The position numbers and the translations under genes are program-made. A stretch of 64,000 bases of DNA from Pararoseomonas sp. SCSIO 73927. Lineage in GTDB: Bacteria > Pseudomonadota > Alphaproteobacteria > Acetobacterales > Acetobacteraceae. The stretch lies in the NCBI RefSeq assembly GCF_037040815.1, contig NZ_CP146232.1, forward strand, positions 4,310,001-4,374,000. Direction: 5' to 3'. The notes under the pieces were generated by a model that worked only from the letters and a program-made list of their open reading frames with translations, was not told where the DNA came from and ran no database searches. Every line of letters starts with the position of its first letter. Positions within the stretch are counted from its first letter, which is position 1. Positions 1 to 64,000 of this stretch are shown here, piece by piece.

Positions 1-977
1 GCCCCGGGGTGATTGTGCACGGCCAGCCCGCCGGCCCGCATCGCGTCCAGCAGCCCCGGCACGCCGAGCGAGGTGCGTCCGCCGAGCTCCAGCGGGTCCA
101 GCAGCGCGCCGTCGATCCGGGAGAGCAGGACGCGCACGGGCTGGAGCCCGCGCAGCGTCTTCAGGTACAGGGCGCCGCCCCGCGCCGTCAGGTCTCCCGC
201 CTCGGCCAGGGCGCAGGAGAGGTCGCGGGCGAGGGTGACGTGCTCCGCCCAGGCGCGGTGGCCGACGCCGGGCGTCAGCAGCGCCACGGCGGCGGGGCCG
301 GAGGCATCGCCTCCAGCGGCGTGGTGCAGCATGTCCCGCCAGGCGTCCACGAAGGGGCGCAGCGGCCGCATCGGTACGGCGCGGGTGCATTCGGGCAGGG
401 TTCGGGCCATGTGGGCGCGGTTTGTCAGCGCCTGGGCCACCCCCTCCATCGAGACCAGCCGGTCCGCCGCCACGTGCCAGCGCCCGTCCGGGCCGCGGAT
501 CAGGTCCGCCGCATAGCCGTGCAGGAAGCGGGGCGGCGCGGCGCCGGGCCGGGGGTCGCGGCACGGGCGCAGGAAGCAGGGATTAGGAAAAACGAGCTCC
601 GGCGGCACCATCCCCTCGGCCAGGAGCCGCTGGGGACCGTAGAGGTCGGCCAGCACCGCCTCCAGCAGCCGGGCGCGCTGGGCCAGCCCCGCCGCCAGCG
701 CCTCAAAGCCCGTCGCGTCCAGCACCAACGGCACGGGGTCCAGGCGCCGGGCCCGGTCCCCCGGAGCCGCCGCCGGCAGCAGCCCGGCCGTCCCCTCCTC
801 CTCGAAGGCCCGGTCCAGCCGCTGGGCGCGCAGGGCGAGCTCCCCTTCCGGCAGGCCGCAGAGGGCGCCGAGCAGGCCGCTCCAGTGCGGGCGCACGCGG
901 CCGCGCCCGTCGACCATCTCGTCCGGCGCCGTCACTTTTGGGGAGGCGATGTCGGGAAGGGGTGCGGCGACGTCCAT
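1..977 (-). CDS. Circularly permuted ATP-grasp protein (DUF404/DUF407 type), 3' end cut by window
   Basis: Reading the minus strand from the ATG at 977 gives an uninterrupted frame of about 325 codons that runs off the left edge. The segment LLDPLELGGRTSLGVPGLLDA near the cut end is typical of the circularly permuted ATP-grasp type 2 family, as are an earlier LYGPQRLLAEG and FLRPC. Family members are usually about 470-850 residues, so the catalytic ATP-grasp portion lies outside. They normally sit with an alpha-E (DUF403) protein and a transglutaminase-like protein and are predicted, but not shown, to form peptide bonds. The gene diverges from the binding-protein gene at 1169, so the 190 nt between them must carry two promoters. 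The family call rests on recalled motifs; the exact function is unknown. Confidence 0.82.
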   Translation of the reverse strand, partial: MDVAAPLPDIASPKVTAPDEMVDGRGRVRPHWSGLLGALCGLPEGELALRAQRLDRAFEEEGTAGLLPAAAPGDRARRLDPVPLVLDATGFEALAAGLAQRARLLEAVLADLYGPQRLLAEGMVPPELVFPNPCFLRPCRDPRPGAAPPRFLHGYAADLIRGPDGRWHVAADRLVSMEGVAQALTNRAHMARTLPECTRAVPMRPLRPFVDAWRDMLHHAAGGDASGPAAVALLTPGVGHRAWAEHVTLARDLSCALAEAGDLTARGGALYLKTLRGLQPVRVLLSRIDGALLDPLELGGRTSLGVPGLLDAMRAGGLAVHNHPG

Positions 978-1168
978 GCCGGGCTGTTCGGCCTCATTCT
1001 GGCGGGGCGGGCGAGGGGGCGCAGCATAGCGGCCGGCGCGCGGGGGGCTAGCCCGGCGGCGGAACGGGCGCGCTTCCGCGACCGGCCCGCGCCGTGGCAT
1101 CAGGGGGCCGCGCGCATCGGCGCGGGCATCGGGCCCGCGGCCGGAACCGGCCTCCGAAGGGAACCACC

Positions 1169-2179
1169 ATGGGCACCAAGTACCGCATCGACCGCCGCAG
1201 CCTCCTCGCGGGCGGCTCCGCCCTGGTCCTCGTCCCCGGCGCGCGGGTCTCGGCCCAGACGCTCGACAAAGTGGTTTTCCAGACGGATTGGCGCGCCCAG
1301 GCCGAGCATGGCGGCTACTACCAGGCCGCCGCCGCTGGCATCTATCGCCGGTACGGGATCGAGTGCGACCTGCGCCAGGGCGGCCCGCAGCAGAACCCCG
1401 CGCAGATGCTCGTGGGCGGGCGCGCGGACATGATCATGTCCAACCCCTTTCAGGCGTTGAACTACGCGCGGGACGGGATGCCCTTCCTCTGCATCGCCGC
1501 AATCTTCCAGAAGGACCCGGTGATCCTCATGACGCATGAGGAGGCGGGGATCGACAGCTTCGAGAAGATGAAGGGCAGGCCGGTCAGCCTCAGCGCCGCC
1601 GGGCGCGTGACGCACTGGCCCTTCCTGCGCAGCCGCTTCGGGTTCGATGACGGGCAGATCCGCCCTAAGACGACGGGCCTGCAGGGCTACATGGCGAACC
1701 CCGACGCGATCTGGCAGGGCTTCGTCTCCTCAGAGCCCTACTCCGCCATGCAGGCCGGGGCGCGCCCGCGCGTCCACCTTCTCGCGGATGCGGGGTACGA
1801 GGCCTACAACACCACGATCGACGTCTCCGCCCGAATGGTCGCGGAGCGGCGCGACCTGGTGCAGCGCTTCATCGACGCCACGGTGGAGGGCTGGACGGAG
1901 TACATGAGGGGCACGGACGTGGCCGCCGCCAACGCCCTCATCAAGCAGCACAACCCGGAGATGCCGGACGACCTGCTGGCCTACGGGCTGCGCGCGATGA
2001 ACGAGCGCGGGATCGTCCGCTCGAACGAGGCCCTGACCCTCGGCGTCGGCGCCATGACGCATGAGCGCTGGGACCGCTTCTACGGGATCATGCGGGAGAC
2101 GGGGGTCTACCCGGCGGGGCTGGACATCCGGCGCGGCTACTCCCTGGACTTCGTGAACCGCAAGGTGGGGCTGGGCTGA
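1169..2179 (+). CDS. ABC transporter substrate-binding protein, NMT1/THI5 family
   Basis: 336-residue periplasmic protein. The N-terminus DRRSLLAGG followed by a hydrophobic run and ARVSAQ looks like a Tat or Sec signal peptide. The mature part matches the NMT1/SsuA/TauA-like fold: KVVFQTDWRAQAEHGGYYQA, then PQQNPAQMLVGGRADM and the WQGFVSSEP region. Such proteins deliver pyrimidine precursors, sulfonates, nitrate or aromatic acids to an ABC permease. ATG 1169 was chosen because AAGGGA lies 8 nt upstream and the signal peptide follows at once; a longer frame from 1094 has no such features. No permease or ATPase is adjacent, and an orphan permease/ATPase pair lies at 14038-15730. Whether they work together is a guess. 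Confidence 0.85.
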   Translation: MGTKYRIDRRSLLAGGSALVLVPGARVSAQTLDKVVFQTDWRAQAEHGGYYQAAAAGIYRRYGIECDLRQGGPQQNPAQMLVGGRADMIMSNPFQALNYARDGMPFLCIAAIFQKDPVILMTHEEAGIDSFEKMKGRPVSLSAAGRVTHWPFLRSRFGFDDGQIRPKTTGLQGYMANPDAIWQGFVSSEPYSAMQAGARPRVHLLADAGYEAYNTTIDVSARMVAERRDLVQRFIDATVEGWTEYMRGTDVAAANALIKQHNPEMPDDLLAYGLRAMNERGIVRSNEALTLGVGAMTHERWDRFYGIMRETGVYPAGLDIRRGYSLDFVNRKVGLG

Positions 2180-2198
2180 CGCCTCTAGCGGGGCCCGG

Positions 2199-2912
2199 CT
2201 ACCACGGCAGGTCCACCCAGGAGAGGTGACCGCCCTTGCCGGCCCCGGTGTCCATGAACACTGCCGCGCCGCCCCCCGCGCCGAGCTGCATGTAGGGGCG
2301 GCCATCGGTGCTCCGTACCTCGTGCCCGCAATAGACGGTGAAGCCCTGGGGAATGCGGTCCACCCAGTCGTGCAGCCGCTCGGGGAAGCCGTCGTCGCGC
2401 ATCCGGCTCGTCACCTGGCCGAAGAGAGCACGGGGGACGAGGCCCTCCGGCTTGCGCGCGCCGGCATCCGGCGGCGCCGGGGCGTGCAGCATCCGCGGGT
2501 GAAAGCCGCCATGGACGAAGAGGCGCTGGTCGATCCGCAGCCAGGCCGGCGCCCGGCCGATCTCCTCCACCGCGCGCCGGCGCAGGCTCTCCGCGTCGCC
2601 CGCGGCGCCGATCTGCTCCAGCGTGCGGCCGAGCCCGCTCGCCTCGATCCGGAGGGAGGCGCCCTCCAGCGCGCGGCGCAGCTTGTGGTCGTGGTTGCCC
2701 AGCATGAAGAGGCCGCGGCCCTCCACGCGCAGGGAGATGGCGCGGCGCAGCACCCCCGGCCCGTCCGAGCCGCCATCGGTCAGGTCGCCGAGCTGGATGA
2801 CGAAGAGCCGCTCTGCCGCCGCGCCGTCCACGGCCGCGTGGAACGCGTCGGCGTCGCCGTGGACGTCGCCGACCACGCGGATCCCCTCGAAACGGCCGCG
2901 AATGTCCCTCAA
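2199..2912 (-). CDS. Calcineurin-like metallophosphoesterase (PPP-like serine/threonine phosphatase family)
   Basis: About 237 residues with the whole metallophosphoesterase signature in order: GDVHGD, GDLTDGG, GNHDHK, HGG and CGHE, which supply the two-metal site. Order and spacing resemble bacterial PPP-type phosphatases and diadenosine tetraphosphatases (ApaH-like). The substrate cannot be read from sequence. I chose TTG at 2912 because GGGAGG lies upstream and the first domain strand begins a few residues later; the open frame continues up to 3131 but would then overlap pdeM heavily. It follows pdeM on the same strand with a 43-nt gap, so it may be the last gene of the helicase-pdeM operon. 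Confidence 0.78.
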   Translation of the reverse strand: MRDIRGRFEGIRVVGDVHGDADAFHAAVDGAAAERLFVIQLGDLTDGGSDGPGVLRRAISLRVEGRGLFMLGNHDHKLRRALEGASLRIEASGLGRTLEQIGAAGDAESLRRRAVEEIGRAPAWLRIDQRLFVHGGFHPRMLHAPAPPDAGARKPEGLVPRALFGQVTSRMRDDGFPERLHDWVDRIPQGFTVYCGHEVRSTDGRPYMQLGAGGGAAVFMDTGAGKGGHLSWVDLPW

Positions 2913-2955
2913 CCCGCGCCCTCCCGAGGGAGGGTGAGGACCGGACCCAGGCCGC

Positions 2956-3651
2956 TCACGCCACCGGCTCCGCGCGCCGGCGCATCGGGGCCATGGGCAC
3001 GCTGAACAGCCGGTCCGGCCCCAGCAGGAACACCCGCCCGCCGCGCGGGAACAGCCCGCCCAGCGCCGGGTCGCGCACGTCCAGCCCGCCCGTGTAGGCG
3101 CCGAAGGAGGGCAGGATGACCCGGCGCGCATCGGTGGCGAAGCAGGGGCGGGAGATGCCGCCCGCCCGCGTGGCCAGCGTGGCCTTGGGGTGGAAATGGC
3201 CGCTCAACTCGCCCCCGGTGCGGGGATCGGCCTCGTGGCGGAAGGTGAGGGGGCCGTCCACCAGGGCTTCCAGCGCAGTGCCGGGCAGGCCGCGCGGTGC
3301 CACCGGGTCGTGGTTCCCCAGCACCCAGACCACCTCCTCCACCGCGCCGAGGATGCGCTGAAGGGCGGCGCAGTCGGCCGGCGCCATGCGGTCGCAGCCC
3401 AGGGGGTCGTGGAAGCTGTCCCCCAGCAGAACCAGCCGCGCCGGGCCGTAGCGGCGCACCGCAAGCGCCAGCTTCGCCAGCGTCTCCCGCGTGTCGTAGG
3501 GCGGCACGAAGCGGCCGCGCGCGGCGAAGTGGCTGCCCTTCTCCAGATGCAGGTCGGAGACGATCAGCGTCTGGCGCGCGGGCCAGGAGACGACGCCCGC
3601 GGGATCGAGCATCAGCCGCTCGCCCGCCAGGTGCAGGGGGGCGGGGGTCAC
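2956..3651 (-). CDS. pdeM: Ligase-associated DNA damage response endonuclease PdeM
   Basis: 231-residue metallophosphoesterase with SDLHLEKG, LGDSFHD, LGNHDP and SGHFHP motifs, the typical PdeM pattern. Family members are annotated as DNA-damage-response endonucleases that occur with a DEXH helicase and an ATP-dependent DNA ligase. The start is GTG at 3651, in the GTGA that also holds the TGA stop of the helicase gene, so the two are translationally coupled. An internal ATG 13 codons further on is less likely because the preceding residues are family-like. The usual ligase and ligase-associated exonuclease genes are not in the window. Confidence 0.9.
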   Translation of the reverse strand: MTPAPLHLAGERLMLDPAGVVSWPARQTLIVSDLHLEKGSHFAARGRFVPPYDTRETLAKLALAVRRYGPARLVLLGDSFHDPLGCDRMAPADCAALQRILGAVEEVVWVLGNHDPVAPRGLPGTALEALVDGPLTFRHEADPRTGGELSGHFHPKATLATRAGGISRPCFATDARRVILPSFGAYTGGLDVRDPALGGLFPRGGRVFLLGPDRLFSVPMAPMRRRAEPVA

Positions 3652-6197
3652 GAGGCCAGGCCCTTGGCGCTGCGGACGAAGCGGCGCGGCGGCGGGCGGC
3701 GCTTCCGGTCCTGTCGTCGGGGGCGATCCACCACGCCTGAACGCACGCGGACGCCCTCCGTCACCTCCGCCAGCACGTCCGCGAAGTGCTCGGCGCCGTC
3801 CGTCGCCTCCTCCACCAGGGCGGCGGCCTCGGCCAGCAGCGCGTCCTCCGCGCCGCCCGCCACCCATTCGCGCCCCTCCTCGATCAGGGCGGGGACGGCG
3901 AGGGGGGAGACGCGATCCAGCCGCCGCACCCGGATCTGCCCCTGCACGCGGGCCAGCAGGGTGGCGATGCGGGACACGTCGGTCAGTCCATGGGCGGCCT
4001 CGGCGCGGGTGGCGCGGAGGAGGATGTGGTCGGGCTCGTGTTTGCGCAGCACGTCGTAGATCAGGTCCGAGTTCATGGTCATCTGGCGGCCGGACTTCTC
4101 CTGCCCGGGGTGGTTCTTCTCGATCAGCCCGGCGATCGTCGCGATGTTGCGGAAGGTGCGGCGGAGCATGGAGCTCTCTGCGATCCACTCCTCCAGCTCC
4201 TCCCCGAGGATGTCCTCCTCGAACAGGCGCTCAGGGCCCGTGGGCTCGAAGGCGGACCAGGTGGCCAGGACGTAGTCCGTGCCGAGGTATCCCATGGGCG
4301 CGAAGCCCAGCCGCTCCATCCGCTTGGTGACGAGCATCCCCAGCGTCTGGTGCGCTAGCCGCCCCTCGAAGCAGTAGGCGACCATGAACCAGCGGCCGCC
4401 CTTGGGAAAAACCTCGATCAGCATCCCATCCCGCTGCGGCATCTCGGAGCGCCGCTGCTGCAAGCGGAGCCAGTCCCGCACCGGGTCGGGCAGGGCGCGC
4501 CAGCGTCGCGGCTCGGCCAGGATGGAGCGGACGCGGAAGGAGAGGTTAGTGGAGAGCGGCAGGCGGGCGCCGGCATAGGTGGGCACGCGCGGATCGCCCT
4601 CGCCGCCGCGGGAGACGACCATGGTCAGGGCGTCGATGCCCTCGTAGCGGAGCGTCTGGCCGGCGAAGATGAAGCTGTTTCCCGGCTCCAGCGTGGAGGC
4701 GAACCACTCCTCCACCTCGCCCAGCACGGGGCCGCCGCGCAGCCGTACCTTGATCATTGGTGTATCGACGATGGTGCCGAGGTTCATCCGGGCCTGTCGC
4801 GCCACGCGCAGGTCGCGGACGTGCACCAGCCCCTCGGAATCCGTGAACAGGCGGCGGAAGCGCTCGTAGGCGCGCAGCGCGTAGCCGCCATCCTCCACGA
4901 AGCGCAGCACGTCGTCGAAGTCGCGGCGGGACAGGGTGGAATAGGCCCCGGCCCGCGTCACCTCGGCGTAGAGCTCGTCCGGGTGGAAGGGCGCCTGGCA
5001 CGCCATGGCGAGGACGTGCTGCGCCAGCACGTCCAGCCCGCCCGGCCGGGGCGGGTCGCCGTCCAGCTCGTGGGCGCGCACCGCCTCGGTCGCGGCCACG
5101 CACTCGATCACCTCGAAGCGGTTCGCCGGTACCAGAACGGCCTTCGAAGGCTCGTCCATCCGGTGGTTGGCGCGGCCGATGCGCTGGAGCAGGCGGGATA
5201 CGCCCTTGGGCGCCCCGACATGGATCATCTGGTCCACCGCGCCCCAGTCGATGCCGAGGTCCAGCGAGGCGGTGGCCACCACGGCGCGCAGCTTCCCCGC
5301 CGCCATCGCCGCCTCCACCTTTCGGCGCTGGGTGATCTCCAGCGAGCCGTGGTGAAGGGCGATCGGCAGGTTGTCCTCGTTGATCCGCCACAGCGCGGCG
5401 AAGATCAGCTCTGACTGGGCGCGGGTGTTGACGAAGACGATCGTCACCCCCGCCTCCGCGATCCGCGCCAGCACGCCCGGCGCGGAGGCGATGCCCATGT
5501 GGCCGCCCCAGGGCAGGTGCCCCTCCGGCAGCATGAGGCTCATCTCCGGCTCCGCCCCGCCGCGTCCCACCACCAGGCGCACATCCTCGGCGCGGGCGGT
5601 GGGGGAGAGCCAGGCGCGCAGCGCCTCCGGGTGCGCCACGGTGGCGGAAAGGCCGACCCGGCGCAGGCCCGGCGCCAGCACGTTCAGCCGGGCCATGCAG
5701 AGGGAGAGCTGGTCGCCCCGCTTCGTCCCGGCCATGGCGTGGGCCTCGTCCACGACCACGCTCCGCAGCCCGGAGAAGAGCTCCGGCGCCTCCGGGTTCG
5801 CCAGGAGGACCGCCAGGCTCTCCGGCGTGGTCAGCAGGATGTTGGGCGGGGTTTCCTTCTGCCGGGCGCGGCGGTTCTGAGGGGTGTCCCCCGTCCGGGT
5901 CTCGATGCGGATGGGCAGGCCCATCTCGGTCACCGGGTCCATCAGGTTCCGGGCGATGTCCACGGCCAACGCCTTCAGCGGCGAGACGTAGAGGGTGTGC
6001 AGCCCTTCCCGCGGCGCCGCGTGCAGCTCCAGCAGGCTGGGCAGGAAGCCTGCGAGCGTCTTGCCGCCGCCCGTGGGCGCGATGAGGAGGGCGCTCTCCC
6101 CGGCGGATGCGGCCCTCCAGAGGGCCAGCTGATGAGGTCGCGGTGTCCAGCCGCGCGCGGCGAACCAGCCCGCGAAGGGTTCCGGCAATGTTCCCAT
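3648..6197 (-). CDS. Ligase-associated DEXH-box DNA helicase (Lhr-like)
   Basis: 849 residues. Walker A APTGGGKT is near residue 41, the DEAH box at 150-153, motif III SAT at 184-186 and motif VI QRIGRANHR later, followed by the Lhr winged-helix and C-terminal regions. The family unwinds DNA/RNA hybrids or damaged DNA and is normally encoded beside an ATP-dependent ligase, an exonuclease and PdeM. The start ATG at 6197 (MGTLPEPF) fits the usual N-terminus; the much longer open frame above it overlaps rmuC antisense and has no family similarity. The 76 nt to the divergent rmuC start must contain both promoters. Its stop overlaps pdeM. Confidence 0.94.
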   Translation of the reverse strand: MGTLPEPFAGWFAARGWTPRPHQLALWRAASAGESALLIAPTGGGKTLAGFLPSLLELHAAPREGLHTLYVSPLKALAVDIARNLMDPVTEMGLPIRIETRTGDTPQNRRARQKETPPNILLTTPESLAVLLANPEAPELFSGLRSVVVDEAHAMAGTKRGDQLSLCMARLNVLAPGLRRVGLSATVAHPEALRAWLSPTARAEDVRLVVGRGGAEPEMSLMLPEGHLPWGGHMGIASAPGVLARIAEAGVTIVFVNTRAQSELIFAALWRINEDNLPIALHHGSLEITQRRKVEAAMAAGKLRAVVATASLDLGIDWGAVDQMIHVGAPKGVSRLLQRIGRANHRMDEPSKAVLVPANRFEVIECVAATEAVRAHELDGDPPRPGGLDVLAQHVLAMACQAPFHPDELYAEVTRAGAYSTLSRRDFDDVLRFVEDGGYALRAYERFRRLFTDSEGLVHVRDLRVARQARMNLGTIVDTPMIKVRLRGGPVLGEVEEWFASTLEPGNSFIFAGQTLRYEGIDALTMVVSRGGEGDPRVPTYAGARLPLSTNLSFRVRSILAEPRRWRALPDPVRDWLRLQQRRSEMPQRDGMLIEVFPKGGRWFMVAYCFEGRLAHQTLGMLVTKRMERLGFAPMGYLGTDYVLATWSAFEPTGPERLFEEDILGEELEEWIAESSMLRRTFRNIATIAGLIEKNHPGQEKSGRQMTMNSDLIYDVLRKHEPDHILLRATRAEAAHGLTDVSRIATLLARVQGQIRVRRLDRVSPLAVPALIEEGREWVAGGAEDALLAEAAALVEEATDGAEHFADVLAEVTEGVRVRSGVVDRPRRQDRKRRPPPRRFVRSAKGLAS

Positions 6198-6273
6198 GGG
6201 CCCCTGGTATATGGCATGGATCTGACGCGCTGCGAGAGCCGCCCCGCAAACCAATGAGTCGAAAGCCTTCCGT

Positions 6274-7707
6274 ATGGCCGAACTGAGCCCGTTGCTGCCC
6301 CTGATCCTGGCCGGCCTGGCACTGCTGGGCGTGGCGGCGCTGCTGTTCCGGCGGGGTGGGGGCGGCAGTGGGGAAGCCCTGGCCGTCCTCTCCGCGAAGC
6401 TGGACACGCTTGGGGCCGCGCAGGAGCGCGGGGCCGCGAGCGCGGCCGAGAGGGCAGCCGCCACTGAACGGGTGATGGCCGACCGGCTGGCCGAATCGCG
6501 CCTGGCGACGGAGGCCGCCCTGGCCGCCCAGCGGGAACGTCTGGGCGCGACGGAGCAGGCGCTGGCGGACCGGCTCTCCGAGGCCACGCGCGCCATGGCC
6601 GATGCCCTGGCGGCCCAGGGGCTGGCGGTCGCCAATTCCAGCGCCGCCCAGAACGAGCGGCTGGCCGCGCAGGAGAAGGTGCTGGCCGAGCGCCTCGCCG
6701 CCTCGTCGCTCGCGCTGACGGAGACGCTGGCCGGCGCGCTCTCCGCCCAGAACGAGCGGCTGGCGGCGCAGGAGAAGGCCCTGGCGGACCGGCTGGCCGC
6801 CTCGCAGGAGGCGCTGGGCGCCGCCGTGGCCGCGCAGAACGACCGGCTGGGACGAGTGCTGAACGAGAACGCCGTGAAGGCCGAGGAGACCGCCGGCAAG
6901 ATCCACGAGCGGCTGGCCGTGATCGACGCGGCGCGGGCCAACATGGAGGCGCTGGGCGCGCAGGTCGGTAGCCTGGCGCAGATTCTCGGCAACAAGCAGT
7001 CCCGCGGCGCCTTCGGCGAGGTGCAGCTGCGCCAGATCGTGGAGGACCGCCTGCCGCCGGACGGCTTCTCCTGGCAGCACACCCTGGCGAACCGCACGCG
7101 TTGCGACGTGCTGATCCGCCTGCCCTATCCGCCAGGGCCCATCGCCGTGGACAGCAAGTTCCCGCTGGAGGGGTGGCTGGCCGCCCGGGATGCGGCCGAC
7201 GACGGCGCCCGCATCGCCGCCACCAAGCGCTTCGCGGCCGACGTGACGCGCCATGTGGACGACGTGGCCGGCAAGTACATCTGCCCCGGCGAGACGGCGG
7301 AGGGCGCGCTGATCTTCGTGCCGAGCGAGGCGATCTACGCCGACCTCCACGCCGCCCACGCCCCGGTGGTGGACCGGGCCGCGCGGCTGGGCGTCTACAT
7401 CGTCTCCCCCAGCACCATGTGGGCCGTGCTCGGCACCATGCGCGCGCTGATGCAGGACGTGCGGATCCGGGCGGAGGCCGGGCAGATCAAGGCCCAGGTG
7501 GCAGAGCTGGTGAAGGATGTGGGCCGGCTGGACGACCGCGTGACGAAGCTGCGGAAGCACTTCGTGGACATCCAGACCGACGTGCAGCAGATCGAGATCA
7601 CCACGGGCAAGATCGCCCGCCGGGGCGTGGCGATCGAGGCGGTGGAGCTGACCGACTCCCCCGTCCTCTCCTCCTCCGGCGGGCTGCTGGCGCCCGCGGT
7701 GGAGTAG
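6274..7707 (+). CDS. rmuC: DNA recombination protein RmuC
   Basis: 477 residues. An N-terminal membrane segment (about residues 6-26) is followed by a long alanine/glutamate-rich coiled coil to about residue 230 with near-repeats such as NERLAAQEK, then the conserved RmuC core (GNKQSRGAFGEVQL, DSKFPLEGW, ADLHA, VSPSTMW). RmuC is a membrane-linked nuclease-fold protein that limits inversions at repeats and has been implicated in DNA-protein crosslink repair and phage restriction. Its divergent position next to the helicase/pdeM pair puts two genome-maintenance units back to back. It ends 18 nt before the stop of the convergent Bug receptor gene. Confidence 0.95.
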   Translation: MAELSPLLPLILAGLALLGVAALLFRRGGGGSGEALAVLSAKLDTLGAAQERGAASAAERAAATERVMADRLAESRLATEAALAAQRERLGATEQALADRLSEATRAMADALAAQGLAVANSSAAQNERLAAQEKVLAERLAASSLALTETLAGALSAQNERLAAQEKALADRLAASQEALGAAVAAQNDRLGRVLNENAVKAEETAGKIHERLAVIDAARANMEALGAQVGSLAQILGNKQSRGAFGEVQLRQIVEDRLPPDGFSWQHTLANRTRCDVLIRLPYPPGPIAVDSKFPLEGWLAARDAADDGARIAATKRFAADVTRHVDDVAGKYICPGETAEGALIFVPSEAIYADLHAAHAPVVDRAARLGVYIVSPSTMWAVLGTMRALMQDVRIRAEAGQIKAQVAELVKDVGRLDDRVTKLRKHFVDIQTDVQQIEITTGKIARRGVAIEAVELTDSPVLSSSGGLLAPAVE

Positions 7708-7725
7708 GCGGGGGAGGAGGTCTCC

Positions 7726-8703
7726 TCAGGCGGGCGTCATCCCGATTGTCTTGACCACCGGCTCCCACTTCGCGATCTCGGCCGCGAGCCAGGCGGAGGC
7801 GGTGGCGGGCGTGGTGTCGGAACGCGGCTCGATCGTCATATCCGTGAAGCGCTGCTGCGCGCGCCCGTCCCGCACCACGGCGTTCGCTGCCTCGTTCAGC
7901 TTCCGCACGATCTCCTCCGGCGTGCCCGTGGGGGCGAGGAGCATGTGCCAGGTATAGGCCTCGTAGCCCGGCAGCCCGGCCTCGAAGAAGGTTGGGAGGT
8001 CCGGCAATTGGGGCATCCGCTTTGCTGAGCTGATCGCCAGTCCCCTGGTCTGGCCGCGCCTCACGCTCTCCACCCCGTCGGAGGCGACGTTGAGGAACAT
8101 GGTCAGGCTGCCGTTCAGCAGGTCCGGCATGGCGGGCGCGGCCCCGCGGTAGGGAACGTGGTTCATTTTCAACCCGCCCGCCGCGTGCAGGAACAGCTCG
8201 GTCGCAAGGTGCACCGCCCCGCCCGCGCCGGAGCTGCCGTAGTCGAACCGGCCAGGATTCTCCCGGATCATCGCCATCAGCGCCCGCAGGTCCTGCGCGG
8301 GCACCTGATTGTTCACCTGCAGCAGCATGGGGATGGTGCCGAGCAGGGCGACGGGCTGGAAGTCCCGCACCGGGTCGAAGGAGAGATTGTTGAAGAGGCC
8401 CCGCAGAACGGAGTGCGCGACGGTGCTGTAGAGGAAGGTGGTGCCGTCCTTCGGTCCCTTGGCCACCATCTCCGTGCCGACCACCACGCCGGAGCCGGTA
8501 CGGTTCTCCACCACCACGCGCTCCGGCAGGATGTTGGAAAGCCCGTCCGCGACGATCCGGGCGGCGACGTCGGTCGGCCCTCCCGCCGCGAAGGGGCAGA
8601 TGAGCCGGACCGGCTGCCTTGGCCAGGCCCCCTGCGCCCGCACGATGCCCGGCGCGGTCAGCCCGGCTGCGACACCCAGAACCCCACGGCGCCTGATGCG
8701 CAT
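7726..8703 (-). CDS. Bug/TctC family tripartite tricarboxylate receptor
   Basis: 325-residue periplasmic binding protein. RRRGVLGVAAG followed by a hydrophobic stretch and VRAQ is a Tat-like or Sec signal. The mature part shows the family pattern WPRQPVRLICPFAAGGPTD, ENRTGSG, DYGSSGAGGAVH and HVPYRGAAPA. Bug proteins bind small carboxylates, often aromatic or amino acids, and pass them to TctAB; many are orphans, as here. It lies 93 nt downstream of the dehydrogenase closing the pca operon, on the same strand, so it could be read from it and bind an aromatic acid. That link is positional inference only. Confidence 0.9.
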   Translation of the reverse strand: MRIRRRGVLGVAAGLTAPGIVRAQGAWPRQPVRLICPFAAGGPTDVAARIVADGLSNILPERVVVENRTGSGVVVGTEMVAKGPKDGTTFLYSTVAHSVLRGLFNNLSFDPVRDFQPVALLGTIPMLLQVNNQVPAQDLRALMAMIRENPGRFDYGSSGAGGAVHLATELFLHAAGGLKMNHVPYRGAAPAMPDLLNGSLTMFLNVASDGVESVRRGQTRGLAISSAKRMPQLPDLPTFFEAGLPGYEAYTWHMLLAPTGTPEEIVRKLNEAANAVVRDGRAQQRFTDMTIEPRSDTTPATASAWLAAEIAKWEPVVKTIGMTPA

Positions 8704-8796
8704 GACCTTTCCTCCCTCGCTGGCGCTTTCCGCACCTTGTGGGAGAAGCCTGTCACCCCGCCGCGCCGCTCCGCAAGGGACACGGGGCGGAACGGC

Positions 8797-10080
8797 TCAG
8801 CCCCGCAGCGCCGCCGCCAGTTCCGCCTTCGTTGGTACCCCGGCCACGCGGACGAGGTGCCCCATCCCGATCTCGTGCGGCGACTGCAGCCCGAGGAAGG
8901 CGACGTTGCGGTTCACCTCGGAGGAGAGCAGCTCGATCCCGTGCCGCACCCCGGCTTCCCCGCCCACGGCCGCGGCGTAGAGGAAGGGACGGCCGACGAA
9001 GACGAAGTCCGCGCCCATGGCGAGGGCCTTCAGCACGTCCGTGCCCCGGCGGATCCCGCCATCCATCATCACCGTCATCCCGCCGGCCGCCGCCTTCACC
9101 TCCGGCAGGGCGCGGAAGGCGGAGATGGCGCCGTCCAGCTGCCGCCCGCCGTGGTTGGAGACGATCACGCCGTCCGCCCCCTCCGCGGCGGCGCGGGCCG
9201 CGTCCTCCCCGGTCAGGATGCCCTTGATGATCAGGCGCCCCTTCCACTGGCGCCGGATCTGGGCGAGGTGCGTCCAGTTCAGGTGGTCCCGCGCGCCGAA
9301 GTCCCGCTCCACGTGCTTGGCGATGATCGGCGCGCCGCGCGTGGCGTAGGAGTTCTCGAAATGCGGCATCCCGTGGTGCCGCAGCGTGCGGAGCAGGGTG
9401 TTCCATAGCCAGTGGGGATGGGTGATCCCGTCCCAGGCCAGGCGCAGGTTCGGCTTCAGCGGCGTGGAGAACCCCGTGCGGACATTGTTCTCCCGGTTGC
9501 CCAGGGTGGTGGTGTCCACCGTCAGCAGCAGCGTGCCGAAGCCGGCCTTCTGCACGCGGTCCACCAGCGCCTCGATCCGCGCGGGCTCCCCGGGCAGGTA
9601 GGCCTGGAACCAGGCGCGCGGATACTCCTGCGCCACCTCCTCCATGCGGATGAGGGAGGAGCCGCTCATGATCATCGGGATCCCCGCCTCCCGCGCCGCG
9701 CGCGCGAGGACGAGGTCGCCCCGATAGGCCATGATGGCGCTGATCCCCATGGGCGAGATGCCGAAGGGCGCGCCGAACTCCTCCCCGAACAGGGTCGTCT
9801 TCATGCTGCGGCGGGAGACGTCGATGAGGTAGTTCGGCCGGAAGGCCCACTCGCCGAAGACGGACCGGTTGTCCGTGCGCGAGGCATTGGTCTCCACCGC
9901 CCCGGCAATGTAGCCGAAGAGCGGGCGGGGCAGCCGGCGCCGCGCCGCGTCCTCGAAGTCGTCCAGCGCCAGGATCGGCCGCAGCGCGCGGGGCGTGCCC
10001 TTGGAGACGGTGCGGTAGACGCTCTGGGCAGGGGGAGGGACGGGGACCGCGCCCCCGCCGGAACCGTCCGCGGGGCTCAT
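8797..10080 (-). CDS. FMN-dependent alpha-hydroxy-acid dehydrogenase/oxidase (lactate or mandelate dehydrogenase type)
   Basis: 427-residue TIM-barrel flavoprotein. SNHGGRQLDG carries the catalytic His and an Arg; IIKGILTGEDA supplies the FMN Lys; DGGIRRGTDVLKAL and FVFVGRP form the phosphate site. This is the lactate/glycolate/mandelate dehydrogenase family, and the substrate cannot be read. The N-terminus carries about 25 extra residues before the first conserved segment. Its ATG overlaps the TGA of pcaB in an ATGA, so it is the last cistron of the protocatechuate operon. That placement hints at an aromatic hydroxyacid such as a (hydroxy)mandelate rather than lactate, but this is inference. 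Confidence 0.85.
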   Translation of the reverse strand: MSPADGSGGGAVPVPPPAQSVYRTVSKGTPRALRPILALDDFEDAARRRLPRPLFGYIAGAVETNASRTDNRSVFGEWAFRPNYLIDVSRRSMKTTLFGEEFGAPFGISPMGISAIMAYRGDLVLARAAREAGIPMIMSGSSLIRMEEVAQEYPRAWFQAYLPGEPARIEALVDRVQKAGFGTLLLTVDTTTLGNRENNVRTGFSTPLKPNLRLAWDGITHPHWLWNTLLRTLRHHGMPHFENSYATRGAPIIAKHVERDFGARDHLNWTHLAQIRRQWKGRLIIKGILTGEDAARAAAEGADGVIVSNHGGRQLDGAISAFRALPEVKAAAGGMTVMMDGGIRRGTDVLKALAMGADFVFVGRPFLYAAAVGGEAGVRHGIELLSSEVNRNVAFLGLQSPHEIGMGHLVRVAGVPTKAELAAALRG

Positions 10081-11423
10081 GCCAGCCTCGCCAGGACGCG
10101 GTCCACGAAGAGGCCGGCGCTGCCGAGATAGGTGGCGGGATCGGTGATGCGCCCGATCGCCGGCGCATCGAGGCGGGAGGCGACGGCGGCGTCCCGGCCC
10201 AGCGCCTCGGCCAGCGGGACGCGCTCTGCCAGCGCCACGTCGCAGGCGTGGTGCACGGCGTCGTGCGCCGCCCCGCGCCCGAGCATCGGCGCCAATCCCA
10301 TCATCACCGCTTCCGCCATGATCGCTCCCCCGGTTGCCTCCAGGTTACGCCTCATGCGCGCCGCGTCCACCGTCATGCCCTCCGCGATCTGCCGCGCCTG
10401 ATCCAACGCGCCATGGGTCAGCAGCATCGCCTGCGGGATCGCCAGCGGCTCCGCCTGCCAGGGCCCGGTGCCGCGCTCATGGTCCAGCGCCATGGCGGAC
10501 ATCACCTGCGGCACCAGGGCGTGCACGCCGCGGGACTGGGCCAGCACGTACTCGCAGGCGATGGGGTTGCGCTTTTGCGGCATGGTGGAGGAGCCGCCGC
10601 GCCCGGCCTCGTGCGGCTCAAATACCTCGGCCACCTCGGTCTGCATCAGCAGCATCACGTCCGTGGCCATCTTGGACAGCGCGCCGCAGAGGATGCCGCA
10701 CCAGCACACCGCCTCCGTCACCGTGTCCCGCGCGACGTGCCAGGGGATCTCCGGCGCCGTGAGGTCCAGCTCCTTCGCCAGCGCATCAACCACGGCAGGA
10801 CCCCCTTCCCCGAGGGAGGCGAGGGTGCCCACGGCGCCGCCGAACTGCACCCGCAGCAGCCGGGGCAGCAGCGCCTCCAGCGTCTCCCGCGCGTTGATCA
10901 GCGGGGCGAGCCAGACTGCGCACTTGTAGCCGAAGGTCACCGGCAGGGCGTGCTGCAGGTGCGTGCGGCCGGCCATCACCGTGCCCCGGTGCTCCCGCGC
11001 GCGGCCCGCCAGGGCGGCGATGGTGGCGTCCAGGTCGCGGCGGATCAGGGCGAAGGCGTCGCGCAGCGCCAGGACTAGCGCCGTGTCCAGGATGTCCTGG
11101 GTGGTGGCGCCCCAGTGAGTCCAGCGCGCCGCCTCCTCGCCCGCCAGGGCGCCGAGCTGCTTCACCAGCCCGACCACGGGGTAGCCAGTGTTGCGCGTGG
11201 CCGCCGCAAGCTTCGGCAGGTCCAGCCTTTCGGCGCGCGCGGCCTCCGTGATGGCCTGCGCGGCCTCCGGCGGCACGATGCCGAGCCCGGCCTGCGCGCG
11301 GGCCAGCGCCGCCTCCACGTCCAGCATGCGCTGCAGCAGCGCCGCCTCGCCCACCGTCGCCCGCATGGCGTCGGTGCCGTAGAGAACGCCCCAGACCGTG
11401 GCGTCCGCCGGGTTAACGCTCAT
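10077..11423 (-). CDS. pcaB: 3-carboxy-cis,cis-muconate cycloisomerase
   Basis: 448 residues of the fumarase/aspartase superfamily with the signature GGSSTMPQKRNPIACE, plus WTHWGATTQDI and GRTHLQHALPVTFG. PcaB converts 3-carboxy-cis,cis-muconate to 4-carboxymuconolactone, the step after ring cleavage by PcaGH. The start ATG at 11423 (MSVNPADATVW) lies 1 nt past the pcaG stop; upstream codons in the same frame read antisense-like sequence. It sits between pcaG and the flavoprotein gene, overlapping the latter by 4 nt. The product is cytoplasmic and the length is ordinary for the family. Confidence 0.92.
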   Translation of the reverse strand: MSVNPADATVWGVLYGTDAMRATVGEAALLQRMLDVEAALARAQAGLGIVPPEAAQAITEAARAERLDLPKLAAATRNTGYPVVGLVKQLGALAGEEAARWTHWGATTQDILDTALVLALRDAFALIRRDLDATIAALAGRAREHRGTVMAGRTHLQHALPVTFGYKCAVWLAPLINARETLEALLPRLLRVQFGGAVGTLASLGEGGPAVVDALAKELDLTAPEIPWHVARDTVTEAVCWCGILCGALSKMATDVMLLMQTEVAEVFEPHEAGRGGSSTMPQKRNPIACEYVLAQSRGVHALVPQVMSAMALDHERGTGPWQAEPLAIPQAMLLTHGALDQARQIAEGMTVDAARMRRNLEATGGAIMAEAVMMGLAPMLGRGAAHDAVHHACDVALAERVPLAEALGRDAAVASRLDAPAIGRITDPATYLGSAGLFVDRVLARLA

Positions 11424-11424
11424 G

Positions 11425-12036
11425 CTAGACGGCCATCCACACGGTCTCGCCCTCACCTTGCAGGCGAAGGTTCAGGGTCCACTCGCCCGGGCGGGCCAAC
11501 CGGGCAACGAGCGTGCCGCGCCGCGCCTCCGGCACCGCCCGCAGCACGGGGTCGGTCGCGTTCAGCGGCTCGCCCTCGAAGTAGACGCGGGTGGAGAGAT
11601 GCTGCAACAGCCCGCGCGCGAAGACCGCGAGCGCGATGTGCGGCGCCTGCATGGCGTTGCCGCCGGCATGGGGCCCCACCGGCACGGGGCCGGGCTTGAG
11701 GGTGACGAAGCGGAACCGCCCCGCCTTGTCCGTCGCGCAGCGGCCGTAGCCCTGGAAGGCGGTGGGATCGCCGTTCTCGTCCGGGTAGCGGCCAGCGGGA
11801 TCGGCGTGCCAGATCTCCACCATCGCGTCGGTCACCAACGCGCCGGTGCCGTCCGTGATGGTGCCGGTTACAGTGATCCTCTCCGCACCCTCGGGCAAGG
11901 CATCCGCGAAGTGGCGGGTGGTGTCCGCCCATTCCGGGAAGTCCACCAGGTGCCAGTAGGGACCGGCGGTCTGGTGGGCTGAGGCGACGAGGGTGGCCTC
12001 GGACGGCGCGAGCTCGGGAGTGGCCGCGTCAGTCAT
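11425..12036 (-). CDS. pcaG: Protocatechuate 3,4-dioxygenase, alpha subunit
   Basis: 203 residues, the size of PcaG. It shows QTAGPYWHL near the N-terminus, the intradiol-dioxygenase sandwich segment VEIWHADPAGRYPDENGD and APHIALAVFARGLL. The iron-binding Tyr and His pairs of the beta subunit are absent at the matching places, as expected for the non-catalytic alpha chain that shapes the active site. The start ATG 12036 has a strong GGAGG 9 nt upstream and lies 8 nt inside the end of pcaH, so the two subunits are co-translated, which would suit a one-to-one complex. Confidence 0.93.
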   Translation of the reverse strand: MTDAATPELAPSEATLVASAHQTAGPYWHLVDFPEWADTTRHFADALPEGAERITVTGTITDGTGALVTDAMVEIWHADPAGRYPDENGDPTAFQGYGRCATDKAGRFRFVTLKPGPVPVGPHAGGNAMQAPHIALAVFARGLLQHLSTRVYFEGEPLNATDPVLRAVPEARRGTLVARLARPGEWTLNLRLQGEGETVWMAV

Positions 12037-12751
12037 GGTGGTTCTCCTCCATCGGCGTCGCCTCATGCCCGCGCAGCACGATATCGAAGCGATAGCCCAG
12101 GGCGTGCTCGGGCTGGGTGATGTCGAGGTCAAACTTCGCCACGAGGCGGTTGCGCGCGCCCTCATCCGCCACGGTGTGGAAGATCGGGTCCAGCGGCAGC
12201 AGCGGGTCGCCCGGGAAGTACATCTGGGTGATCATGCGCTGCGCGAAGCCCCGGCCGAACAGGGAGTAGTGGATGTGGTTCGGCCGCCAGGCGTTCTGGT
12301 GGTTGCGCCAGGGATAGGCACCGGGCCGCACGGTGAGATAGCGGTACCAGCCCTCCTCATCCGTGAAGACGCGGCCCATGCCCCGGAAGTTCGGGTCCAG
12401 CGGCGCGTCGTGCGTGTCGCCCTCGTGGTTGTAGCGGCCGGCGGCATTGGCCTGCCACACCTCCACCATGGCGCGGCGCACCGGGCGGCCGTCCTCGTCC
12501 AGCACGCGCCCGGCGACGATGATCCGCTCGCCCATCGCGTGGCCGGCACCGTTCTCCAGCACCGTCAGGTCCACCGTCTCGGGGTAGCGGGCGGGGGTGA
12601 AGACCGGGCTGCTCGTCTCCGTCAGCGTGTGCGGCAGCTCCAGCAGGGGCTGCTGGGGGAAGCGCGCGCGGGTGCTGCCGTAGCCCGGAGAGTTCAGCGG
12701 CGGCTGGTGCGCCGCGTTCGGGCGGCGATAGCCGTGGACGACCTCGCTCAT
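12029..12751 (-). CDS. pcaH: Protocatechuate 3,4-dioxygenase, beta subunit
   Basis: 240-residue catalytic subunit opening the ring of protocatechuate between its two hydroxyls. The non-haem Fe(III) ligands can be seen: the Tyr of AAGRYNHEGD, the Tyr within VRPGAYPWRN, and the two His of RPNHIHYSLFG. The N-terminal extension with GYGST and the position before pcaG are typical. ATG 12751 overlaps the TGA of the pcaDC fusion by 4 nt. No pcaQ, pcaR or other regulator gene flanks the operon, so control must come from elsewhere. Confidence 0.95.
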   Translation of the reverse strand: MSEVVHGYRRPNAAHQPPLNSPGYGSTRARFPQQPLLELPHTLTETSSPVFTPARYPETVDLTVLENGAGHAMGERIIVAGRVLDEDGRPVRRAMVEVWQANAAGRYNHEGDTHDAPLDPNFRGMGRVFTDEEGWYRYLTVRPGAYPWRNHQNAWRPNHIHYSLFGRGFAQRMITQMYFPGDPLLPLDPIFHTVADEGARNRLVAKFDLDITQPEHALGYRFDIVLRGHEATPMEENHHD

Positions 12752-13911
12752 GCTGTCTTCTCCATCTCCGCCAGGATTTCTTTGGCGATCTTCAGCGCGT
12801 GGTTCGCCACCGGCACGCCGGCATAGGCGCCGACCTGCAGCAGCACCTCCGCGATCTCCTCCGGCGTCACGCCGGTGTTGCGCGTGGCCCGCACGTGCAG
12901 GCCGAACTCGCCCTCCCGCGCCAGGGCGGCGGTGACGGCGAGGGTAAGGAGGGAGCGCGTGTGGCGCGGCAGGCCCGGGCGGGTCCAGATCTGCCCCCAC
13001 ACGTTGCGGGTGATGTAGTCCTGGAACGGGGCGTCCAGCGGGGTGGCGGCTGCCTGGGACCGGGCGACGTGCGCCTCGCCCAGCACCGCCTTCCGCACGG
13101 CAAGGCCGGCCGCCAGCGCATCCCCGGCCGGAGCCGGCGAGAGGTGGGTGCGCAGGGCCGCCGTGACGGCCTCGGCCGCCTCGAAGGTCGGGATATGCGC
13201 CTGGCCGGGCAGCACGATGAGGTCGCTGCCGGGGATGGCGTCGCGGATCGCCTCGGCGGCGGAGATGGGGGTGGCCTGGTCCAGCTCTCCCACCACCACC
13301 GTCGCCGGGCCGCTCAGCCGACCCAGCAGGGGCTGCGCACGGGCGTCCCGCAGCGCCTCGGCCGCGCCGATGTAACCCTCGGCCGGGGTCGCCAGCAGCA
13401 TCGAGCGCAGGGCGCGGGAGGAGGGCAGGGCGGGGTCCACCACCCAGCGCGCCATCACCCCCTCGGCAACCGAGGCCACGCCGCCCGCGCGCACCGCCTC
13501 GATACGGGCCTCCCAGTTGGAGGCGGGGGCGAATTCCAGCGCGGTATCGAGCAGGAAGAGCGAGAGGATGCGGTCCGGGCGCGAGGCCGCCATCTCCATC
13601 GCGATACGCCCGCCGATGGAGATGCCCGCGACATGGGTGGCCCCGACCCCCAGCGCGTCCAGCACCGCGAAGGCGTCCTCCGCGAGGGCGGCCATGCTGC
13701 CCCGGGCGGGCTCCGCTGCCGAATCGTTGGAGGTCAAACCATGTCCGCGCAGATCGAAGCGGATGACGCGGTGCGTCCGCGCCATCGCCTCCGCCTGGGG
13801 ATCCCAGACCGCGAGGGCGGTGCCGAGGCTGTGGAGCATGAGAAGCGACGGTGCGCCCGGCGGGCCCTCGACCCGCACATGCACCGTCATTCCGCGTAGC
13901 GCGATGAACAT
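12748..13911 (-). CDS. pcaL: PcaD-PcaC fusion: 3-oxoadipate enol-lactonase / 4-carboxymuconolactone decarboxylase
   Basis: 387-residue bifunctional protein. Residues 1-255 form an alpha/beta hydrolase (GHGLT, nucleophile Ser98 in GISIGG, His in PGQAHIPTFE), matching enol-lactonase PcaD. From about 265 to the end lies a carboxymuconolactone decarboxylase domain with NVWGQIWTRPGL and ATRNTGVTPEEI, matching PcaC. Such fusions, called PcaL, are known in actinobacteria and some proteobacteria. Together with pcaHGB the operon encodes every step from protocatechuate to 3-oxoadipate; the pcaIJ transferase and pcaF thiolase are not here. It is the first gene of the operon, and its upstream region contains the hairpin at 13956. 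Confidence 0.92.
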   Translation of the reverse strand: MFIALRGMTVHVRVEGPPGAPSLLMLHSLGTALAVWDPQAEAMARTHRVIRFDLRGHGLTSNDSAAEPARGSMAALAEDAFAVLDALGVGATHVAGISIGGRIAMEMAASRPDRILSLFLLDTALEFAPASNWEARIEAVRAGGVASVAEGVMARWVVDPALPSSRALRSMLLATPAEGYIGAAEALRDARAQPLLGRLSGPATVVVGELDQATPISAAEAIRDAIPGSDLIVLPGQAHIPTFEAAEAVTAALRTHLSPAPAGDALAAGLAVRKAVLGEAHVARSQAAATPLDAPFQDYITRNVWGQIWTRPGLPRHTRSLLTLAVTAALAREGEFGLHVRATRNTGVTPEEIAEVLLQVGAYAGVPVANHALKIAKEILAEMEKTA

Positions 13912-13955
13912 CCGGCCGTCTTTCTCCCCGGCCTTCCCCGCGCAAAGGGTTCGTT

Positions 13956-13995
13956 GGGGGAAACGCCGGCCAAAGGCCTAGCACGGCGTTCCCCC
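13956..13995 (-). terminator. Hairpin between the ABC transporter operon and the pca operon
   Basis: GGGGG plus AAACGCCG at 13956-13968 pairs with CGGCGTTCCCCC at 13984-13995, a 12-bp stem with a single bulged A; the loop contains a second small inverted repeat, GGCC AAA GGCC. On the minus strand it follows the permease stop at 14038 and is trailed by ACCCTTT. It probably ends the transporter transcript, or attenuates read-through into pca. Only about 45 nt remain before the pcaL start, so the pca promoter must overlap or lie very close to this element. Confidence 0.6.
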
Positions 13996-14037
13996 GAAGG
14001 AAAAGACATCGGAAAAGACGCTAGGAAGGGACGAGGT

Positions 14038-14904
14038 TCAGACCCCCGCGACGGCCACCTGCCCGGAATCCTGCCCGCGCATAGCCCAGCCGGTGGTGCG
14101 GTTCTCGATCGCGACGGCCACCACGTACATGATCACGCCCATCACCCCCGTAACGATGAGGCCGGCGAAGACCAGCGGCACGTCGAAGCGGGAGGAGGCA
14201 AGCATCATCAGGTGCCCGATGCCCTTATTTGCCGCCACCGTCTCCGCGATGATGGAGCCGACGAAGGCCACGGTGATCGCGATCTTCAGAGAGGCGAAGA
14301 AGTAGGGCATCGCCCGCGGCAGGCCGACCTTGCGGATAATGTCCGTGGGCCGGGCGCCGAGCGCGCGCAGCACGTCCCGCAGCTCCGGCTCCACCGTCGC
14401 GATCCCGGTAGCGACGTTCACCACGATGGGGAAGAAGGAGATGAGGAAGGCGGTGATGATGGCCGGCACGGTGCCGATGCCGAACCAGATCACGAGGATC
14501 GGCACCACCGCCACCTTCGGCACGGAGTTGAAGGCGATCAGTAGCGGGTAGAGCCCGTGGTAGAGCAGGGTGGAGGAGCCGATCGCCACGCCCAGAAGCA
14601 GGCCGAAGACGATGGCGAGGGCGAAGCCGATCAGCGTCGTCATCAGCGTCTGCCAGGAATTGTCCAGCAGCGGCAGCCACCACTTCCACATGCTGGCCGC
14701 GATAGCGGATGGGGCGGGAAGGATGAATTGCGGGATCTGGAAGGCCTGGCAGATCACCTCCCACACCACGAAGGTGCCGAGGATGATGATCCAGGGCAGG
14801 GCGGCCTGAAGGCGCCGGCGGCGGCGGGCCGCGGCCGCCATCGCCTCCACCCGGAGCTGGGCGGCCGTGGCGGCCGGCTTCGTGGCAGGGGAGTCAAGCG
14901 GCAT
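14038..14904 (-). CDS. ABC transporter permease (SsuC/TauC type)
   Basis: 288-residue inner-membrane protein with about six hydrophobic helices and the permease coupling loop ELRDVLRALGARPTDIIRKV, characteristic of the BPD_transp_1 family for sulfonate, taurine, nitrate or pyrimidine-type uptake. A basic N-terminus (RRRRRLQ) precedes the first helix. ATG 14904 lies 11 nt inside the ATPase gene, so the two are coupled, with the ATPase first. No binding-protein gene adjoins the pair; the nearest of matching type is at 1169-2179. The transporter precedes the pca operon on the same strand, which could point to an aromatic acid substrate. Confidence 0.9.
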   Translation of the reverse strand: MPLDSPATKPAATAAQLRVEAMAAAARRRRRLQAALPWIIILGTFVVWEVICQAFQIPQFILPAPSAIAASMWKWWLPLLDNSWQTLMTTLIGFALAIVFGLLLGVAIGSSTLLYHGLYPLLIAFNSVPKVAVVPILVIWFGIGTVPAIITAFLISFFPIVVNVATGIATVEPELRDVLRALGARPTDIIRKVGLPRAMPYFFASLKIAITVAFVGSIIAETVAANKGIGHLMMLASSRFDVPLVFAGLIVTGVMGVIMYVVAVAIENRTTGWAMRGQDSGQVAVAGV

Positions 14905-15730
14905 GGGGGGCCTCCTGCACGGCGGGCACGTCCTCGCCCCGCCGCGCGGCGCTGATGTGCTCGCGCAGCTCGTGGATCAGCTCCTGGAAGGGCTGGCCGT
15001 AGGTGATGTCCAGGTTGCGCGACCGCTCGAAGGGCACCCGGCGTTCCGCGATGATCCGGCCGGGGCGGGCGGACATGATCAGCACCCGGTCCGCCAGGAA
15101 CACCGCCTCCTTCAGGTCGTGGGTGACGAGGATGACGGTGGGCTTCAGGATGCGGCAGACCTCGGCCAGCTGCTCCCACAACTCCTCCCGCGTGAAGACG
15201 TCGAGCGCGCCGAAGGGCTCGTCCAGCATCAGCAGCTGGGGATCATGGATCAGCGCGCGGCAGAGGCTGGCGCGCTGCTGCATGCCGCCGGAGAGCTGGT
15301 GCGGCGTCTTGTCCTCGAACCCCGCCAGCCCGACGAGGGCGAGGAGCTTGCGCGCCTTCTCCTCGTACATGGAGCGCTCGCCCCGCAGGCGCCGACGGTG
15401 GGGCTCCACCACCTCCAGCGGCAGCATCACATTCTGCAGGATGGTGCGCCAGGGCAGCATGGTCGGCGCCTGGAAGGCCATGCCGGCGATGGAGAGCGGC
15501 CCGGCCACCTCCTTCCCCGCCACGATCACGCTGCCGGCCGAGCACGGCCAGAGCCCCGTCACCAGGCGCATCAGCGTGGACTTCCCGCAGCCGGACGGCC
15601 CGACCACCGCGACGAACTCGCCCTTGCCGATCCGCATGGAGGTGTGCCGCAGGGCCAGCGTGCCCTCCGCGCCACCGTAGCGCATGGAGACGTCGTCGAT
15701 CTCCACGAAGGGCCTCTCGAACCCGTTCAT
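14894..15730 (-). CDS. ABC transporter ATP-binding protein (SsuB/TauB type)
   Basis: 278-residue ATPase with Walker A GPSGCGKST, Q-loop FQAPTMLPW, signature LSGGMQQR, Walker B LLMLDEPFGALD and the switch His in LVTHDL. The subfamily serves sulfonate/nitrate/taurine-like importers. It acts at the cytoplasmic face with the permease encoded directly downstream (11-nt overlap). The promoter should lie in the 167 nt shared with the divergent rhodanese gene. Substrate specificity cannot be told from an ATPase. Confidence 0.93.
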   Translation of the reverse strand: MNGFERPFVEIDDVSMRYGGAEGTLALRHTSMRIGKGEFVAVVGPSGCGKSTLMRLVTGLWPCSAGSVIVAGKEVAGPLSIAGMAFQAPTMLPWRTILQNVMLPLEVVEPHRRRLRGERSMYEEKARKLLALVGLAGFEDKTPHQLSGGMQQRASLCRALIHDPQLLMLDEPFGALDVFTREELWEQLAEVCRILKPTVILVTHDLKEAVFLADRVLIMSARPGRIIAERRVPFERSRNLDITYGQPFQELIHELREHISAARRGEDVPAVQEAPHAA

Positions 15731-15897
15731 CCCCGTAGCACTCTCCCAACCGGCCCCGACCGGGGCCTGTCAGCCGTTCATTGCCGGCATCATGGAGAGG
15801 GCCTTGCAAGCTCCGCGCCAGGGTCGTGGCCGGGAGCCCCTGGCGCGGGCCGGCGGCGAGGCCTATCTGCCCCGACCACACAACCTGAGGACGCGCC

Positions 15898-16311
15898 ATG
15901 CCGGTCGAGGACATCTCCCCAGAGGACAGCTACGAGGCGCTGCGGACGGACCCCGAGACGATGCTCGTGGATGTCCGCACCGATGCCGAGTGGAACTTCG
16001 TCGGCATCCCCGATCTCTCGGCCACCGGAAAGCAGCCCGTCCTCATCCCCTGGCAGCTCTACCCTTCCATGCAGGTGAACGGCGCCTTCGTGGAGCAGCT
16101 GCGCCGCGCCGGGGCGACGCCGCTGACGAAGCTGCACTTCCTCTGCCGCTCCGGCGCGCGCTCCCTCGCCGCCGCGCAGGCCGCCCAGGCAGCGGGCTTC
16201 CCGGAGGCCTACAACGTGGCCGACGGGTTCGAGGGGCCGGTGGACGGGGAAGGCCACCGCGGCAGGGTCGCGGGATGGAAGGCGAGCGAGCTGCCCTGGC
16301 GGCAGCGCTGA
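15898..16311 (+). CDS. Rhodanese-like domain protein
   Basis: 137 residues forming one rhodanese domain: LVDVRTDAEW, then the active-site loop FLCRSGARS with the catalytic Cys that carries a persulfide, and GFPEAYNVADGFEG. The seven-residue loop CRSGARS is the type found in single-domain sulfurtransferases, so it is likely active; acceptor and donor are unknown. There is no signal peptide, so it is cytoplasmic. It diverges from the ABC ATPase gene. If that transporter imports a sulfonate a sulfur link would make sense, but this is speculation. Confidence 0.88.
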   Translation: MPVEDISPEDSYEALRTDPETMLVDVRTDAEWNFVGIPDLSATGKQPVLIPWQLYPSMQVNGAFVEQLRRAGATPLTKLHFLCRSGARSLAAAQAAQAAGFPEAYNVADGFEGPVDGEGHRGRVAGWKASELPWRQR

Positions 16312-16318
16312 TCGAGGC

Positions 16319-16344
16319 CGGGGCGGGGGAGCGTCCCCGCCCCG
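16319..16344. terminator. Bidirectional terminator hairpin between convergent genes
   Basis: CGGGGCGGGG at 16319-16328 pairs perfectly with CCCCGCCCCG at 16335-16344 across a six-nucleotide loop. It fills the 46 nt between the rhodanese stop and the stop of the convergent Bug gene. There is no clear T-run on either side. Confidence 0.6.
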
Positions 16345-16357
16345 AATTCGGGGCGAA

Positions 16358-17341
16358 CTACTCGACCCGGATCTCCGCGCGGCGGGCGACATCGCCCCAG
16401 CGCTTCGTCTCCGCCGCTACGAATTCGCGGAAGGCGTCCGGCGAGAAGGTGCCGGCGGTGATGCCGAGCTCCTCGTAGCGCGCGCGCACGTCCGGGCTGC
16501 CCAGGGCCGCCAGCGCCTCCTGGTTCAGCCGGGCGACGACCGCGGGCGGGGTGGCGGCCGGGGCGAAGACGCCGTGCCAGGACACGCTCTCGAAGCCCGG
16601 CAGGCTCTCCGCGATGGTCGGCACGTTCGGCGCCTGCGGCACGCGCTGCAGGCTGCCCACGCCGAGGGCGCGGATCCGCCCCTCCCGCGCGTGCGGCCAA
16701 CCGGAGGAGAAGTTGTCGAAGGCCATGGGCAGGGTGCCGGCCAGCATGTCCGTCATGATCTGCCCGCTGCCGCGATAGGGCACGTGGACCGAGGTGGTGC
16801 CGGTGAGCTGGCTGAAGAGCTCCCCCGCCAAGTGGATGGAGGTGCCGACGCCGGAGGAGCCGTAGTTGATCTGCCCGGGGCGCTGCTTCATCAGCGCGAT
16901 CAGCTCCGGCACGGTGCGGGCGGGGATGTTGTTCGCCACCACCAGCATGTTCGGCTGGCTGCCCAGCAGCGCCACGGGCGCGAAGTCCCGCAGGTTGTCG
17001 AAGGGGATGCGCGGGTAGATCGAGGGGTTGATCGCGTGGCTGCTGATCGTGCCCATGCAGATCGTGTAACCGTCCGGCGCGGCCTTGGCGCAGGCCTCGG
17101 CGCCGATATTGCCGCCGGCGCCGGCGCGGTTGTCCACCACGATCGGCTGTCCCAGGCGCTTCGACATCTCGCCGCCGACGAGGCGCCCGATCAGGTCCGT
17201 GGTGCCGCCGGCCGCGAAGGGCACGATCATGCGGATCGGCCGGTTCGGGTAGGCGTCCTGCGCGAGGGAGGGGAGCGGGGCGAGGGCGAGCGCGAAAGCC
17301 GCCCCAACAAGGGCGCGCCGCATCGGGCCGGGCATGGTCAT
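16358..17341 (-). CDS. Bug/TctC family tripartite tricarboxylate receptor
   Basis: 327-residue periplasmic carboxylate-binding protein, second of this family here. A signal peptide (RRALVGAAFALALAPLPSLAQ) precedes YPNRPIRMIVPFAAGGTTD, then NRAGAGGNIG, NYGSSGVGTSIH and HVPYRGSGQ. Start: two nearby ATGs at 17341 and 17335 follow AGGACAGGA; I took the first. A longer frame upstream lacks a ribosome site. It is an orphan receptor: no TctA/TctB genes are near. It diverges from the endonuclease III-like gene, with 161 nt between. Confidence 0.9.
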   Translation of the reverse strand: MTMPGPMRRALVGAAFALALAPLPSLAQDAYPNRPIRMIVPFAAGGTTDLIGRLVGGEMSKRLGQPIVVDNRAGAGGNIGAEACAKAAPDGYTICMGTISSHAINPSIYPRIPFDNLRDFAPVALLGSQPNMLVVANNIPARTVPELIALMKQRPGQINYGSSGVGTSIHLAGELFSQLTGTTSVHVPYRGSGQIMTDMLAGTLPMAFDNFSSGWPHAREGRIRALGVGSLQRVPQAPNVPTIAESLPGFESVSWHGVFAPAATPPAVVARLNQEALAALGSPDVRARYEELGITAGTFSPDAFREFVAAETKRWGDVARRAEIRVE

Positions 17342-17502
17342 TCCTGTCCTTTCCTGGGCGCGTTCGGTGCGCGCCGTTTCCATTTCGAGGCTGGGCGTGC
17401 GGCCCCGAGGGGTCAAGCAAGCCGGCCGAATCTGCCATAGCACGTTCGCGCGAACCCGCGCAGGCCTGCGGCGTTCGAAACCCATTCCGGACGGAGGAAC
17501 GA

Positions 17503-18252
17503 ATGCCCGCATCTGCCAGCGCCCAGCGGGGCCCGCGGGAGAAGCTCGTCGAGGTCCATCATCGGCTCTGCGAGTCCTTTGGCTGCCCGATCGCCTACTT
17601 CCACGAGCACGGGCCGATGGACGAGCTGGTCTCCTCTCTCCTCTCCCACCGCACGCGCAACGCCGACAGCGCCCGTGCCTTCCGCAACCTGCGGGATCGC
17701 TTCCCGGACTGGGAGGCGGTGCGCGATGCCCCGGTGGAGGCCGTGAGGGAGGCGCTGGCGCCCTGCACTTGGCCGGAGGCCAAGGCGCCGGCGCTTCAGC
17801 GCATCCTGGCGATCATCACGGAGCGTCGCGGGTCGATCGAACTGGACCACCTCGCCGACCTACCGGTGCCCGAAGCGCGCGAATGGCTCGAATCCCTTCC
17901 CGGCGTCGGCCCGAAGACGAGCGCGGCCGTCCTGTCCTTCTCATCCCTTCGCCGGCGCGCCCTGCCGGTGGACAGCCACCATCACCGCGTGGCGCAGCGC
18001 CTCGGCCTCATCCCCGCCAGCCTCTCGGTCGGCCCGTCCCACCGGGTTCTGGAAGCGATGCTACCGGCCGAGTGGGACGCGCAGCAGGTCTACGACAACC
18101 ACGAGGTGCTGATGCTGCACGGCCAGCGCGTCTGTCACTTCCGCTCCCCGGCCTGCAGCCGATGCGTGCTGCTGGACCTCTGCCCGACGGGGCAGGCCCG
18201 GCGGGCACCGGAGTCGACGCTCCGTCAGCCCGCCATCCCTTCGCATGCGTGA
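17503..18252 (+). CDS. Endonuclease III-like HhH-GPD DNA glycosylase with 4Fe-4S cluster
   Basis: 249 residues. A helix-hairpin-helix SLPGVGPKTSAAV contains the catalytic Lys (residue 138), followed by the GPD Asp in LPVDSHHHR (157). Four cysteines at 211, 218, 221 and 227 have the C-X6-C-X2-C-X5-C spacing of the Nth/MutY iron-sulfur cluster. Both catalytic residues are present, so it should be an active base-excision glycosylase/AP lyase, although sequence around SLLSHRTRNAD differs from classical Nth (LSAQTTD). It may be a paralogue of the housekeeping nth. A good ribosome site (GGAGG) precedes ATG 17503. Confidence 0.88.
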   Translation: MPASASAQRGPREKLVEVHHRLCESFGCPIAYFHEHGPMDELVSSLLSHRTRNADSARAFRNLRDRFPDWEAVRDAPVEAVREALAPCTWPEAKAPALQRILAIITERRGSIELDHLADLPVPEAREWLESLPGVGPKTSAAVLSFSSLRRRALPVDSHHHRVAQRLGLIPASLSVGPSHRVLEAMLPAEWDAQQVYDNHEVLMLHGQRVCHFRSPACSRCVLLDLCPTGQARRAPESTLRQPAIPSHA

Positions 18253-18357
18253 ATCCGGGGATGCTGTCTCGGTATGGCGGGAACGCGCCGGGGCTGGCCC
18301 GCGCCACGTTTCGGCCATCATCCCGTCCTGCCTTCGCCGCGGCAAAGGTGCCTCATC

Positions 18358-18397
18358 CCTCCGTCGCCCGCCGAATCCTCTCAGGCGGGCAGGGAGG
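18358..18397 (+). promoter_or_regulatory. Hairpin masking the ribosome-binding site of the 62-residue membrane protein
   Basis: CCTCC (18358-18362) and GCCCGCC (18366-18372) pair with GGCGGGC (18384-18390) and GGAGG (18393-18397), separated by a small internal loop (GTC/AG) and an 11-nt apical loop. The 3' arm is the Shine-Dalgarno sequence AGGGAGG of the ORF starting at 18404. In RNA this would hide the ribosome site, so translation may depend on unfolding, coupling or a factor. It could also be chance in GC-rich DNA. Confidence 0.45.
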
Positions 18398-18403
18398 CTC
18401 CGC

Positions 18404-18592
18404 ATGGACCGCATCGCCCTCGCCCTGATCTCCTCGGGCCTCGTGCTCATCCTCACCATCGTCGGCGCCGTGCTCGGCGGAACGGCGACGGACATCTCGG
18501 CCTATGCCGCGGCCGGCGCCGCCGTCTCCGGCACCGGCATCGTGGCCGGCCTGGCCATGCTGGAGCGCCGCGCCCTCTCCCCCGTGGCCTGA
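18404..18592 (+). CDS. Small two-helix membrane protein, unknown function
   Basis: 62 residues, too short for any family I recognise. It starts MDRIALALISSGLVLILTIV, then a glycine-rich turn, then a second hydrophobic helix ending in LERRALSPVA. ATG 18404 has AGGGAGG 6 nt upstream, and that site lies in the 3' arm of a stable hairpin. It stops 2 nt before the stop of the convergent mtnA. It is probably a real small inner-membrane protein given the strong ribosome site and clean hydrophobic pattern. Confidence 0.6.
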   Translation: MDRIALALISSGLVLILTIVGAVLGGTATDISAYAAAGAAVSGTGIVAGLAMLERRALSPVA

Positions 18593-18593
18593 A

Positions 18594-19697
18594 TCACACC
18601 TTCTCGGGGTAGAGCGAGGAAAGCCCTTCCTCGCTCGCCTCGCAGCGCCCGCGCTCGGTGATCAGCCCCGTCACCAGCCGGGCGGGCGTCACGTCGAAGG
18701 CGGGGTTGGCGGCCGGTGACGACTCGGGCGCCACGCGGATCGCGCCCACCCCGCCCTCGGGCAGCCGGCCCGTCGTCGCCGTCACCTCGGCGGCGGAGCG
18801 CTCCTCGATCGGGATCTCCGCCAGCCCGTCCCGCACCGACATGTCCAGGGTAGAGTGGGGCAGCGCGACCCAGAAGGGGATGTCGTTGTCCCTTGCCGCC
18901 AGCGCCTTCAGGTAGGTGCCGATCTTGTTCGCCACGTCGCCGTTCCGCGTCACGCGGTCCGTCCCGACAATGACGATGTCCACCATCCCGTGCTGCATCA
19001 GGTGCCCGCCGGCATTGTCCGTGACGAAGGTGTGCGGCACCCCGTGGGAACCGAGCTCCCAGGCCGTCAGCGCGCCCTGGTTGCGCGGCCGGGTCTCGTC
19101 CACCCAGACATGCACGTCCATGCCGGCATCATGCGCCTGATAGATGGGCGAGAGGGCGGTGCCGTAGTCCACCGTCGCGATCCAGCCCGCGTTGCAATGG
19201 GTCAGGACCCGCACGGGCTCGTCCCCGCGCCCCTCGGCCTTCTTGCGGGCGGCGATCTCCTGCAGCAGTTCCAGCCCGTGCTCGCCGATCCTGCGGTTCG
19301 TCTCCACGTCGTCGTCACAGATGGCCGCCGCCTCGGCGTAGGCGGCGTCGGCCCGGCGCTCCGGCGGGTGGTTGCGGACCGCGGCGCAGATGCGGTCCAG
19401 CGCCCATTTCAGGTTCACGGCGGTCGGGCGCGTCTCGTTCAGCATCGCCGCGCTCCGCTCCAGGTTCTCGATGGAGGGGTCGCGGCGCAGCGCCATGGCC
19501 AGCCCATAGGCGCCGACGGCGCCGATTAGCGGGGCGCCGCGCACCTGCATGGACCTGATGGCGGCCGCCACGCTCTCCTCGTCCGAGAGGACCAGCTCCT
19601 CCACCGCCCAGGGCAGCCTCGTCTGGTCGAAGATGCGGATGGAATGGCCGTCGGCGTCGAGCCAGACGCTGCGATAGGGCGTGCCGTTGATCTTCAA
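18594..19697 (-). CDS. mtnA: S-methyl-5-thioribose-1-phosphate isomerase
   Basis: 367-residue aldose-ketose isomerase of the eIF2B-like family in the methionine salvage pathway, converting 5-methylthioribose-1-phosphate to 5-methylthioribulose-1-phosphate. RGAPLIGAVGAYG is the family N-terminal motif; THCNAGW holds the catalytic Cys and IVGTDRVTRNGDVANKIGTY the catalytic Asp. The start is TTG at 19697, three nucleotides after the stop of the UPF0262 gene, so it is probably coupled to it. No other mtn gene is close; in many alphaproteobacteria mtnA is likewise separate. Confidence 0.94.
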   Translation of the reverse strand: MKINGTPYRSVWLDADGHSIRIFDQTRLPWAVEELVLSDEESVAAAIRSMQVRGAPLIGAVGAYGLAMALRRDPSIENLERSAAMLNETRPTAVNLKWALDRICAAVRNHPPERRADAAYAEAAAICDDDVETNRRIGEHGLELLQEIAARKKAEGRGDEPVRVLTHCNAGWIATVDYGTALSPIYQAHDAGMDVHVWVDETRPRNQGALTAWELGSHGVPHTFVTDNAGGHLMQHGMVDIVIVGTDRVTRNGDVANKIGTYLKALAARDNDIPFWVALPHSTLDMSVRDGLAEIPIEERSAAEVTATTGRLPEGGVGAIRVAPESSPAANPAFDVTPARLVTGLITERGRCEASEEGLSSLYPEKV

Positions 19698-19700
19698 GGT

Positions 19701-20198
19701 CTAGATCCGTTGATGCAGGGCGCAGACGAGGGTGAAGAGGCGGCGCGCCGTCTCGAAGTCAAGCTCCACCCGGCCTTCCAGCCGCTCGCGCAGCAACTCG
19801 GCGGCCTCGTTGTGCAGGCCGCGCCGACCCATGTCGATCGCCTGGATGCGCGCATCCGCCGCGCCCTCGACCACCGCCTGCTCGTGCCCTTCGATGACCA
19901 TGCCGTAGTCCTTGATCAGCCGCCGGAAGGGGCCGAGCGCGAGGGCATAGGCGTGCAACGGCATGTCGGCCTGGTCCCGCACGTCCAGCACCAGGCGCCC
20001 GTCCCGCAGGCAGAGGTGCAGCGCGTAGGGGCCAGGCGGCAGGCCGGCGGGCAGGAAGCGATTGCCCGTCAGCAGGTCCGCCACGGCCTGCTGGCGGTCC
20101 GCTTCGGCAAAGGGGGATGGCAGGGGGCCGCTGTCGCCCAGCTCGATCCGCACGATGTCCCGCGCGGTGGCCTCCGCCGCCAGGGCCGCCTCAGCCAT
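19701..20198 (-). CDS. UPF0262 family protein
   Basis: 165 residues matching the uncharacterised UPF0262 family of Alphaproteobacteria: IVRIELGD at the start, then PGPYALHLCLRDGRLVLDV, ALGPFRRLIKDY and the C-terminal ETARRLFTLVCALHQR. No signal peptide or membrane helix is visible. It overlaps the DUF983 gene by 8 nt upstream and is 3 nt from mtnA, so these three form an operon. The family commonly sits near hisD or arsenate-reductase-type genes in relatives; nothing here reveals its role. Confidence 0.85.
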   Translation of the reverse strand: MAEAALAAEATARDIVRIELGDSGPLPSPFAEADRQQAVADLLTGNRFLPAGLPPGPYALHLCLRDGRLVLDVRDQADMPLHAYALALGPFRRLIKDYGMVIEGHEQAVVEGAADARIQAIDMGRRGLHNEAAELLRERLEGRVELDFETARRLFTLVCALHQRI

Positions 20199-20682
20199 CG
20201 CGGGAGGGGCCCGGGGCCGGGGAGGAGGCCTCGTCGCGGCCGGCCGGCGCAGCGAAGCCGAGCTTCCACATCCACCCGACGACCCCGCCCTTCACGGGGC
20301 GCAGCAGCAGGGTGCAGACCACCGCGAACAGGGGCAGCCACACCGCCATGTGCAGCCACATCGGCGGCTCATAGGCCTTTTCGATCCAGAAGATGGGCGG
20401 GATGAGAAGGTGGCCGGCGAGGAAGATGACGATGTAGGGCGGCGCGTCATCCGCCCGCAGGCTGCCCAGCGGGGCGCGGCAGACGCGGCACTCCTCCGCC
20501 ACGCGCAGGAAACCCGCGAAGACCGGGCCTTCCCCGCAATTCGGGCAGCGGTTCATGATCCCGCGGCCAACCGAGCCCAGCATCGTCGTGCCGCGCGCGC
20601 CGCCGTCCGCCGCCTCGGACGGGGCCGGGGCCGGGCGCCAGGTGGCGGTGGCAGGATCGGGCGGGGCTTGCTGGCCTGACAT
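20191..20682 (-). CDS. DUF983 family membrane protein
   Basis: 163 residues. The N-terminal part carries a zinc-ribbon-like CPNCGEGPVF and CRVCRAPLG, followed by ADDAPPYIVIFLAGHL and two hydrophobic segments: the DUF983 pattern. Function unknown; some relatives are near cytochrome oxidase genes. ATG 20682 heads the UPF0262/mtnA transcription unit, and its promoter must lie in the 136 nt shared with the divergent racemase gene, which contain a locally AT-rich stretch around 20730-20750. Confidence 0.87.
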   Translation of the reverse strand: MSGQQAPPDPATATWRPAPAPSEAADGGARGTTMLGSVGRGIMNRCPNCGEGPVFAGFLRVAEECRVCRAPLGSLRADDAPPYIVIFLAGHLLIPPIFWIEKAYEPPMWLHMAVWLPLFAVVCTLLLRPVKGGVVGWMWKLGFAAPAGRDEASSPAPGPSRDG

Positions 20683-20818
20683 GGGGGCGGTCCTCCGGAC
20701 GCAGGGTTCCGAACGTGCCCTGCCGATCTTTGTTGCATCGCAATATGGACTTCGGGCTGCGGCCGCACAAGCGCGAACGAGGGTTGCGGCCCCGGGCCGG
20801 CACCATCACCCTTCCGGG

Positions 20819-21460
20819 ATGGAACGCCGCATCCTCGTCATCAATCCCAACAGGAACGCCGCCTGCACCGCCGGGATCGCGGCCGCGGTGGCGCCCTACG
20901 CCCGCCCCGGCCATGCCCGGTTCGACACGGTCCAGCTGGATGACGGGCCGGACGCGATCACCTCATGGCGAGACTGGTACGGGGTGGCCCTGCCGCTCTG
21001 CGCCGCCGTACAGGCCGAGGTGGCCGACGCCTACGTGATCGCCTGCGTCTCGGACCCCGGGGTGGAGGCGGTGCGCGAGGTGACAAGCCGGCCGGTGCTC
21101 GGACCCTTCCGCGCCGCCGTGCTCACCGCGCTGGCCCGGGCAGACCGCTTCGGGGTGATCGCCTTCGTGGACGCCAGCAAGGAGAGGCAACGCCGCGTGC
21201 TTCTCTCGCTCGGGGTCGAGGCCAGCCTTGTCGGCTCGGAGGCACTGAACCTTCCCATGGCTGCCCTCACGGACCCGGAGGCGCCGCGTGCGGCGTTGCT
21301 GGCTTCTGGGCGGAGGCTGAGGGAAGCGGGCAGCCCGGCTGTCGTGCTCGGCTGCACTGGCATGGCCAGCCATCGCGCGTTCCTCGAGGCCGAACTCGGG
21401 ATACCCGTCATCGAGCCCTGCGCCGCCGTGGCGGCTCAGGCCCTGCTCGCCGCAGCCTGA
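20819..21460 (+). CDS. Aspartate/glutamate/hydantoin racemase family protein
   Basis: 213 residues. NPNRNAAC near the N-terminus and two cysteine motifs, IACVSDPG and VLGCTGM, are the two-base Cys pair of the Asp/Glu/hydantoin racemase superfamily; the first is in the form typical of hydantoin and allantoin racemases. It would interconvert D- and L-5-substituted hydantoins or allantoin enantiomers. ATG 20819 starts the conserved domain directly; the open frame extends upstream but reads as non-coding. An N-carbamoyl-D-amino-acid hydrolase and a cyclic amidohydrolase follow within 5 kb on the opposite strand, which strengthens the hydantoin reading. Confidence 0.82.
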   Translation: MERRILVINPNRNAACTAGIAAAVAPYARPGHARFDTVQLDDGPDAITSWRDWYGVALPLCAAVQAEVADAYVIACVSDPGVEAVREVTSRPVLGPFRAAVLTALARADRFGVIAFVDASKERQRRVLLSLGVEASLVGSEALNLPMAALTDPEAPRAALLASGRRLREAGSPAVVLGCTGMASHRAFLEAELGIPVIEPCAAVAAQALLAAA

Positions 21461-21475
21461 AGCGCGGCCGCGCCG

Positions 21476-21772
21476 CTAGCGGGCTGCGAGACTGCGGCTG
21501 GCGACATCCGTCGAGAGCGCCGCGCGCGCGTTGGGCCCGGCGCCGCCATTTCCGGAGATCCGGGCGCGCTCGCGCTCCCAGTACTCACGCCGCAGATTGC
21601 GCGTCTCGCGCTCCCGGTCGCGCAACTCGCCGCCCCCGCCGGCCCTGGAGCCTTCCAGGGCCCCGGAGCGGCCGAAGAGATTACCGAACAGGCTATTGTC
21701 CGCGCGAGCCTCCGGGGCGCCCAGGGCAACGAGGCCCGCGACGGCGAGGATGGCGATGCTGCGCTTGGACAT
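21476..21772 (-). CDS. Small secreted protein, unknown
   Basis: 98 residues. A classical signal peptide (MSKRSIAILAVAGLVALGAPEARA) is followed by a short glycine-rich part and a charged helix rich in Arg and Glu (RDRERETRNLRREYWERER). I recognise no family. ATG 21772 has AGGAG 8 nt upstream. It is the last of three neighbouring minus-strand genes that each encode a signal peptide plus a charged helix. Confidence 0.7.
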   Translation of the reverse strand: MSKRSIAILAVAGLVALGAPEARADNSLFGNLFGRSGALEGSRAGGGGELRDRERETRNLRREYWERERARISGNGGAGPNARAALSTDVASRSLAAR

Positions 21773-21874
21773 GATCTGATCTCCTGCCGCTGCAACGCGC
21801 CCGGGCGGCCGGGGGTTGCCCGCCCGCCCTCAGGCTTCGTTCAGCGGTGCCGCTGCTCCGCCCTCAGGCGCGGC

Positions 21875-22339
21875 TCAGCGGCGCCGTTCCTCGGCGATGC
21901 GGCGGCGCTCGTCGTCCAGGCGGCGCTGCTGATCCTCCAGCTGGCGCTGCCGGTCGGAGAACTGCCGGTCCCGGTCGAAGGACTGGCGCTCGCGGTCGAA
22001 GCGGGAGCGCTCATCCGGGGAGATGCGCTCGCCGCGGCTCTCGCGCCGGGCGCGGTCCCGCTCCCAGGCCTCACGGCGGCGCTCGAAATCCATCCGCTCC
22101 TCCTCGGCGCGGCGGCGGTCGCGCTCACCGGCCCAGCGGCGGTCCTCGTCGCGGTCGCGCCGGGCCTCGTCGCGGCGGCGGCGCTCCTCGTCCTCGGCGC
22201 GGCGGGAGGCGTCGTCCCGGTTGCCGCCGAACTGGCGAAGGGCCTCACCCACAAGCCCGTTGATGTCCTGCGCCCCCGCCGGCGCGGAGCCGAGGACGGC
22301 GAGGGCGAGGGGGATCGTCAGCAGGGCACGACGGTGCAT
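21875..22339 (-). CDS. Secreted Arg/Glu/Asp-rich helical protein
   Basis: 154 residues. A signal peptide ending in APAGAQ is followed by a nearly uninterrupted run of charged residues from about residue 45 on (RRAEDEERRRRDEARRDRDE and similar), which should form a long single alpha-helix or coiled coil. Low complexity makes homology meaningless. ATG 22339 is supported by GGAGG 6 nt upstream, and an ATG four codons earlier is less well placed. It may be a periplasmic spacer or nucleic-acid/cation-binding protein; there is no evidence for either. Confidence 0.68.
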   Translation of the reverse strand: MHRRALLTIPLALAVLGSAPAGAQDINGLVGEALRQFGGNRDDASRRAEDEERRRRDEARRDRDEDRRWAGERDRRRAEEERMDFERRREAWERDRARRESRGERISPDERSRFDRERQSFDRDRQFSDRQRQLEDQQRRLDDERRRIAEERRR

Positions 22340-22437
22340 GGAATCCTCCATCTTCGGCCACCAGCGGGGCCGCGCGGGAATGGAACGCCCTCCCGGTGTC
22401 GCCGTTGCGGCACCGGCATGGCCGATCCGGGGCAGGC

Positions 22438-22752
22438 CTAGCGCTGCGGGTTGTCGCTCAGCAGGGGAAGGTTGGTACCGCCCGGCTGCTGGGGCGACGT
22501 GTTCCGCGATTCGATGCGGCCCGGTTCCAGGGTCGGGCGGGTGCGGTTCATGTCGTCCACCACGCCCGGCACGCCGGGGCCGCCGCGCTCCAGGTCGCGG
22601 GCGACCTCGGCCACGCGGTCCTGGCGCTGGTCGCGCTCCACCTGCCGCTGCGCCTCCGCCTGGGCGGGGCTGGCGGCGCGGGCCGTGCCCGCCGCGAGCG
22701 GGGCGGCAAGGGGCAGGGCGAGAAGGGCGAGGGCGAGAGTGGTGCGGCGCAT
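22438..22752 (-). CDS. Small secreted protein, unknown
   Basis: 104 residues. A signal peptide (MRRTTLALALLALPLAAPLAAGTARA) precedes a glutamine/arginine/glutamate-rich helix (QAEAQRQVERDQRQDR) and a proline- and asparagine-rich tail. ATG 22752 has GGAGG 6-7 nt upstream. I recognise no family. It lies 77 nt after the carbamoylase gene on the same strand and resembles its two downstream neighbours in layout. Confidence 0.66.
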   Translation of the reverse strand: MRRTTLALALLALPLAAPLAAGTARAASPAQAEAQRQVERDQRQDRVAEVARDLERGGPGVPGVVDDMNRTRPTLEPGRIESRNTSPQQPGGTNLPLLSDNPQR

Positions 22753-22829
22753 GGGATACCTCCGCCCCTTCAACGCCGCACGGGGACGAAAGGTTCGGGC
22801 CGGGAAACGGGTCTCGCCCCGGCGCAGGA

Positions 22830-23798
22830 TCAGCCCGCCGAGGGCACCCATTCCGGCGGCGCCTCCGCTCCCGTCTGCGCGGTGATCCGGCCATAGGCCT
22901 CCACGCGCCGATGGGCGGCGAAGTTGAAGATCGTGCTCCGCCCCAGCTCGCACATGCCGAGGTCCAGATCCGCCGTGATCAGCTCGTCGTCCCACGAGGT
23001 GGCCTGGGCCATGATCTCGCCCTGCGGGTTGACGATGATGGAGTGGCCGAACAGCTCGTGCCCGTCCTCCGTGCCGGCCTTGGCGGTTGCCACGCCGAAG
23101 CAGGCGTTCTGGTAGCAGCCCGCCTGGATCGAGAGGTGGGAGTGCAGCACCCGCAGGTGGTGCGCCTCAAAGCCGCGATTGTCCTGGTTCAGGCTCGGCG
23201 TGTTGTAGCCGAGCATCACGAGCTCCACACTCTGGAGCCCCAGCACGCGCCAGGCCTCCGGCCAGCGCCGGTCGTTGCAGATGAGCATGCCGAGATTGAC
23301 GGGGCCGGCGCCGCCCACGGGGGCGCGCACCACGGGGAAGCCGAGGTCGCCCACCTCGAAGTAGCGCTTTTCCAGGTGCTGGACCGTGCGGACGGGGTCG
23401 TACTCCCGGTGCCCGGGCAGGTGCACCTTGCGATACTTCAGCACCATCTCGCCCGACGGATGGAAAAAGCCCGCCGTGTTGAAGCGGCGCCCATCCGGCG
23501 TCTTCTCGGCGTAGCCGAGGTGGAAGGCGATGTTGAACTTGCGCGCCGCCTCGAAGAGCGGGGCGGTCTGGTTGGAGGGGAGCGCGGCCTCGTACCAGTC
23601 ATCCGCGGCGGCGATGTCCTCCTCGTACCAGCGCGGGAAGAAGGTGGTCAGCGCCAGCTCGGGGAAGACCACCACTTCCACGCCGCGCCGGTGCGCCCGC
23701 TCCATCAGCCGGACCATCCGGCCCACGGAGACGTCGCGGCCCTCCGCCTTCTGGATGGGGCCGAGCTGGGCTGCGGCGACGGTGAGGCGGCGGGTCAT
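22830..23798 (-). CDS. N-carbamoyl-D-amino acid hydrolase (nitrilase superfamily)
   Basis: 322 residues. The nitrilase triad is visible: Glu47 in FPELALTTFFPRW, Lys124 in KYRKVHLPGH, Cys174 in LICNDRRWPE. These exact contexts, plus HLEKRYFEVGDLGFP, match D-carbamoylases that hydrolyse N-carbamoyl-D-amino acids to the D-amino acid, CO2 and ammonia, the last step of D-hydantoin breakdown. ATG 23798 gives the family N-terminus. Its promoter region holds two pairs of 14-bp repeats with TATAAT. The racemase at 20819 and amidohydrolase at 24337 could supply the earlier steps. Confidence 0.9.
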   Translation of the reverse strand: MTRRLTVAAAQLGPIQKAEGRDVSVGRMVRLMERAHRRGVEVVVFPELALTTFFPRWYEEDIAAADDWYEAALPSNQTAPLFEAARKFNIAFHLGYAEKTPDGRRFNTAGFFHPSGEMVLKYRKVHLPGHREYDPVRTVQHLEKRYFEVGDLGFPVVRAPVGGAGPVNLGMLICNDRRWPEAWRVLGLQSVELVMLGYNTPSLNQDNRGFEAHHLRVLHSHLSIQAGCYQNACFGVATAKAGTEDGHELFGHSIIVNPQGEIMAQATSWDDELITADLDLGMCELGRSTIFNFAAHRRVEAYGRITAQTGAEAPPEWVPSAG

Positions 23799-23832
23799 GT
23801 CTGCATTCCCTGGGATCCGCGCCGCGCCTGCG

Positions 23833-23888
23833 ATGCGGCACATATAATGCGGCACATATAATAGATGGCGCGTAATAGATGGCGCGGC
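23833..23888. repeat. Two pairs of 14-bp tandem repeats upstream of the carbamoylase gene
   Basis: ATGCGGCACATATA occurs twice head to tail (23833-23846 and 23847-23860), directly followed by ATAGATGGCGCGTA (23861-23874) and a near copy (23875-23888). The block is much richer in A+T than its surroundings and contains TATAAT twice on the plus strand and TATTAT-like hexamers on the minus strand. It lies 35-90 nt upstream of the carbamoylase ATG, where a promoter and operators would be expected. Confidence 0.75.
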
Positions 23889-23891
23889 GTC

Positions 23892-24164
23892 TTAGCGCCG
23901 CCGTTCGGGCCTGCGCCAGGGCTCGGGGTCCACCGGCGGCGGGGCACGGCGCCCGGTTGGCGGGGGCGGCGGTGCCTCGGGCGCCGGTGCCTCCTCCTCG
24001 GGCATGAGGCGGTCCGCGATCCACCAGGCGAGCCGCCCGCAAGCGATGGCGCAGAGCAGGGCGATCAGCGCGTTCGGCACGGAGGTGCCGGGCCCCGTGA
24101 GCCAGATCCAGCCGCCGAAGCCGAGCAGCGCGCCGGCGATCGCGATGAGGAGCGGGCGCGTCAC
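23892..24164 (-). CDS. Small membrane protein with proline-rich tail, unknown
   Basis: 90 residues: two hydrophobic helices (about 5-23 and 31-50) and a hydrophilic tail with EEEAPAPEAPPPPP and a basic end (PERRR). It starts at GTG 24164, overlapping the stop of the 59-residue gene by 4 nt (GTGA). I recognise no family. It is the last gene of a coupled group that starts with the cyclic amidohydrolase at 25719. Confidence 0.62.
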   Translation of the reverse strand: MTRPLLIAIAGALLGFGGWIWLTGPGTSVPNALIALLCAIACGRLAWWIADRLMPEEEAPAPEAPPPPPTGRRAPPPVDPEPWRRPERRR

Positions 24165-24340
24165 CGCCGCCCCCGCAGCAGTCCGAAGGCGCCGCCGACG
24201 ACGGCAATGATGAGGCCGGCGAGGAAGTGCGCCATTCCGAAGCCGCCGAAGCCGAGGCCGAAGGCGACGAAGAGGGCGAAGCCGAGCAGCGCGATCATCG
24301 CGAGCAGCAGGCCCGGCGTCCTGGGCGGGCGGTACTTCAT
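24161..24340 (-). CDS. Small membrane protein, unknown
   Basis: 59 residues with two glycine-rich hydrophobic helices (LLLAMIALLGFALFVAFGL and HFLAGLIIAVVGGAFGLL) and a basic C-terminus GRR. It begins at ATG 24340 inside the ATGA of the amidohydrolase stop and ends inside the GTGA of the next gene, so all three are translationally coupled. Coupling on both sides argues that it is a real gene. No family or function recognised. Confidence 0.62.
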   Translation of the reverse strand: MKYRPPRTPGLLLAMIALLGFALFVAFGLGFGGFGMAHFLAGLIIAVVGGAFGLLRGRR

Positions 24341-25719
24341 GCCAGCGCCACGGGCCGGTCGTGCTGGCGCGGCACGAAGCGTCCCTCGCCGGGCTTGGCC
24401 AGCACCGCCTCGCCGTCCCAGATGCGGCGGCCGCGCAGGTAGGTGGCGGCGACCCGGCCCCGCAGGGCGCGGCCGTGATAGGCGGAGTGCCGGAACTCCG
24501 GCCGGTCCAGGATCCGCGCCTCGTCGAAGGTGAAGCTGCCGCGCTCGATCACGCAGAGGTCCGCGTCCGACCCGACGGCGATGGAACCCTTCTTCGGGTC
24601 GAGCCCGTGGTAGCGCGCCGGTTCCGCCGCGAGGTACTTCGCCATGAGGGTGAGCGGCAGACCGCGCTCCTCCAGAAGGGTGAACATGACCGGGGCGAAG
24701 CTCTGCATCCCCGTCAGCCCGGCGCCGAGGGCGAAGATGTCGCCCTTGTAGATCTTGCGTTCGCGCTGCCAGGGCGCGTGGTCGGTGGAGATGTAGGCGC
24801 ATTTGCCGGCCAGCAGCGCGGCCCACATCCGCTCCACCTCCTCCGCCGTGCGGAAGGGCGGGTTGCACTTCCCGAAGCCCTCCAGCCGGACGATGTCCTC
24901 CTCCGTCATGCAGAAGTAGTGCAGGCAGCCCTCGCCGGAGGAACGGGCGCCGCTGCGCCGGAAGCTTTCCGCGATGTCGAAGCCGCGGGCGAGGGAGGAG
25001 TGGGCGATGTGGACATGGGCCCCCGTCTCCAGCCCGATCTCGAAGATGGCGAGGTTGGCCAGGTTCTCCGCCAGGGGCGGGCGGGTGCGGCAATGCCAGA
25101 TGGGATCGGTGTGGCCGGCCGCCTTCGCCTCGGCCGTCAGCTTCACCACCAGCTCCTGGTCCTCGTTGTGGACCGCGACCATGAGGTTCGTCCTCGCGAT
25201 CTCCGCGAAGGCCTCCCGCATCAGCCCCGGCTCGATCCGGGGGAAGCGCACCGCGTCGTACTCGTAGGTGGAGAACTTGAAGGAGCAGGCGCCGGCCTCC
25301 GCCAGCGGCGCGATCGCCTCCGCGCCGCCGTCCTTCCTGATGGTGCCGTAGAGCGCCACGTCCACATGGGCCAGCCGGTGCAGCCACTCCACCTTCTCGC
25401 GGAAGATCGTCGCGTCCGTCACGGGCAGGGGGATGTCGTACGGCATGTCCACGCAGGTCGTGACCCCGCCGGCGGCGGCCGAGAGCGTCGCCCCCTCGAT
25501 TCCCGGCCAGCCGATGGAGCTGGCGGTGTGCATGTGCCCGTCCACAAGCCCGGGGAAGATCAGGCGGCCGGACTGGTCCTCCGTCTCCACCGCCGGCGGC
25601 GGCTCGCCCCTGCCGATGGCCGCGACCGTCTCCCCGCGCACGGCGACGTAGCCGCCCTTCATCACCCCGTCCGGCAGGACGAGGTCGCCGAGGATCACGC
25701 GGTCATAGGGCTGGCTCAT
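24337..25719 (-). CDS. Cyclic amidohydrolase (allantoinase/dihydropyrimidinase/hydantoinase family)
   Basis: 460-residue TIM-barrel amidohydrolase. Metal ligands appear in order: DGHMH after strand 1, the carboxylated Lys in ACSFKFSTYE, VHNED, VHIAHSS and STDHAPW. The overall pattern is nearest to allantoinases and hydantoinases, which open cyclic ureides to carbamoyl acids; allantoin, hydantoins and dihydropyrimidines are all possible. It is the first gene of an operon with two small membrane proteins, and a LysR gene lies 33 nt upstream on the same strand. With the nearby D-carbamoylase and racemase it could form a hydantoin pathway. Confidence 0.85.
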   Translation of the reverse strand: MSQPYDRVILGDLVLPDGVMKGGYVAVRGETVAAIGRGEPPPAVETEDQSGRLIFPGLVDGHMHTASSIGWPGIEGATLSAAAGGVTTCVDMPYDIPLPVTDATIFREKVEWLHRLAHVDVALYGTIRKDGGAEAIAPLAEAGACSFKFSTYEYDAVRFPRIEPGLMREAFAEIARTNLMVAVHNEDQELVVKLTAEAKAAGHTDPIWHCRTRPPLAENLANLAIFEIGLETGAHVHIAHSSLARGFDIAESFRRSGARSSGEGCLHYFCMTEEDIVRLEGFGKCNPPFRTAEEVERMWAALLAGKCAYISTDHAPWQRERKIYKGDIFALGAGLTGMQSFAPVMFTLLEERGLPLTLMAKYLAAEPARYHGLDPKKGSIAVGSDADLCVIERGSFTFDEARILDRPEFRHSAYHGRALRGRVAATYLRGRRIWDGEAVLAKPGEGRFVPRQHDRPVALA

Positions 25720-25752
25720 GCGGCGTCCGGATCTGCTGCGGGGCAGCGAAGG

Positions 25753-26682
25753 TTAGGGCAGATCGGCGGCGGCGCGTAACCCACCCGGCACCGGGAAAAG
25801 CTCGTCCGCCAGGGAGAGGGCGAGGCCTGCCGCCTCGCTCTCCCGCTCCGCGTTCCAGGCCAGGGCCACGCCCACGGCGCGGATCGGCCCGGCCAGGGCC
25901 CGGAACGCCACCCCCGGCGGGTGCAGCCGCGCCATGCCGGAGGAGACGAGCGCGACGCCCAGCCCCGCCGCGACGAAGCCGAGCTGCGCCATGGCCGACC
26001 CCACCTCCCGCAAGGTGCGGGGCGCGAAGCCGGCGTCACGGCAGGCCGCGACCATGGAATCCGCGTAGGCCGGGGAGATGGCGCGGGGCAGCAACAGCAT
26101 CGGCTCGTCCGCCAGCATCGCGAGCGGCAGGGGATCGGGCGCGTGGAGCAGCGCGTGCCCCGCCGGCAGCGCGGCGAGGAGATGGTCCTCGCCCAGAGGG
26201 CGGATGCGGATCGGTAGGCGGGCGCGGTCGTCGCGCAGCAGGGCGATGTCCACCTCGCCGCGCCGCAGCGCCTCCAGCGCGTCCGCCGTGTCCATCTCCC
26301 GAACGGAGACCGCCGCCTCCGGCCGCGCGGCGGAGAGGGCACGCACCAGCGGCGGCAGCTCGTCGAATAGGGCCGAGGTGACGCAGGCAATCGCCACGGG
26401 AGCGTGGCGCCCCGCGCGCAGTTCCCGCGCCAGCGCCTCCAGCGCGCCCGCATCCTCCGCCAGCCTTCGCGCGAGCGGCAGCAAGGCCTCGCCGGCGCGC
26501 GTCGGGCGCGTGCCGCGACCCGTGCGTTCCAGCAGCCGCACGCCCAGCTCCCTCTCCAGCGCTTGAATCTGCGCGGTGAGGGGCGGCTGCGAGAGGCCGA
26601 GGCGGGCGGCGGCGCGGCCGAAATGCCCTTCCTCGGCAACTGCAAGGAAATGACCCAGGCGTCGCACGAGGCGGAAATCCAT
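25753..26682 (-). CDS. LysR-family transcriptional regulator
   Basis: 309 residues. The winged helix-turn-helix is at the start ([20 protein letters not shown], then [22 protein letters not shown]), followed by a LysR substrate-binding domain. It diverges from the PrpD-like gene, and a 7-9-7 inverted repeat with a T-N11-A core lies 2 nt from its start codon. That arrangement fits autoregulation together with control of the divergent prpD-prpC genes. The amidohydrolase gene downstream on its strand is an alternative target. ATG 26682 is the natural start. Confidence 0.92.
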
Positions 26683-26683
26683 G

Positions 26684-26706
26684 CGCGATACGGAAACGCT
26701 ATCGCG
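26684..26706. promoter_or_regulatory. LysR-type operator palindrome
   Basis: CGCGATA (26684-26690) and TATCGCG (26700-26706) form a perfect inverted repeat with a 9-nt centre and contain the T-N11-A pattern of LysR-type boxes. It lies just upstream of the LysR ATG (26682) and 76 nt before the PrpD-like GTG. Binding is inferred from symmetry and location. Confidence 0.55.
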
Positions 26707-26781
26707 CGGCGCCGTCAATCGGATTGGACGATGATCCGGTGCGGGTGCAGAACCGCGGTCCCGAGAGAGGAAGGAACGCCC

Positions 26782-28311
26782 GTGCAGACGCATCCCGTGA
26801 AAGTCCATCCGTCCAAGGCGCTGCTGAAGCGCGAGGACCAGCTGGCCTGGAAGATCGCCGCCGTGGCCGCCGATCCCGTGGCGGTTCCCGACGACACGGC
26901 GGCCATGATCATCAACCGCGTGATCGACAACGCCTCCGTCGCGATCGCCGCCATCAACCGCTCCGCCCCCACCTCCGCGCGGCAGATGGCGCTCGGCCAC
27001 CCGCGGCCGGGCGGCGCCACGGTGTTCGGCGCCGATCCCGCCGTGCGGGTCTCGCCGGAATGGGCGGCGTGGGCGAACGGCACGGCGGTCCGCGAACTGG
27101 ACATGCACGACACCTTTCTGGCCGCCGACTACTCCCACCCCGGCGACAACATTCCCCCGATCCTGGCGGTCGCCCAGACGACCGGGAAGAGCGGCGCGGA
27201 GCTGCTGCGCGGGCTCGCCACCGGCTATGAGATCCACATCGACCTCGTGCGCGCCATCTGCCTGCACGAGCACAAGGTGGACCACATCGCCCATCTCTGC
27301 CCCGCCCAGGCCGCCGGCCTCGGCACGCTGCTGGGGCTGGACCAGGCGACGATCTTCCAGGCCGTGCAGCAGGCTCTCCACGTCTCCGTGACCTTCCGGC
27401 AGAGCCGCAAAGGCGAGATCAGCAGCTGGAAGGCCTTCGCCCCCGCTCATGCCGGCAAGCTGGCGGTGGAGGCCGTGGACCGCGCCATGCGCGGGGAGGG
27501 CGCGCCGAGCCCGATCTACGAGGGCGAGGACAGCGTGATCGCCTGGGTGCTGGCCGGCCGCACGCAGCGCTACCAGGGGGATGTCTACGAGCCGGTCTAT
27601 TATGAGGTGCCGCTGCCCGGCCCGGGCGAGGGCAAGCGCGCCATCCTGGACAGCTACACGAAGGAGCACTCGGCCGAGTACCAGTCCCAGGCGCTGATCG
27701 ACCTCGCCTTCCGCATGCGGGAGAAGATCGGTGACCTGGAGCAGGTAGAGAAGATCCTCCTCCACACCTCCCACCACACCCACTACGTCATCGGCACGGG
27801 CGCCAACGACCCGCAGAAGATGGACCCGACCGCCAGCCGCGAGACGCTGGACCACTCCATCATGTACATCTTCACCGTCGCCCTGCAGGACGGGCGCTGG
27901 CACCACGTGGACAGCTACGCGCCCGAGCGCGCCGCCCGGCCCAACACCGTCCGCCTCTGGCACAAGATGGAGACGCGGGAGGACCCGGAGTGGACCCGCC
28001 GCTACCACTCCCGCGACCCGAACGAGCTCGCCTTCGGCGGCCGGGTGGAGATCACCCTCAAGGACGGCACGGTGCTGACGGACGAGCTGGCCGTGGCCAA
28101 CGCCCACCCGCTGGGGGCGAAGCCCTTCGGCCGCGCCGACTACATCCGCAAGTTCCGCATCCTGACCGAGGGCCTGATCGACCCGGCGGAGGCGGACCGC
28201 TTCATCGCGGCGGCGGAGAACCTGCCGAACCTGAAGGCCGGGGAGCTGGACGGGCTCAACGTGCGCCTGCCCGACGGCAAGCTGGCCGTCGGCAGGCCCG
28301 GCATCTTCTGA
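26782..28311 (+). CDS. prpD: MmgE/PrpD family protein, probable 2-methylcitrate dehydratase
   Basis: 509 residues. [20 protein letters not shown] is the family hallmark near the N-terminus; [21 protein letters not shown] and [20 protein letters not shown] follow. PrpD dehydrates 2-methylcitrate in propionyl-CoA breakdown. GTG 26782 was chosen because AGGAAGGA lies upstream and [12 protein letters not shown] begins the hydrophilic N-terminus. The next gene is a 2-methylcitrate synthase, which supports the assignment; other members of this family act on cis-aconitate or itaconate, so a caveat remains. No prpB (methylisocitrate lyase) follows. Confidence 0.87.
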
Positions 28312-28394
28312 CCGATGCCTGCGCCGCCGGCCCGGCCAGCGGCGCGGGACCGCCACGCGACAGAACCGCCACGCGACAACCAGGAGGAAGAACC

Positions 28395-29531
28395 ATGAGC
28401 GAAGCCCAGCCCGATATCCGGAAGGGCCTGGTCGGCGTCGTCGCCGACGTCTCCGCCGTCTCCAAGGTCATGCCGGAGACGAACAGCCTCACCTACCGCG
28501 GCTACCCCGTGCAGGACCTGGCGGAGGGGTGCTCCTTCGAGGAGGTGGCCTACCTCCTCTGGAACGGGGAGCTGCCGGACGCCGCCCGGCTCGCCGAGTT
28601 CCGGCGGGAGGAGGCCTCCCAGCGCGCGCTGACGCCGGCGCTGCTGGAGGTGATCCGCGCCTTCCCGCGCGACGCCCACCCGATGGACGCCATCCGCACC
28701 GCCGTCTCCTTCCTCGGGATGGAAGACCCTGACACGGCGGACGTGTCGGAGCCCGCCACCCGGCGCAAGGCAATGCGGCTGCTGGCGAAGATCCCGACCG
28801 CGATCGCGGCCGCCCACCGTGCCTCCAAGGGGCTAGACGCGGTCGCGCCCGACCCCTCCCTGACCTTCGCGGAGAACTTCTTCCACGTGGTCTTCGGAAA
28901 GGTTCCCCAGCCCGAGGTGGTGAAGGCCTTCGACGTCTCCCTCATCCTCTACGCGGAGCACGGCTTCAACGCCTCCACCTTCACGGCCCGCCTCATTACC
29001 TCCACCGGCGGTGACCTGCACGGGGCGGTGACCGGCGGCATCGCCGCGCTGAAGGGCCCGCTGCACGGCGGCGCCAACGAGGCCGTGATGCACATGCTGA
29101 GCGAGATCGGCGACCCCACCAAGGCCGTGGAGTGGCTGCAGTCCCGCTTCGATCACAAGGCGCTTGTCATGGGCTTCGGCCACCGCGTCTACAAGAACGG
29201 CGACAGCCGCGTGCCCACCATGACCAAATACGCCGAGAAGATGGCGGAGGTGGTGGGCGACCGCCGCTGGATGGAGATGTCCCGCCTGCTGGCCGGGGAG
29301 ATGCTGGCGAAGAAGAACATCCACCCGAACCTCGATTTCCCGGCCGGGCCCGCCTACCACCTGATGGGCTTCGACATCCCGCTCTTCACGCCGATCTTCG
29401 TCGCCTCCCGCATCACCGGCTGGGCGGCGCACGTGATCGAGCAGGCCGCGGACAACCGCCTCATCCGCCCGCTGTCGCACTACACAGGCGCGGCCCAGCG
29501 CGCGGTTCCCGCGATGGCGGAGCGCGGCTGA
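28395..29531 (+). CDS. prpC: 2-methylcitrate synthase / citrate synthase
   Basis: 378 residues of the citrate-synthase family, short form. The N-terminus GLVGVVADVSAVSKV followed by SLTYRGYPVQDLA is the PrpC type. Catalytic regions are intact: PLHGGANEAVMHML, MGFGHRVYKNGDSR, and the Asp in HPNLDFPAG. It condenses propionyl-CoA with oxaloacetate. ATG 28395 has AGGAGGAAGAACC directly upstream. It follows prpD by 83 nt and is closed by the 19-bp hairpin at 29536. Confidence 0.92.
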   Translation: MSEAQPDIRKGLVGVVADVSAVSKVMPETNSLTYRGYPVQDLAEGCSFEEVAYLLWNGELPDAARLAEFRREEASQRALTPALLEVIRAFPRDAHPMDAIRTAVSFLGMEDPDTADVSEPATRRKAMRLLAKIPTAIAAAHRASKGLDAVAPDPSLTFAENFFHVVFGKVPQPEVVKAFDVSLILYAEHGFNASTFTARLITSTGGDLHGAVTGGIAALKGPLHGGANEAVMHMLSEIGDPTKAVEWLQSRFDHKALVMGFGHRVYKNGDSRVPTMTKYAEKMAEVVGDRRWMEMSRLLAGEMLAKKNIHPNLDFPAGPAYHLMGFDIPLFTPIFVASRITGWAAHVIEQAADNRLIRPLSHYTGAAQRAVPAMAERG

Positions 29532-29535
29532 GAGA

Positions 29536-29578
29536 GCCGCGTGCGGGCGGCGCGACGCGCGCGCCGCCCGCACGCGGC
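29536..29578 (+). terminator. Very long perfect hairpin after prpC
   Basis: The 19 nt at 29536-29554 (beginning GCCGCGTGCGG) pair without mismatch with 29560-29578 across a five-nucleotide loop, ACGCG. It begins 4 nt after the prpC stop. There is no T-run, so it may act with Rho or as a 3'-end stabiliser rather than as a classical intrinsic terminator. Confidence 0.7.
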
Positions 29579-29665
29579 GACGAACACGACAGCACGGCGC
29601 GGCGCAACGTGCGACGACGCGAGTCGGATGCGCGCGAAAATCTGCGCGCGCGCAAAGTCTTTTCG

Positions 29666-29694
29666 TTGACAAGCCGGAGTGCGCTGCAGATAGC
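29666..29694 (+). promoter_or_regulatory. Candidate sigma-70 promoter
   Basis: TTGACA at 29666-29671 is a perfect -35 hexamer; 17 nt later GATAGC (29689-29694) matches three of six -10 positions. The region just upstream is T-rich for this genome (AAAGTCTTTTCG). It would give a leader of about 380 nt to the histone-like gene. Confidence 0.4.
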
Positions 29695-30081
29695 GTGAAG
29701 CGCGCAAGAACTGCCCAACGCGATTCGCGCGCGATGCTGTCAAGCACCATGTGCAGCCACGATGCACCCGGCAGGACAGCGACGCGGCAGGGAGCGGGGC
29801 GGTGATCGGCGCGACGCAACGCGAAAGGACGGTTCTTGGGTTTCCACGAACGGGAAGTCTCAAGCCGGATCGGAGAGTGGGCGGCGGAGACGGCGGCGGA
29901 AGCGCCGGCCGAGCTGCCCGGGAAGGCGAGGCCGGTGACGGCACGGCGCGCCCGCTCCATCGCCTCGCGTGGCGGAACCAGGCCCTGTGATGCCTTCCCC
30001 CCGAGTGGTGGGCGCGTCCGCGGGTCGAGAGCGATCCATGACGCGAACCCACCAGGCACGAACCATCAGGAGATCCAGCAC

Positions 30082-30849
30082 GTGAGCGAAGAGAAGACCC
30101 CCCGCGCCGCCGCCATGGCAATGAGCACGACGCGCCGCAGCAGCGGCACGCGCAAGGCGAGCACCGCCGGCCGCGCCAAGCCCGCCGCGAAGGCCGCGAC
30201 GAAGACCACGAAGGCCGCCGCCGCCAAGAAGCCGGCTGCGAAGAAGGCCGCCCCGGCGAAGAAGACCACCACCGCCGCGCGCAAGACGACGGCCACGCGC
30301 AGCACGGCCACCCGCGCCACCGCCGCGAAGAAGGCCGCCCCGGCCCGCAAGGCCGCCGCGAGCAAGACCACCGCCGCGCGCAAGACCACCAGCACGCGCA
30401 GCACGGCCGCGAAGAAGGCCGCGCCCGCCCGCAAGGCGGCGGCGAGCCGCGCCGCCCCGGCCAAGCGCGCTACCACGGCCCGCACTGCCGCCAAGTCCGC
30501 CACCGCGCGCCGCCCGGCCGCCAAGCGCACCACTGCGGCGGCCACCACCGCCCGCAAGGCCGCGCCGAAGCGCACCGCCGCCGCCAAGCCCGCGGCGAAG
30601 ACCACCACCGCGCGGACGACGGCCCGCAAGGCCCCGGCCTCCCGCACCACGGCGACCCGTACCACGGCCACCCGCGCCGCCGCCAGCCGCAGCACGGGCG
30701 CCCGCAAGAGCGCCGCGACGAGCTCGCGCAGCGAGGCCGCGAAGAAGGGCGCCGAAACCCGCGCGCGCCGCAAGGCCGAGGCCGCCGCCGCCGCGCAGGA
30801 GTCCCCCGTGCAGGAGACCGAGGCGCAGGAGAACGGCGACCAGACCTGA
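30082..30849 (+). CDS. Histone H1-like, Lys/Ala/Arg/Thr-rich DNA-binding protein (AlgP/Hc1-like)
   Basis: 255 residues, almost all Ala, Lys, Arg, Thr and Pro in degenerate repeats such as AAKKAAPARKAA, ARKTTSTRS and AKRTTAAATT, with a short acidic tail (QETEAQENGDQT). Eukaryotic H1 C-terminal tails and bacterial AlgP/Hc1 proteins look alike; they coat DNA and compact the nucleoid. The start is GTG 30082, with AGGAG 8 nt upstream. It is monocistronic, with a long leader and a textbook intrinsic terminator after it. Repeats are imperfect at DNA level, so length may vary between strains. Confidence 0.85.
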   Translation: MSEEKTPRAAAMAMSTTRRSSGTRKASTAGRAKPAAKAATKTTKAAAAKKPAAKKAAPAKKTTTAARKTTATRSTATRATAAKKAAPARKAAASKTTAARKTTSTRSTAAKKAAPARKAAASRAAPAKRATTARTAAKSATARRPAAKRTTAAATTARKAAPKRTAAAKPAAKTTTARTTARKAPASRTTATRTTATRAAASRSTGARKSAATSSRSEAAKKGAETRARRKAEAAAAAQESPVQETEAQENGDQT

Positions 30850-30870
30850 TCGGCTCGCCGTCACGGAGAA

Positions 30871-30895
30871 GGGGGCGCCTCGGCGCCCCCTTTTT
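30871..30895 (+). terminator. Intrinsic terminator of the histone-like gene
   Basis: GGGGGCGCC (30871-30879) pairs with GGCGCCCCC (30882-30890), in practice a 7-8-bp stem with a small loop, followed immediately by TTTTT (30891-30895). It is the clearest Rho-independent terminator in the window, 21 nt after the stop codon. Confidence 0.9.
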
Positions 30896-30907
30896 CGTGC
30901 GCGCTCC

Positions 30908-31771
30908 CTAGCGCGGCGGCAGGGCGAGCAGGTCCGCGTGCCCGACCGCGGCGCGCAGCGCCCCTCGCCGTGCCTGCAGCGCGCGCGCGGCCGGCCAGGC
31001 GCCGATCCTCCTGGCGCCGCGCGGCGTCCAGCGCGCCGCGGCCTCCGCGTGCCCCTTCGCGAGCGCGTTGAGCATCTGCGTCTCCGCCGGCCCGATCCGC
31101 CAGGGCGAGGGCGCGGTGGCCACGGCGAAGCCCGCCTCGCGGAAGGCGGCGGCGGTCGCGCGCACCGCCTCGCCCCCCAGGGCCGGCCCGTCAAATCCCT
31201 TGTCCCGCCCCTGGTCGCGCCGGAAGCCGCGCGCGATGGCCCGGTCCAGCGGGTGCGGCGGCAGGAAGCGCGCGTCGCCCGCCACGTTCAGCGCCGCGTA
31301 GAAGGGCAGGCGCAGCCCCGCCGCCAATCTCCCCACCCAGCGGCGGGAAACGAGGTCGAGAAGGGCGGAGCAGACCACGCCGTCCGCCCTGCCCAGCGGC
31401 AGCCCGTCCGGCGCGTCCGCCAGGTCCCGTACCAGCCCGTCCACCCGCCACGCGCCTGCGGGCGTGTGGACCAGCAGCGTGCGCTTGTTCGGCGCCGAGA
31501 CCTCGAACCCCACCTCCACCGCGCGCATGGCAATGGTGTCGAAGGCGAACTCGATGAGGGTCACGTCCGCGTCCACCAGCGTCCAGGCCTGCGGCCGGTT
31601 CAGCAGGGGGGCGAGCCAGCGGAACAGGCTTCCGGTGCCCGCCCCGAGATCAAGCAGCCGCGGCCGCGCCGGCAGCGCCGCGGAGAGGGCGAGGGCGAGG
31701 CCGATGTCGCGCGCGCGGGCGTCGAAGGGCTCGCGCAGCTCCAGCCAGTCGGCGTCGAAGCTCTCGCTCAC
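30908..31771 (-). CDS. Class I SAM-dependent methyltransferase
   Basis: 287 residues. Motif I LLDLGAGTG (about residues 40-48) is followed by TLVDADVTLIEFA and the motif IV region RADGVVCSALLDLVSRRWVG, a Rossmann-fold methyltransferase. The C-terminal 60 residues are basic and arginine-rich. It starts at GTG 31771, overlapping the glycosyltransferase stop by 4 nt, and is the last gene of the RibD/MDR/PTPS/GT4/MT operon. The acceptor is unknown; by context it could methylate the pteridine/pyrimidine product or its sugar. It ends 13 nt beyond the T-run of the opposing terminator. Confidence 0.85.
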   Translation of the reverse strand: MSESFDADWLELREPFDARARDIGLALALSAALPARPRLLDLGAGTGSLFRWLAPLLNRPQAWTLVDADVTLIEFAFDTIAMRAVEVGFEVSAPNKRTLLVHTPAGAWRVDGLVRDLADAPDGLPLGRADGVVCSALLDLVSRRWVGRLAAGLRLPFYAALNVAGDARFLPPHPLDRAIARGFRRDQGRDKGFDGPALGGEAVRATAAAFREAGFAVATAPSPWRIGPAETQMLNALAKGHAEAAARWTPRGARRIGAWPAARALQARRGALRAAVGHADLLALPPR

Positions 31772-32811
31772 GCGCGCACCCTCTCGATCTCGCGGGCGAA
31801 GGCCTCCGCGCGGTCAGACCATCGCGGCAGGCGCTGCCCCGCGCGCCACGCGGCCTCCGCCATCGCCTGCCGCAGCCCGGTGTCGTAGATCGGCCGGCGC
31901 ATGGCGCGGGACAGGCTGTTCCCGTCGCCGGGAGCCGCGATCACCGCGGCGTCGCGCGGCGCCAGCTCCGCCAGCGCGCCACCGGCGGTGACGGCCAGCG
32001 GCAGCCCCCGCGCCAGCGCCTCAGCCACGGCCATGCCATAGCCCTCCCAGTGGCTCGCCGAAGCGAAGAGGTCGGCACAGTCGTAGAGCGCCTCCAGTGC
32101 CGCGCCCTCCACCTCCCCGGCGAAGGCGACGCGACGCGCGATGCCGAGCTCCTCCGCCAGCGCCCGCAGCCCCTCGGCGTGCACGGGGTCCCGCACCGGG
32201 CCGGCGATCGTCAGGCTCCATTCCAGGTCGGTCAGCCGCCCGAGGGCGCGCAGCAACACATCATATCCCTTGCGCGGGACGATCGTGCCGACGGAGAGGA
32301 TGGCGCAACCCGGCCCGCCCGAGCCGCGGGCGCGGGGCGCGGGATCGGTGCCCGGCTCCACCGTGCCGATGCGCGCCGGGTCGGCGCCGAACTCCGGCGC
32401 CAGCCGCTCCGCCGTGAGGCGGGACGTAGTGACGAGCCCGCCCAGCCGGGGAAGCAGTGCGCGCTCCCGCTCGCGCAGGGCCTCGCGCTCCCCTTCCGGG
32501 AAGCCCGTCTCCAGGGCCGTGGGATGGTGGATCAGCCCCAGCGCGCGGGCGAGGGCAGGGGAGCCTGCCAGCGGCGCGAAGGCCGGCAGCCCGAGCCCGT
32601 CCACCACCAGCGCCTCCGTCGCCAGCAGCCGGTCCAGGACGCCGCGCGCGGCCGCCTCCGCCTCAGCGTCCGGCAGGGGGTGGCGTCCGGGCATCTCCTC
32701 CACGCGCACCGCGTGGCCCGCCGCGCGCAGTCCCTCGACGATCCGGCGGTCGTAAGCGTAGCCGCCGCTGGTGGCCGAGAGCGGCGCCGGGACGGCGAGA
32801 ACAATCCTCAC
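31768..32811 (-). CDS. Glycosyltransferase family 4 (GT-B fold)
   Basis: 347 residues. The N-terminal half is acceptor-like (SGGYAYDRRIVEGLRAAGH), and the C-terminal half has ILSVGTIVPRKGYDVLL and the E-x7-E motif in WEGYGMAVAEALARGLP of retaining GT4 enzymes using nucleotide sugars. It starts at GTG 32811 within the GTGA of the PTPS-like gene stop, and ends overlapping the methyltransferase. No polysaccharide genes surround it, so a small-molecule acceptor made by its operon partners is more likely than a glycan. Confidence 0.88.
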   Translation of the reverse strand: MRIVLAVPAPLSATSGGYAYDRRIVEGLRAAGHAVRVEEMPGRHPLPDAEAEAAARGVLDRLLATEALVVDGLGLPAFAPLAGSPALARALGLIHHPTALETGFPEGEREALRERERALLPRLGGLVTTSRLTAERLAPEFGADPARIGTVEPGTDPAPRARGSGGPGCAILSVGTIVPRKGYDVLLRALGRLTDLEWSLTIAGPVRDPVHAEGLRALAEELGIARRVAFAGEVEGAALEALYDCADLFASASHWEGYGMAVAEALARGLPLAVTAGGALAELAPRDAAVIAAPGDGNSLSRAMRRPIYDTGLRQAMAEAAWRAGQRLPRWSDRAEAFAREIERVRA

Positions 32812-33224
32812 GCGGTCGCGGCCTTCCGCACCGGCGCGTCGTAAGCGGCCCAGGCCAGGGGGCTCTCCCGCAGCAGCACCTTCACGGCCTCCACGGCGCG
32901 CCCGCCCTCGCCCAGCCTGCCCTCGGCCAGGGCGGCGCAGAGCAGGCCGTGGACGTGGAAGCACAGGAACTCCGTGCTGGTGTTCTGGCCGGAGAACTGG
33001 GGCAGGTTGTCCAGGTTATCGTAGTCGAAGCTGTCGAGGATGCGGCGCAGCTCCACCCGGGCCGCGGCGATGTCCACGAGCAGGTTGGCGTCGTCCAGCG
33101 CGGGCGCGCGGAACTCCGCCTCCACCACGAAGGTCGCGCCGTGCACCCGCTGGGCGGGACCGAAGGCTTCTCCCTTGAAGGAGTGCGCGATCATCACGTG
33201 GTCGGCGACGGTGAGGCTGTACAT
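32808..33224 (-). CDS. 6-pyruvoyl-tetrahydropterin synthase/QueD-fold protein lacking canonical catalytic residues
   Basis: 138 residues with the tunnelling fold pattern. Compared with E. coli QueD, one zinc His is kept (His14 in MIAHSF) and so is the next (His28 in RVHGATF), but the third zinc His is Ala30, the catalytic Cys is Ala24, and the catalytic His of the LDHHYLND segment is Tyr68 (FDYDNLDN). The Glu near the C-terminus (Glu120, LLRES) and the NTSTE segment are kept. It should therefore not do standard PTPS or QueD chemistry. ATG 33224 lies 11 nt after the MDR dehydrogenase stop. The role is unknown; it may bind a pterin-like substrate. Confidence 0.82.
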   Translation of the reverse strand: MYSLTVADHVMIAHSFKGEAFGPAQRVHGATFVVEAEFRAPALDDANLLVDIAAARVELRRILDSFDYDNLDNLPQFSGQNTSTEFLCFHVHGLLCAALAEGRLGEGGRAVEAVKVLLRESPLAWAAYDAPVRKAATA

Positions 33225-33235
33225 CGGGATCTCGT

Positions 33236-34225
33236 CTAGGGTTCGTAGGTGACGACGGGCAGCAGCGGCGCCGCCTGCCCCTCGGGCGGGGCGCCGAGCA
33301 GGCCGGGCATGGCGCGCGGCAGGTCGCGGAAGGCGATCATCGGGCCGCAGAGCGCATCCAGCGCCGGATCGGAGAGGAGGGAGAGGGCGAGCGCCATCCG
33401 CTCCGCGTGGCTGCGCCGCCCCCGCATCGGCGCGGCGACATGCCCGACCTGGGTGGAGCGGATCGTGACCCGGTTGGCATGGAACGCCTCGCCCAGCGGC
33501 AGGGCGCACTCGGCGGCGCCGAACCAGGAGGCCTCCAGGATCCGGGCTTCGAACCCGGCGCAGCGCAGCGCGGTCCGCAGGCCTTCCGGGTTGCCGGAGG
33601 CGTGGATGATCAGGTCGCGATTGCCGGGCGCCTCCTCCGGTGCCACCAGCCGCAGGCCGAGACGCTGCGCCACGGGCGCCCGCAGCGGGTCCGGATCGGC
33701 CACCGCCAGCTCCAGCGCCGGGAAGCACGAGAGCAGCCAGGCGCAGAGCAGCCCCACCACCCCGGCGCCGACCACCAGCGCGCGCTCCCCCGGCAGGGGC
33801 TGCGCGTCCCAGATGGCGTTCAGCGCCGTCTCCATGTTGGCCGCCAGCACGGCGCGCCATTCCGGCACGCGGTCCGGCACGACGGCGCAGAGGGAGACGG
33901 GCGCGACGAAGCGGTCCTGATGCGGGTGCAGGCAGAAAACGCGCTCTCCCACCCACTCCTCCGGGCCTTCTTCCACCACGCCAACGGCCGCGTAGCCGTA
34001 CTTGACCGGGAAGGGGAGGGCGCCGCCCTGCATCGGGCCGCGCATCCGTGCCCACTCGCTCTCCGGCACGCGGCCGTTGAACACCAGCCGCTCCGTGCCG
34101 CGGCTGATGCCGCTGGCCAGCGTCCGCACCAGCACCTCGCCGGGTCCGGGCGGGCGCAGCGTCTCCCCGTGGATCGCGCCCTCGCCGGGGCCGGTGGTCC
34201 AGAAGGCGGTGGCGGTGCGGCTCAA
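33236..34225 (-). CDS. MDR-superfamily dehydrogenase without the usual zinc ligands (BchC-like)
   Basis: 329 residues. GroES-like N-terminal half: LASGISRGTERLVFNGRVP and PFPVKYGYAAVG. The places where zinc alcohol dehydrogenases have CG(S/T)D and GHE read SRGT and KYGY, so the catalytic zinc site is absent. The nucleotide-binding motif VVGAGVVGLLCAW is intact. The pattern recalls the dehydrogenase BchC. The start is TTG 34225 in a TTGA overlapping the stop of the RibD-like gene; the protein would begin MSRTATAFWTTGPGEG. An NAD(P)-linked oxidoreduction of a pathway intermediate is likely. Confidence 0.82.
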   Translation of the reverse strand: MSRTATAFWTTGPGEGAIHGETLRPPGPGEVLVRTLASGISRGTERLVFNGRVPESEWARMRGPMQGGALPFPVKYGYAAVGVVEEGPEEWVGERVFCLHPHQDRFVAPVSLCAVVPDRVPEWRAVLAANMETALNAIWDAQPLPGERALVVGAGVVGLLCAWLLSCFPALELAVADPDPLRAPVAQRLGLRLVAPEEAPGNRDLIIHASGNPEGLRTALRCAGFEARILEASWFGAAECALPLGEAFHANRVTIRSTQVGHVAAPMRGRRSHAERMALALSLLSDPALDALCGPMIAFRDLPRAMPGLLGAPPEGQAAPLLPVVTYEP

Positions 34226-35085
34226 GCGCCCTCGCAGACGCGGGGGCGCGTGCGGCGCAGCGGGATGTCGAAAAGGATGTCGCCGCCCTCCAGGGGATAG
34301 GGTGTCCAGTCGAAACGCAGCCCGTCCGCGATGCGCGCCGCCTCTGGCAGGATGAAGGCCGCGCGGCCGGAGCCGAGGATGACGGGCGCGACGGTGACGT
34401 GCAGCCGGTCCAGCAGCCCCGCTGAGAGGAAGGCGGAGACGGTGATCCCCCCGCCCTCCACGAAGAGCCGGGAGAGCCTGCGCGCGCGCAGGGCGCGCAG
34501 CAGCGCGGCCAGGTCCATCCCCTCCGGCCCGCGCGGCAGGCGCAGCACCTCCGCCGCGCCGTGGCGATCCCCGAGAGGCGAATCCGCGAGGCAGGCAAGA
34601 AGGGTGGGCGGGCCGCCGTCGGAGAACACACGGTGCGACGGCGAGAGGCGACGGCGCGGGTCGAGGATCACGCGCACCGGGCTCGCCCCCGCCACCTCGC
34701 GCGTGGTCAGGCGCGGGTCGTCCTTCTCCACCGTGCCCGCGCCGACCAGCACCGCGTCGCAGAGCGCGCGCAGCCGGTGCGTGTGGAGAATGTCGCCTCG
34801 ACCGCCGATCCACTGGCTGGAACCGCCGGCCGTGGCGATGCGCCCGTCCAGCGTTTGCGCCAGGCGGCCGACGAGGGTGCAGCCATCCTCTCCCGCGCCG
34901 GCGGCGAGCACGGGCGTGAAGAGGGAGGAGAGCGGATGGTCGGGCAGCGGCGCGGGATCTCCGGCGCGGCGCGCCAGCAGCGCCGCCCAGGCCCGATCCG
35001 TCGCGCCGTCGGGCGCGCTGTCGGTCGCGCCGTCGGGCGCGCTGTCGGTCGCGCCGTCGGGCGCGCTGTGCGGCGTGGCGTCCAT
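34222..35085 (-). CDS. RibD C-terminal-type pyrimidine reductase family protein
   Basis: 287 residues. After a 30-residue tail of SAPDGATD repeats comes the RibD_C/dihydrofolate-reductase-like fold: AQTLDGRIATAGGSSQWIG, LCDAVLVGAGTVEKDDPRL, PVRVILD and LFVEGGGITVSAFL. These enzymes reduce the ribosylamino-pyrimidine derived from GTP in riboflavin synthesis. The deaminase domain of housekeeping RibD is missing, and neither ribA, ribB, ribH nor ribE is nearby, so this is probably a paralogue working on a related pyrimidine or pterin. It heads the five-gene operon. Confidence 0.86.
   Translation of the reverse strand: MDATPHSAPDGATDSAPDGATDSAPDGATDRAWAALLARRAGDPAPLPDHPLSSLFTPVLAAGAGEDGCTLVGRLAQTLDGRIATAGGSSQWIGGRGDILHTHRLRALCDAVLVGAGTVEKDDPRLTTREVAGASPVRVILDPRRRLSPSHRVFSDGGPPTLLACLADSPLGDRHGAAEVLRLPRGPEGMDLAALLRALRARRLSRLFVEGGGITVSAFLSAGLLDRLHVTVAPVILGSGRAAFILPEAARIADGLRFDWTPYPLEGGDILFDIPLRRTRPRVCEGA
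35000..35070. repeat. Tandem 24-bp repeat encoding SAPDGATD
   Basis: Nearly three copies of a 24-bp unit (35000-35023, 35024-35047, 35048-35070) lie in the first codons of the RibD-like gene. Each keeps the reading frame and encodes eight residues, so copy-number change by slippage would alter only the N-terminal tail length. Confidence 0.85.
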
Positions 35086-35140
35086 CCCGCGCAGCTATGC
35101 CCCAGCGCCGCGCCCCGCGCCAGCAGCCCGCCCGGGTCGC

Positions 35141-35572
35141 TCAGGCCCGGGCCGCCAGGGTGAGAGAGGGCACCTGGCGCGGCATCGCGCGCTGGCCCAG
35201 CCCGCCATAGGTCGCCGGGCGGCTGGCCGGGATGGCGGCGCCCGCGATGGTCTCGATCACGCGGGACTGCAGGGTAATGGCGCGCTCCAGCAGGCGCCGG
35301 TTCTCGTCGGAGAGGCCGCGCAGGCCGAGGGCCAGCCGTTCCGCCGCCGCGCGCAGCTCGCCCGTCATGGCGCCGGGCGCGGCCCCCGTCCTCGTCGCGG
35401 CGCCGTAGGCGGCGGTGAAGGCGTCGCTCGCCTGCACCTTCGCCGTCGCGAGGGTGGCGGCGCGGCCGAGGTCGAGCCGCGCGAGCGCCTCGTTCTCGGC
35501 CCGCAAGGCCTCCGCCAGGCGCTGGCCTGCCGCGAGGAGCGCCTGGACGATGGGGGCGGGGGTCTGGCTCAT
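35141..35572 (-). CDS. FlgN-like flagellar export chaperone (tentative)
   Basis: 143 residues, largely alpha-helical with heptad-like stretches (LLAAGQRLAEALRAENEALA, ERLALGLRGLSDENRRLLE) and a short proline-containing tail, the layout of FlgN/FliT-type chaperones for hook-filament junction proteins. The assignment leans on position: its ATG overlaps the stop of the FlgJ-like gene by 4 nt in the flgI operon. Alphaproteobacterial FlgN proteins are poorly conserved, so a search is needed to confirm. Confidence 0.6.
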   Translation of the reverse strand: MSQTPAPIVQALLAAGQRLAEALRAENEALARLDLGRAATLATAKVQASDAFTAAYGAATRTGAAPGAMTGELRAAAERLALGLRGLSDENRRLLERAITLQSRVIETIAGAAIPASRPATYGGLGQRAMPRQVPSLTLAARA

Positions 35573-35847
35573 GCGGTCCTCTCCTGTTGGGGCGCCTGCG
35601 CGGCGGATTGCACGCGCAGCAGCTCGCGGTACACGGCGTCGGCGATGCCCACCCCACCCTTGTCCGACCAGGACTGGGCGTATCGCTCGACGAGCATCGG
35701 CCGCCACTGCTCCTCCGCGGCGCCGCCGGAGAGCAGCCCCTTCGACGCCTCCCCGAAGACGGGCTTGAGCAGCGCGCCCAACACCTGCGCCTCGAAGCGG
35801 CGGGCCACGCGGGCCAGGGCGGCATGGTTGGAGGCGACCGGGTCCAT
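35569..35847 (-). CDS. flgJ: Flagellar rod-binding protein (FlgJ N-terminal domain only)
   Basis: 92 residues with the rod-binding segment ARRFEAQVLGALLKPVFGEA, GGAAEEQWRPMLVERYAQ and GGVGIADAVYRELL. Enterobacterial FlgJ carries an additional muramidase domain; alphaproteobacterial versions such as this have only the rod-binding part, which caps the growing rod. The ATG at 35847 shares its A with the TGA of flgI (TGATG); a GTG one codon earlier is possible. It is the second gene of the sigma-54 flagellar operon. Confidence 0.83.
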   Translation of the reverse strand: MDPVASNHAALARVARRFEAQVLGALLKPVFGEASKGLLSGGAAEEQWRPMLVERYAQSWSDKGGVGIADAVYRELLRVQSAAQAPQQERTA

Positions 35848-36965
35848 CACCGCACCTCCAGTTCGGCCTGCAGCGCGCCGGCGGCCTTTACCGATTGCAG
35901 GATGGTGATCAGGTCCCGCGGTCCGACGCCGAGGGAGTTCAGCCCACGCACCAGCTCCTCCAGCGTGACGGAGCGGGGCAGGATGCCCAGGCGCCGGTCC
36001 CGCGCGTCGTCCACCTCAATCCCGGTGCGCGGCACCACAGCCGTCCCGCCGCCCGAGAGCGGGCCGGGCTGGCTCACCTGCGGCGTCTCCGTCACGCGGA
36101 TGGTCAGATTTCCCTGGGCGATGGCGACGGTGGAGACGCGGACATTGGCGCCCATGACGATGGTGCCGGACGCCTCCTCGATCACCACCTTCGCCGACTG
36201 GTCGGGCTCCACGCGAAGGCCCTCGATCTCCGTCAGCAGCCGCGCCACGTCGCGCCCGCCGGTCAGCACCACCACCGTGCGCGGGTCCGTCGCCGTCGCG
36301 CTGCCGGCGCCCGCCACGCGGTTGATGGCGGCGGCCATGCGCTGCGCCGTGGTGAGGTCGGGGTTGCGGAGGGAGAGGCGGATCCGGTCGCGCCCCGCGA
36401 GCTGGAAGGGCAACTCGCGCTCCACCACCCCGCCGGAGGAGATCCGGGCGGAGGTCGGCACGCCCCGCTGCACGGAGGAGGCCTGGCCGCGCGCCGCGAT
36501 CGCGCCCGTGGCCACCGCCCCCTGTCCCACCGCGTAGACCTCGCCATCCGCGCCCAGCAGCGGCGTGACCAGCAGGGTGCCGCCCGTGAGGTTCGTCGCG
36601 TCCCCGAGGGAGGAGACGGCGATGTCCAGCCGGCTGCCCGGCCGCGCGAAGGCCGGCAGGTTCGCCGTGACCATCACCGCGGCCACGTTGCGCGTGTCCA
36701 GCCGCGCCTCCTGGTCGCGCGTGTTCACCCCCAGCCGCTCCAGCATCCCGACGAGGGACTGGCGCGTGAAGATCGCGGAGCGCAGCCGGTCCCCCGTGCC
36801 GGGCAGCCCGACAACCAGCCCGTAGCCGACGAGCTGGTTGTCACGGATGCCCTCGATGTCCGCGATGTCCTTGATTCGCACCTGCGCGGCGGCCAGCGCC
36901 GGCCACAGCAGGGTGAGCAGCAGGATCATCGCCGTCTTCGCGCTTCGGAAACCCGTCCGGGGCAA
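35847..36965 (-). CDS. flgI: Flagellar P-ring protein FlgI
   Basis: 372 residues. A signal peptide (RTGFRSAKTAMILLLTLLWP, cut after AAA) precedes the mature RIKDIADIEGIRDNQLVGYGL, then GLPGTGD and the rest of the conserved P-ring protein, ending in LNSLGVGPRDLITILQSVKAAGALQAELEV. I chose TTG 36965: GGAGG lies 5 nt before it, it supplies the basic n-region, and the sigma-54 promoter at 36998-37012 predicts transcription from about 36987, so the ATG at 36989 could not be used. An ATG at 36929 would lack a basic n-region. FlgI forms the ring in the peptidoglycan around the rod. Confidence 0.92.
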   Translation of the reverse strand: MPRTGFRSAKTAMILLLTLLWPALAAAQVRIKDIADIEGIRDNQLVGYGLVVGLPGTGDRLRSAIFTRQSLVGMLERLGVNTRDQEARLDTRNVAAVMVTANLPAFARPGSRLDIAVSSLGDATNLTGGTLLVTPLLGADGEVYAVGQGAVATGAIAARGQASSVQRGVPTSARISSGGVVERELPFQLAGRDRIRLSLRNPDLTTAQRMAAAINRVAGAGSATATDPRTVVVLTGGRDVARLLTEIEGLRVEPDQSAKVVIEEASGTIVMGANVRVSTVAIAQGNLTIRVTETPQVSQPGPLSGGGTAVVPRTGIEVDDARDRRLGILPRSVTLEELVRGLNSLGVGPRDLITILQSVKAAGALQAELEVR

Positions 36966-36997
36966 TCTGGCCTCCAACACTTCCTGCATCCCCCGGC

Positions 36998-37012
36998 GCA
37001 ACGCCCGTGCCA
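36998..37012 (-). promoter_or_regulatory. Sigma-54 promoter of the flgI operon
   Basis: On the minus strand the sequence reads TGGCACGGGCGTTGC, with C before and G after. It matches the sigma-54 -24/-12 consensus TGGCACG-N4-TTGC at every fixed position and spacing. It points to flgI, about 33 nt upstream of the TTG start. Hook-basal-body genes are sigma-54-dependent in Caulobacter, where flgI also lies divergent to fliX. Confidence 0.82.
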
Positions 37013-37122
37013 GGGCAGGGCGGGGGAGGGTCGGCAGGCCTTGCCGGGGTAGGGGAGTTCTCTTCCCTCCGGGGCGGCAGGAAACGTCAGGGTGCGGCGG
37101 CAAAGGGCGGCAGGAGGCTGCG

Positions 37123-37542
37123 ATGGGCATGGCTGGGATCGGCGGCGTGGGATGGGCGCGCGGAGGGCAGGGCGCACGCGGCGCGGCGCGCCCGGGCGGG
37201 GCCTTCCGCCTGCCGGGGGTGGCGCGTTCGGCGGAGGCGGCCGGGGCGGCTCCCACAGCCGCCGCGGCCCCGATCGGCCTCCTCGCCATGCATGGGGCGG
37301 ACGAGGCGGCGGAGCGGGACCGGCGCGGTGCCGCCCGTGCGCGGGATCTCCTGAGGGAGCTCTCCGCCCTGCAGGCCGGGCTGCTGCGCGGCACGGTCGA
37401 TCCGGACGGCCTGGCGCGCATCGCCCTCCTGGCCGAGGGCGAGTCGCCGGAAGACCCCGTGCTCCGGGACGCGCTGACCGGTATCGCTTTGCGCGCCCGG
37501 GTGGAGCTGGCGCGGCGTGGCATAATGGTTGCAGGAACGTGA
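37123..37542 (+). CDS. fliX: Flagellar assembly regulator FliX
   Basis: 139 residues, the length of Caulobacter FliX. A low-complexity N-terminal half (glycine, arginine, alanine) is followed by the conserved helical part LLRELSALQAGLLRG, and DPVLRDALTGIALRARVELAR at the end. FliX couples basal-body assembly to activation of the sigma-54 activator FlbD, thereby controlling the class of genes to which flgI belongs. ATG 37123 has AGGAGG upstream. Its divergent position to flgI is the order seen in Caulobacter. Confidence 0.85.
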   Translation: MGMAGIGGVGWARGGQGARGAARPGGAFRLPGVARSAEAAGAAPTAAAAPIGLLAMHGADEAAERDRRGAARARDLLRELSALQAGLLRGTVDPDGLARIALLAEGESPEDPVLRDALTGIALRARVELARRGIMVAGT

Positions 37543-37590
37543 AAAGCCGTGAAGGAAGCCCGTGGCCGCCCGCCCGCCGGGGCGTTCCTC

Positions 37591-37620
37591 TTGTTTCTCT
37601 CCCGGTGCCGTCTGTATACG
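37591..37620 (+). promoter_or_regulatory. Candidate promoter of dksA
   Basis: TTGTTT (37591-37596) and TATACG (37615-37620) with an 18-nt spacer sit in a T-rich patch that stands out locally, about 50 nt before the dksA start. Only partial matches to the consensus, so this is a suggestion. Confidence 0.35.
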
Positions 37621-37671
37621 CGGCTACCTGACCGGCCGGGGGGACCGGAGGGGTCGGGCTAGGCCATCGGG

Positions 37672-38097
37672 ATGCAAGCCATGCTCATCACCCTGCCGCC
37701 GGATTACAAGCCCTCGGAAGACGAGGCCTTCATGAACCCCCGGCAGCTCGCCTACTTCAGGCAGAAGCTGCTGCGCTGGCGCGGGGACCTGATCCGCGAG
37801 GCCGGCGAGACCCTCTCCTCCATGGGCCAGGGCGGAATCGTCGAGGCCGACCTGACCGACCGGGCCAGCGTCGAGACCGACCGGGCGCTCGAGCTTCGCA
37901 CCCGCGACCGGGCCCGCAAGCTCATCTCCAAGATCGATCAGGCGCTGGAGCGGGTGGACAACGGCACCTACGGCTACTGCGAGGAGAGCGGCGAGCCCAT
38001 CGGCCTGCGCCGCCTGGAGGCCCGCCCGATCGCCACCCTCTCCATCGAGGCGCAGGAGCGCCACGAGCGTATGGAGCGCGTCCACCGGGACGACTGA
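37672..38097 (+). CDS. dksA: RNA polymerase-binding transcription factor DksA (single-cysteine type)
   Basis: 141 residues. A coiled-coil segment with the tip motif DLTDRASVETD (the acidic residues that enter the polymerase secondary channel) is followed by the degenerate zinc-finger region GTYGYCEESGEPIGLRRLEA and ARPIATLSIEAQERHE. Only one cysteine remains of the four in E. coli DksA, as known for several alphaproteobacterial DksA proteins. It works with ppGpp to repress rRNA and activate amino-acid genes. The start may alternatively be ATG 37681. It follows fliX by 129 nt. Confidence 0.92.
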   Translation: MQAMLITLPPDYKPSEDEAFMNPRQLAYFRQKLLRWRGDLIREAGETLSSMGQGGIVEADLTDRASVETDRALELRTRDRARKLISKIDQALERVDNGTYGYCEESGEPIGLRRLEARPIATLSIEAQERHERMERVHRDD

Positions 38098-38140
38098 GCC
38101 GGAGGGCGATCGGGCCGGCAGGAAGCCCCCGCTCGGCCCA

Positions 38141-39343
38141 TCAAGCCCGCAGCAGCCCGCTCCGCGCCGAAATGGCGCCGCTGCCGGGGAAGGCCGCGTC
38201 CACCGCTGCCGGCGGCAGGCCGAGATGATCCCGCAGCAGCCCCTTGGCCACGGCTCGCAGGTCCAGCGTCGGGGCGAGGTCCCGGTTCTCGTGCAGCCGG
38301 CCTTCTCCGAGTCCCGGCCAGTCCGCCAGCACGCGCCCGCCCGCCACCGCGCCGCCCAGCAGGAACGCGGCGCCGGCCGTTCCGTGATCCGTGCCGCCAT
38401 TCCCGTTCACCCGGGCGGTGCGGCCGAACTCCGTCATCACCAGCACGGCCGTGCGGGCCCAGGCCGGGCCCAGCCGCTCTCGCAGCGCGTCCAGCCCGTC
38501 ATCCAGCTGCGCCAGCGCTCGCCGCAGTCCCTGTACCTGTGCCCGGTGCGTGTCCCAGCCGCCGATCTCCAGCGCCGCCACGCGCGGGCCGCCCGGGGCC
38601 GCCATCAGCCGCCCGGCGGCGCCCGCCAACTCCACGAAGCCGTCCCGCTGCTCCGTCGGCGAGAGCACGCCGGCCGTGAAGCCGCGGGCCCGCAGCCCCT
38701 CCGCGATGGCGGGGCCGGTCACGGGGTCCGCGTGGTTCAGCTCCATCAGCCGGGCGTAGAGGTCGGGGGCGGGGCGATCCGCGCGGGTGGGGGCGTACAT
38801 CCCCACCGGCTCCGGCCCGCGCAGGATCAGCGGCAGGTCGTCCCCGACGGCGAAGGCGGCCCGGTTGCCGCCCCTTCCGTGGCCCGGCAGCCCGGCCAGG
38901 GCGCGGTTCAGCCACCCGGAGGTCATTCGCTGCGACGCCCCGCTCTCCAGCAGGTCCTGCGCCTCGAAATGGCTGCGCGAGCGGGTGGGCCCGCAGACCG
39001 CGTGGATCGGCATGGCCTCGTTCGCGCGGAACATGGCGTGCAGCTTCGGCATGCGCGGGTGCAGCCCGAAGAAGCCGCCGAGGTCGAGCACTCCGCCCTC
39101 CTGCCCCGGCTCCGGCAGCGCGATCGGCGCTCGCAGAGCGGTCAGGGCCGGGTCGCCATAGGGCTGCACGGCCGCCATCCCGTCCAGCGCGCCGCGCAGC
39201 AGGACGACGACGAGGCGCGCCTCCCCGGCGGGCCCGGCGCCGAGCGCCAGGCGCGCTCCACCCAGCACCGCCCCCGCCGTGAGGCCGAGGAGGAGCCCGC
39301 GCCGGCCGAGGAGGGATCCGATCAGGGGAAGGTGCCGCCTCAT
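38141..39343 (-). CDS. DUF1501 domain protein (exported)
   Basis: 400 residues. A Tat-like leader RRGLLLGLTAGAVLGGARLALG is followed by LVVVLLRGALDGM, the pattern SRSHFEAQDLLESG, EIGGWDTH, and VLVMTEFGRTARVNGNGGTDHG, all typical of DUF1501, which is related to the alkaline-phosphatase/sulfatase superfamily. DUF1501 and DUF1800 genes almost always pair; the function is unknown. Its ATG overlaps the stop of the DUF1800 gene by 4 nt. Confidence 0.9.
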   Translation of the reverse strand: MRRHLPLIGSLLGRRGLLLGLTAGAVLGGARLALGAGPAGEARLVVVLLRGALDGMAAVQPYGDPALTALRAPIALPEPGQEGGVLDLGGFFGLHPRMPKLHAMFRANEAMPIHAVCGPTRSRSHFEAQDLLESGASQRMTSGWLNRALAGLPGHGRGGNRAAFAVGDDLPLILRGPEPVGMYAPTRADRPAPDLYARLMELNHADPVTGPAIAEGLRARGFTAGVLSPTEQRDGFVELAGAAGRLMAAPGGPRVAALEIGGWDTHRAQVQGLRRALAQLDDGLDALRERLGPAWARTAVLVMTEFGRTARVNGNGGTDHGTAGAAFLLGGAVAGGRVLADWPGLGEGRLHENRDLAPTLDLRAVAKGLLRDHLGLPPAAVDAAFPGSGAISARSGLLRA

Positions 39344-40662
39344 CGCCGCTGGAACTCCGGGCTGCCGAGAAGGAAGGTGAGGGCCTCGCGGTTCGATCCC
39401 GCCCGCAGCACCGCCTCGCGCGTGCTCTCGGAGGCGAGCGGGCCGAGCGCGCGCTCCAGCGCCTCGCGGGCGTCTTGCCGGGCGTAGCCGCCGGTGATCG
39501 CGTGCACCCGGTCCAGCCGGAGCATCATCCCTTCCGGATGGACCCAGCCCGCGGCCGTGTCGGGCCAGCCGTTCGGCGCCTCGGACGCCCAGAGCGGCTG
39601 CCCGAGAGGGCCGAGCGCCCCGTAGGCGGCGTCCGCCGACTCCGCCCCGGCCCCGAAGGCCCGGTAGGCCGCCACCACCAGCTCCATCGGGGTGCGCAGC
39701 TTGGAAAGCGGCGGGTCCCAGGCCTCCGGCAGCGCCACGATCTCCCGCGACACGGCGCCGAGGTCGCCGCCGGTGTCGCGCAGCACGCTGTAGAGCCGCC
39801 GCACCGCGGCCGGCGGCGGGTCGTCCGCGACGAAGTGCCGCGCCAGCTTGGCGGCGAGGTGCCGGTGGGTGGCGGGGTGCGCCGCCAGCCAGTCCAGCGC
39901 CGCATCGACGGAGGCCGGGCCGGGTGGGAAGGACTGGCCCATCACCACCTTGGTCCCGGGCTGGTGGCTGCCGGGCCGGAACACGGTGGGCTGCGGGTGC
40001 GAGCCCCGTCCGACGCCGAGGCCGGTGAGGACGCGGGCGAACTCCGTGACGTCCGCCTGGGTGTAGCCCGCCGCCGGGGAAAGGGTGTGCAGCTCCATCA
40101 CCTCCCGCGCCAGGTTCTCATTCAGGCCCTGCCCGGTGTGGCGCCCGTACTGGCTGTCGGGCCCGATGGAGGAGGCCTGGTCCAGATACTGCAGCATGGC
40201 GGGATGCCGGACCGCCGCCTTCAGCATGGTCCCGAAGCTTGCGGTGACATGCGGCCGGATGGCGCTGCGGACATAGCTGCCGATGAACCCGGCGGCCGTG
40301 GCCTTCTTCCGGCTGACGGTGAGGTGGTTGGCCCAGAAGGCCACCAGCCGCTCCCGGAACGGGGTGGGTGTCGCGACCAGCCGGGCGAGGTAGGCCCGCG
40401 CCTCCGCCCGGAAGAGCTGGCTCTGCCGGCTGCCCTCGCGCCTGGGGAGCGGGTCGCGCCGGTCCAGCACCGTCAGCCCCATGATCTCGTCGGGGGTCGG
40501 GTCCGCCTGCCAGCCCTCGGGCGGCGCCGCCGCGTCGGGCGGGGCGCCGAGCTGGGCGAGGAGCGCGGCGCGCGCCTCCTCCCGCCCGCCGGCCGGGCTA
40601 GGGGATTCGGGCCGCGGCCCCAGGCCGAAGCGCAGGGCCGCGACGTGGCCGGAGGCGTTCAT
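39340..40662 (-). CDS. DUF1800 domain protein
   Basis: 440 residues with the family segments FWANHLTVSRKKA, HPAMLQYLDQASSIG, GLNENLAREVMELHTLS and GYTQADVTEFARVLTG. Relatives are secreted or periplasmic and always accompany DUF1501 proteins. The start ATG 40662 (MNASGHVAALRFGLGPRP) fits; the open frame continues far upstream without similarity. No obvious signal peptide is at the start, so it may be exported with its Tat-like partner, which is speculation. Confidence 0.88.
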   Translation of the reverse strand: MNASGHVAALRFGLGPRPESPSPAGGREEARAALLAQLGAPPDAAAPPEGWQADPTPDEIMGLTVLDRRDPLPRREGSRQSQLFRAEARAYLARLVATPTPFRERLVAFWANHLTVSRKKATAAGFIGSYVRSAIRPHVTASFGTMLKAAVRHPAMLQYLDQASSIGPDSQYGRHTGQGLNENLAREVMELHTLSPAAGYTQADVTEFARVLTGLGVGRGSHPQPTVFRPGSHQPGTKVVMGQSFPPGPASVDAALDWLAAHPATHRHLAAKLARHFVADDPPPAAVRRLYSVLRDTGGDLGAVSREIVALPEAWDPPLSKLRTPMELVVAAYRAFGAGAESADAAYGALGPLGQPLWASEAPNGWPDTAAGWVHPEGMMLRLDRVHAITGGYARQDAREALERALGPLASESTREAVLRAGSNREALTFLLGSPEFQRR

Positions 40663-41071
40663 GCCGGGGATAGTAGCATGCGCCCGGCGCGGCCTCTCAA
40701 GCGCGGCGGCGCTTCGAAGCGTAACGCGCGCATGACCCTTGCGTGCCGGATGCGCGCGGAACGGGCGGGCAATGCTTGCAAATTGCCGCCCGGCAGAGCA
40801 TGTGTGCGCCCGCAGCAGGGGCGCGGCAGCGGCGCCCGGCGGCATCAGGCAGGCCGGATGAGGCGCGGGCGCGGCAGAACTGCCGGCGGCCCGTGCCATC
40901 GCATCCGGCCCGTCCGCCGTGAGGCCAGCAGGCGGAGCCACCCCCGGTGGGACCCCCCTGGAGCCGTTGCAAGCACCCGCGGACATGGGCCATCCCATGC
41001 GCCGCAACGACCACGCGGCGCTGCCGCAGAACCACTCTCGCGGCCAGGGGCCGCGACCGACGGAGGCCCAA
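40663..41071 (+). other. 409-nt intergenic region before the EF-G gene, with a palindrome at 40763-40791
   Basis: No gene seen; open frames here only extend the EF-G frame backwards without similarity. GGCAAT (40768-40773) and ATTGCC (40782-40787) form an inverted repeat around GCTTGCAA, and flanking GGGC/GCCC extend it imperfectly to about 40763-40791. TTGCAA in the centre is itself palindromic. It could be an operator for either divergent gene. Confidence 0.4.
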
Positions 41072-43153
41072 GTGGCGCGCACCCCTCTCGATCGCATCCG
41101 CAACATCGGCATCACCGCGCATATCGACGCGGGCAAGACGACCACGACGGAGCGGATCCTCTACTACACCGGCAAGTCCCATAAGATCGGTGAGGTGCAC
41201 GAGGGCAACACCACCACCGACTACATGGAGCAGGAGCGCGAGCGCGGCATCACGATCACCTCCGCGGCCGTGACCGCGGAGTGGAACGACCACCGCATTA
41301 ACGTCATCGACACCCCGGGCCACATCGACTTCAACATCGAGGTCAACCGCTCGCTCCGCGTGCTCGACGGCGCCGTCTTCATCATCGAGGGCGTGGCCGG
41401 CGTGCAGCCGCAGTCCGAGACGAACTGGCGCCTGGCGGACCGCTACAACGTTCCCCGCATTATCTTCATCAACAAGCTGGACCGCACGGGCGCCGACTTC
41501 TACCGCGCCGCCGCGACCCTGACCGAGAAGCTCGGCATCAACTGGGTGGCCCTGCAGCTCCCGATCGGCATCGAGGACACCCTCAAGGGCATCGTCGACC
41601 TCGTCGAGATGAAGGCGCTGATCTGGGAGGGCGACGAGCTGGGCGCCAAGTACCACGAGGCCCCGATCCCCGACGACCTGAAGGAGAAGGCCGCCGAGTA
41701 CCGCCAGACCCTGCTCGACGCCGTACTCGGCGCCGACGACGCGGCCATGGAGGAGTACTTCGACAAGGGTGACGTCTCCGTCGCCACCCTGAAGCGCGCC
41801 ATCAAGAAGGGCACGATCTCCGGCGAGTTCCGCCCGGTCTTCTGCGGCTCCGCCTTCAAGAACAAGGGCGTGCAGCCTCTGCTCGACGGCGTGATCGACT
41901 ACCTGCCCTCCCCGGTGGACATCGAGGGCATCAAGGTGGCGCCGGAGGAGGGCCAGGACGAGACGGCCGATCGCCGCGTCATCCCCGCCGACGAGAACGC
42001 GCCCTTCGCCGGGCTGGCGTTCAAGATCATCAACGACAAGTACGGCAACCTGACCTTCGTCCGCGTCTACCGCGGCGTGCTCAAGACGGGTGACACCGTC
42101 CTGAACACGACCAAGGAGGGCAAGGAGCGCGTCGGCCGCATGTTCCAGATGCACGCCGACAAGCGCGAGGAGATCAAGGAGGTCTCCGCCGGCGACATCG
42201 CGGCCTTCGTGGGGCTGAAGGACACCGGCACGGGCGACACGCTGGCCTCCTCCGAGGACCCGGTGGTGCTCGAGCGCATGGCCTTCCCGGTGCCGGTGAT
42301 CGACATCTCCGTGGAGCCGAAGACGAAGGAGGGCATCGAGAAGATGACCCTCGGGCTGCAGAAGCTGGCTGGCGAGGACCCCTCGCTGCGCCTGAAGACC
42401 GACCAGGAGACCGGCCAGACCATCCTGTCCGGCATGGGCGAGCTGCACCTCGAGATCATCATCGACCGCCTCCGCCGCGAGTACGGCGTGGACGCCAACA
42501 TCGGCGCCCCGCAGGTGGCCTATCGCGAGACCATCACCAAGCCGCACACCGAGACCTACACCCACAAGAAGCAGTCGGGTGGCTCGGGCCAGTACGCCGA
42601 GGTGAAGGTCGTCTTCGAGCCGAAGGAGCGGAACACGGGCGTCGAGTTCGTGAACGCCACCGCCGGCGGCTCGGTGCCGAAGGAGTACATCCCGGCGGTC
42701 GAGAAGGGCATCAAGGTCCAGGCCGACACGGGCGTGCTGGCCGGCTTCCCGACGGTGGACTTCAAGTACAGCCTCGTGGACGGCAAGTACCACGACGTCG
42801 ACTCCTCGGCCCTGGCCTTCGAGATCGCCGCCAAGGCCTGCTTCCGCGAGGGCATGAAGAAGGCCGGCCCGGTGATCCTGGAGCCGATCATGGACGTGGA
42901 GGTGACCACACCCGCGGACCATGTGGGCGACGTCGTGGGCGACCTGAACCGCCGCCGCGGCGTGATCCAGAGCCAGGACATGGCCTCCACCTCGGTCATC
43001 ATCCGGGCCCACGTCCCGCTGAAGGAGATGTTCGGCTACATCTCCAACCTGCGCGGCATGACGAAGGGGCGCGCCTCCTTCTCCATGCAGTTCCACCACT
43101 ACGATCCGGTGCCGCGCAACGTGGCGGACGAGATCATGAAGGCTTCGGCCTGA
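41072..43153 (+). CDS. fusA: Elongation factor G (stand-alone copy)
   Basis: 693-residue translational GTPase with G1 [10 protein letters not shown]3 DTPGHIDF, G4 NKLDR and G5 GSA, and domains II-V (ending [22 protein letters not shown]). Residues around switch I and G3 differ from common alphaproteobacterial EF-G as I recall it: SAAVTAEW where SAATTCFW is usual, and [11 protein letters not shown] instead of HVDFTIEVERS. The usual neighbours rpsL, rpsG and tuf are absent, so it may be a second EF-G. The start is GTG 41072, preceded by GGAGG. It should catalyse translocation or ribosome recycling. Confidence 0.92.
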
Positions 43154-43159
43154 TCCATC

Positions 43160-43203
43160 CCGGCCCTGCCCCCAGGCAACTGACGGGGCAGGGCCGGACC
43201 CTT
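43160..43203 (+). terminator. Terminator of the EF-G gene
   Basis: CCGGCCCTGCCCC (43160-43172) pairs perfectly over 13 bp with GGGGCAGGGCCGG (43185-43197) across a 12-nt loop, followed by ACCCTTT. It begins 7 nt after the stop codon. Confidence 0.8.
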
Positions 43204-43246
43204 TCCGGACGGCGCGGGCGAGGGATCGCCCGCGCCGTTCGTCTTT

Positions 43247-43696
43247 TCAGCGCCGAAGGTGGTGCAGCCCCGTGGCGTCCAGCACGATCACCCCGTCCGC
43301 CACCCGGGTGGCCACGTAGCGCAGCCGGGCGGAGCCCCGGTCCTTCCGGGCGCGGGAGGTCTTCACCTCCACCACCTCCACCGTCACCAGCACCTCCTCG
43401 TCCGGTCGCAGCGCGGCGGGCCAGCGCACGTCCATGGCGGAGCCGGCGAGGCTGATGTCCCGCAGAAGGGGGCCGGACATCAGCATCCCGAAGCAGGCGG
43501 AGAGGGTGTGCAGCCCCGCCGCAACCACCGTGCCGAAGATGGAGTCCCGCGCCGCCTCCTCGTCCAGGTGAAACGGCTGGGGATCGTAGCGCGAGGCGAA
43601 GTCCCGGATCTCCTCCAGCGAGAGGGAGAGGTGGCCCAGCTCGTAGCGGTCGCCGGGGTGCAGCTCGTCCAGGGAACGGAGGCGGGGAGGGCTCAT
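43247..43696 (-). CDS. MaoC-like hotdog-fold dehydratase
   Basis: 149 residues. RYDPQPFHLDEEAAR carries the Asp-x4-His hydratase-2 signature, then GTVVAAGLHTLSACFGML and the end of the hotdog sheet. MaoC-type enzymes hydrate or dehydrate acyl-CoA thioesters such as enoyl-CoA or mesaconyl-CoA. It is a free-standing single domain and no fatty acid genes are nearby, so the substrate is open. The start ATG 43696 shares a 56-nt gap with the divergent membrane-protein gene. Confidence 0.87.
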   Translation of the reverse strand: MSPPRLRSLDELHPGDRYELGHLSLSLEEIRDFASRYDPQPFHLDEEAARDSIFGTVVAAGLHTLSACFGMLMSGPLLRDISLAGSAMDVRWPAALRPDEEVLVTVEVVEVKTSRARKDRGSARLRYVATRVADGVIVLDATGLHHLRR

Positions 43697-43752
43697 CCCA
43701 CTCCTCTAATCCCCCCGGAGCGCCCCTTGAAGCCGGGGACAGGTGCGGCAAC

Positions 43753-44079
43753 ATGGATCCCATGACCCAGGCTCCGCACCGGCCCCCGGTTCTCGACATG
43801 ACCCCGGAGGGCGATTTCCGGGACGCCCCGCAGGCCGTGCCGCGCGCGGGCTGGCTGGACCGCACCCTGCTGCGGCTCGGCGGCTTCGCCGTCCTCGCCG
43901 CGGTGGTGGCGGGCGGCCTCGTGCTCGCGGCTTCCGCCGTGCTGCTGCTCGGCCTGCTGATCCCCGTGGTGATCGTGGCGGGGCTGGTCGGCTTCGTCAC
44001 GCTCTGGTGGCGCGCGCGGCGCGGCGGCCGGCCGGGTGGCCGCCCGGGCATGCCGGCCTTCGTCATCATCCGCCGCTAG
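43753..44079 (+). CDS. Small membrane protein, unknown
   Basis: 108 residues. An N-terminal hydrophilic part is followed by one long or two short hydrophobic segments (GGFAVLAAVVAGGLVLAASA and LLLGLLIPVVIVAGLVGFVT) and a basic arginine/glycine tail (WWRARRGGRPGGR). No family recognised. The next small membrane-protein gene follows within 3 nt. Confidence 0.6.
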   Translation: MDPMTQAPHRPPVLDMTPEGDFRDAPQAVPRAGWLDRTLLRLGGFAVLAAVVAGGLVLAASAVLLLGLLIPVVIVAGLVGFVTLWWRARRGGRPGGRPGMPAFVIIRR

Positions 44080-44082
44080 GGC

Positions 44083-44463
44083 TTGGCGGCGTCTCGCCCG
44101 GAAGGATTCGGCGGTTTCACGCCCGATCCGGGGCGCCTCTACGAGGTGGGGCGGGATGGCCGCCCCTACACAAGCGACCCGCTCCCGCCCGGTGCCCTCG
44201 AGGCACTGGAGGCGCATGTCCGGCGCTGGTGGGTTGCCGCCGTGATGGCCAATGCGGCCGCCGCCGGGTTCGCTGCCTCCGCGGCGATCCTGGCCCCCCG
44301 CGGTTTCGCGGCCTGGGCGGGCATCCTGCCGATTCTGACAGCCCCCTTGCTGCTCATCCCCTCGGTCCTGCGGCGCCGGGGGCTCCGCACCCGTCGCCGC
44401 ATCCATCGCTCGCGCCCAGAGGATTTCCCGCCGCCGCGCGATGGGCCGCCCGATCGCGGCTGA
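44083..44463 (+). CDS. Hypothetical two-helix membrane protein
   Basis: 126 residues starting from a TTG at 44083, 3 nt after the preceding stop. A hydrophilic N-terminus (GRLYEVGRDGRPYTSDPLPP) is followed by two hydrophobic helices (around 50-70 and 78-95) and a basic tail (RRRGLRTRRR). No ribosome site is obvious, so translation may depend on the upstream gene. Codon third positions are GC-rich like true genes. No family recognised. Confidence 0.5.
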   Translation: MAASRPEGFGGFTPDPGRLYEVGRDGRPYTSDPLPPGALEALEAHVRRWWVAAVMANAAAAGFAASAAILAPRGFAAWAGILPILTAPLLLIPSVLRRRGLRTRRRIHRSRPEDFPPPRDGPPDRG

Positions 44464-44581
44464 GGGGCCTGACGCGCCCGGGCCGCACCCTTGCCCCCTG
44501 GCATCCCAGCCGCTTGCTGCCCGGCAGCAGGCGTGAAAGCCTTCCACCACCGGTCCCAAGAGCCGGCGGAGGAAGACGCTC

Positions 44582-45928
44582 ATGGAACGCCGATCCCTTG
44601 GCCAGGGCCTCGCTGCCCTCGCGCTCGCCCAGGCGATCGCCCCGGAACTGGCTGCCCAATCCGGCGGCGGGGAGGGCTGGGTGACAAGCTGGGCAGGCCC
44701 GGTGCAGGGCCCCTATCCCGTCGGGAACCCCTCCGCACAGCCTGACCAGTCCTTCATCTTTCCCAATCCCGCCGAGGGGGCCCGTGACCAGACCCTGCGG
44801 CTGGTGGTGCGGCCCTCGATCTGGGGGCGCAGGGCGCGGCTGCGCTTCTCCAACGCCTTCGGAACGCGCCCGCTGGTGCTGGACGGGGTTCATGTGGGGC
44901 TTCAGCTCGGCGGGGCGGCCCTCCTGCCTGGCAGCAACCGCCCAGTCCGCTTCGGCGGGACCGATGGGGTGACGGTTCCGCCGGGGGGCCAGGCCTGGTC
45001 CGATCCGGTGGACCTTCCCTTCGCCGCGGAACCTGACTCGCCGCTGCTGATGGGGCGAAAGCTCGCCGTGTCCTTCCACGTCGCGACGGCGAGCGGGCCG
45101 ATGACCTGGCATGCCAAGGCCTTGCAGACCTCCTACGCCACCGGGCCGGGCACCGGGTCGAAGGGCGCCGAGGAAGGCGAGGGGAGCTTTCCCTTCCCGA
45201 CAGCCTCCTGGTTCTTCCTGGACGCGGTGGACATGGCGGCGCCGGCCGGCACGCCGGTCATCGTCGGGTTCGGGGACTCCATCACGGACGGGACGGCCTC
45301 CACCATGAACGGGGACGACCGCTGGCCCGACGTGCTCGCGCGCCGTTTGAACGCGACGATGGGCAACCGCGTCGCCGTGGTGAACTCGGGTATCGGCGGC
45401 AACCAGGTGGTCGGGCCGGCCCAGTACGGGCCGGAACGGCCCTTTCCCGGCGGTCCCTCGGCACTGGCGCGGCTGGAGCGGGACGTGATCTCCCTCTCCG
45501 GCGTCACGACGGTGGTGTGGCTGGAGGGAACGAACGACTTCAGCCGCAACGGGAATGCGAGCTTCGAGGCCGTCCGGGACGGGATGAGGGAGGGCGTGCG
45601 ACGCCTGCGGGAGCGCATTCCCGGCCTGCGCGTCGTCGGCGCGACCGTCACCTCGGCGCTCGGCAGCACCAGCGCGGCCCATGGCCATGCCGAGCAGGAC
45701 GAGAAGCGGAAGGCGCTGAACGCCTTCATACGCGAGGGCGGGCTGTTCGACGCGGTGGTGGACTTCGACCGGGCGACACTCGACCCGGGAACCGGTGGGC
45801 TGAAGCGAGAGATGGTGCCGGACAGCACCACGGGCGGGCCGGGCGACAAGCTGCACCCCAACCGCGCGGGCTATCTCGCCATGGGCTACGCCATCGAGCC
45901 TGCGGCCGTGCTGCCAGTACGGCGGTGA
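44582..45928 (+). CDS. SGNH/GDSL hydrolase, exported
   Basis: 448 residues. A signal-like N-terminus (MERRSLGQGLAALALAQAI, then ELAAQ) is followed by a beta-rich domain (about 30-200) and the SGNH hydrolase fold with block I GFGDSITDG (Ser), block II SGIGGNQV (Gly), block III GTNDF (Asn) and block V DKLHPN (Asp, His). All catalytic residues are present, so it should be an active esterase or lipase acting on an extracellular or envelope ester. GGAGGAAGACGCTC precedes the ATG. The beta domain resembles that of secreted GDSL esterases from soil bacteria. Confidence 0.9.
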   Translation: MERRSLGQGLAALALAQAIAPELAAQSGGGEGWVTSWAGPVQGPYPVGNPSAQPDQSFIFPNPAEGARDQTLRLVVRPSIWGRRARLRFSNAFGTRPLVLDGVHVGLQLGGAALLPGSNRPVRFGGTDGVTVPPGGQAWSDPVDLPFAAEPDSPLLMGRKLAVSFHVATASGPMTWHAKALQTSYATGPGTGSKGAEEGEGSFPFPTASWFFLDAVDMAAPAGTPVIVGFGDSITDGTASTMNGDDRWPDVLARRLNATMGNRVAVVNSGIGGNQVVGPAQYGPERPFPGGPSALARLERDVISLSGVTTVVWLEGTNDFSRNGNASFEAVRDGMREGVRRLRERIPGLRVVGATVTSALGSTSAAHGHAEQDEKRKALNAFIREGGLFDAVVDFDRATLDPGTGGLKREMVPDSTTGGPGDKLHPNRAGYLAMGYAIEPAAVLPVRR

Positions 45929-45941
45929 CCTTCACCCGATA

Positions 45942-45964
45942 GGGGAACCCGGGAAAGGTTCCCC
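45942..45964. terminator. Bidirectional terminator hairpin
   Basis: GGGGAACC (45942-45949) pairs with GGTTCCCC (45957-45964) around CGGGAAA, between the stops of the convergent SGNH hydrolase and DapA-like genes. Confidence 0.6.
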
Positions 45965-45974
45965 CACCGATTGT

Positions 45975-46928
45975 TCAGGCGGCGCGGCTGACCGCGCCCA
46001 CATCGGCGCGCTTGTCGAGGCGGGCCACGCGGGAGAGCAGGTAGTCCACCTCGGCCCGCGCCCTCGCCGAAAGCCCCACGCCCGGCCGGCGCTGGGCGTC
46101 GCTGGCCAGCACGCCCCGGCGCATCAGCACGTACTTGCGGACGGCCAGGCCCGTCGGCCCCTGCTGCTGCTCATAGCGGAGCAAGGGGAGGTGGGCGTCG
46201 AACAGGTCATGTGCCTCGTCCCGCTTTCCCTCGGCCTGGAGGCGGACGAGGTCGGACAGCATGTCGGGAAAGGCGTAGCCGGTCATGGCGCCGTCCGCGC
46301 CGCGCTCACACTCGAAGTCGATGAACAGCCCGCCATTCCCGCAGAGGATGGAGATGTGCTTCATCGACCCGTCGGCCTCGAAGCCGCGCAGGGCGGAGAT
46401 CTTCTCCAGCCCCGGCCAGTCCTCGTGCTTCACCATCACGCAGTTCGGGCTGGCCTGCACAATCCGGCGGATCACGCCGGGGGTCATCACCACGCTGAAG
46501 GTCTGCGGGAAGTCCTGGACCACGAAGGGCACCTCCGCCCCGATCGCCTCGGCCGCCTGGGCGTAGTAGCCCACGATCTGGTCGTCCGTCCGTAGGGTGT
46601 TCGGGGGCGCGATCATCACCCCTGCCGCGCCGGCGTCCATCACCGCCTTAGTGAGGGAGGTCATGGCGGCGAAGCCCGGGGCGGAGACGCCGACGATCAC
46701 CGGGATGCCCGCCCGCTTGATCATGCGGGAAGCCAGGGAGACGCTCTCCGCCATGTCGAGCTTCGGGGCCTCGCCCATGACGCCGAGGACGGTGATGCCG
46801 GTGCACCCGCTCTCGACGCAGAAGTCGGTGTAACGGTCGTTGGAGGCCTCATCGAGCCGCCCGTCCTCGTGGAAGGCCGTCGGGGCGATGGCGTAAACGC
46901 CCTTCGCCTGCGTGAGATCGAGGGCCAT
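45975..46928 (-). CDS. Dihydrodipicolinate synthase/N-acetylneuraminate lyase family aldolase
   Basis: 317 residues, TIM barrel. GCTGITVLGVMGE corresponds to the GTTGE loop of the family, and VMVKHEDWPG holds the Schiff-base Lys. These class I aldolases act on pyruvate or 2-oxo acids, and true DapA differs around the first loop, so this is probably a catabolic paralogue. Its ATG shares the A of the RraA-like gene's TGA (TGATG), so the two proteins are made together, pointing to successive steps on a 2-oxo-acid intermediate. Confidence 0.84.
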   Translation of the reverse strand: MALDLTQAKGVYAIAPTAFHEDGRLDEASNDRYTDFCVESGCTGITVLGVMGEAPKLDMAESVSLASRMIKRAGIPVIVGVSAPGFAAMTSLTKAVMDAGAAGVMIAPPNTLRTDDQIVGYYAQAAEAIGAEVPFVVQDFPQTFSVVMTPGVIRRIVQASPNCVMVKHEDWPGLEKISALRGFEADGSMKHISILCGNGGLFIDFECERGADGAMTGYAFPDMLSDLVRLQAEGKRDEAHDLFDAHLPLLRYEQQQGPTGLAVRKYVLMRRGVLASDAQRRPGVGLSARARAEVDYLLSRVARLDKRADVGAVSRAA

Positions 46929-47635
46929 CACGGCTGCTCCTTCTTCCAGGCCTCGTAGCGGGCCTTGTTCTCGGCGTTCGGCGGGTACAGGCCGGGGAGG
47001 GAGGCGCCGCCATCCACCTCACCCATGATCCAGTTCTCCTGCCGCTCCTGCTCCACCGCGTCGGCCGTCACCGCCTCCAGCAGGTCCTGCGGGATCAGCA
47101 CGGCGCCGTCCTGGTCCACCACCACCACGTCGCCGGGGAAGACGGCCACGCCGCCGCAGCCGATCGGCTGGTCCCAGGCGACAAAGGTCAGCCCGGCGAC
47201 GGAGGGCGGGGCCGCCGCGCCCTGGCACCACACCGGAAGGCCGGTGCCGAGCACCCCGGCCAAGTCCCGCACCACACCGTCCGTGATAAGGGCGGCCACG
47301 CCGCGCTTGGCCATGCGGGCGCAGAGAATGTCGCCGAAAATCCCGGCGTCGGTGCAGCCCATGGCGTCCACCACGGCGATGCAACCCTCCGGCATCGCCT
47401 CGATCGCGGCGCGGGTGGAGATGGGGTTCGACCAGGAAGCGGGGGTCGCCAGATCCTCCCGCGCGGGGACGAAGCGGAGGGTGAAGGCGCGGCCGACAAG
47501 GCGGGGCTGGCCCTCCCGAATGGGCCGGGTGCCGCGCATCCAGACGTTGCGCAGGCCCTTCTTCAGCAGCACCGTCGTGAGCGTGGCGGTGGAGACGCCT
47601 TCCAGCGCCGCCTTGATCTGGGGGTCGAGGGTCAA
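46928..47635 (-). CDS. RraA-like / 4-hydroxy-4-methyl-2-oxoglutarate aldolase family protein
   Basis: 235 residues. GDILCARMAKRGVAALITDGVVRD is the hallmark loop (catalytic Arg and Asp, metal site), with CGGVAVFPGDVVVVDQDGAV after it. Members are class II aldolases or oxaloacetate decarboxylases; some are named after RNase E regulator RraA. TTG 47635 was chosen because AGGAG lies 7-8 nt upstream; a GTG at 47665 without a ribosome site would add ten residues. It is coupled to the DapA-like gene. The pairing suggests breakdown of a dicarboxylic 2-oxo acid. Confidence 0.82.
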   Translation of the reverse strand: MTLDPQIKAALEGVSTATLTTVLLKKGLRNVWMRGTRPIREGQPRLVGRAFTLRFVPAREDLATPASWSNPISTRAAIEAMPEGCIAVVDAMGCTDAGIFGDILCARMAKRGVAALITDGVVRDLAGVLGTGLPVWCQGAAAPPSVAGLTFVAWDQPIGCGGVAVFPGDVVVVDQDGAVLIPQDLLEAVTADAVEQERQENWIMGEVDGGASLPGLYPPNAENKARYEAWKKEQP

Positions 47636-47760
47636 GCGGGTCTCCTGCCTTGGTGCTGTACCCACCGGGATTCGCGCGGAGGCGGGGGCGCGTCAAGCGG
47701 CGCGGAAAAGGTTGCGGGGCGGGGTTGGTAAGGGTGCCGCGCCGCACCATCTGCCGCGGC

Positions 47761-48420
47761 ATGATCGGCACCCGTTGTCTTGTCGGCCTCGGCCTGGGCG
47801 CGTTCCTGGCCGGGCCGGTCCTGTGGCCGGAAGCGGCTCAGGCGCAGGAGAGGCGCTTCTTCCAGGTAACGCCGGGCCCGCGAAGCGAGCCGCCGCGCCT
47901 GGACACCAGCCTCGGCAACGGCGGGGGCCGGCTGCAGCAGGTGATGGTCATGGACCGCGCCTCCATCAATCGCTGGCTCTGCCCGAATGGCGGCACCCCC
48001 GTCCGCGGCCGTCCCGGCCGGTGCGATGGCCGGGGCGTGGCGCGCGGGAGCGGGGCCGGCGCTGCTTCGGACGTGGCCGGGTGGCACACGGATCTCGCTC
48101 CGGCGAGCCACAAGCAGCTCGCCTGCCCGACCGGCACCGTGCCCACTCCGGCCCGTTTCAACCCGGGGACGGTGCGCTGCATGCCCGGCGGCCCGGCGGA
48201 GGCGACGGCGCCGGGCGGGGCCGGCCGGCCGGCCGAGCCCGCCGGGGCGGCGCAGGCCGCGGCACCGGCAGTCACCCCGCACGCGGCTACCCCCCAGGCG
48301 GCGACCCCGGCAGCAACCCCGGTCACGGCCACGGCGTCCGCCCCGGCCGCTCCCGCGGCGCCGCCCGCCTCTCCCCAGGCCACGGCGTCGCAAGTTCCGG
48401 CGGCTCCTTCCGGGTCCTAA
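47761..48420 (+). CDS. Secreted Ala/Pro-rich protein, unknown
   Basis: 219 residues. A signal peptide (GLGLGAFLAGPVLWPEAAQA) is followed by a domain of about 110 residues containing four cysteines (WLCPNG, GRCDG, LACPTG, VRCMPG), which could form two disulfides, and a C-terminal Ala/Pro/Thr linker-like tail. No family recognised. ATG 47761 begins the signal peptide. The tail resembles wall-spanning or mucin-like linkers. Confidence 0.68.
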   Translation: MIGTRCLVGLGLGAFLAGPVLWPEAAQAQERRFFQVTPGPRSEPPRLDTSLGNGGGRLQQVMVMDRASINRWLCPNGGTPVRGRPGRCDGRGVARGSGAGAASDVAGWHTDLAPASHKQLACPTGTVPTPARFNPGTVRCMPGGPAEATAPGGAGRPAEPAGAAQAAAPAVTPHAATPQAATPAATPVTATASAPAAPAAPPASPQATASQVPAAPSGS

Positions 48421-48447
48421 GAGGCGGTAACCCGAAAGAACGGCACC

Positions 48448-48471
48448 GAACCGCCCCGACCGGGGCGGTTC
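48448..48471. terminator. Bidirectional terminator hairpin
   Basis: GAACCGCCCC (48448-48457) pairs perfectly with GGGGCGGTTC (48462-48471) across GACC, between the convergent stops at 48420 and 48488. Confidence 0.7.
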
Positions 48472-48487
48472 ACGTCGCGGCCGCGCC

Positions 48488-49456
48488 TCACTCCTCGATC
48501 GGTCGTGCGCTCGGTCGTGCGCTCGGTCGTGCCCCGGGCAGGCTTGGCTCTCTCCGGAACACTTGCCGCACCCCCCACCATGCCGCAGAGAGACCCGCGG
48601 CCGCGAGGCCAGCCACCAGAACCCACACGGCCGGGCGGATCTCGAACTCCAGGTCGAAATTGGCCCAGAAGATCTCCGCCGCCGGCAGATTGGTGGCCAG
48701 CGCGTACCAGAGATACTCCAGCCCCGCCGCTCCGGCCGCCGCCGCCGGGGCGATCGCGAAGAAGGGCCAGGGAAGGCCTCGCCAGCGCGCGGGCAGAACG
48801 CGCCAGAGCAGCAGAAACAGGAACAGGCCGGTCATCAGCACCGGCTCCGACACGTTGATCTTCGACTGCAGGTAGAAGTGCAGGATTCCCAGGGCGGTGA
48901 GCGGGTAGACCAGCTTGTGCAGCGGCTTCCACTCCCTGCCCAGCCGCCGCAGGGATGAGTCGGTGGAGGTCCAGCCCAGCACGGCCAGCCCGATCAGGGC
49001 CGTGAAGCCGATGGACAGGTAGGGGCGCCGCACGGTCTCCAGGAGCACGTGCCAGAGGCGGAAATGCTCGTTCCCGATGTAGAGCGCGAGATGGGCGAGA
49101 CCGTAGGCGAGCGCCGCCAGACCGAGCATCCGCCGCACCTGCATCGCGCGCGGCCAGTCCAGCACCCAGCGGGCCGGGGTGACGACGAGGCTGATCAGGA
49201 GGAGACGGATGCACCAGTCGCCCGTCTCATGCGTCGCCAGCTTCAGCGGCTCCGGCCCCATGGCGTCGCTGCCCCAGAGCCAAGCCAGCCACAGGGCCGG
49301 CGCCAGGCAGCCCAGCAGCACCGCTGCCTTGAACGGGGAGAAGCGCCCGCCCCGGTCCAGCCAGGGCCAGGGGCCCGGCTTGGGCGGTGGCGGGCCATCC
49401 CGGCGGGCGCGGCGCGGCCGGGCGGCGGCGGGGGAAGGGAGGGCCGCGTCGCTCAC
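48488..49456 (-). CDS. msrQ: MsrQ-like haem-binding membrane subunit (ferric-reductase-like)
   Basis: 322 residues with about six membrane helices. Family features: TGDWCIRLLLISLVVTPARW, RRMLGLAALAYGLAHLALY, RRPYLSIGFTALIGL and WKPLHKLVYPLTALGILHF with the haem His residues. MsrQ feeds electrons from the quinone pool or flavin reductase to periplasmic methionine sulfoxide reductase MsrP. No msrP gene is adjacent; the partner gene encodes a different secreted protein, overlapping by 4 nt (start GTG 49456). A cytoplasmic proline-rich N-terminus and the SARPSARP tail repeats are unusual. Confidence 0.85.
   Translation of the reverse strand: MSDAALPSPAAARPRRARRDGPPPPKPGPWPWLDRGGRFSPFKAAVLLGCLAPALWLAWLWGSDAMGPEPLKLATHETGDWCIRLLLISLVVTPARWVLDWPRAMQVRRMLGLAALAYGLAHLALYIGNEHFRLWHVLLETVRRPYLSIGFTALIGLAVLGWTSTDSSLRRLGREWKPLHKLVYPLTALGILHFYLQSKINVSEPVLMTGLFLFLLLWRVLPARWRGLPWPFFAIAPAAAAGAAGLEYLWYALATNLPAAEIFWANFDLEFEIRPAVWVLVAGLAAAGLSAAWWGVRQVFRREPSLPGARPSARPSARPIEE
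48501..48533. repeat. Short 12-bp tandem repeat at the msrQ 3' end
   Basis: GGTCGTGCGCTC occurs at 48501-48512 and 48513-48524, with a partial third copy to 48533. It encodes the ARPS repeat in the last residues of the MsrQ-like protein and keeps the frame. Confidence 0.75.
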
Positions 49457-50079
49457 ATCGGGGGAACCACGCCGTCACGGGACACGGTGACCCGGGCGAC
49501 GTTCAGGGTGCCGTCCGCCGCCGGCACGGCGGTCAGGAACACCTGGGCGCCGGGCTTCAGGTCCTCCGCCGCGGCGGGGATCAGCGTCACCACCGGCACG
49601 TCCGGCGGCACCAGTACCTTCACCTGCTGTCCACGGGCGGTCAGCGTCAGGCTGCGGCCGTCATTCCCCTCCACCGCCGAATCCACCGTGGCATTGGTCA
49701 TGGAGGATGAAGGGGTAAGGTCCCAGGCGAAGTGCCCCTCGCCGGTGCCGCGCATCGCCTCGGGGAAGACCAGTACCTCCAGCGCGCGCCAAACGCCGTC
49801 CGGCCCGGGCTCGGCCGCGGTGCCGATGAAACTCCCGGGCGCGACGTCCGAAAGGCTCAGCCGCCGCAGCGCCGAGACCCCGAGGTTGTCGCCCAGGCGC
49901 AGGTTCACCATGGGCCCCTCCCGCGTCGCCACCACCATCTCCCGCCCGCTGACGGACTGGATGATGCCGCGGATCCGGCGCGGCGGCGCCGCCTGTGCCG
50001 CCGTTCCCTGGGCCAGTGCTGGCAGGGCGCCCAGGAAAGGTAGGCCTGCCATGGCCAACAACATGCCGCGACGCATCAT
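49453..50079 (-). CDS. Secreted beta-rich protein (DUF5666-like), unknown
   Basis: 208 residues. A signal peptide (MMRRGMLLAMAGLPFLGALP, then ALAQ) precedes two OB/beta-barrel-like repeats: RIRGIIQSVSGREMVVATREG in the first and RSLTLTARGQQVKVLVPPDV in the second, each followed by a G(A/S)-F/V-type strand. That resembles the DUF5666 pattern. It overlaps the msrQ-like start by 4 nt, so it may be a periplasmic partner of the haem membrane protein in place of MsrP. This is a positional inference. Confidence 0.72.
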   Translation of the reverse strand: MMRRGMLLAMAGLPFLGALPALAQGTAAQAAPPRRIRGIIQSVSGREMVVATREGPMVNLRLGDNLGVSALRRLSLSDVAPGSFIGTAAEPGPDGVWRALEVLVFPEAMRGTGEGHFAWDLTPSSSMTNATVDSAVEGNDGRSLTLTARGQQVKVLVPPDVPVVTLIPAAAEDLKPGAQVFLTAVPAADGTLNVARVTVSRDGVVPPM

Positions 50080-50174
50080 GGAACGCTCCGGTGTGTCACA
50101 GATTAACGTGGAAGGCGGCGTATCGGGTGCAAGCCCCGCTTCCCGCCGAAGATGGGCCGTGCCAAAGCCTGGAC

Positions 50175-51167
50175 ATGCGCATCCACGTCCAGAACCCCGC
50201 CAACGATCCCCACTTCTCGGTGACCGAGGCGCAGTGGAGCGCGGCCCTCGCCCGCGCGCCGGACATGGCGGGGCTGGAGGTCTCCTTCGCCAGTGATGAG
50301 GAGGGGCTGACCCGCGCCCTGCCCGAGGCGGAGGTGCTGCTGACCTGGGTGCGCCCGCTGCGCCAGCGCTTCCCCGTGGGCGCCCTGCCCGGGGTGGCGC
50401 CAAGGCTGAAGGTCATCGCCTGCACCTCCGCCGGGGTGGACAGCGCGGCCCCCTTCGACTGGCTGCCGGATTCCATCGCCCTGCTGAACAACAGCGGCAC
50501 CCACGCGGACAAGGCCGGCGAGTTCGGGATCATGGCGATCCTGATGCTGAACACGGGGATGCCGGCCTTCGCGGACGCGCAGCGGCGCGGCGAGTGGAAG
50601 CCGATCTTCTCCTCCACCCTGGCGGGGCGGCGGGTGGTCATCGTCGGGATGGGATCGCTCGGTGGCGGCGTCGCCCGGCGGGCGCGGGCCTTCGGGATGC
50701 ACGTGGTCGGCGTGCGGAACGGTCCCGAGCCCCACCCCGACTGCGACGAGACCCACGCGACGGAGGCGCTGGATGCCCTGCTGCCCCAGGCCGAGTTCCT
50801 GGTGCTGGCCTGCCCGCTGACGGACCGCACCCGCAACCTCCTCTCCCGCGAGCGGATCGCGAGGCTGCCGCGCGGCGCCGGAATCGTGAACATCGCCCGC
50901 GGCGCCGTGTGGGATCAGGACGCGGCCTGCGACGCGCTGGAGGCCGGGCACCTCGGCGGCTGCGTGACCGATGTGGCCGTGCCGGAACCACTGCCCGCCG
51001 ACAGCCGCCTCTGGCGCACGCCGGGGATGGTGGTCACGCCCCACGTCTCGGCGGACGACCGGGCGCGCTACAACGACCGCACGCTGGACATCCTGTTCGA
51101 GAACATCCGCGCGCTGCGGGAGGGACGCTCGCTGCCGAATCGCATCGATCCTGCAAAGGGTTATTAG
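50175..51167 (+). CDS. D-isomer-specific 2-hydroxyacid dehydrogenase
   Basis: 330 residues. The Rossmann motif is VVIVGMGSLGGGVARR; the catalytic Arg is in VNIARGAVW, the acidic residue lies in the TDVAVPEPLPADSRLW segment, and the His in VTPHVSADDR. It reduces 2-oxo acids such as glyoxylate or hydroxypyruvate, or oxidises the D-hydroxyacid; the exact substrate is not evident. ATG 50175 begins the protein (MRIHVQNPAND). The metallohydrolase gene follows after 45 nt, and the two N-termini are similar at the very start (MRIHV), perhaps by chance. Confidence 0.9.
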   Translation: MRIHVQNPANDPHFSVTEAQWSAALARAPDMAGLEVSFASDEEGLTRALPEAEVLLTWVRPLRQRFPVGALPGVAPRLKVIACTSAGVDSAAPFDWLPDSIALLNNSGTHADKAGEFGIMAILMLNTGMPAFADAQRRGEWKPIFSSTLAGRRVVIVGMGSLGGGVARRARAFGMHVVGVRNGPEPHPDCDETHATEALDALLPQAEFLVLACPLTDRTRNLLSRERIARLPRGAGIVNIARGAVWDQDAACDALEAGHLGGCVTDVAVPEPLPADSRLWRTPGMVVTPHVSADDRARYNDRTLDILFENIRALREGRSLPNRIDPAKGY

Positions 51168-51212
51168 CGGCGGCGCCGGAACCCGGGCCCGGAGCCCGGC
51201 GTTGGCGGGGCT

Positions 51213-52057
51213 ATGCGGATCCATGTCATCGAGTGCGGCTCCATGCGCCCCTTCGGCGGGCGGCTCTGGGACGGCACAACGCCCGGCATAGGCCCTGCGC
51301 ATCTGGCCTGCCGCTGCCTCCTGGTGGAGACGGAGGAAGGGCTGGTGTTGGTGGACACTGGCTTCGGCCTGGACGACGTGAACCGCCCCGTGCCCCGGCT
51401 GAGCCGGACCTTCCTCGTCGCCGACCGCATCCACCTCGAGGCGGACGAGACCGCCATCTCCCGCCTGCGGGCGCTGGGCTTCAACCCCCGCGACGTGCGC
51501 CACATCGTCATAACGCACCTCGACTTCGACCACGCCGGCGGCCTGACGGACTTCCCCGGCGCGCGCGTCCACGTCTCGGCCGAGGAGGCGGCGGCGGCCC
51601 GCCGCAGGACCACGCCGAAGGCCCGCGGCCGCTACCGCCCGGCCCAGCTCGCTCATCCCATGCGGGAGTACGACGCGCCCGGCGAGCCCTGGTTCGGCCT
51701 TCCCACCCTGCGCGGGCTGGACGGGTTGCCGGAGGGGATCTTCCTCGTCCCGCTGCCCGGTCACACGGCTGGTCACTGCGGCGTGGCGCTCGACACGGGC
51801 CATGGCTGGGTGCTGCACGCCGGAGACGCCGTGTTCATGCACGCGGAGCTGGACGAGCCGCCGCGCATGCCGCCGCTCGCCTCGGCCTACGCCAACTTCA
51901 TGCAGGTGGACCGCGACGCCCGGCTGGAGAGCCGGGACCGTCTGCGCGCTCTGGCGCGGGACCATGGGGAGGAGGTGACGATCCTCTGCACCCACGACCC
52001 CGTCCTTCCGCCCCGGGTGCTGCAACCCGGGCCCGGGCAGCGGATCCTGACCCTGGG

Positions 52058-52061
<4 letters not shown>
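51213..52061 (+). CDS. Metallo-beta-lactamase-fold hydrolase
   Basis: 282 residues. Metal ligands: [26 protein letters not shown] and CTHDPV. The second His of the HxHxDH motif is Asp, a form found in lactonase-like and other MBL hydrolases. The N-lactonase class fits the overall layout, but N-acyl-homoserine lactone activity cannot be claimed. ATG 51213 is 45 nt after the dehydrogenase stop. Its stop codon overlaps the stop of the convergent pgk (CTAG). Confidence 0.86.
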
Positions 52062-53254
<1,193 letters not shown>

Positions 53255-53289
53255 GGGCGTTGTCCTGGAAATCCGGTCTTAGAAACGGG

Positions 53290-53345
53290 CGGGGGCGCCG
53301 AAGCGCCGCAGCAGAACCGAAGCGGGGGCGCCGAAGCGCCCCCGC
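53290..53345 (-). repeat. Two UUCG-loop hairpins between gap and pgk
   Basis: GCGGGGGCGC (53322-53331) pairs with GCGCCCCCGC (53336-53345). On the transcribed minus strand the loop is UUCG, the most stable RNA tetraloop. A shorter copy, GGCGC/GCGCC with the same loop, lies at 53294-53307, and the block GGGGGCGCCGAAGCGCC is nearly repeated. There is no T-run. They probably act as processing or attenuation elements between the two glycolytic genes. Confidence 0.72.
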
Positions 53346-53352
53346 AGGTCGA

Positions 53353-54399
53353 TCAGAGCGTGCCGAGAAGGGCCGCGGTGTCGCTCATGCGGTTCGAGAA
53401 GCCCCACTCGTTGTCGTACCAAGACATCACGCGGACCAGCCCGCCATCCACCACCTGCGTCTGGGTGGCGTCGAAGGTGGAGGAGTGGCTGTCGTGGTTG
53501 AAGTCGATGGAGACCAGCGGCGCCGTGTTGTAGCCGAGGATGCCCTTCAGCTCGGCGCTCTCGGACGCCTCCTTCATGGCGGCGTTGATCGCCTCCTTCG
53601 TCAGCCCCTCGGTCCGGGCCGGGACGAAGTCCAGGGAGACGAGGGAGACGTTCGGGGTCGGGATGCGGATGGCGGTGCCGTCCAGCTTGCCCTTCAGCTC
53701 CGGCAGCACGAGGCCCACGGCCTTCGCCGCGCCCGTGGAGGTCGGGATGGCCGAGACCGCCGCCGCGCGGGCGCGGTGCAGGTCCTTGTGCAGCGTGTCC
53801 ACCGTGTTCTGGTCGCCGGTGTAGGCGTGGATGGTGACCATGTAGCCGCGCAGGATGCCGAACTTCTCGTGCAGCACCTTCGCGATGGGCGCGAGGCAGT
53901 TAGTGGTGCAGGAGGCGTTGGAGACGATCTTATGCTCGGGCTTCAGCGCCTTGTGGTTCACGCCGTAGACGATCGTCGCCTGGGCGGAGGCGTCGGCATA
54001 GGTCTCGCCCCAGGTCACGGGGGCGGAGACGAGCACCTTGCGCGCGCCGGACTGCAGCAGCAGCTCGGCCTTCGCCGTGTCGGTGAAGATGCCCGTGCAC
54101 TCGGCGGCGACGTCCACGCCCTGCCAGGGGAGCTTGGTCGGGTCGCGCTCGGCGGTGACCTTGATCGGCTTGTGGGTCTTGCCGTGGACGGTGATGATCA
54201 GGCTGTCACCCTCGACGCGCACCTCGCCGGGGAAGCGGCCATGGACGGAGTCGAAGCGGAAGAGGTGCGCGTTCGCCTCGACGGAGCCGAGGTCGTTGAT
54301 GTGGGTGAACTCCACGTCGTCGCGGCCGCTCTCCATCGCCGCGCGGAGAACCAGGCGGCCGATGCGCCCGAAGCCGTTGATGCCAACCTTGACCGCCAT
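53353..54399 (-). CDS. gap: Glyceraldehyde-3-phosphate dehydrogenase, type I
   Basis: 348 residues. The NAD site is GINGFGRIGRLV, the catalytic Cys is in SNASCTTNCLAP, and the substrate site is in SWYDNEWGF. Phosphorylating enzyme of glycolysis/gluconeogenesis and possibly of a pentose cycle, given tkt next to it. It follows tkt by 30 nt. The coenzyme-determining position (Asp of ITHINDLGSVEA) suggests NAD preference. Ordinary in every respect. Confidence 0.97.
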   Translation of the reverse strand: MAVKVGINGFGRIGRLVLRAAMESGRDDVEFTHINDLGSVEANAHLFRFDSVHGRFPGEVRVEGDSLIITVHGKTHKPIKVTAERDPTKLPWQGVDVAAECTGIFTDTAKAELLLQSGARKVLVSAPVTWGETYADASAQATIVYGVNHKALKPEHKIVSNASCTTNCLAPIAKVLHEKFGILRGYMVTIHAYTGDQNTVDTLHKDLHRARAAAVSAIPTSTGAAKAVGLVLPELKGKLDGTAIRIPTPNVSLVSLDFVPARTEGLTKEAINAAMKEASESAELKGILGYNTAPLVSIDFNHDSHSSTFDATQTQVVDGGLVRVMSWYDNEWGFSNRMSDTAALLGTL

Positions 54400-54429
54400 G
54401 TTCTTTCCTCTTCTTCCGTCCGTGTCGTT

Positions 54430-56481
54430 CTAGTTCACGCGGCGCTTCACGGCCGCCACCACGACGTCCGCGGTGATGCCGAAGTGCTTGTAGAGCTCGT
54501 CCGCCGGCGCGCTGGCGCCGAATCCGGTCATGCCGACGAAGATGCCATCGGGGCCGAGCCAGCGCGACCACCCGAATTCCAGTGCCGCCTCGATACCCAC
54601 CCGGGGCGCCGTGCCGAGGATCGTCTCCTGGTAGGTCGGGTCCTGCAGCGCGAAGAGCTCCCAGCAGGGCATGGAGACCACCGTGGTGGGGATCCCCGCC
54701 TCCTCCAGCATCTCCCGCGCCTGGACGGCTAGGGACACCTCGGACCCAGTGGCGATCAGCGTGGCCCGCCGCTCGCCGGAGGCCTCGGCGAGCACGTAGC
54801 CGCCGCGCGCCGTGTGGTTCTCCCCGGCCTCGCTCCGCAGCGTCGGCAGGTTCTGGCGGGAGAGGGCCAGCACGCTCGGGCCATCCGCGCGCTTCACCGC
54901 CAATTCCCAGGCCTCGGCCGTTTCCACCACGTCAGCGGGCCGAAAGACATGGAGGTTCGGGATGGCGCGCAGCGCCGCCAGGGTCTCCACCGGCTGGTGG
55001 GTCGGCCCGTCCTCGCCGAGGCCGATGCTGTCATGGGTCAGCACGTGGATCACCCGCTGGCGCATCAGCGCGGCCAGCCGGATGGCCGGGCGCATGTAGT
55101 CGGAGAAGACCAGGAAGGTGCCGGAATAGGGGATGATGCCGCCGTGCAGCGCCATCCCGTTCATGGCCGCGGCCATGCCGTGCTCGCGGATCCCCCAGTG
55201 GACGAAGCGCCCGCCGAAGTTCTCGGCGTTCAGCGCCGGCACGCCCTTCACGTTCGTGTTGTTGGAGCCGGTGAGGTCGGCCGAGCCGCCGATCATCTCC
55301 GGCACGGCCGGCACCAGCGCCTCCAGGGCCTTCTGGCCGGAGATGCGGGTGGCGATCTTCGGCTTCTCGGCCACCGCCCTGGCCTTCCACTCGGCGATGG
55401 GATCGTCCCAGCGCTCCGGCAGCTTGCCCGCCATGGCGCGCTCGAAATCGGCGCGCTGCGGGTGCTTCGCCAGCCGCTTGAGCCAGGACCGGCGCGTGCC
55501 GCCGCCGCGGCTGCCGGCCTTCTCCCACTCCGCCCGGATGTCGTCCGGCACCTCGAAGGGGCCGCCCTCCCACCCCAGGGCCGCCTTGGCCGCCGCGGCC
55601 TCCTCCGGACCCAGCGGGGCGCCGTGGCTGCCCGCCGTGCCCGCCTTCTTCGGCGCGGAGAAGCCGATGATGGTGCGGCAGGCGATCAGGGTGGGCTTGC
55701 GGGACTTGGTGGCCGCGTTCAGCGCCGCCGCGATCGCCTCGTGGTCGTGCCCGTCCACGCGGCGCACGGCCCAGCCATAGGCGCGGAACCGGGCCAGCGT
55801 GTCCTCGGAGACGGAGATCGCCGTGTCGCCGTCGATCGAGATGTGGTTGTCGTCCCAGAGGACGGTCAGCTTGCCGAGCTGGAAATGCGCCGCCAGCGAG
55901 GCCGCCTCGTGGGAAATTCCCTCCTGCAGGTCGCCGTCGGAAGCGATAACCCAGGTGCGGTGGTCCACGAGGCTCTTGCCGAACCGGGCCGCAAGGTGCC
56001 GCTCCGCCATGGCCATGCCGACGGCGGTGGAGATGCCCTGGCCCAGCGGGCCCGTGGTGGTCTCGATGCCCGGGTGCTCATGCACCTCCGGATGGCCGGC
56101 CGCGGGGGAGTGGAGCTGGCGGAAGCGGCGCAGCTCCTCCACCCCCATGCCGGCATGGCCGGACAGGTGCAGCCAAGCATAGAGCAGCATGGAGCCGTGG
56201 CCGGCGGAAAGGACGAAGCGGTCCCGGTCCGGCCAGCGCGGGTCGGCCGCGTCGTGCTTCAGGAAGCGGGTGAAAAGAACGGTGGCGGCATCGGCCATGC
56301 CCATGGGCATGCCGGGATGGCCGGACTTGGCGGCCTCCACCCCATCGATCGCGAGCGCCCGGATGGCGTCCGCCATCCGGCGCGCGGGCGTCACGGGCCG
56401 TGCCAGGATCGCGTCCTGCGCGACGAGCGCGGGGCTTCGCTCGGGTGTGGAAGGCTGCCGGTCGGGTTCCGTGGTGGCCAA
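54430..56481 (-). CDS. tkt: Transketolase
   Basis: 683 residues. Thiamine diphosphate site: [20 protein letters not shown] with its partner DDNHISIDG; also [25 protein letters not shown] and [15 protein letters not shown]. It transfers two-carbon units in the pentose phosphate and, if present, Calvin cycles. An N-terminal extension of about 25 residues precedes the conserved part; the start is TTG 56481 with GGAGG about 10 nt upstream. It heads the operon with gap and pgk, which in some relatives belongs to the cbb cluster; no cbb genes are seen here. Confidence 0.96.
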
Positions 56482-56858
56482 GTCGGGGGTCCTCCGGCGG
56501 CGTTGCCGGACGGGCAGGGGGGCGCCCGCCGGCTCCTCGCCACCCCTCGCTCGCGGCCAGGGCGTCCAACCGGGCGTGATCCGGCGGCGGGCTCGCGACA
56601 GGGGGTCGCGACAGGGGGGGCGTCGCGGCCGCTATAGAGGCGGGCCGGGCCGATGCCAACCCTGCCTCCCGGATCGGGCCGGGCGGGGCGCGGGCCGGGC
56701 GTGCTTGCGGGCAGGCATCGATTTCTCGTAGGCCGGCACGACCGAAGCTGCCATAATGCCTCACCGCGTGAGAAAAACTCTCGCGCTGATCCAAAATGGT
56801 GCCATCGCGTCGGCAGAACAGCGGGATTTGAACATTGATGCCTCCGGAAGAGGCTCCC
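56482..56858. other. Divergent intergenic region, tkt / GGDEF-EAL
   Basis: 377 nt without a gene. The half next to tkt is very GC-rich with repeated GGGTCGCGACAGGG-like segments (56598-56620). The half next to the GGDEF-EAL gene is AT-richer. It contains CATAAT (56752-56757), a possible -10, and the inverted repeat GCGTGAGA (56766-56773)/TCTCGCGC (56779-56786) around AAAAC with one mismatch, which may be an operator. Confidence 0.4.
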
Positions 56859-59003
56859 ATGCGCCGGCTGCGGCGGATGGTGGCGCTGGGCTCCGGCTTG
56901 CTCCTCGCCTCCGTCCTGGCGGCAGCCCTGGCCCTGATCTCCCTGCCGGCCGCGATGGCGGCCGCGGCGCTGGCCGGTCTCGTCCTGCTGCTCGCGGGCG
57001 GCGTTCTCGTCACCCTTCTTGCGACCTGGCCGCGGCTCCGGCGGGCGGCCCTGCTGCGGGAGGCAGTGGACCGCACCGCCGTGCGCTACGCCGTCTTCGC
57101 GCGGGACCGCACGCTGCTGGACCGCAGCCCCGGCTATGACCTGCCGGGCGTGGACCCGCGCCCGGTGCCCGCCGGCACGAAGCTGGACGACCTGCTGGCC
57201 GCCGCCCAGGGCCGGGGCCCGGACGCCTCCCTCGCCGTGGCCCAGCAGATCGTCGAGCACGAGGACGACGCCCGCTCGGAGTACGACCGCGCCCTGCCGG
57301 ACGGCCGCACCCTGCAGGTGAGCAAGCGGCGCCTCTCCGGCGGGGAGGTGGCGCGCTTCGCGCTCGACGTCACCGGCTCCCGCGCGCGGGACCTGCGCGC
57401 GCGCGCCATCCATGAGAGCGTGCCGGCCGCGATCTGGCACCTCGACCCCACCGGGCGCACCATCGCCGGGAATGGCCGGCTCGCCGACCTCTTCGGCGGC
57501 AGGCTCCCGGCGGGGCTGGCGGATTCCGGGCTGCAACAGCTCGGCCAGCCGGGGGAGGGACCCTTCGGCCTGCCGCCCGGGCGGGAGGTGGAAGGGCTGC
57601 TTCCCGCGCGCGGCCGCGTGCCGGAGCGCCGGGTCATCGTGGTCGCCTCGCCCTGGCTCCCGGGGGAGTCCGGCGGCTCGCAGGCGGTGCTGATGCTGCT
57701 GGACGTCACCCGGCTGCACGCCGCCCAGGCCCAGGCGCTGCACTTCGCCTGGCACGACCCCCTGACCGGGCTGCCCAACCGCTTCCGCTTCCAGCAGGCC
57801 CTCGCCGAGCTCGCCGCCTCGCCGGATGGCGGGTCCCTCCTCGTCCTAGATCTCGCCGGGCTCAGGGCGGTGAACGATTCGCTCGGCCAGGGGGCCGGGG
57901 ACGCGGTGCTGCGGGAAGCGGCGCGACGGCTGCGCGAGGGGCTTCGGCCGAGGGACGGCGTGTTCCGCCTCGGCGGGGACGAGTTCGCTCTCACCGCCGT
58001 CGGCATACGCACCCCCCACGCCGCGGGAGCCATCGCGGGGCGGATCCAGCGCTCCCTCGCCGCCCCCTTCGAGTTCAACGGCGGGTCCCTGCCGCTGCGG
58101 GCCAGCATCGGCCATGCCTGCCTGCCGGAGGACGCGGCGGATGCGGACGGCCTGCACCGGGCGGCGGCCCTGGCCCTGGCGCAGGCGAAGCGGGCCGGCA
58201 ACGGCGCCGTCGTCGCCTATGATCCGGCCCTCGGCGAGCGCGTGGCCCGCCGGCTGGCCATGCGGCAGAGGCTCGCGGCCGCCATCGCGGCCGGCGGGTT
58301 CCAGCTGGCCTGGCAGCCCCAGGTCGATGCCCGGACCGGCTCGCTGCGCGGGGCGGAGGCGCTGATCCGCTGGCCGCTCGGGTCCGGCGGCGTTGTTTCC
58401 CCAGCCGACTTCCTCCCGGAGGCCGAGGCAATGGGGCTGATGCCGGAGATCGACGCCTGGGTGCTGAACGAGGCGCTGCGCCAGAAGGCTGCGTGGCGCG
58501 CCGCCGGAACGGGGCCGGAGATCGTGGGCGTGAACATCTCCCCGGTCACGCTGCGGGATCAGGAGTTTCCGGCGCGGGTGCAGGCGGCCCTCGCCCTCTA
58601 CGGGGTGCCGCCGGAAGAGCTGGAGGTGGAGATCCCCGAGGACGTGGCGGCGCGGGACCTGGACGCCATCGCCCCCGTGCTGCACGAACTGATCGCGGAC
58701 GGGGTGCGGCTCTCGCTCGACGATTTCGGCGGCGGCCGGTCCGCCCTGGCCCATCTCCTGCGCCTGCCGGTGGACCAGGTGAAGCTGGACCGCAGCATCG
58801 TCGCCGGCCTTCCCGGAGGGGCGCGGGAAAGGGCGATCCTGCGCGCCGTCGCCACCCTGGCGCGGGGGATGGAGATTCCCCTCCTCGCCGAGGGAGTGGA
58901 GACGGAGGCCCAGCGCGAGGCCCTGCTGGCCGAGGGATGCACGGTCATGCAGGGCTGGCTCTTCGGCCGGGCCGTGCCGGCGGGCGAGCTGATGGCCCGC
59001 TAG
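56859..59003 (+). CDS. GGDEF-EAL cyclic-di-GMP signalling protein, membrane-anchored
   Basis: 714 residues. Two N-terminal membrane helices (about 10-60) and a PAS-like sensory region (about 110-290) precede GGDEF with the intact motif RLGGDEFAL near residue 372, then EAL with AEALIRW near 503, NISP, LDDFGGGRSAL near 620, KLDRSIV and AEGVETEAQ. Both catalytic centres look intact, so it could make and/or hydrolyse cyclic-di-GMP; the EAL glutamate in the usual LEITE segment appears as EIPED. ATG 56859 is preferred for its GAAGAGG site; an ATG 21 nt earlier is possible. It could control motility genes such as those at 35-37 kb. Confidence 0.91.
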   Translation: MRRLRRMVALGSGLLLASVLAAALALISLPAAMAAAALAGLVLLLAGGVLVTLLATWPRLRRAALLREAVDRTAVRYAVFARDRTLLDRSPGYDLPGVDPRPVPAGTKLDDLLAAAQGRGPDASLAVAQQIVEHEDDARSEYDRALPDGRTLQVSKRRLSGGEVARFALDVTGSRARDLRARAIHESVPAAIWHLDPTGRTIAGNGRLADLFGGRLPAGLADSGLQQLGQPGEGPFGLPPGREVEGLLPARGRVPERRVIVVASPWLPGESGGSQAVLMLLDVTRLHAAQAQALHFAWHDPLTGLPNRFRFQQALAELAASPDGGSLLVLDLAGLRAVNDSLGQGAGDAVLREAARRLREGLRPRDGVFRLGGDEFALTAVGIRTPHAAGAIAGRIQRSLAAPFEFNGGSLPLRASIGHACLPEDAADADGLHRAAALALAQAKRAGNGAVVAYDPALGERVARRLAMRQRLAAAIAAGGFQLAWQPQVDARTGSLRGAEALIRWPLGSGGVVSPADFLPEAEAMGLMPEIDAWVLNEALRQKAAWRAAGTGPEIVGVNISPVTLRDQEFPARVQAALALYGVPPEELEVEIPEDVAARDLDAIAPVLHELIADGVRLSLDDFGGGRSALAHLLRLPVDQVKLDRSIVAGLPGGARERAILRAVATLARGMEIPLLAEGVETEAQREALLAEGCTVMQGWLFGRAVPAGELMAR

Positions 59004-59063
59004 GGCCGTCTCCTCTCGCCCCGGCTCACCCCAGCCGCTCCGGCCTTTCCCTCGCGGAGCCGA

Positions 59064-59095
59064 CCCGCCCGTTCCGGTGACCCTCGCCGGGCGGG
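59064..59095. terminator. Possible terminator hairpin between convergent genes
   Basis: CCCGCCCG (59064-59071) pairs with CGGGCGGG (59088-59095) across a 16-nt loop, in the 120 nt between the stops at 59003 and 59124. No T-run. Confidence 0.45.
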
Positions 59096-59123
59096 ACCGT
59101 CTCCAGCGCCGGCTGCCACCGCT

Positions 59124-60368
59124 TCAGAGCTGCCGGTTGGCCCGGGCCAGCACCGCCTCGAACAGCACCTGGCAGCCATCCGCCGCCGCCTCCGGCAGGA
59201 TGCTCTCCGCCTCGTTGTGGGAGAGGCCGTCCTTGCAGGGGGTGAAGATCATCGCCGTGGGCACCCGGCGGGCAACGTAGATCGCGTCGTGCCCCGCGCC
59301 GGAGATGATCTCCCGCGCCGGCAGGCCCAGCCGGGCGGCGGCGTCCCGCACCAGCCCGACAAGGTCCGGGTCGAAAGGCTGGGCGGGAATACGGAACAGC
59401 TCGTGCAGGTCCAGGGAGAGGCCGAGGGCCGCCGCGATCTCCCCCGCCCGGCGCGGGAAGCCTTCCGCCAGGGCCTCGATCTCCTCGCCCGAGGGGTGAC
59501 GGAACTCCACGGAGAAGCGCACCTCGCCCGGCACCACGTTGCAGGAGTTGGGAAAGACCTGCAGGCGGCCCACCGTGCCGCGCCCGTCCTCGCCGCGCTC
59601 GCGCATCAGGGCGTCCACCAGCTCCACGATCCGGGCGGCGCCGAGCAGCGCGTCGCGCCGGGCCGAGGGCGGGGTGGTGCCGGCGTGGGAGTCCTGGCCG
59701 GTGAGCACCGCGTCGTACCAGACCTGTGCCTGCCCGCCGGTCACGATGCCGATGCGCTTCCCCTCCCGCTCGAGGATCGGGCCCTGCTCGATGTGCAGCT
59801 CGAAGTAGGAATCCGCCTCGAAGGGCCGGGCGGGCTCCGGGCCCCGGTAGCCGATCCCCTCCAGCGCCTCGACCACCGAGGTGCCCTCCAAGTCCTTCAG
59901 CGCGTAGGTCGCGTCGCGGTCGTAGACCCCGGCCCAGACGCCGCTGCCCATGAGGGAGTGGCCGAAGCGGCTGCCCTCCTCGTCCGTCCAGTTGATGAGC
60001 TCCAGCGGCGCCTCGGTCTCGATGTTGAGGTCTTGCAGCGTCCGCATCACCTCCAGCCCGGCGATCACGCCGAGCGCGCCGTCGAACTTGCCCCCCGTGG
60101 GCTGGCTGTCCAGGTGGCTGCCGAGGAGGACGGGCCTTCGGCCCGGGTCGCGTCCGGGACGGCGGGCGAACATGTTGCCGATCTCATCCACGCGCACCGT
60201 CAGCCCGGCGGCCTCGCACCAGCCGCGGAACCTGTCGCGGCCCGCGCGGTCCACCTCCGTCAGGGTCAGGCGCTTCACGCCGCCCTTCGGCGTCGCGCCG
60301 ATCTCCGCCATGCCCATCAGCGCGTCCCAGAGGCGGCGGCCGTCGATGCGCTGGTTGGTACCGGACAT
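59124..60368 (-). CDS. Zn-dependent ureido-amidohydrolase (N-carbamoyl-L-amino-acid hydrolase / allantoate amidohydrolase family)
   Basis: 414 residues of the M20 family. LLGSHLDSQPTGGKFDGALG and NWTDEEGSRFGHSLMGSG supply the metal ligands, LHIEQGP and SGAGHDA are conserved, and GQDSHAGTTP marks the lid domain. Such enzymes split N-carbamoyl-L-amino acids, N-carbamoyl-beta-alanine or allantoate. ATG 60368 begins the domain and has GGGAGA upstream. It diverges from the class II aldolase gene. It is 35 kb from the racemase/amidohydrolase/D-carbamoylase genes, so any pathway link is inferential. Confidence 0.88.
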   Translation of the reverse strand: MSGTNQRIDGRRLWDALMGMAEIGATPKGGVKRLTLTEVDRAGRDRFRGWCEAAGLTVRVDEIGNMFARRPGRDPGRRPVLLGSHLDSQPTGGKFDGALGVIAGLEVMRTLQDLNIETEAPLELINWTDEEGSRFGHSLMGSGVWAGVYDRDATYALKDLEGTSVVEALEGIGYRGPEPARPFEADSYFELHIEQGPILEREGKRIGIVTGGQAQVWYDAVLTGQDSHAGTTPPSARRDALLGAARIVELVDALMRERGEDGRGTVGRLQVFPNSCNVVPGEVRFSVEFRHPSGEEIEALAEGFPRRAGEIAAALGLSLDLHELFRIPAQPFDPDLVGLVRDAAARLGLPAREIISGAGHDAIYVARRVPTAMIFTPCKDGLSHNEAESILPEAAADGCQVLFEAVLARANRQL

Positions 60369-60544
60369 GCCCGCTCTCCCGTGATGGCTTCCCGATGAAT
60401 GCGGCGGGCGGGAAGGGCAGGCAAGGGCCCGGCCGGCCGCATCTCCCGCTCCGGCCACGGCAGCGCCGAAACGAGCGACGCCCCGCCTTGCAGTCCGGCC
60501 GTGACGGCGCGACCCTGCCCCCCGCACGGCCGGAAGACCTGACC

Positions 60545-61327
60545 ATGGCGCACGCGCTCCCCTCCGCCCCACCCATCCTCCGCAACAGCGCGCTGGACGC
60601 GCCGGAGATCCGGCAGGCGCGGATCGACCTTGCCGCCTGCTTCCGCATGGCGGCGCGGCTGGGGCTGCAGGAGGGGATCTGCAACCACCTGTCCGCCCTC
60701 GTCCCCGGCCGGCCGGACCTGATGCTCGTGAACCCCTATGGCTGGGCCTTCGGGGAGATCACCGCCTCCCGCCTCCTCGTCTGCGACTTCGAGGGACACG
60801 TCCTGGCCGGGGAGGGGGTTCCGGAGGCGACCGCCTTCTACATCCACGCCCGGCTGCACATGCGCCACCCCCGCGCCGTGGCGGCCTTCCACACCCACAT
60901 GCCGAATGCCACGGCGCTCTCGATGCTGGAGGGCCCGCCGCTGGTCTGGGCCGGGCAGACCGCGCTGAAGTTCTACGGCCGCACCGCCGTGGACGAGGAG
61001 TACAACGGCCTCGCGCTCGACGAGGCGGAGGGGGACCGGATCGCGGCGGTGATGGGGGAGGCCGACATCGCCTTCCTGAAGAACCACGGCGTGATGGTCG
61101 TCGGCCCCTCCATCGCCGAGGCCTGGGACGACCTCTACTACCTGGAGCGCGCGGCGGAGGTGCAGCGCCTGGCCTTCTCCACCAACCGCCCCCTCAAGCC
61201 CGTGGCGAAGGACGTGGCGGAGCGCACCTACGCCCAGATGCGCGAAGGCGACCGCGAGAGCGCGCGGCTGCACTTGGAGAGCGTGAAGCGCATCCTCGCG
61301 CGCGAGGAGCCGGGCTATCTCGACTAG
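60545..61327 (+). CDS. Class II aldolase/adducin family protein
   Basis: 260 residues. Metal ligands are visible: AFHTHMPNAT (two His) and the later His in FLKNHGVMVVG; the Glu in VPEATAFYIHARLH is the usual catalytic/metal residue. The family covers fuculose- and ribulose-phosphate aldolases and decarboxylases; the absence of a sugar-kinase neighbour leaves the substrate open. ATG 60545 (MAHALPSAPP) is reasonable. Another family member type, the 3-oxo-tetronate decarboxylase, is also possible. An EamA exporter gene follows. Confidence 0.87.
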   Translation: MAHALPSAPPILRNSALDAPEIRQARIDLAACFRMAARLGLQEGICNHLSALVPGRPDLMLVNPYGWAFGEITASRLLVCDFEGHVLAGEGVPEATAFYIHARLHMRHPRAVAAFHTHMPNATALSMLEGPPLVWAGQTALKFYGRTAVDEEYNGLALDEAEGDRIAAVMGEADIAFLKNHGVMVVGPSIAEAWDDLYYLERAAEVQRLAFSTNRPLKPVAKDVAERTYAQMREGDRESARLHLESVKRILAREEPGYLD

Positions 61328-61445
61328 CGCCCCGGTTAGCGCCCCCGCACCGGCCGTCGCGCTGCCCGGCCAGGACCCGGGCGCGCGGCGCTTCGGGCTG
61401 CTCTGCCTCGGCGTCACGGCGCTGGGATGGGGGCTGAACTGGCCG

Positions 61446-62261
61446 GTGCTGAAGTTCCTGCTCTCCGAGATGCCGCCGCTGACGGCGCGCGGCTTCGCGG
61501 GGCTGCTGGCCTCCCTGGCCCTGGCCGGTTTCGCCCTCTCGCGCGGGCTGCCGCTCCTTGTCCCCGGCCGGAAATGGCCCGCGCTGCTCGTCGCCTCCCT
61601 CCTGAACGTCACGGCCTGGATGGGGCTGGCGACGATGGGGCTGCGCTACCTCGGCGCGGGGGAGGGGGCGATGATCTGCTACACCATGCCGGCCTGGACC
61701 GCGCTCGCCGCCTGGCCCGTGCTGGGCGAGCGTCCCTCCGCCTCGCGCGTCCTCGCGCTGCTCCTCGGCATGGGCGGCGTGGCGCTGCTCGTCACCGGGA
61801 ACGGCGTCTCGCTCGACACCGCGAAGATGCCGGGCGTGGCCATGATCCTCGGCGGCGCCGTGCTTTTCGCGCTGGGAACGGTGTGGTTCAAGCGGCACCC
61901 GCTGGGGCTGCACCCAGTCGCCTCGGTGGCGTGGCAGGTGGGGCTGGGATGCCTGCCCATGGCGCTCCTCGGGCCCTTCCTCGAGAGCTTTGACGCCTCG
62001 CAGGTCTCCCAGGCGGGCTGGGCGGCCTTTCTCTACATGGCGGCGCTGCCGCTCTGCCTCTGCTACCTCGCCTGGTTCGCGGCCCTGGCCGCCCTGCCGG
62101 CGGGGGTGGCGGCGATCGGCACCCTCGCGGTGCCGCTGATCGGCGTGCTGTCCGCCGCCACCTTCCTGAACGAACCCTTCGGCCCGCGGCAGGCGGCCGC
62201 CCTGGCGCTGACGATGTCGGGCATCGTCCTCGCAGTCCGCACCGGGGCCCGCCGCGGCTAG
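61446..62261 (+). CDS. EamA/DMT-family transporter with N-terminus lacking a standard start
   Basis: From GTG 61446 the frame gives 271 residues with about nine hydrophobic helices and the typical EamA halves, the second containing GTLAVPLIGVLSAATFL. Upstream in the same frame, back to about 61362, the sequence translates as FGLLCLGVTALGWGLNWPV, the missing first EamA helix, but no ATG, GTG or TTG occurs there before the TGA at 61284. Either CTG (61362) or another rare start is used, or there is a frameshift or sequence error. Exporters of this family carry amino acids or metabolites. Its stop overlaps that of comM (CTAG). Confidence 0.8.
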   Translation: MLKFLLSEMPPLTARGFAGLLASLALAGFALSRGLPLLVPGRKWPALLVASLLNVTAWMGLATMGLRYLGAGEGAMICYTMPAWTALAAWPVLGERPSASRVLALLLGMGGVALLVTGNGVSLDTAKMPGVAMILGGAVLFALGTVWFKRHPLGLHPVASVAWQVGLGCLPMALLGPFLESFDASQVSQAGWAAFLYMAALPLCLCYLAWFAALAALPAGVAAIGTLAVPLIGVLSAATFLNEPFGPRQAAALALTMSGIVLAVRTGARRG

Positions 62262-63769
62262 CCTGCGGCCGGCTTCCGCAGCCGGTAGCCCAGCGCCTCC
62301 GCCGAGTGCGCCCGCGCCACCGTCGCGGCGCCCGCGAGGTCCGCGATGCTGCGGGCCACGCGCAGGGCGCGGGTGAAGCCGCGGCTGGAGAGGGCCAGCC
62401 GCTCCGCCGCGCTCTCAGCCAGGGACAGCGCCTCGGGCGCGAAGCCGTCGCGGATGGCCTCCACGGGCGCCTCGGCGTTGGTGGCGATCCCGATCCCGGC
62501 GTAGCGCGCCCGCTGCACGGCGCGGGCGGCTGCCACCCGCGCCGCGACCGCGGCGCTCGCCTCCCCGGCGGGGGCACGGGCCAGCTCGCGCGGCGGGATG
62601 GGCTGCACCTCAATCGTCAGGTCGATCCGGTCCAGCAGGGGGCCGGAGAGCTTGGACTGGTAGCCCTCGCCGCAGCGCGGCGCCTGCCCGCACTCCCGCG
62701 CTGCGTCGCCCAGGTAGCCGCAACGGCAGGGGTTCATCGCCGCCACGAGCTGGACGCGCGCGGGGTAGGAGACGTGGGCATTGGCGCGGGCCACCGTCAC
62801 GCGGCCCGTCTCCAGCGGCTGGCGCAGGGCCTCCAGCGCGGGGCGCGGGAACTCGGGCAGCTCGTCGAGGAACAGCACGCCGCGATGGGCGAGGCTGATC
62901 TCCCCCGGCCGCGCCTTCGGGCCGCCTCCGGTCAGCGCGGCCTGTGAGGCGGAATGGTGCGGGTCCCGGAAGGGCGGGCGGGCGCTGATCCGGCCGCCCT
63001 CCAGCCCGCCGGCGACGGAACGAATGAGGCTGGCCTCCAGCGCCTCGTAGGGGCTGAGGTCGGGCAGGATCCCCGGCAGGCGCGCTGCCAGCATCGACTT
63101 CCCCGAACCGGGCGGACCGACCATCAGGAGGTGGTGGTTGCCGGCCGCCGCGATCTCAAGCGCCCGCTTCGCGCTCTCCTGCCCGCGCACCTCGGAGAGG
63201 CAGGGGCCGCGCGCCTCACCGGCCAAAGGCGCGGCCGGCGCAGGGGGCGCCAGCACCTGCCGGCCCTGGAAGTGGGCGATGAGGGCGCGCAGGTCCGGCG
63301 CGGCGACGGCCTCCGTCATCCCGGCCCAGCACGCCTCGGCGCCCTGCGCGGCGGGGCAGACCAGGCCGAGCTCCCGCTCCCCGCAGGCCAGCGCCGCGGG
63401 CAGCACGCCGGCCACGGGCTGGATGCTGCCGTCCAGCGCCAGCTCCCCCATGGCGGCGAAATGGGCCAGCTCGTCCGCGGGGATCACGCCCATCGCGGCC
63501 AGCAGGCCGAGCGCCATCGGCAGGTCGAAGTGGCTGCCCTCCTTCGGCAGGTCGGCCGGGGCGAGGTTCACCAGAATGCGCTTCGGTGGAAGCGAGAGGC
63601 CGAGGCCGGAGAGCACAGCCCGCACCCGCTCCCGGCTCTCCACCACGGCCTTGTTGGCGAGGCCGACCACGGTGAAGGCGGGCAGCCCGGCGGAGAGCTG
63701 CACCTGCACCTCCACCGGAACCGCCTCGACGCCCTGGAGGGAGAAGGTGGTGACGCGGGCGAGACTCAC
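62258..63769 (-). CDS. comM: YifB/ComM family Mg-chelatase-like AAA+ ATPase
   Basis: 503 residues. N-terminal Lon-protease-like S5 domain (PVEVQVQLSAGLPAFTVVGLA), Walker A GPPGSGKS, Walker B LFLDELPEF, a conserved MNPCRCGYLG zinc-like patch, and a C-terminal MgsA-type domain. ComM promotes branch migration and heteroduplex formation in natural transformation. The start is GTG 63769, overlapping the TGA of the HDAC-family gene by 4 nt. No other competence gene lies in view. Confidence 0.93.
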   Translation of the reverse strand: MSLARVTTFSLQGVEAVPVEVQVQLSAGLPAFTVVGLANKAVVESRERVRAVLSGLGLSLPPKRILVNLAPADLPKEGSHFDLPMALGLLAAMGVIPADELAHFAAMGELALDGSIQPVAGVLPAALACGERELGLVCPAAQGAEACWAGMTEAVAAPDLRALIAHFQGRQVLAPPAPAAPLAGEARGPCLSEVRGQESAKRALEIAAAGNHHLLMVGPPGSGKSMLAARLPGILPDLSPYEALEASLIRSVAGGLEGGRISARPPFRDPHHSASQAALTGGGPKARPGEISLAHRGVLFLDELPEFPRPALEALRQPLETGRVTVARANAHVSYPARVQLVAAMNPCRCGYLGDAARECGQAPRCGEGYQSKLSGPLLDRIDLTIEVQPIPPRELARAPAGEASAAVAARVAAARAVQRARYAGIGIATNAEAPVEAIRDGFAPEALSLAESAAERLALSSRGFTRALRVARSIADLAGAATVARAHSAEALGYRLRKPAAG

Positions 63770-64000
63770 CCGCGCCAGCTTCCCAGGAACCGCGCGAGGA
63801 GGGTGCCGATGACCTCCACGTTGTAGCCGCCCTCCTGGATGATGGCGGTGGGCAGGCGCAGCGCGGAGATCGCCTCCGCCGCGCGGGCGAAGCCCCTCTC
63901 CGTCACGCGCAGCGCGGCCAGCGGCTCGTGCTCCGAGGCGTCGAAGCCGAGGGAGACGACCAGCGCCTCCGCCCCGAAGGCGTGGATGCGCGCGATGCCG
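63766..64000 (-). CDS. HDAC/AcuC-family deacetylase, 5' part beyond the window
   Basis: The minus strand from the right edge to 63766 reads as 77 residues plus a stop. They include LVVSLGFDASEHEP, LPTAIIQEGGYNVEVIG and LLARFLGSW, the C-terminal part of histone-deacetylase-like amidohydrolases such as acetylpolyamine amidohydrolase. The Gly-Tyr of EGGYN is the transition-state tyrosine. The family uses zinc; the metal ligands lie mostly outside the window. Its TGA overlaps the comM start. Confidence 0.82.
   Translation of the reverse strand, partial: GIARIHAFGAEALVVSLGFDASEHEPLAALRVTERGFARAAEAISALRLPTAIIQEGGYNVEVIGTLLARFLGSWRG

Follow-up and report, generated by a model that had tools for sequence, protein, structure and literature searches.

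The window, a 64,000-nucleotide stretch of the Pararoseomonas sp. SCSIO 73927 genome, contains five reading frames on the minus strand between positions 30908 and 35085, all confirmed from the sequence (Table 1). The preliminary description had reported these five genes at the same positions, with TTGA, GTGA and GTGA overlaps and an 11-nt gap, and identical junctions were read here. The TTG start of the MDR gene (34225) overlaps the TGA stop of the RibD-like gene (34224–34222). The MDR gene ends with TAG at 33236 and is followed after 11 nt by the PTPS start codon (ATG, 33224). The glycosyltransferase (GT) gene starts with GTG at 32811, overlapping the PTPS stop (TGA, 32810–32808), and the methyltransferase (MT) gene starts with GTG at 31771, overlapping the GT stop (TGA, 31770–31768). 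No promoter or terminator was called in the scan of this region, and the inverted repeat behind the last gene was not scored as a terminator.

Table 1. Features of the five-gene operon and its 3' side
Feature	Position	Strand	Basis
RibD_C-type reductase, 287 aa, without deaminase domain	34222..35085	-	Pfam RibD_C; PDB relative 6p8c; tree
MDR dehydrogenase, 329 aa, TTG start, lacking the usual catalytic zinc Cys	33236..34225	-	SGISRGTE; weak BchC likeness; position upstream of PTPS
PTPS-IV protein, 138 aa, SCO6650 (PDB 3d7j) orthologue by sequence	32808..33224	-	139 bits; FGPAQ..HGA motif
GT4-type glycosyltransferase, 347 aa	31768..32811	-	Pfam Glycos_transf_1; E-x7-E
Class I SAM methyltransferase-like protein, 287 aa	30908..31771	-	sub-cut-off models; conserved DLGAGTG residues
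G+C-rich inverted repeat 3' of the last gene, possible transcription end	30871..30890	-	read from sequence

Relatives of the operon come from 398 evenly sampled Pseudomonadota genomes (26 PTPS-IV loci) and from one genome-collection scan (55 + 25 loci, the 55 being of the Acetobacteraceae type). The PTPS-like protein of the window scores 66.8 bits against Pfam PTPS (cut-off 22.4) and 139 bits against SCO6650 of Streptomyces coelicolor, with residues 1–130 of its 138 alignable. It carries the FGPAQ signature of PTPS-IV at residues 21–25. The signature is present in all 26 sampled Pseudomonadota loci, which were found by profile, and in 78 of the 80 collection loci, a count that is partly circular because one of the two search patterns contains FGPAQ. 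All 18 aligned rows share H14, H28 and E120 of PTPS-IV. Judged on sequence likeness, the protein is a member of the PTPS-IV group and an orthologue of SCO6650. PTPS-IV is present in 27 of the 398 sampled Pseudomonadota genomes, the window's genome included, and in at least 8 of 246 genomes sampled around a Streptomyces carrier.

PTPS-IV has been printed as the COG0720 subgroup with FGPAQ (AGeNNT cluster-node 62), with PF01872 (RibD_C) and PF00925 (GTP cyclohydrolase II, GCHII) as neighbours and, in the main-text section, no function (PMC5445326). The locus agrees with that account in its signature and its RibD_C neighbour. PF00925 is not in the window, but lies in the clusters of 11 of the 26 sampled relatives. 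The MDR-GT-MT core and the creatininase, flippase, CDP-alcohol, sulfatase and cytochrome b partners described below are not named in the main-text section (PMC5445326). No account of the cluster's function or product turned up in the literature searches. For function, the earlier statement that the operon matches no described pathway holds, but the PTPS group itself was already in print, together with two of its neighbours.

Public annotations would make this protein a QueD and the operon a relative of queuosine or deazapurine pathways. It does share the fold family, and the label 6-carboxytetrahydropterin synthase is attached to 14 of the 20 PTPS-IV matches on plasmids. However, the CxxxHGH motif of PTPS-I/QueD is absent, as the window reads AQRVHGA, and the PTPS-II (CxxxxxHGH) and PTPS-III (ExxHGH) motifs are likewise absent, with HGA in place of HGH. 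HGA was found in 110 of 110 loci (the last four judged by eye), and in all 110 the triad His is replaced by Tyr, Phe, Met or Leu. The QueD profile gave 38 bits against a cut-off of 89, and queC, queE and queF were not annotated in the seven plasmid loci examined. With both HGH and the triad His lost, even though the ring-binding Glu is kept, the protein is not a QueD. We rejected this identity on motif and profile score and regard it as highly improbable. The earlier proposal that the protein acts like QueD or PTPS on dihydroneopterin triphosphate is not supported, on account of the same residues. If our reading is true, many 6-carboxytetrahydropterin synthase labels would be wrong.

The five-gene neighbourhood is conserved far beyond chance. 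The order MDR-PTPS-GT-MT was found in 43/55 and 21/25 collection loci and in 23/26 evenly sampled Pseudomonadota loci. RibD is present in 52/55, 11/25 and 22/26 of these loci, respectively. In all 26 sampled loci, the gene immediately upstream of PTPS is MDR. GT follows PTPS directly in 23 of them, and MT lies downstream in 24; GT or MT is absent or elsewhere in three. PTPS-IV matched 20 plasmid records, and six of the seven examined carry MDR-PTPS-GT-MT in order (one MT, annotated as hypothetical, was recognised by a match). The seventh, from Palleronia, reads RibA-MDR-PTPS-MT-RibD with GT further off. MT was missing from 12 of the 55 Acetobacteraceae-type loci, GT from three and MDR from two, some of these loci being incomplete. 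RibD was found in only 2 of the 14 actinobacterial loci of the collection scan, at 27–28% identity. The genes are conserved together across several bacterial phyla, and we read the window operon as the abbreviated version, typical of Acetobacteraceae, of a widely distributed PTPS-IV cluster.

The RibD-like protein matches Pfam RibD_C (142.7 bits, cut-off 24.1), the sole Pfam family found. It has RibD_C alone and not the N-terminal deaminase plus reductase of a bifunctional RibD. It stays under the cut-offs of TIGR00326 (106.7 bits versus 156) and of the ArfC model TIGR01508 (102.6 versus 186.45); ArfC is the reductase step of the archaeal early riboflavin route. The best solved relative is 6p8c (E 2.5e-29), annotated as 2,5-diamino-6-ribosylamino-pyrimidinone 5'-phosphate reductase. 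In the tree, the protein groups with the Acetobacteraceae cluster RibDs, and the canonical RibDs of the window's genome and of G013 sit elsewhere among cluster RibDs, on a long branch (2.79). Outside the Acetobacteraceae types, it scores 117–194 bits against proteobacterial, Gemmatimonadales and Microbacterium-plasmid cluster RibDs, above the 83 bits against its own genome's canonical RibD. Two actinobacterial cluster RibDs gave just 63 and 74 bits.

The MDR protein has no Pfam match at 0.01, and all of its NCBIfam matches are under cut-off. The best of these, BchC (TIGR01202), reached 56.2 bits versus 291.25, and the protein does not qualify as a BchC. It reads SGISRGTE at what we take to be the place of the catalytic-zinc Cys in the MDR family, and all 17 aligned relatives have S38, so the earlier term "zincless" holds at the sequence level. 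The GT matches Pfam Glycos_transf_1 (90.1 bits, cut-off 26.4), and EGYGMAVAE, read from its sequence, fits the E-x7-E motif of GT4, which places it in GT4. The MT matched Pfam methyltransferase models only below cut-off (21.8 versus 27) and no NCBIfam model, and its PDB matches are weak (best E 2e-4). D41 and G45 of its DLGAGTG are invariant in 18 aligned rows.

GCHII lies inside the cluster in the 11 sampled loci mentioned above, sometimes with a creatininase-family protein, and in 4 of the 7 plasmid loci examined. Neither gene is in the window or was found in the available stretches of the 55 Acetobacteraceae-type loci. In the window's genome, PF00925 matches lie far from the window, and the unlinked GCHII has an extra N-terminal stretch. 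A relative of it was found in family members without PTPS-IV (G019, G020), and therefore it is not specific to the cluster. The earlier remark that no riboflavin gene lies nearby is true of the window but misleading, given the GCHII genes in other clusters and the unlinked one in this genome. A connection with a pyrimidine or pterin derived from GTP is supported by the clustered GCHII, the deaminase-free reductase and the retained ring-binding Glu.

Where the GCHII "switch" position is not Tyr, creatininase was in the locus in 10 of 10 cases, and the loci without creatininase have Tyr in 9 of 9; seven loci have both Tyr and creatininase. The association (Fisher p 0.004) is overstated by this p, because the rows are related and creatininase was scored within the loci only. 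Met at this position is said, from work by Spoonamore in 2006, to make SCO6655 release a formylated product. A role in the cluster would explain why Streptomyces keeps SCO6655, which we take to be a GCHII variant with altered product. Two cluster proteins of relatives match Pfam Creatininase, with only 19 and 38 bits against the ArfB model (cut-off 180). The window's genome has one creatininase, 34% identical to a Salinicola cluster protein and beside a gene that we take to be FtsY-like; it is not assignable to the pathway. BrbF, a creatininase-family protein termed creatininase-like in its paper, deformylates the formylated intermediate, 2-amino-5-formylamino-6-ribosylaminopyrimidinone phosphate, in vitro, as part of an additional early route to riboflavin in an alphaproteobacterium (PMC9478397).

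That precedent, and the riboflavin-type character of GCHII and RibD_C, would also fit a set that makes or modifies a flavin or pyrimidine precursor, as a second riboflavin branch, instead of a pterin. In contrast, the window RibD is without a deaminase domain, RibB, RibE and RibH were not annotated in the seven plasmid loci examined, and the genome has its own 369-aa RibD elsewhere in a rib-type gene group. Known PTPS-fold enzymes bind 2-amino-4-oxo rings, which also counts against a flavin product. We consider such a product improbable.

Rather, the probable product of the cluster, starting from GTP, is a pterin-like compound that carries a sugar and a methyl group. GCHII, unlinked here, would make 2,5-diamino-6-ribosylamino-4(3H)-pyrimidinone 5'-phosphate, and some relatives may reach this product through a formylated intermediate and a creatininase-family deformylase. 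The RibD_C protein would reduce the ribosyl to a ribityl chain. The ring would not be deaminated, and therefore the 2-amino-4-oxo face bound by the PTPS-fold Glu would be kept. On chemical grounds, the MDR enzyme may oxidise a side-chain hydroxyl. If this were the 2'-OH, the ketone could condense with the 5-amino group to give a dihydropterin ring. This would be a route that needs no GCH I, with PTPS-IV binding and steering the step. GT4 would then add a sugar and the MT a methyl group. We somewhat favour the view that the operon encodes most of a pathway branching from GTP via GCHII to a glycosylated, methylated 2-amino-4-oxo pyrimidine or pterin. The preliminary description had proposed a methylated and glycosylated pteridine or pyrimidine; its conserved set with GT and MT stood, and the product, glycosylation and methylation stay predictions. 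The gene set gives a concrete, testable GTP route to a product found described nowhere.

This route resembles the archaeal GCHIII/ArfB/ArfC and bacterial BrbF (PMC9478397) routes, which have a separate deformylase and reductase ahead of deamination. The window's reductase is closest in the PDB to 6p8c. Unlike those routes, the PTPS-IV set uses a GCHII-type enzyme and would proceed to MDR, PTPS-IV, GT and MT, not to riboflavin. The pterin glycosides of cyanobacteria and Chlorobium (cyanopterin, limipterin), with their pteridine glycosyltransferase, likewise join a pterin and a sugar. The Chlorobium enzyme acts on tetrahydrobiopterin, in contrast to the GCHII-type start, the MDR and the PTPS without HGH here. 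Pterins of the cyanopterin/limipterin type are of GCH I/PTPS-II origin.

A role of PTPS-IV in F420 synthesis has been stated from unpublished work (Zallot 2016; PMC5041015), so that PTPS-IV and its neighbours would help make this deazaflavin cofactor. Consistently, CofH was over cut-off in 10 of 11 actinobacterial carriers tested. However, it was over cut-off in none of the 30 proteobacterial carriers, among them the window's genome (G257 gave two sub-cut-off pieces), nor in the actinobacterial carrier G483. F420 is not known to need a GT4 or a methyltransferase. On the CofH test the role was rejected for Proteobacteria, unless an unrelated deazaflavin synthase is used, and we give it hardly any credence.

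In the relatives, the GTP-derived ring could instead become the headgroup of a membrane phospholipid, a reading from gene content that we hold possible but doubtful. A CDP-alcohol phosphatidyltransferase would couple the ring to diacylglycerol phosphate, GT4 and MT would decorate the headgroup, and a flippase-like protein would turn the lipid outward. An LtaS/sulfatase-like enzyme might add a further group, and cytochrome b561 may reduce or oxidise the headgroup. The CDP-alcohol phosphatidyltransferase and the sulfatase-like protein match the same 18 of 398 genomes, and this 18/18 agreement ties the pterin-type enzymes to a lipid-type module. PTPS-IV carriers make up 14 of the 18 pair genomes versus 13 of the 380 others (Fisher p 2e-15). 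On one Rhizobium and one Agrobacterium plasmid, both genes neighbour those for GCHII, a flippase and cytochrome b, and a Microbacterium plasmid carries CDPOH-MDR-PTPS-GT-MT-flippase-RibD. Among 60 relatives, the one carrier outside the family gave the sole match of the sulfatase-like query and by far the best match of the CDP-alcohol query (2.6e-32; next 3.2e-12). A cytochrome b561-like gene is present in 7 of the 26 sampled loci, but most loci with this gene (7/9) have no CDP-alcohol enzyme, and the flippase is known from locus views only.

Other observations point away from a lipid. Both genes are missing from 12 more of the 27 sampled carriers and were not found in the window's genome, which gave one weak CDP-alcohol match (20 bits); the Acetobacteraceae form would yield a soluble product or rely on a general enzyme. 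In four genomes (G240, G265, G295, G334) the pair occurs without PTPS-IV, and therefore it also serves something else. The actinobacterial sulfatase-like gene also occurs in two genomes with a lone PTPS-IV, and a literature search for pterin lipids found nothing. It is rather unlikely that PTPS-IV clusters make a novel membrane lipid class, with a glycosylated, methylated pterin or 2-amino-pyrimidine headgroup built from GTP without GCH I and serving as a redox or light-absorbing group in the membrane, of which the window would be the stripped-down soluble form. In common bacteria of soil, sea and plants, the gene set would be a starting point for finding a new cofactor, pigment or headgroup.

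The Acetobacteraceae-type loci also share further neighbours, namely a DUF1537-like kinase in 36 and a citrate synthase-like gene in 26 (named by eye), and a frame like that at 35141–35707 of the window in 20 (likeness judged by eye). These genes were taken as plain synteny.

The five coupled genes named in the preliminary description are all present as claimed, and the junction overlaps and the 11-nt gap described there are exact in the sequence. They encode a RibD_C-type reductase (RibD), a zincless MDR dehydrogenase (MDR), a PTPS-like protein (PTPS), a GT4 glycosyltransferase (GT) and a class I methyltransferase-like protein (MT). The frames upstream of the operon are flagellar-type, and no partner gene was seen by eye near the operon among the frames listed for 24000-42000. 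Two repetitive elements adjoin or overlap the operon and are listed in the table.

Features of the operon and its surroundings in the window
Feature	Position	Strand
RibD_C-type reductase, zincless MDR dehydrogenase, PTPS-like protein, GT4 glycosyltransferase, class I methyltransferase-like protein	30908-35085	minus
Lysine/alanine-rich repetitive frame downstream of the operon, several tandem repeats, histone H1-like look	29836-30849	
Perfect 24-nt tandem repeat, 2.9 copies, within the RibD-like gene start, encoding SAPDGATD repeats	35000-35069	

Of 60 genomes chosen as relatives, the window's own among them, 26 contain the PTPS-like protein (15/15 in the genus, 10/21 in the rest of the family, 1/24 outside the family), and all five genes were detected in 21 of the 26 3.4-kb stretches around it. 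A scan of the genome collection gave at least 595 pattern matches; 588 of those listed were confirmed, and the best 80 of the 588 were kept. These comprise 55 Acetobacteraceae-type loci (L041-L093, L097, L099) and 25 others, from Halomonadaceae, Chromatiaceae, a Leptothrix, Gemmatimonadales, Actinomycetota and more. Conservation of gene order had been proposed as a check on the operon, and the one-strand order MDR-PTPS-GT-MT is kept in 43/55 Acetobacteraceae-type and 21/25 other loci of these best 80. Among the 55, MDR is absent from 2, GT from 3 and MT from 12, some of which is explained by contig ends. Elsewhere in the collection, one locus lacks GT (L112) and one has MDR elsewhere (L095). 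All five genes lie on one strand in 42/55 Acetobacteraceae-type loci and in 3/25 of the others. Two Streptomyces stretches (L105, L109) carry a lone PTPS gene of the subgroup PTPS-IV, with the usual partners absent from the stretch examined.

Because the collection loci are the best matches to the query, a less biased sample of 398 evenly drawn Pseudomonadota genomes was searched as well. PTPS-IV was found in 27 of them, counting the window's genome; all 27 reach E 4e-46 or better, cleanly split from the next match at 5e-16. In the 26 new loci, MDR is always directly upstream of PTPS (26/26), and GT is directly downstream in 23 and elsewhere within the locus in 2 more. MT lies downstream in 24/26, and RibD is present in 22/26, on the strand opposite to the cluster in 21 of the 22; it heads the operon in Acetobacteraceae.

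The window PTPS-like protein is an orthologue of SCO6650 (structure 3d7j). PMC5445326 gives FGPAQ as the PTPS-IV signature, and GTP cyclohydrolase II (GCHII) and RibD_C as its neighbours. FGPAQ is present in the window protein and in 108/110 loci (exceptions FGLAQ in L086, FGPSQ in L093), a count partly circular for the 80 collection loci since one of the two search patterns contains FGPAQ; it is present in 26/26 sampled loci, which were found by profile. In all 110 loci HGH is replaced by HGA (106 counted, 4 by eye), and alignment to QueD places Tyr, Phe, Met or Leu at the triad-His position (Tyr 15, Met 5, Phe 3 and Leu 3 in the sampled loci). Because of these two replacements, the QueD/PTPS-type activity suggested earlier is unlikely. 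All 18 aligned rows share H14, H28 and E120. Given the roles of the conserved Glu (ring binding) and of the triad in the PTPS fold, the protein should still bind a 2-amino-4-oxo ring via this Glu.

The canonical RibD of the window's genome is less similar to the window RibD-like protein than are the cluster RibDs from gammaproteobacteria, one Gemmatimonadales genome and a Microbacterium plasmid, and two actinobacterial cluster RibDs are even more distant from it than the canonical one. In an unrooted tree, the canonical RibDs form a long branch beside that of locus L107, within the cluster RibDs (96/42 support), so a single cluster-RibD clade is not proven. Since the window reductase has no deaminase domain, it should leave the 2-amino group in place, as would suit a partner of the PTPS fold. 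Elsewhere in the genome lies a rib-type gene group, whose RibD has 369 aa.

GCHII lies within the cluster in many relatives (11/26 sampled loci; creatininase, 6/26), and annotations also show it as a neighbour. The GCHII of the window's genome (L159) has Tyr at the "switch" position, that of E. coli Tyr105, carries about 200 residues before the domain and is encoded far from the operon. Cluster GCHIIs have Tyr in some loci and Met, His or Ile in others. Among 26 cluster GCHIIs, a creatininase-family gene accompanies all non-Tyr forms (10/10), all loci without creatininase have Tyr (9/9), and Tyr and creatininase occur together in 7 (p = 0.004, only a guide because rows are related, as in seven actinobacterial Met). 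With Met at this position, SCO6655 reportedly releases a formylated intermediate. BrbF, of the creatininase family, strips formate from the very intermediate such a variant would release, according to PMC9478397.

From family knowledge, a pathway can be proposed that would give every gene a task: GCHII would convert GTP to a diaminopyrimidine, RibD_C would reduce it, GT4 would add a sugar and MT a methyl group. On chemical grounds, MDR may carry out a 2'-oxidation, after which the ring could close to a dihydropterin, with PTPS-IV possibly binding and steering this step. PMC5041015 states an F420 role for PTPS-IV from unpublished data. The F420-pathway marker CofH was present in 10/11 actinobacterial carriers of PTPS-IV tested; for Proteobacteria this role was rejected, with CofH over the cut-off in 0/30 carriers. 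In the literature covered, from which most subscription journals are absent, no paper was found that describes the complete gene set or what it makes. The PTPS group and two of its neighbours have been published, so the window operon is read as a short form of a published PTPS-IV cluster.

Clusters of Halomonadaceae, Actinomycetota and others also contain three lipid-type genes, which encode a CDP-alcohol phosphatidyltransferase (12/26 sampled loci), a flippase-like protein of the LPG_synthase_TM family (11/26) and a membrane protein with a sulfatase domain (5/26); YceI is present in 4/26. The Lentzea sulfatase-like protein scores just under the cut-off. In genome-wide searches of the 398 genomes, the CDP-alcohol enzyme and the sulfatase-like gene occur in the identical 18 (14 carriers, 4 non-carriers), and both are absent from 13/27 carriers, the window's genome included. 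The four non-carriers (alphaproteobacteria G240, G265, G295, G334) have the two genes adjacent, and this pair is an independent lipid-type module. Among 21 genomes reached via PTPS-IV loci, 19 have a sulfatase-like homologue, mostly away from the cluster, and Lamprocystis and Leptothrix lack it; both lone-PTPS Streptomyces genomes also have it, the actinobacteria compared being PTPS carriers only.

In Palleronia (L267, 3113-10887), the gene set is flanked by genes for an FkbM methyltransferase, a PfkB kinase and a protein of the inositol monophosphatase type, which hints at an extra tailoring or phosphatase step. The cluster is plasmid-borne in Microbacterium, Thiodictyon, Agrobacterium and Rhizobium (L263, L264, L265, L266), with transposase or recombinase genes close to it in the first two (L263, L264). 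It may be mobile between lineages. A cytochrome b561-type gene occurs in 7/26 sampled loci (L225, L227, L229, L230, L234 (weak), L236, L237), in L108 (one of the best 80 of 588) and on three plasmids (L264, L265, L266); the CDP-alcohol enzyme is absent from those seven sampled loci and present in L108 and the three plasmids.
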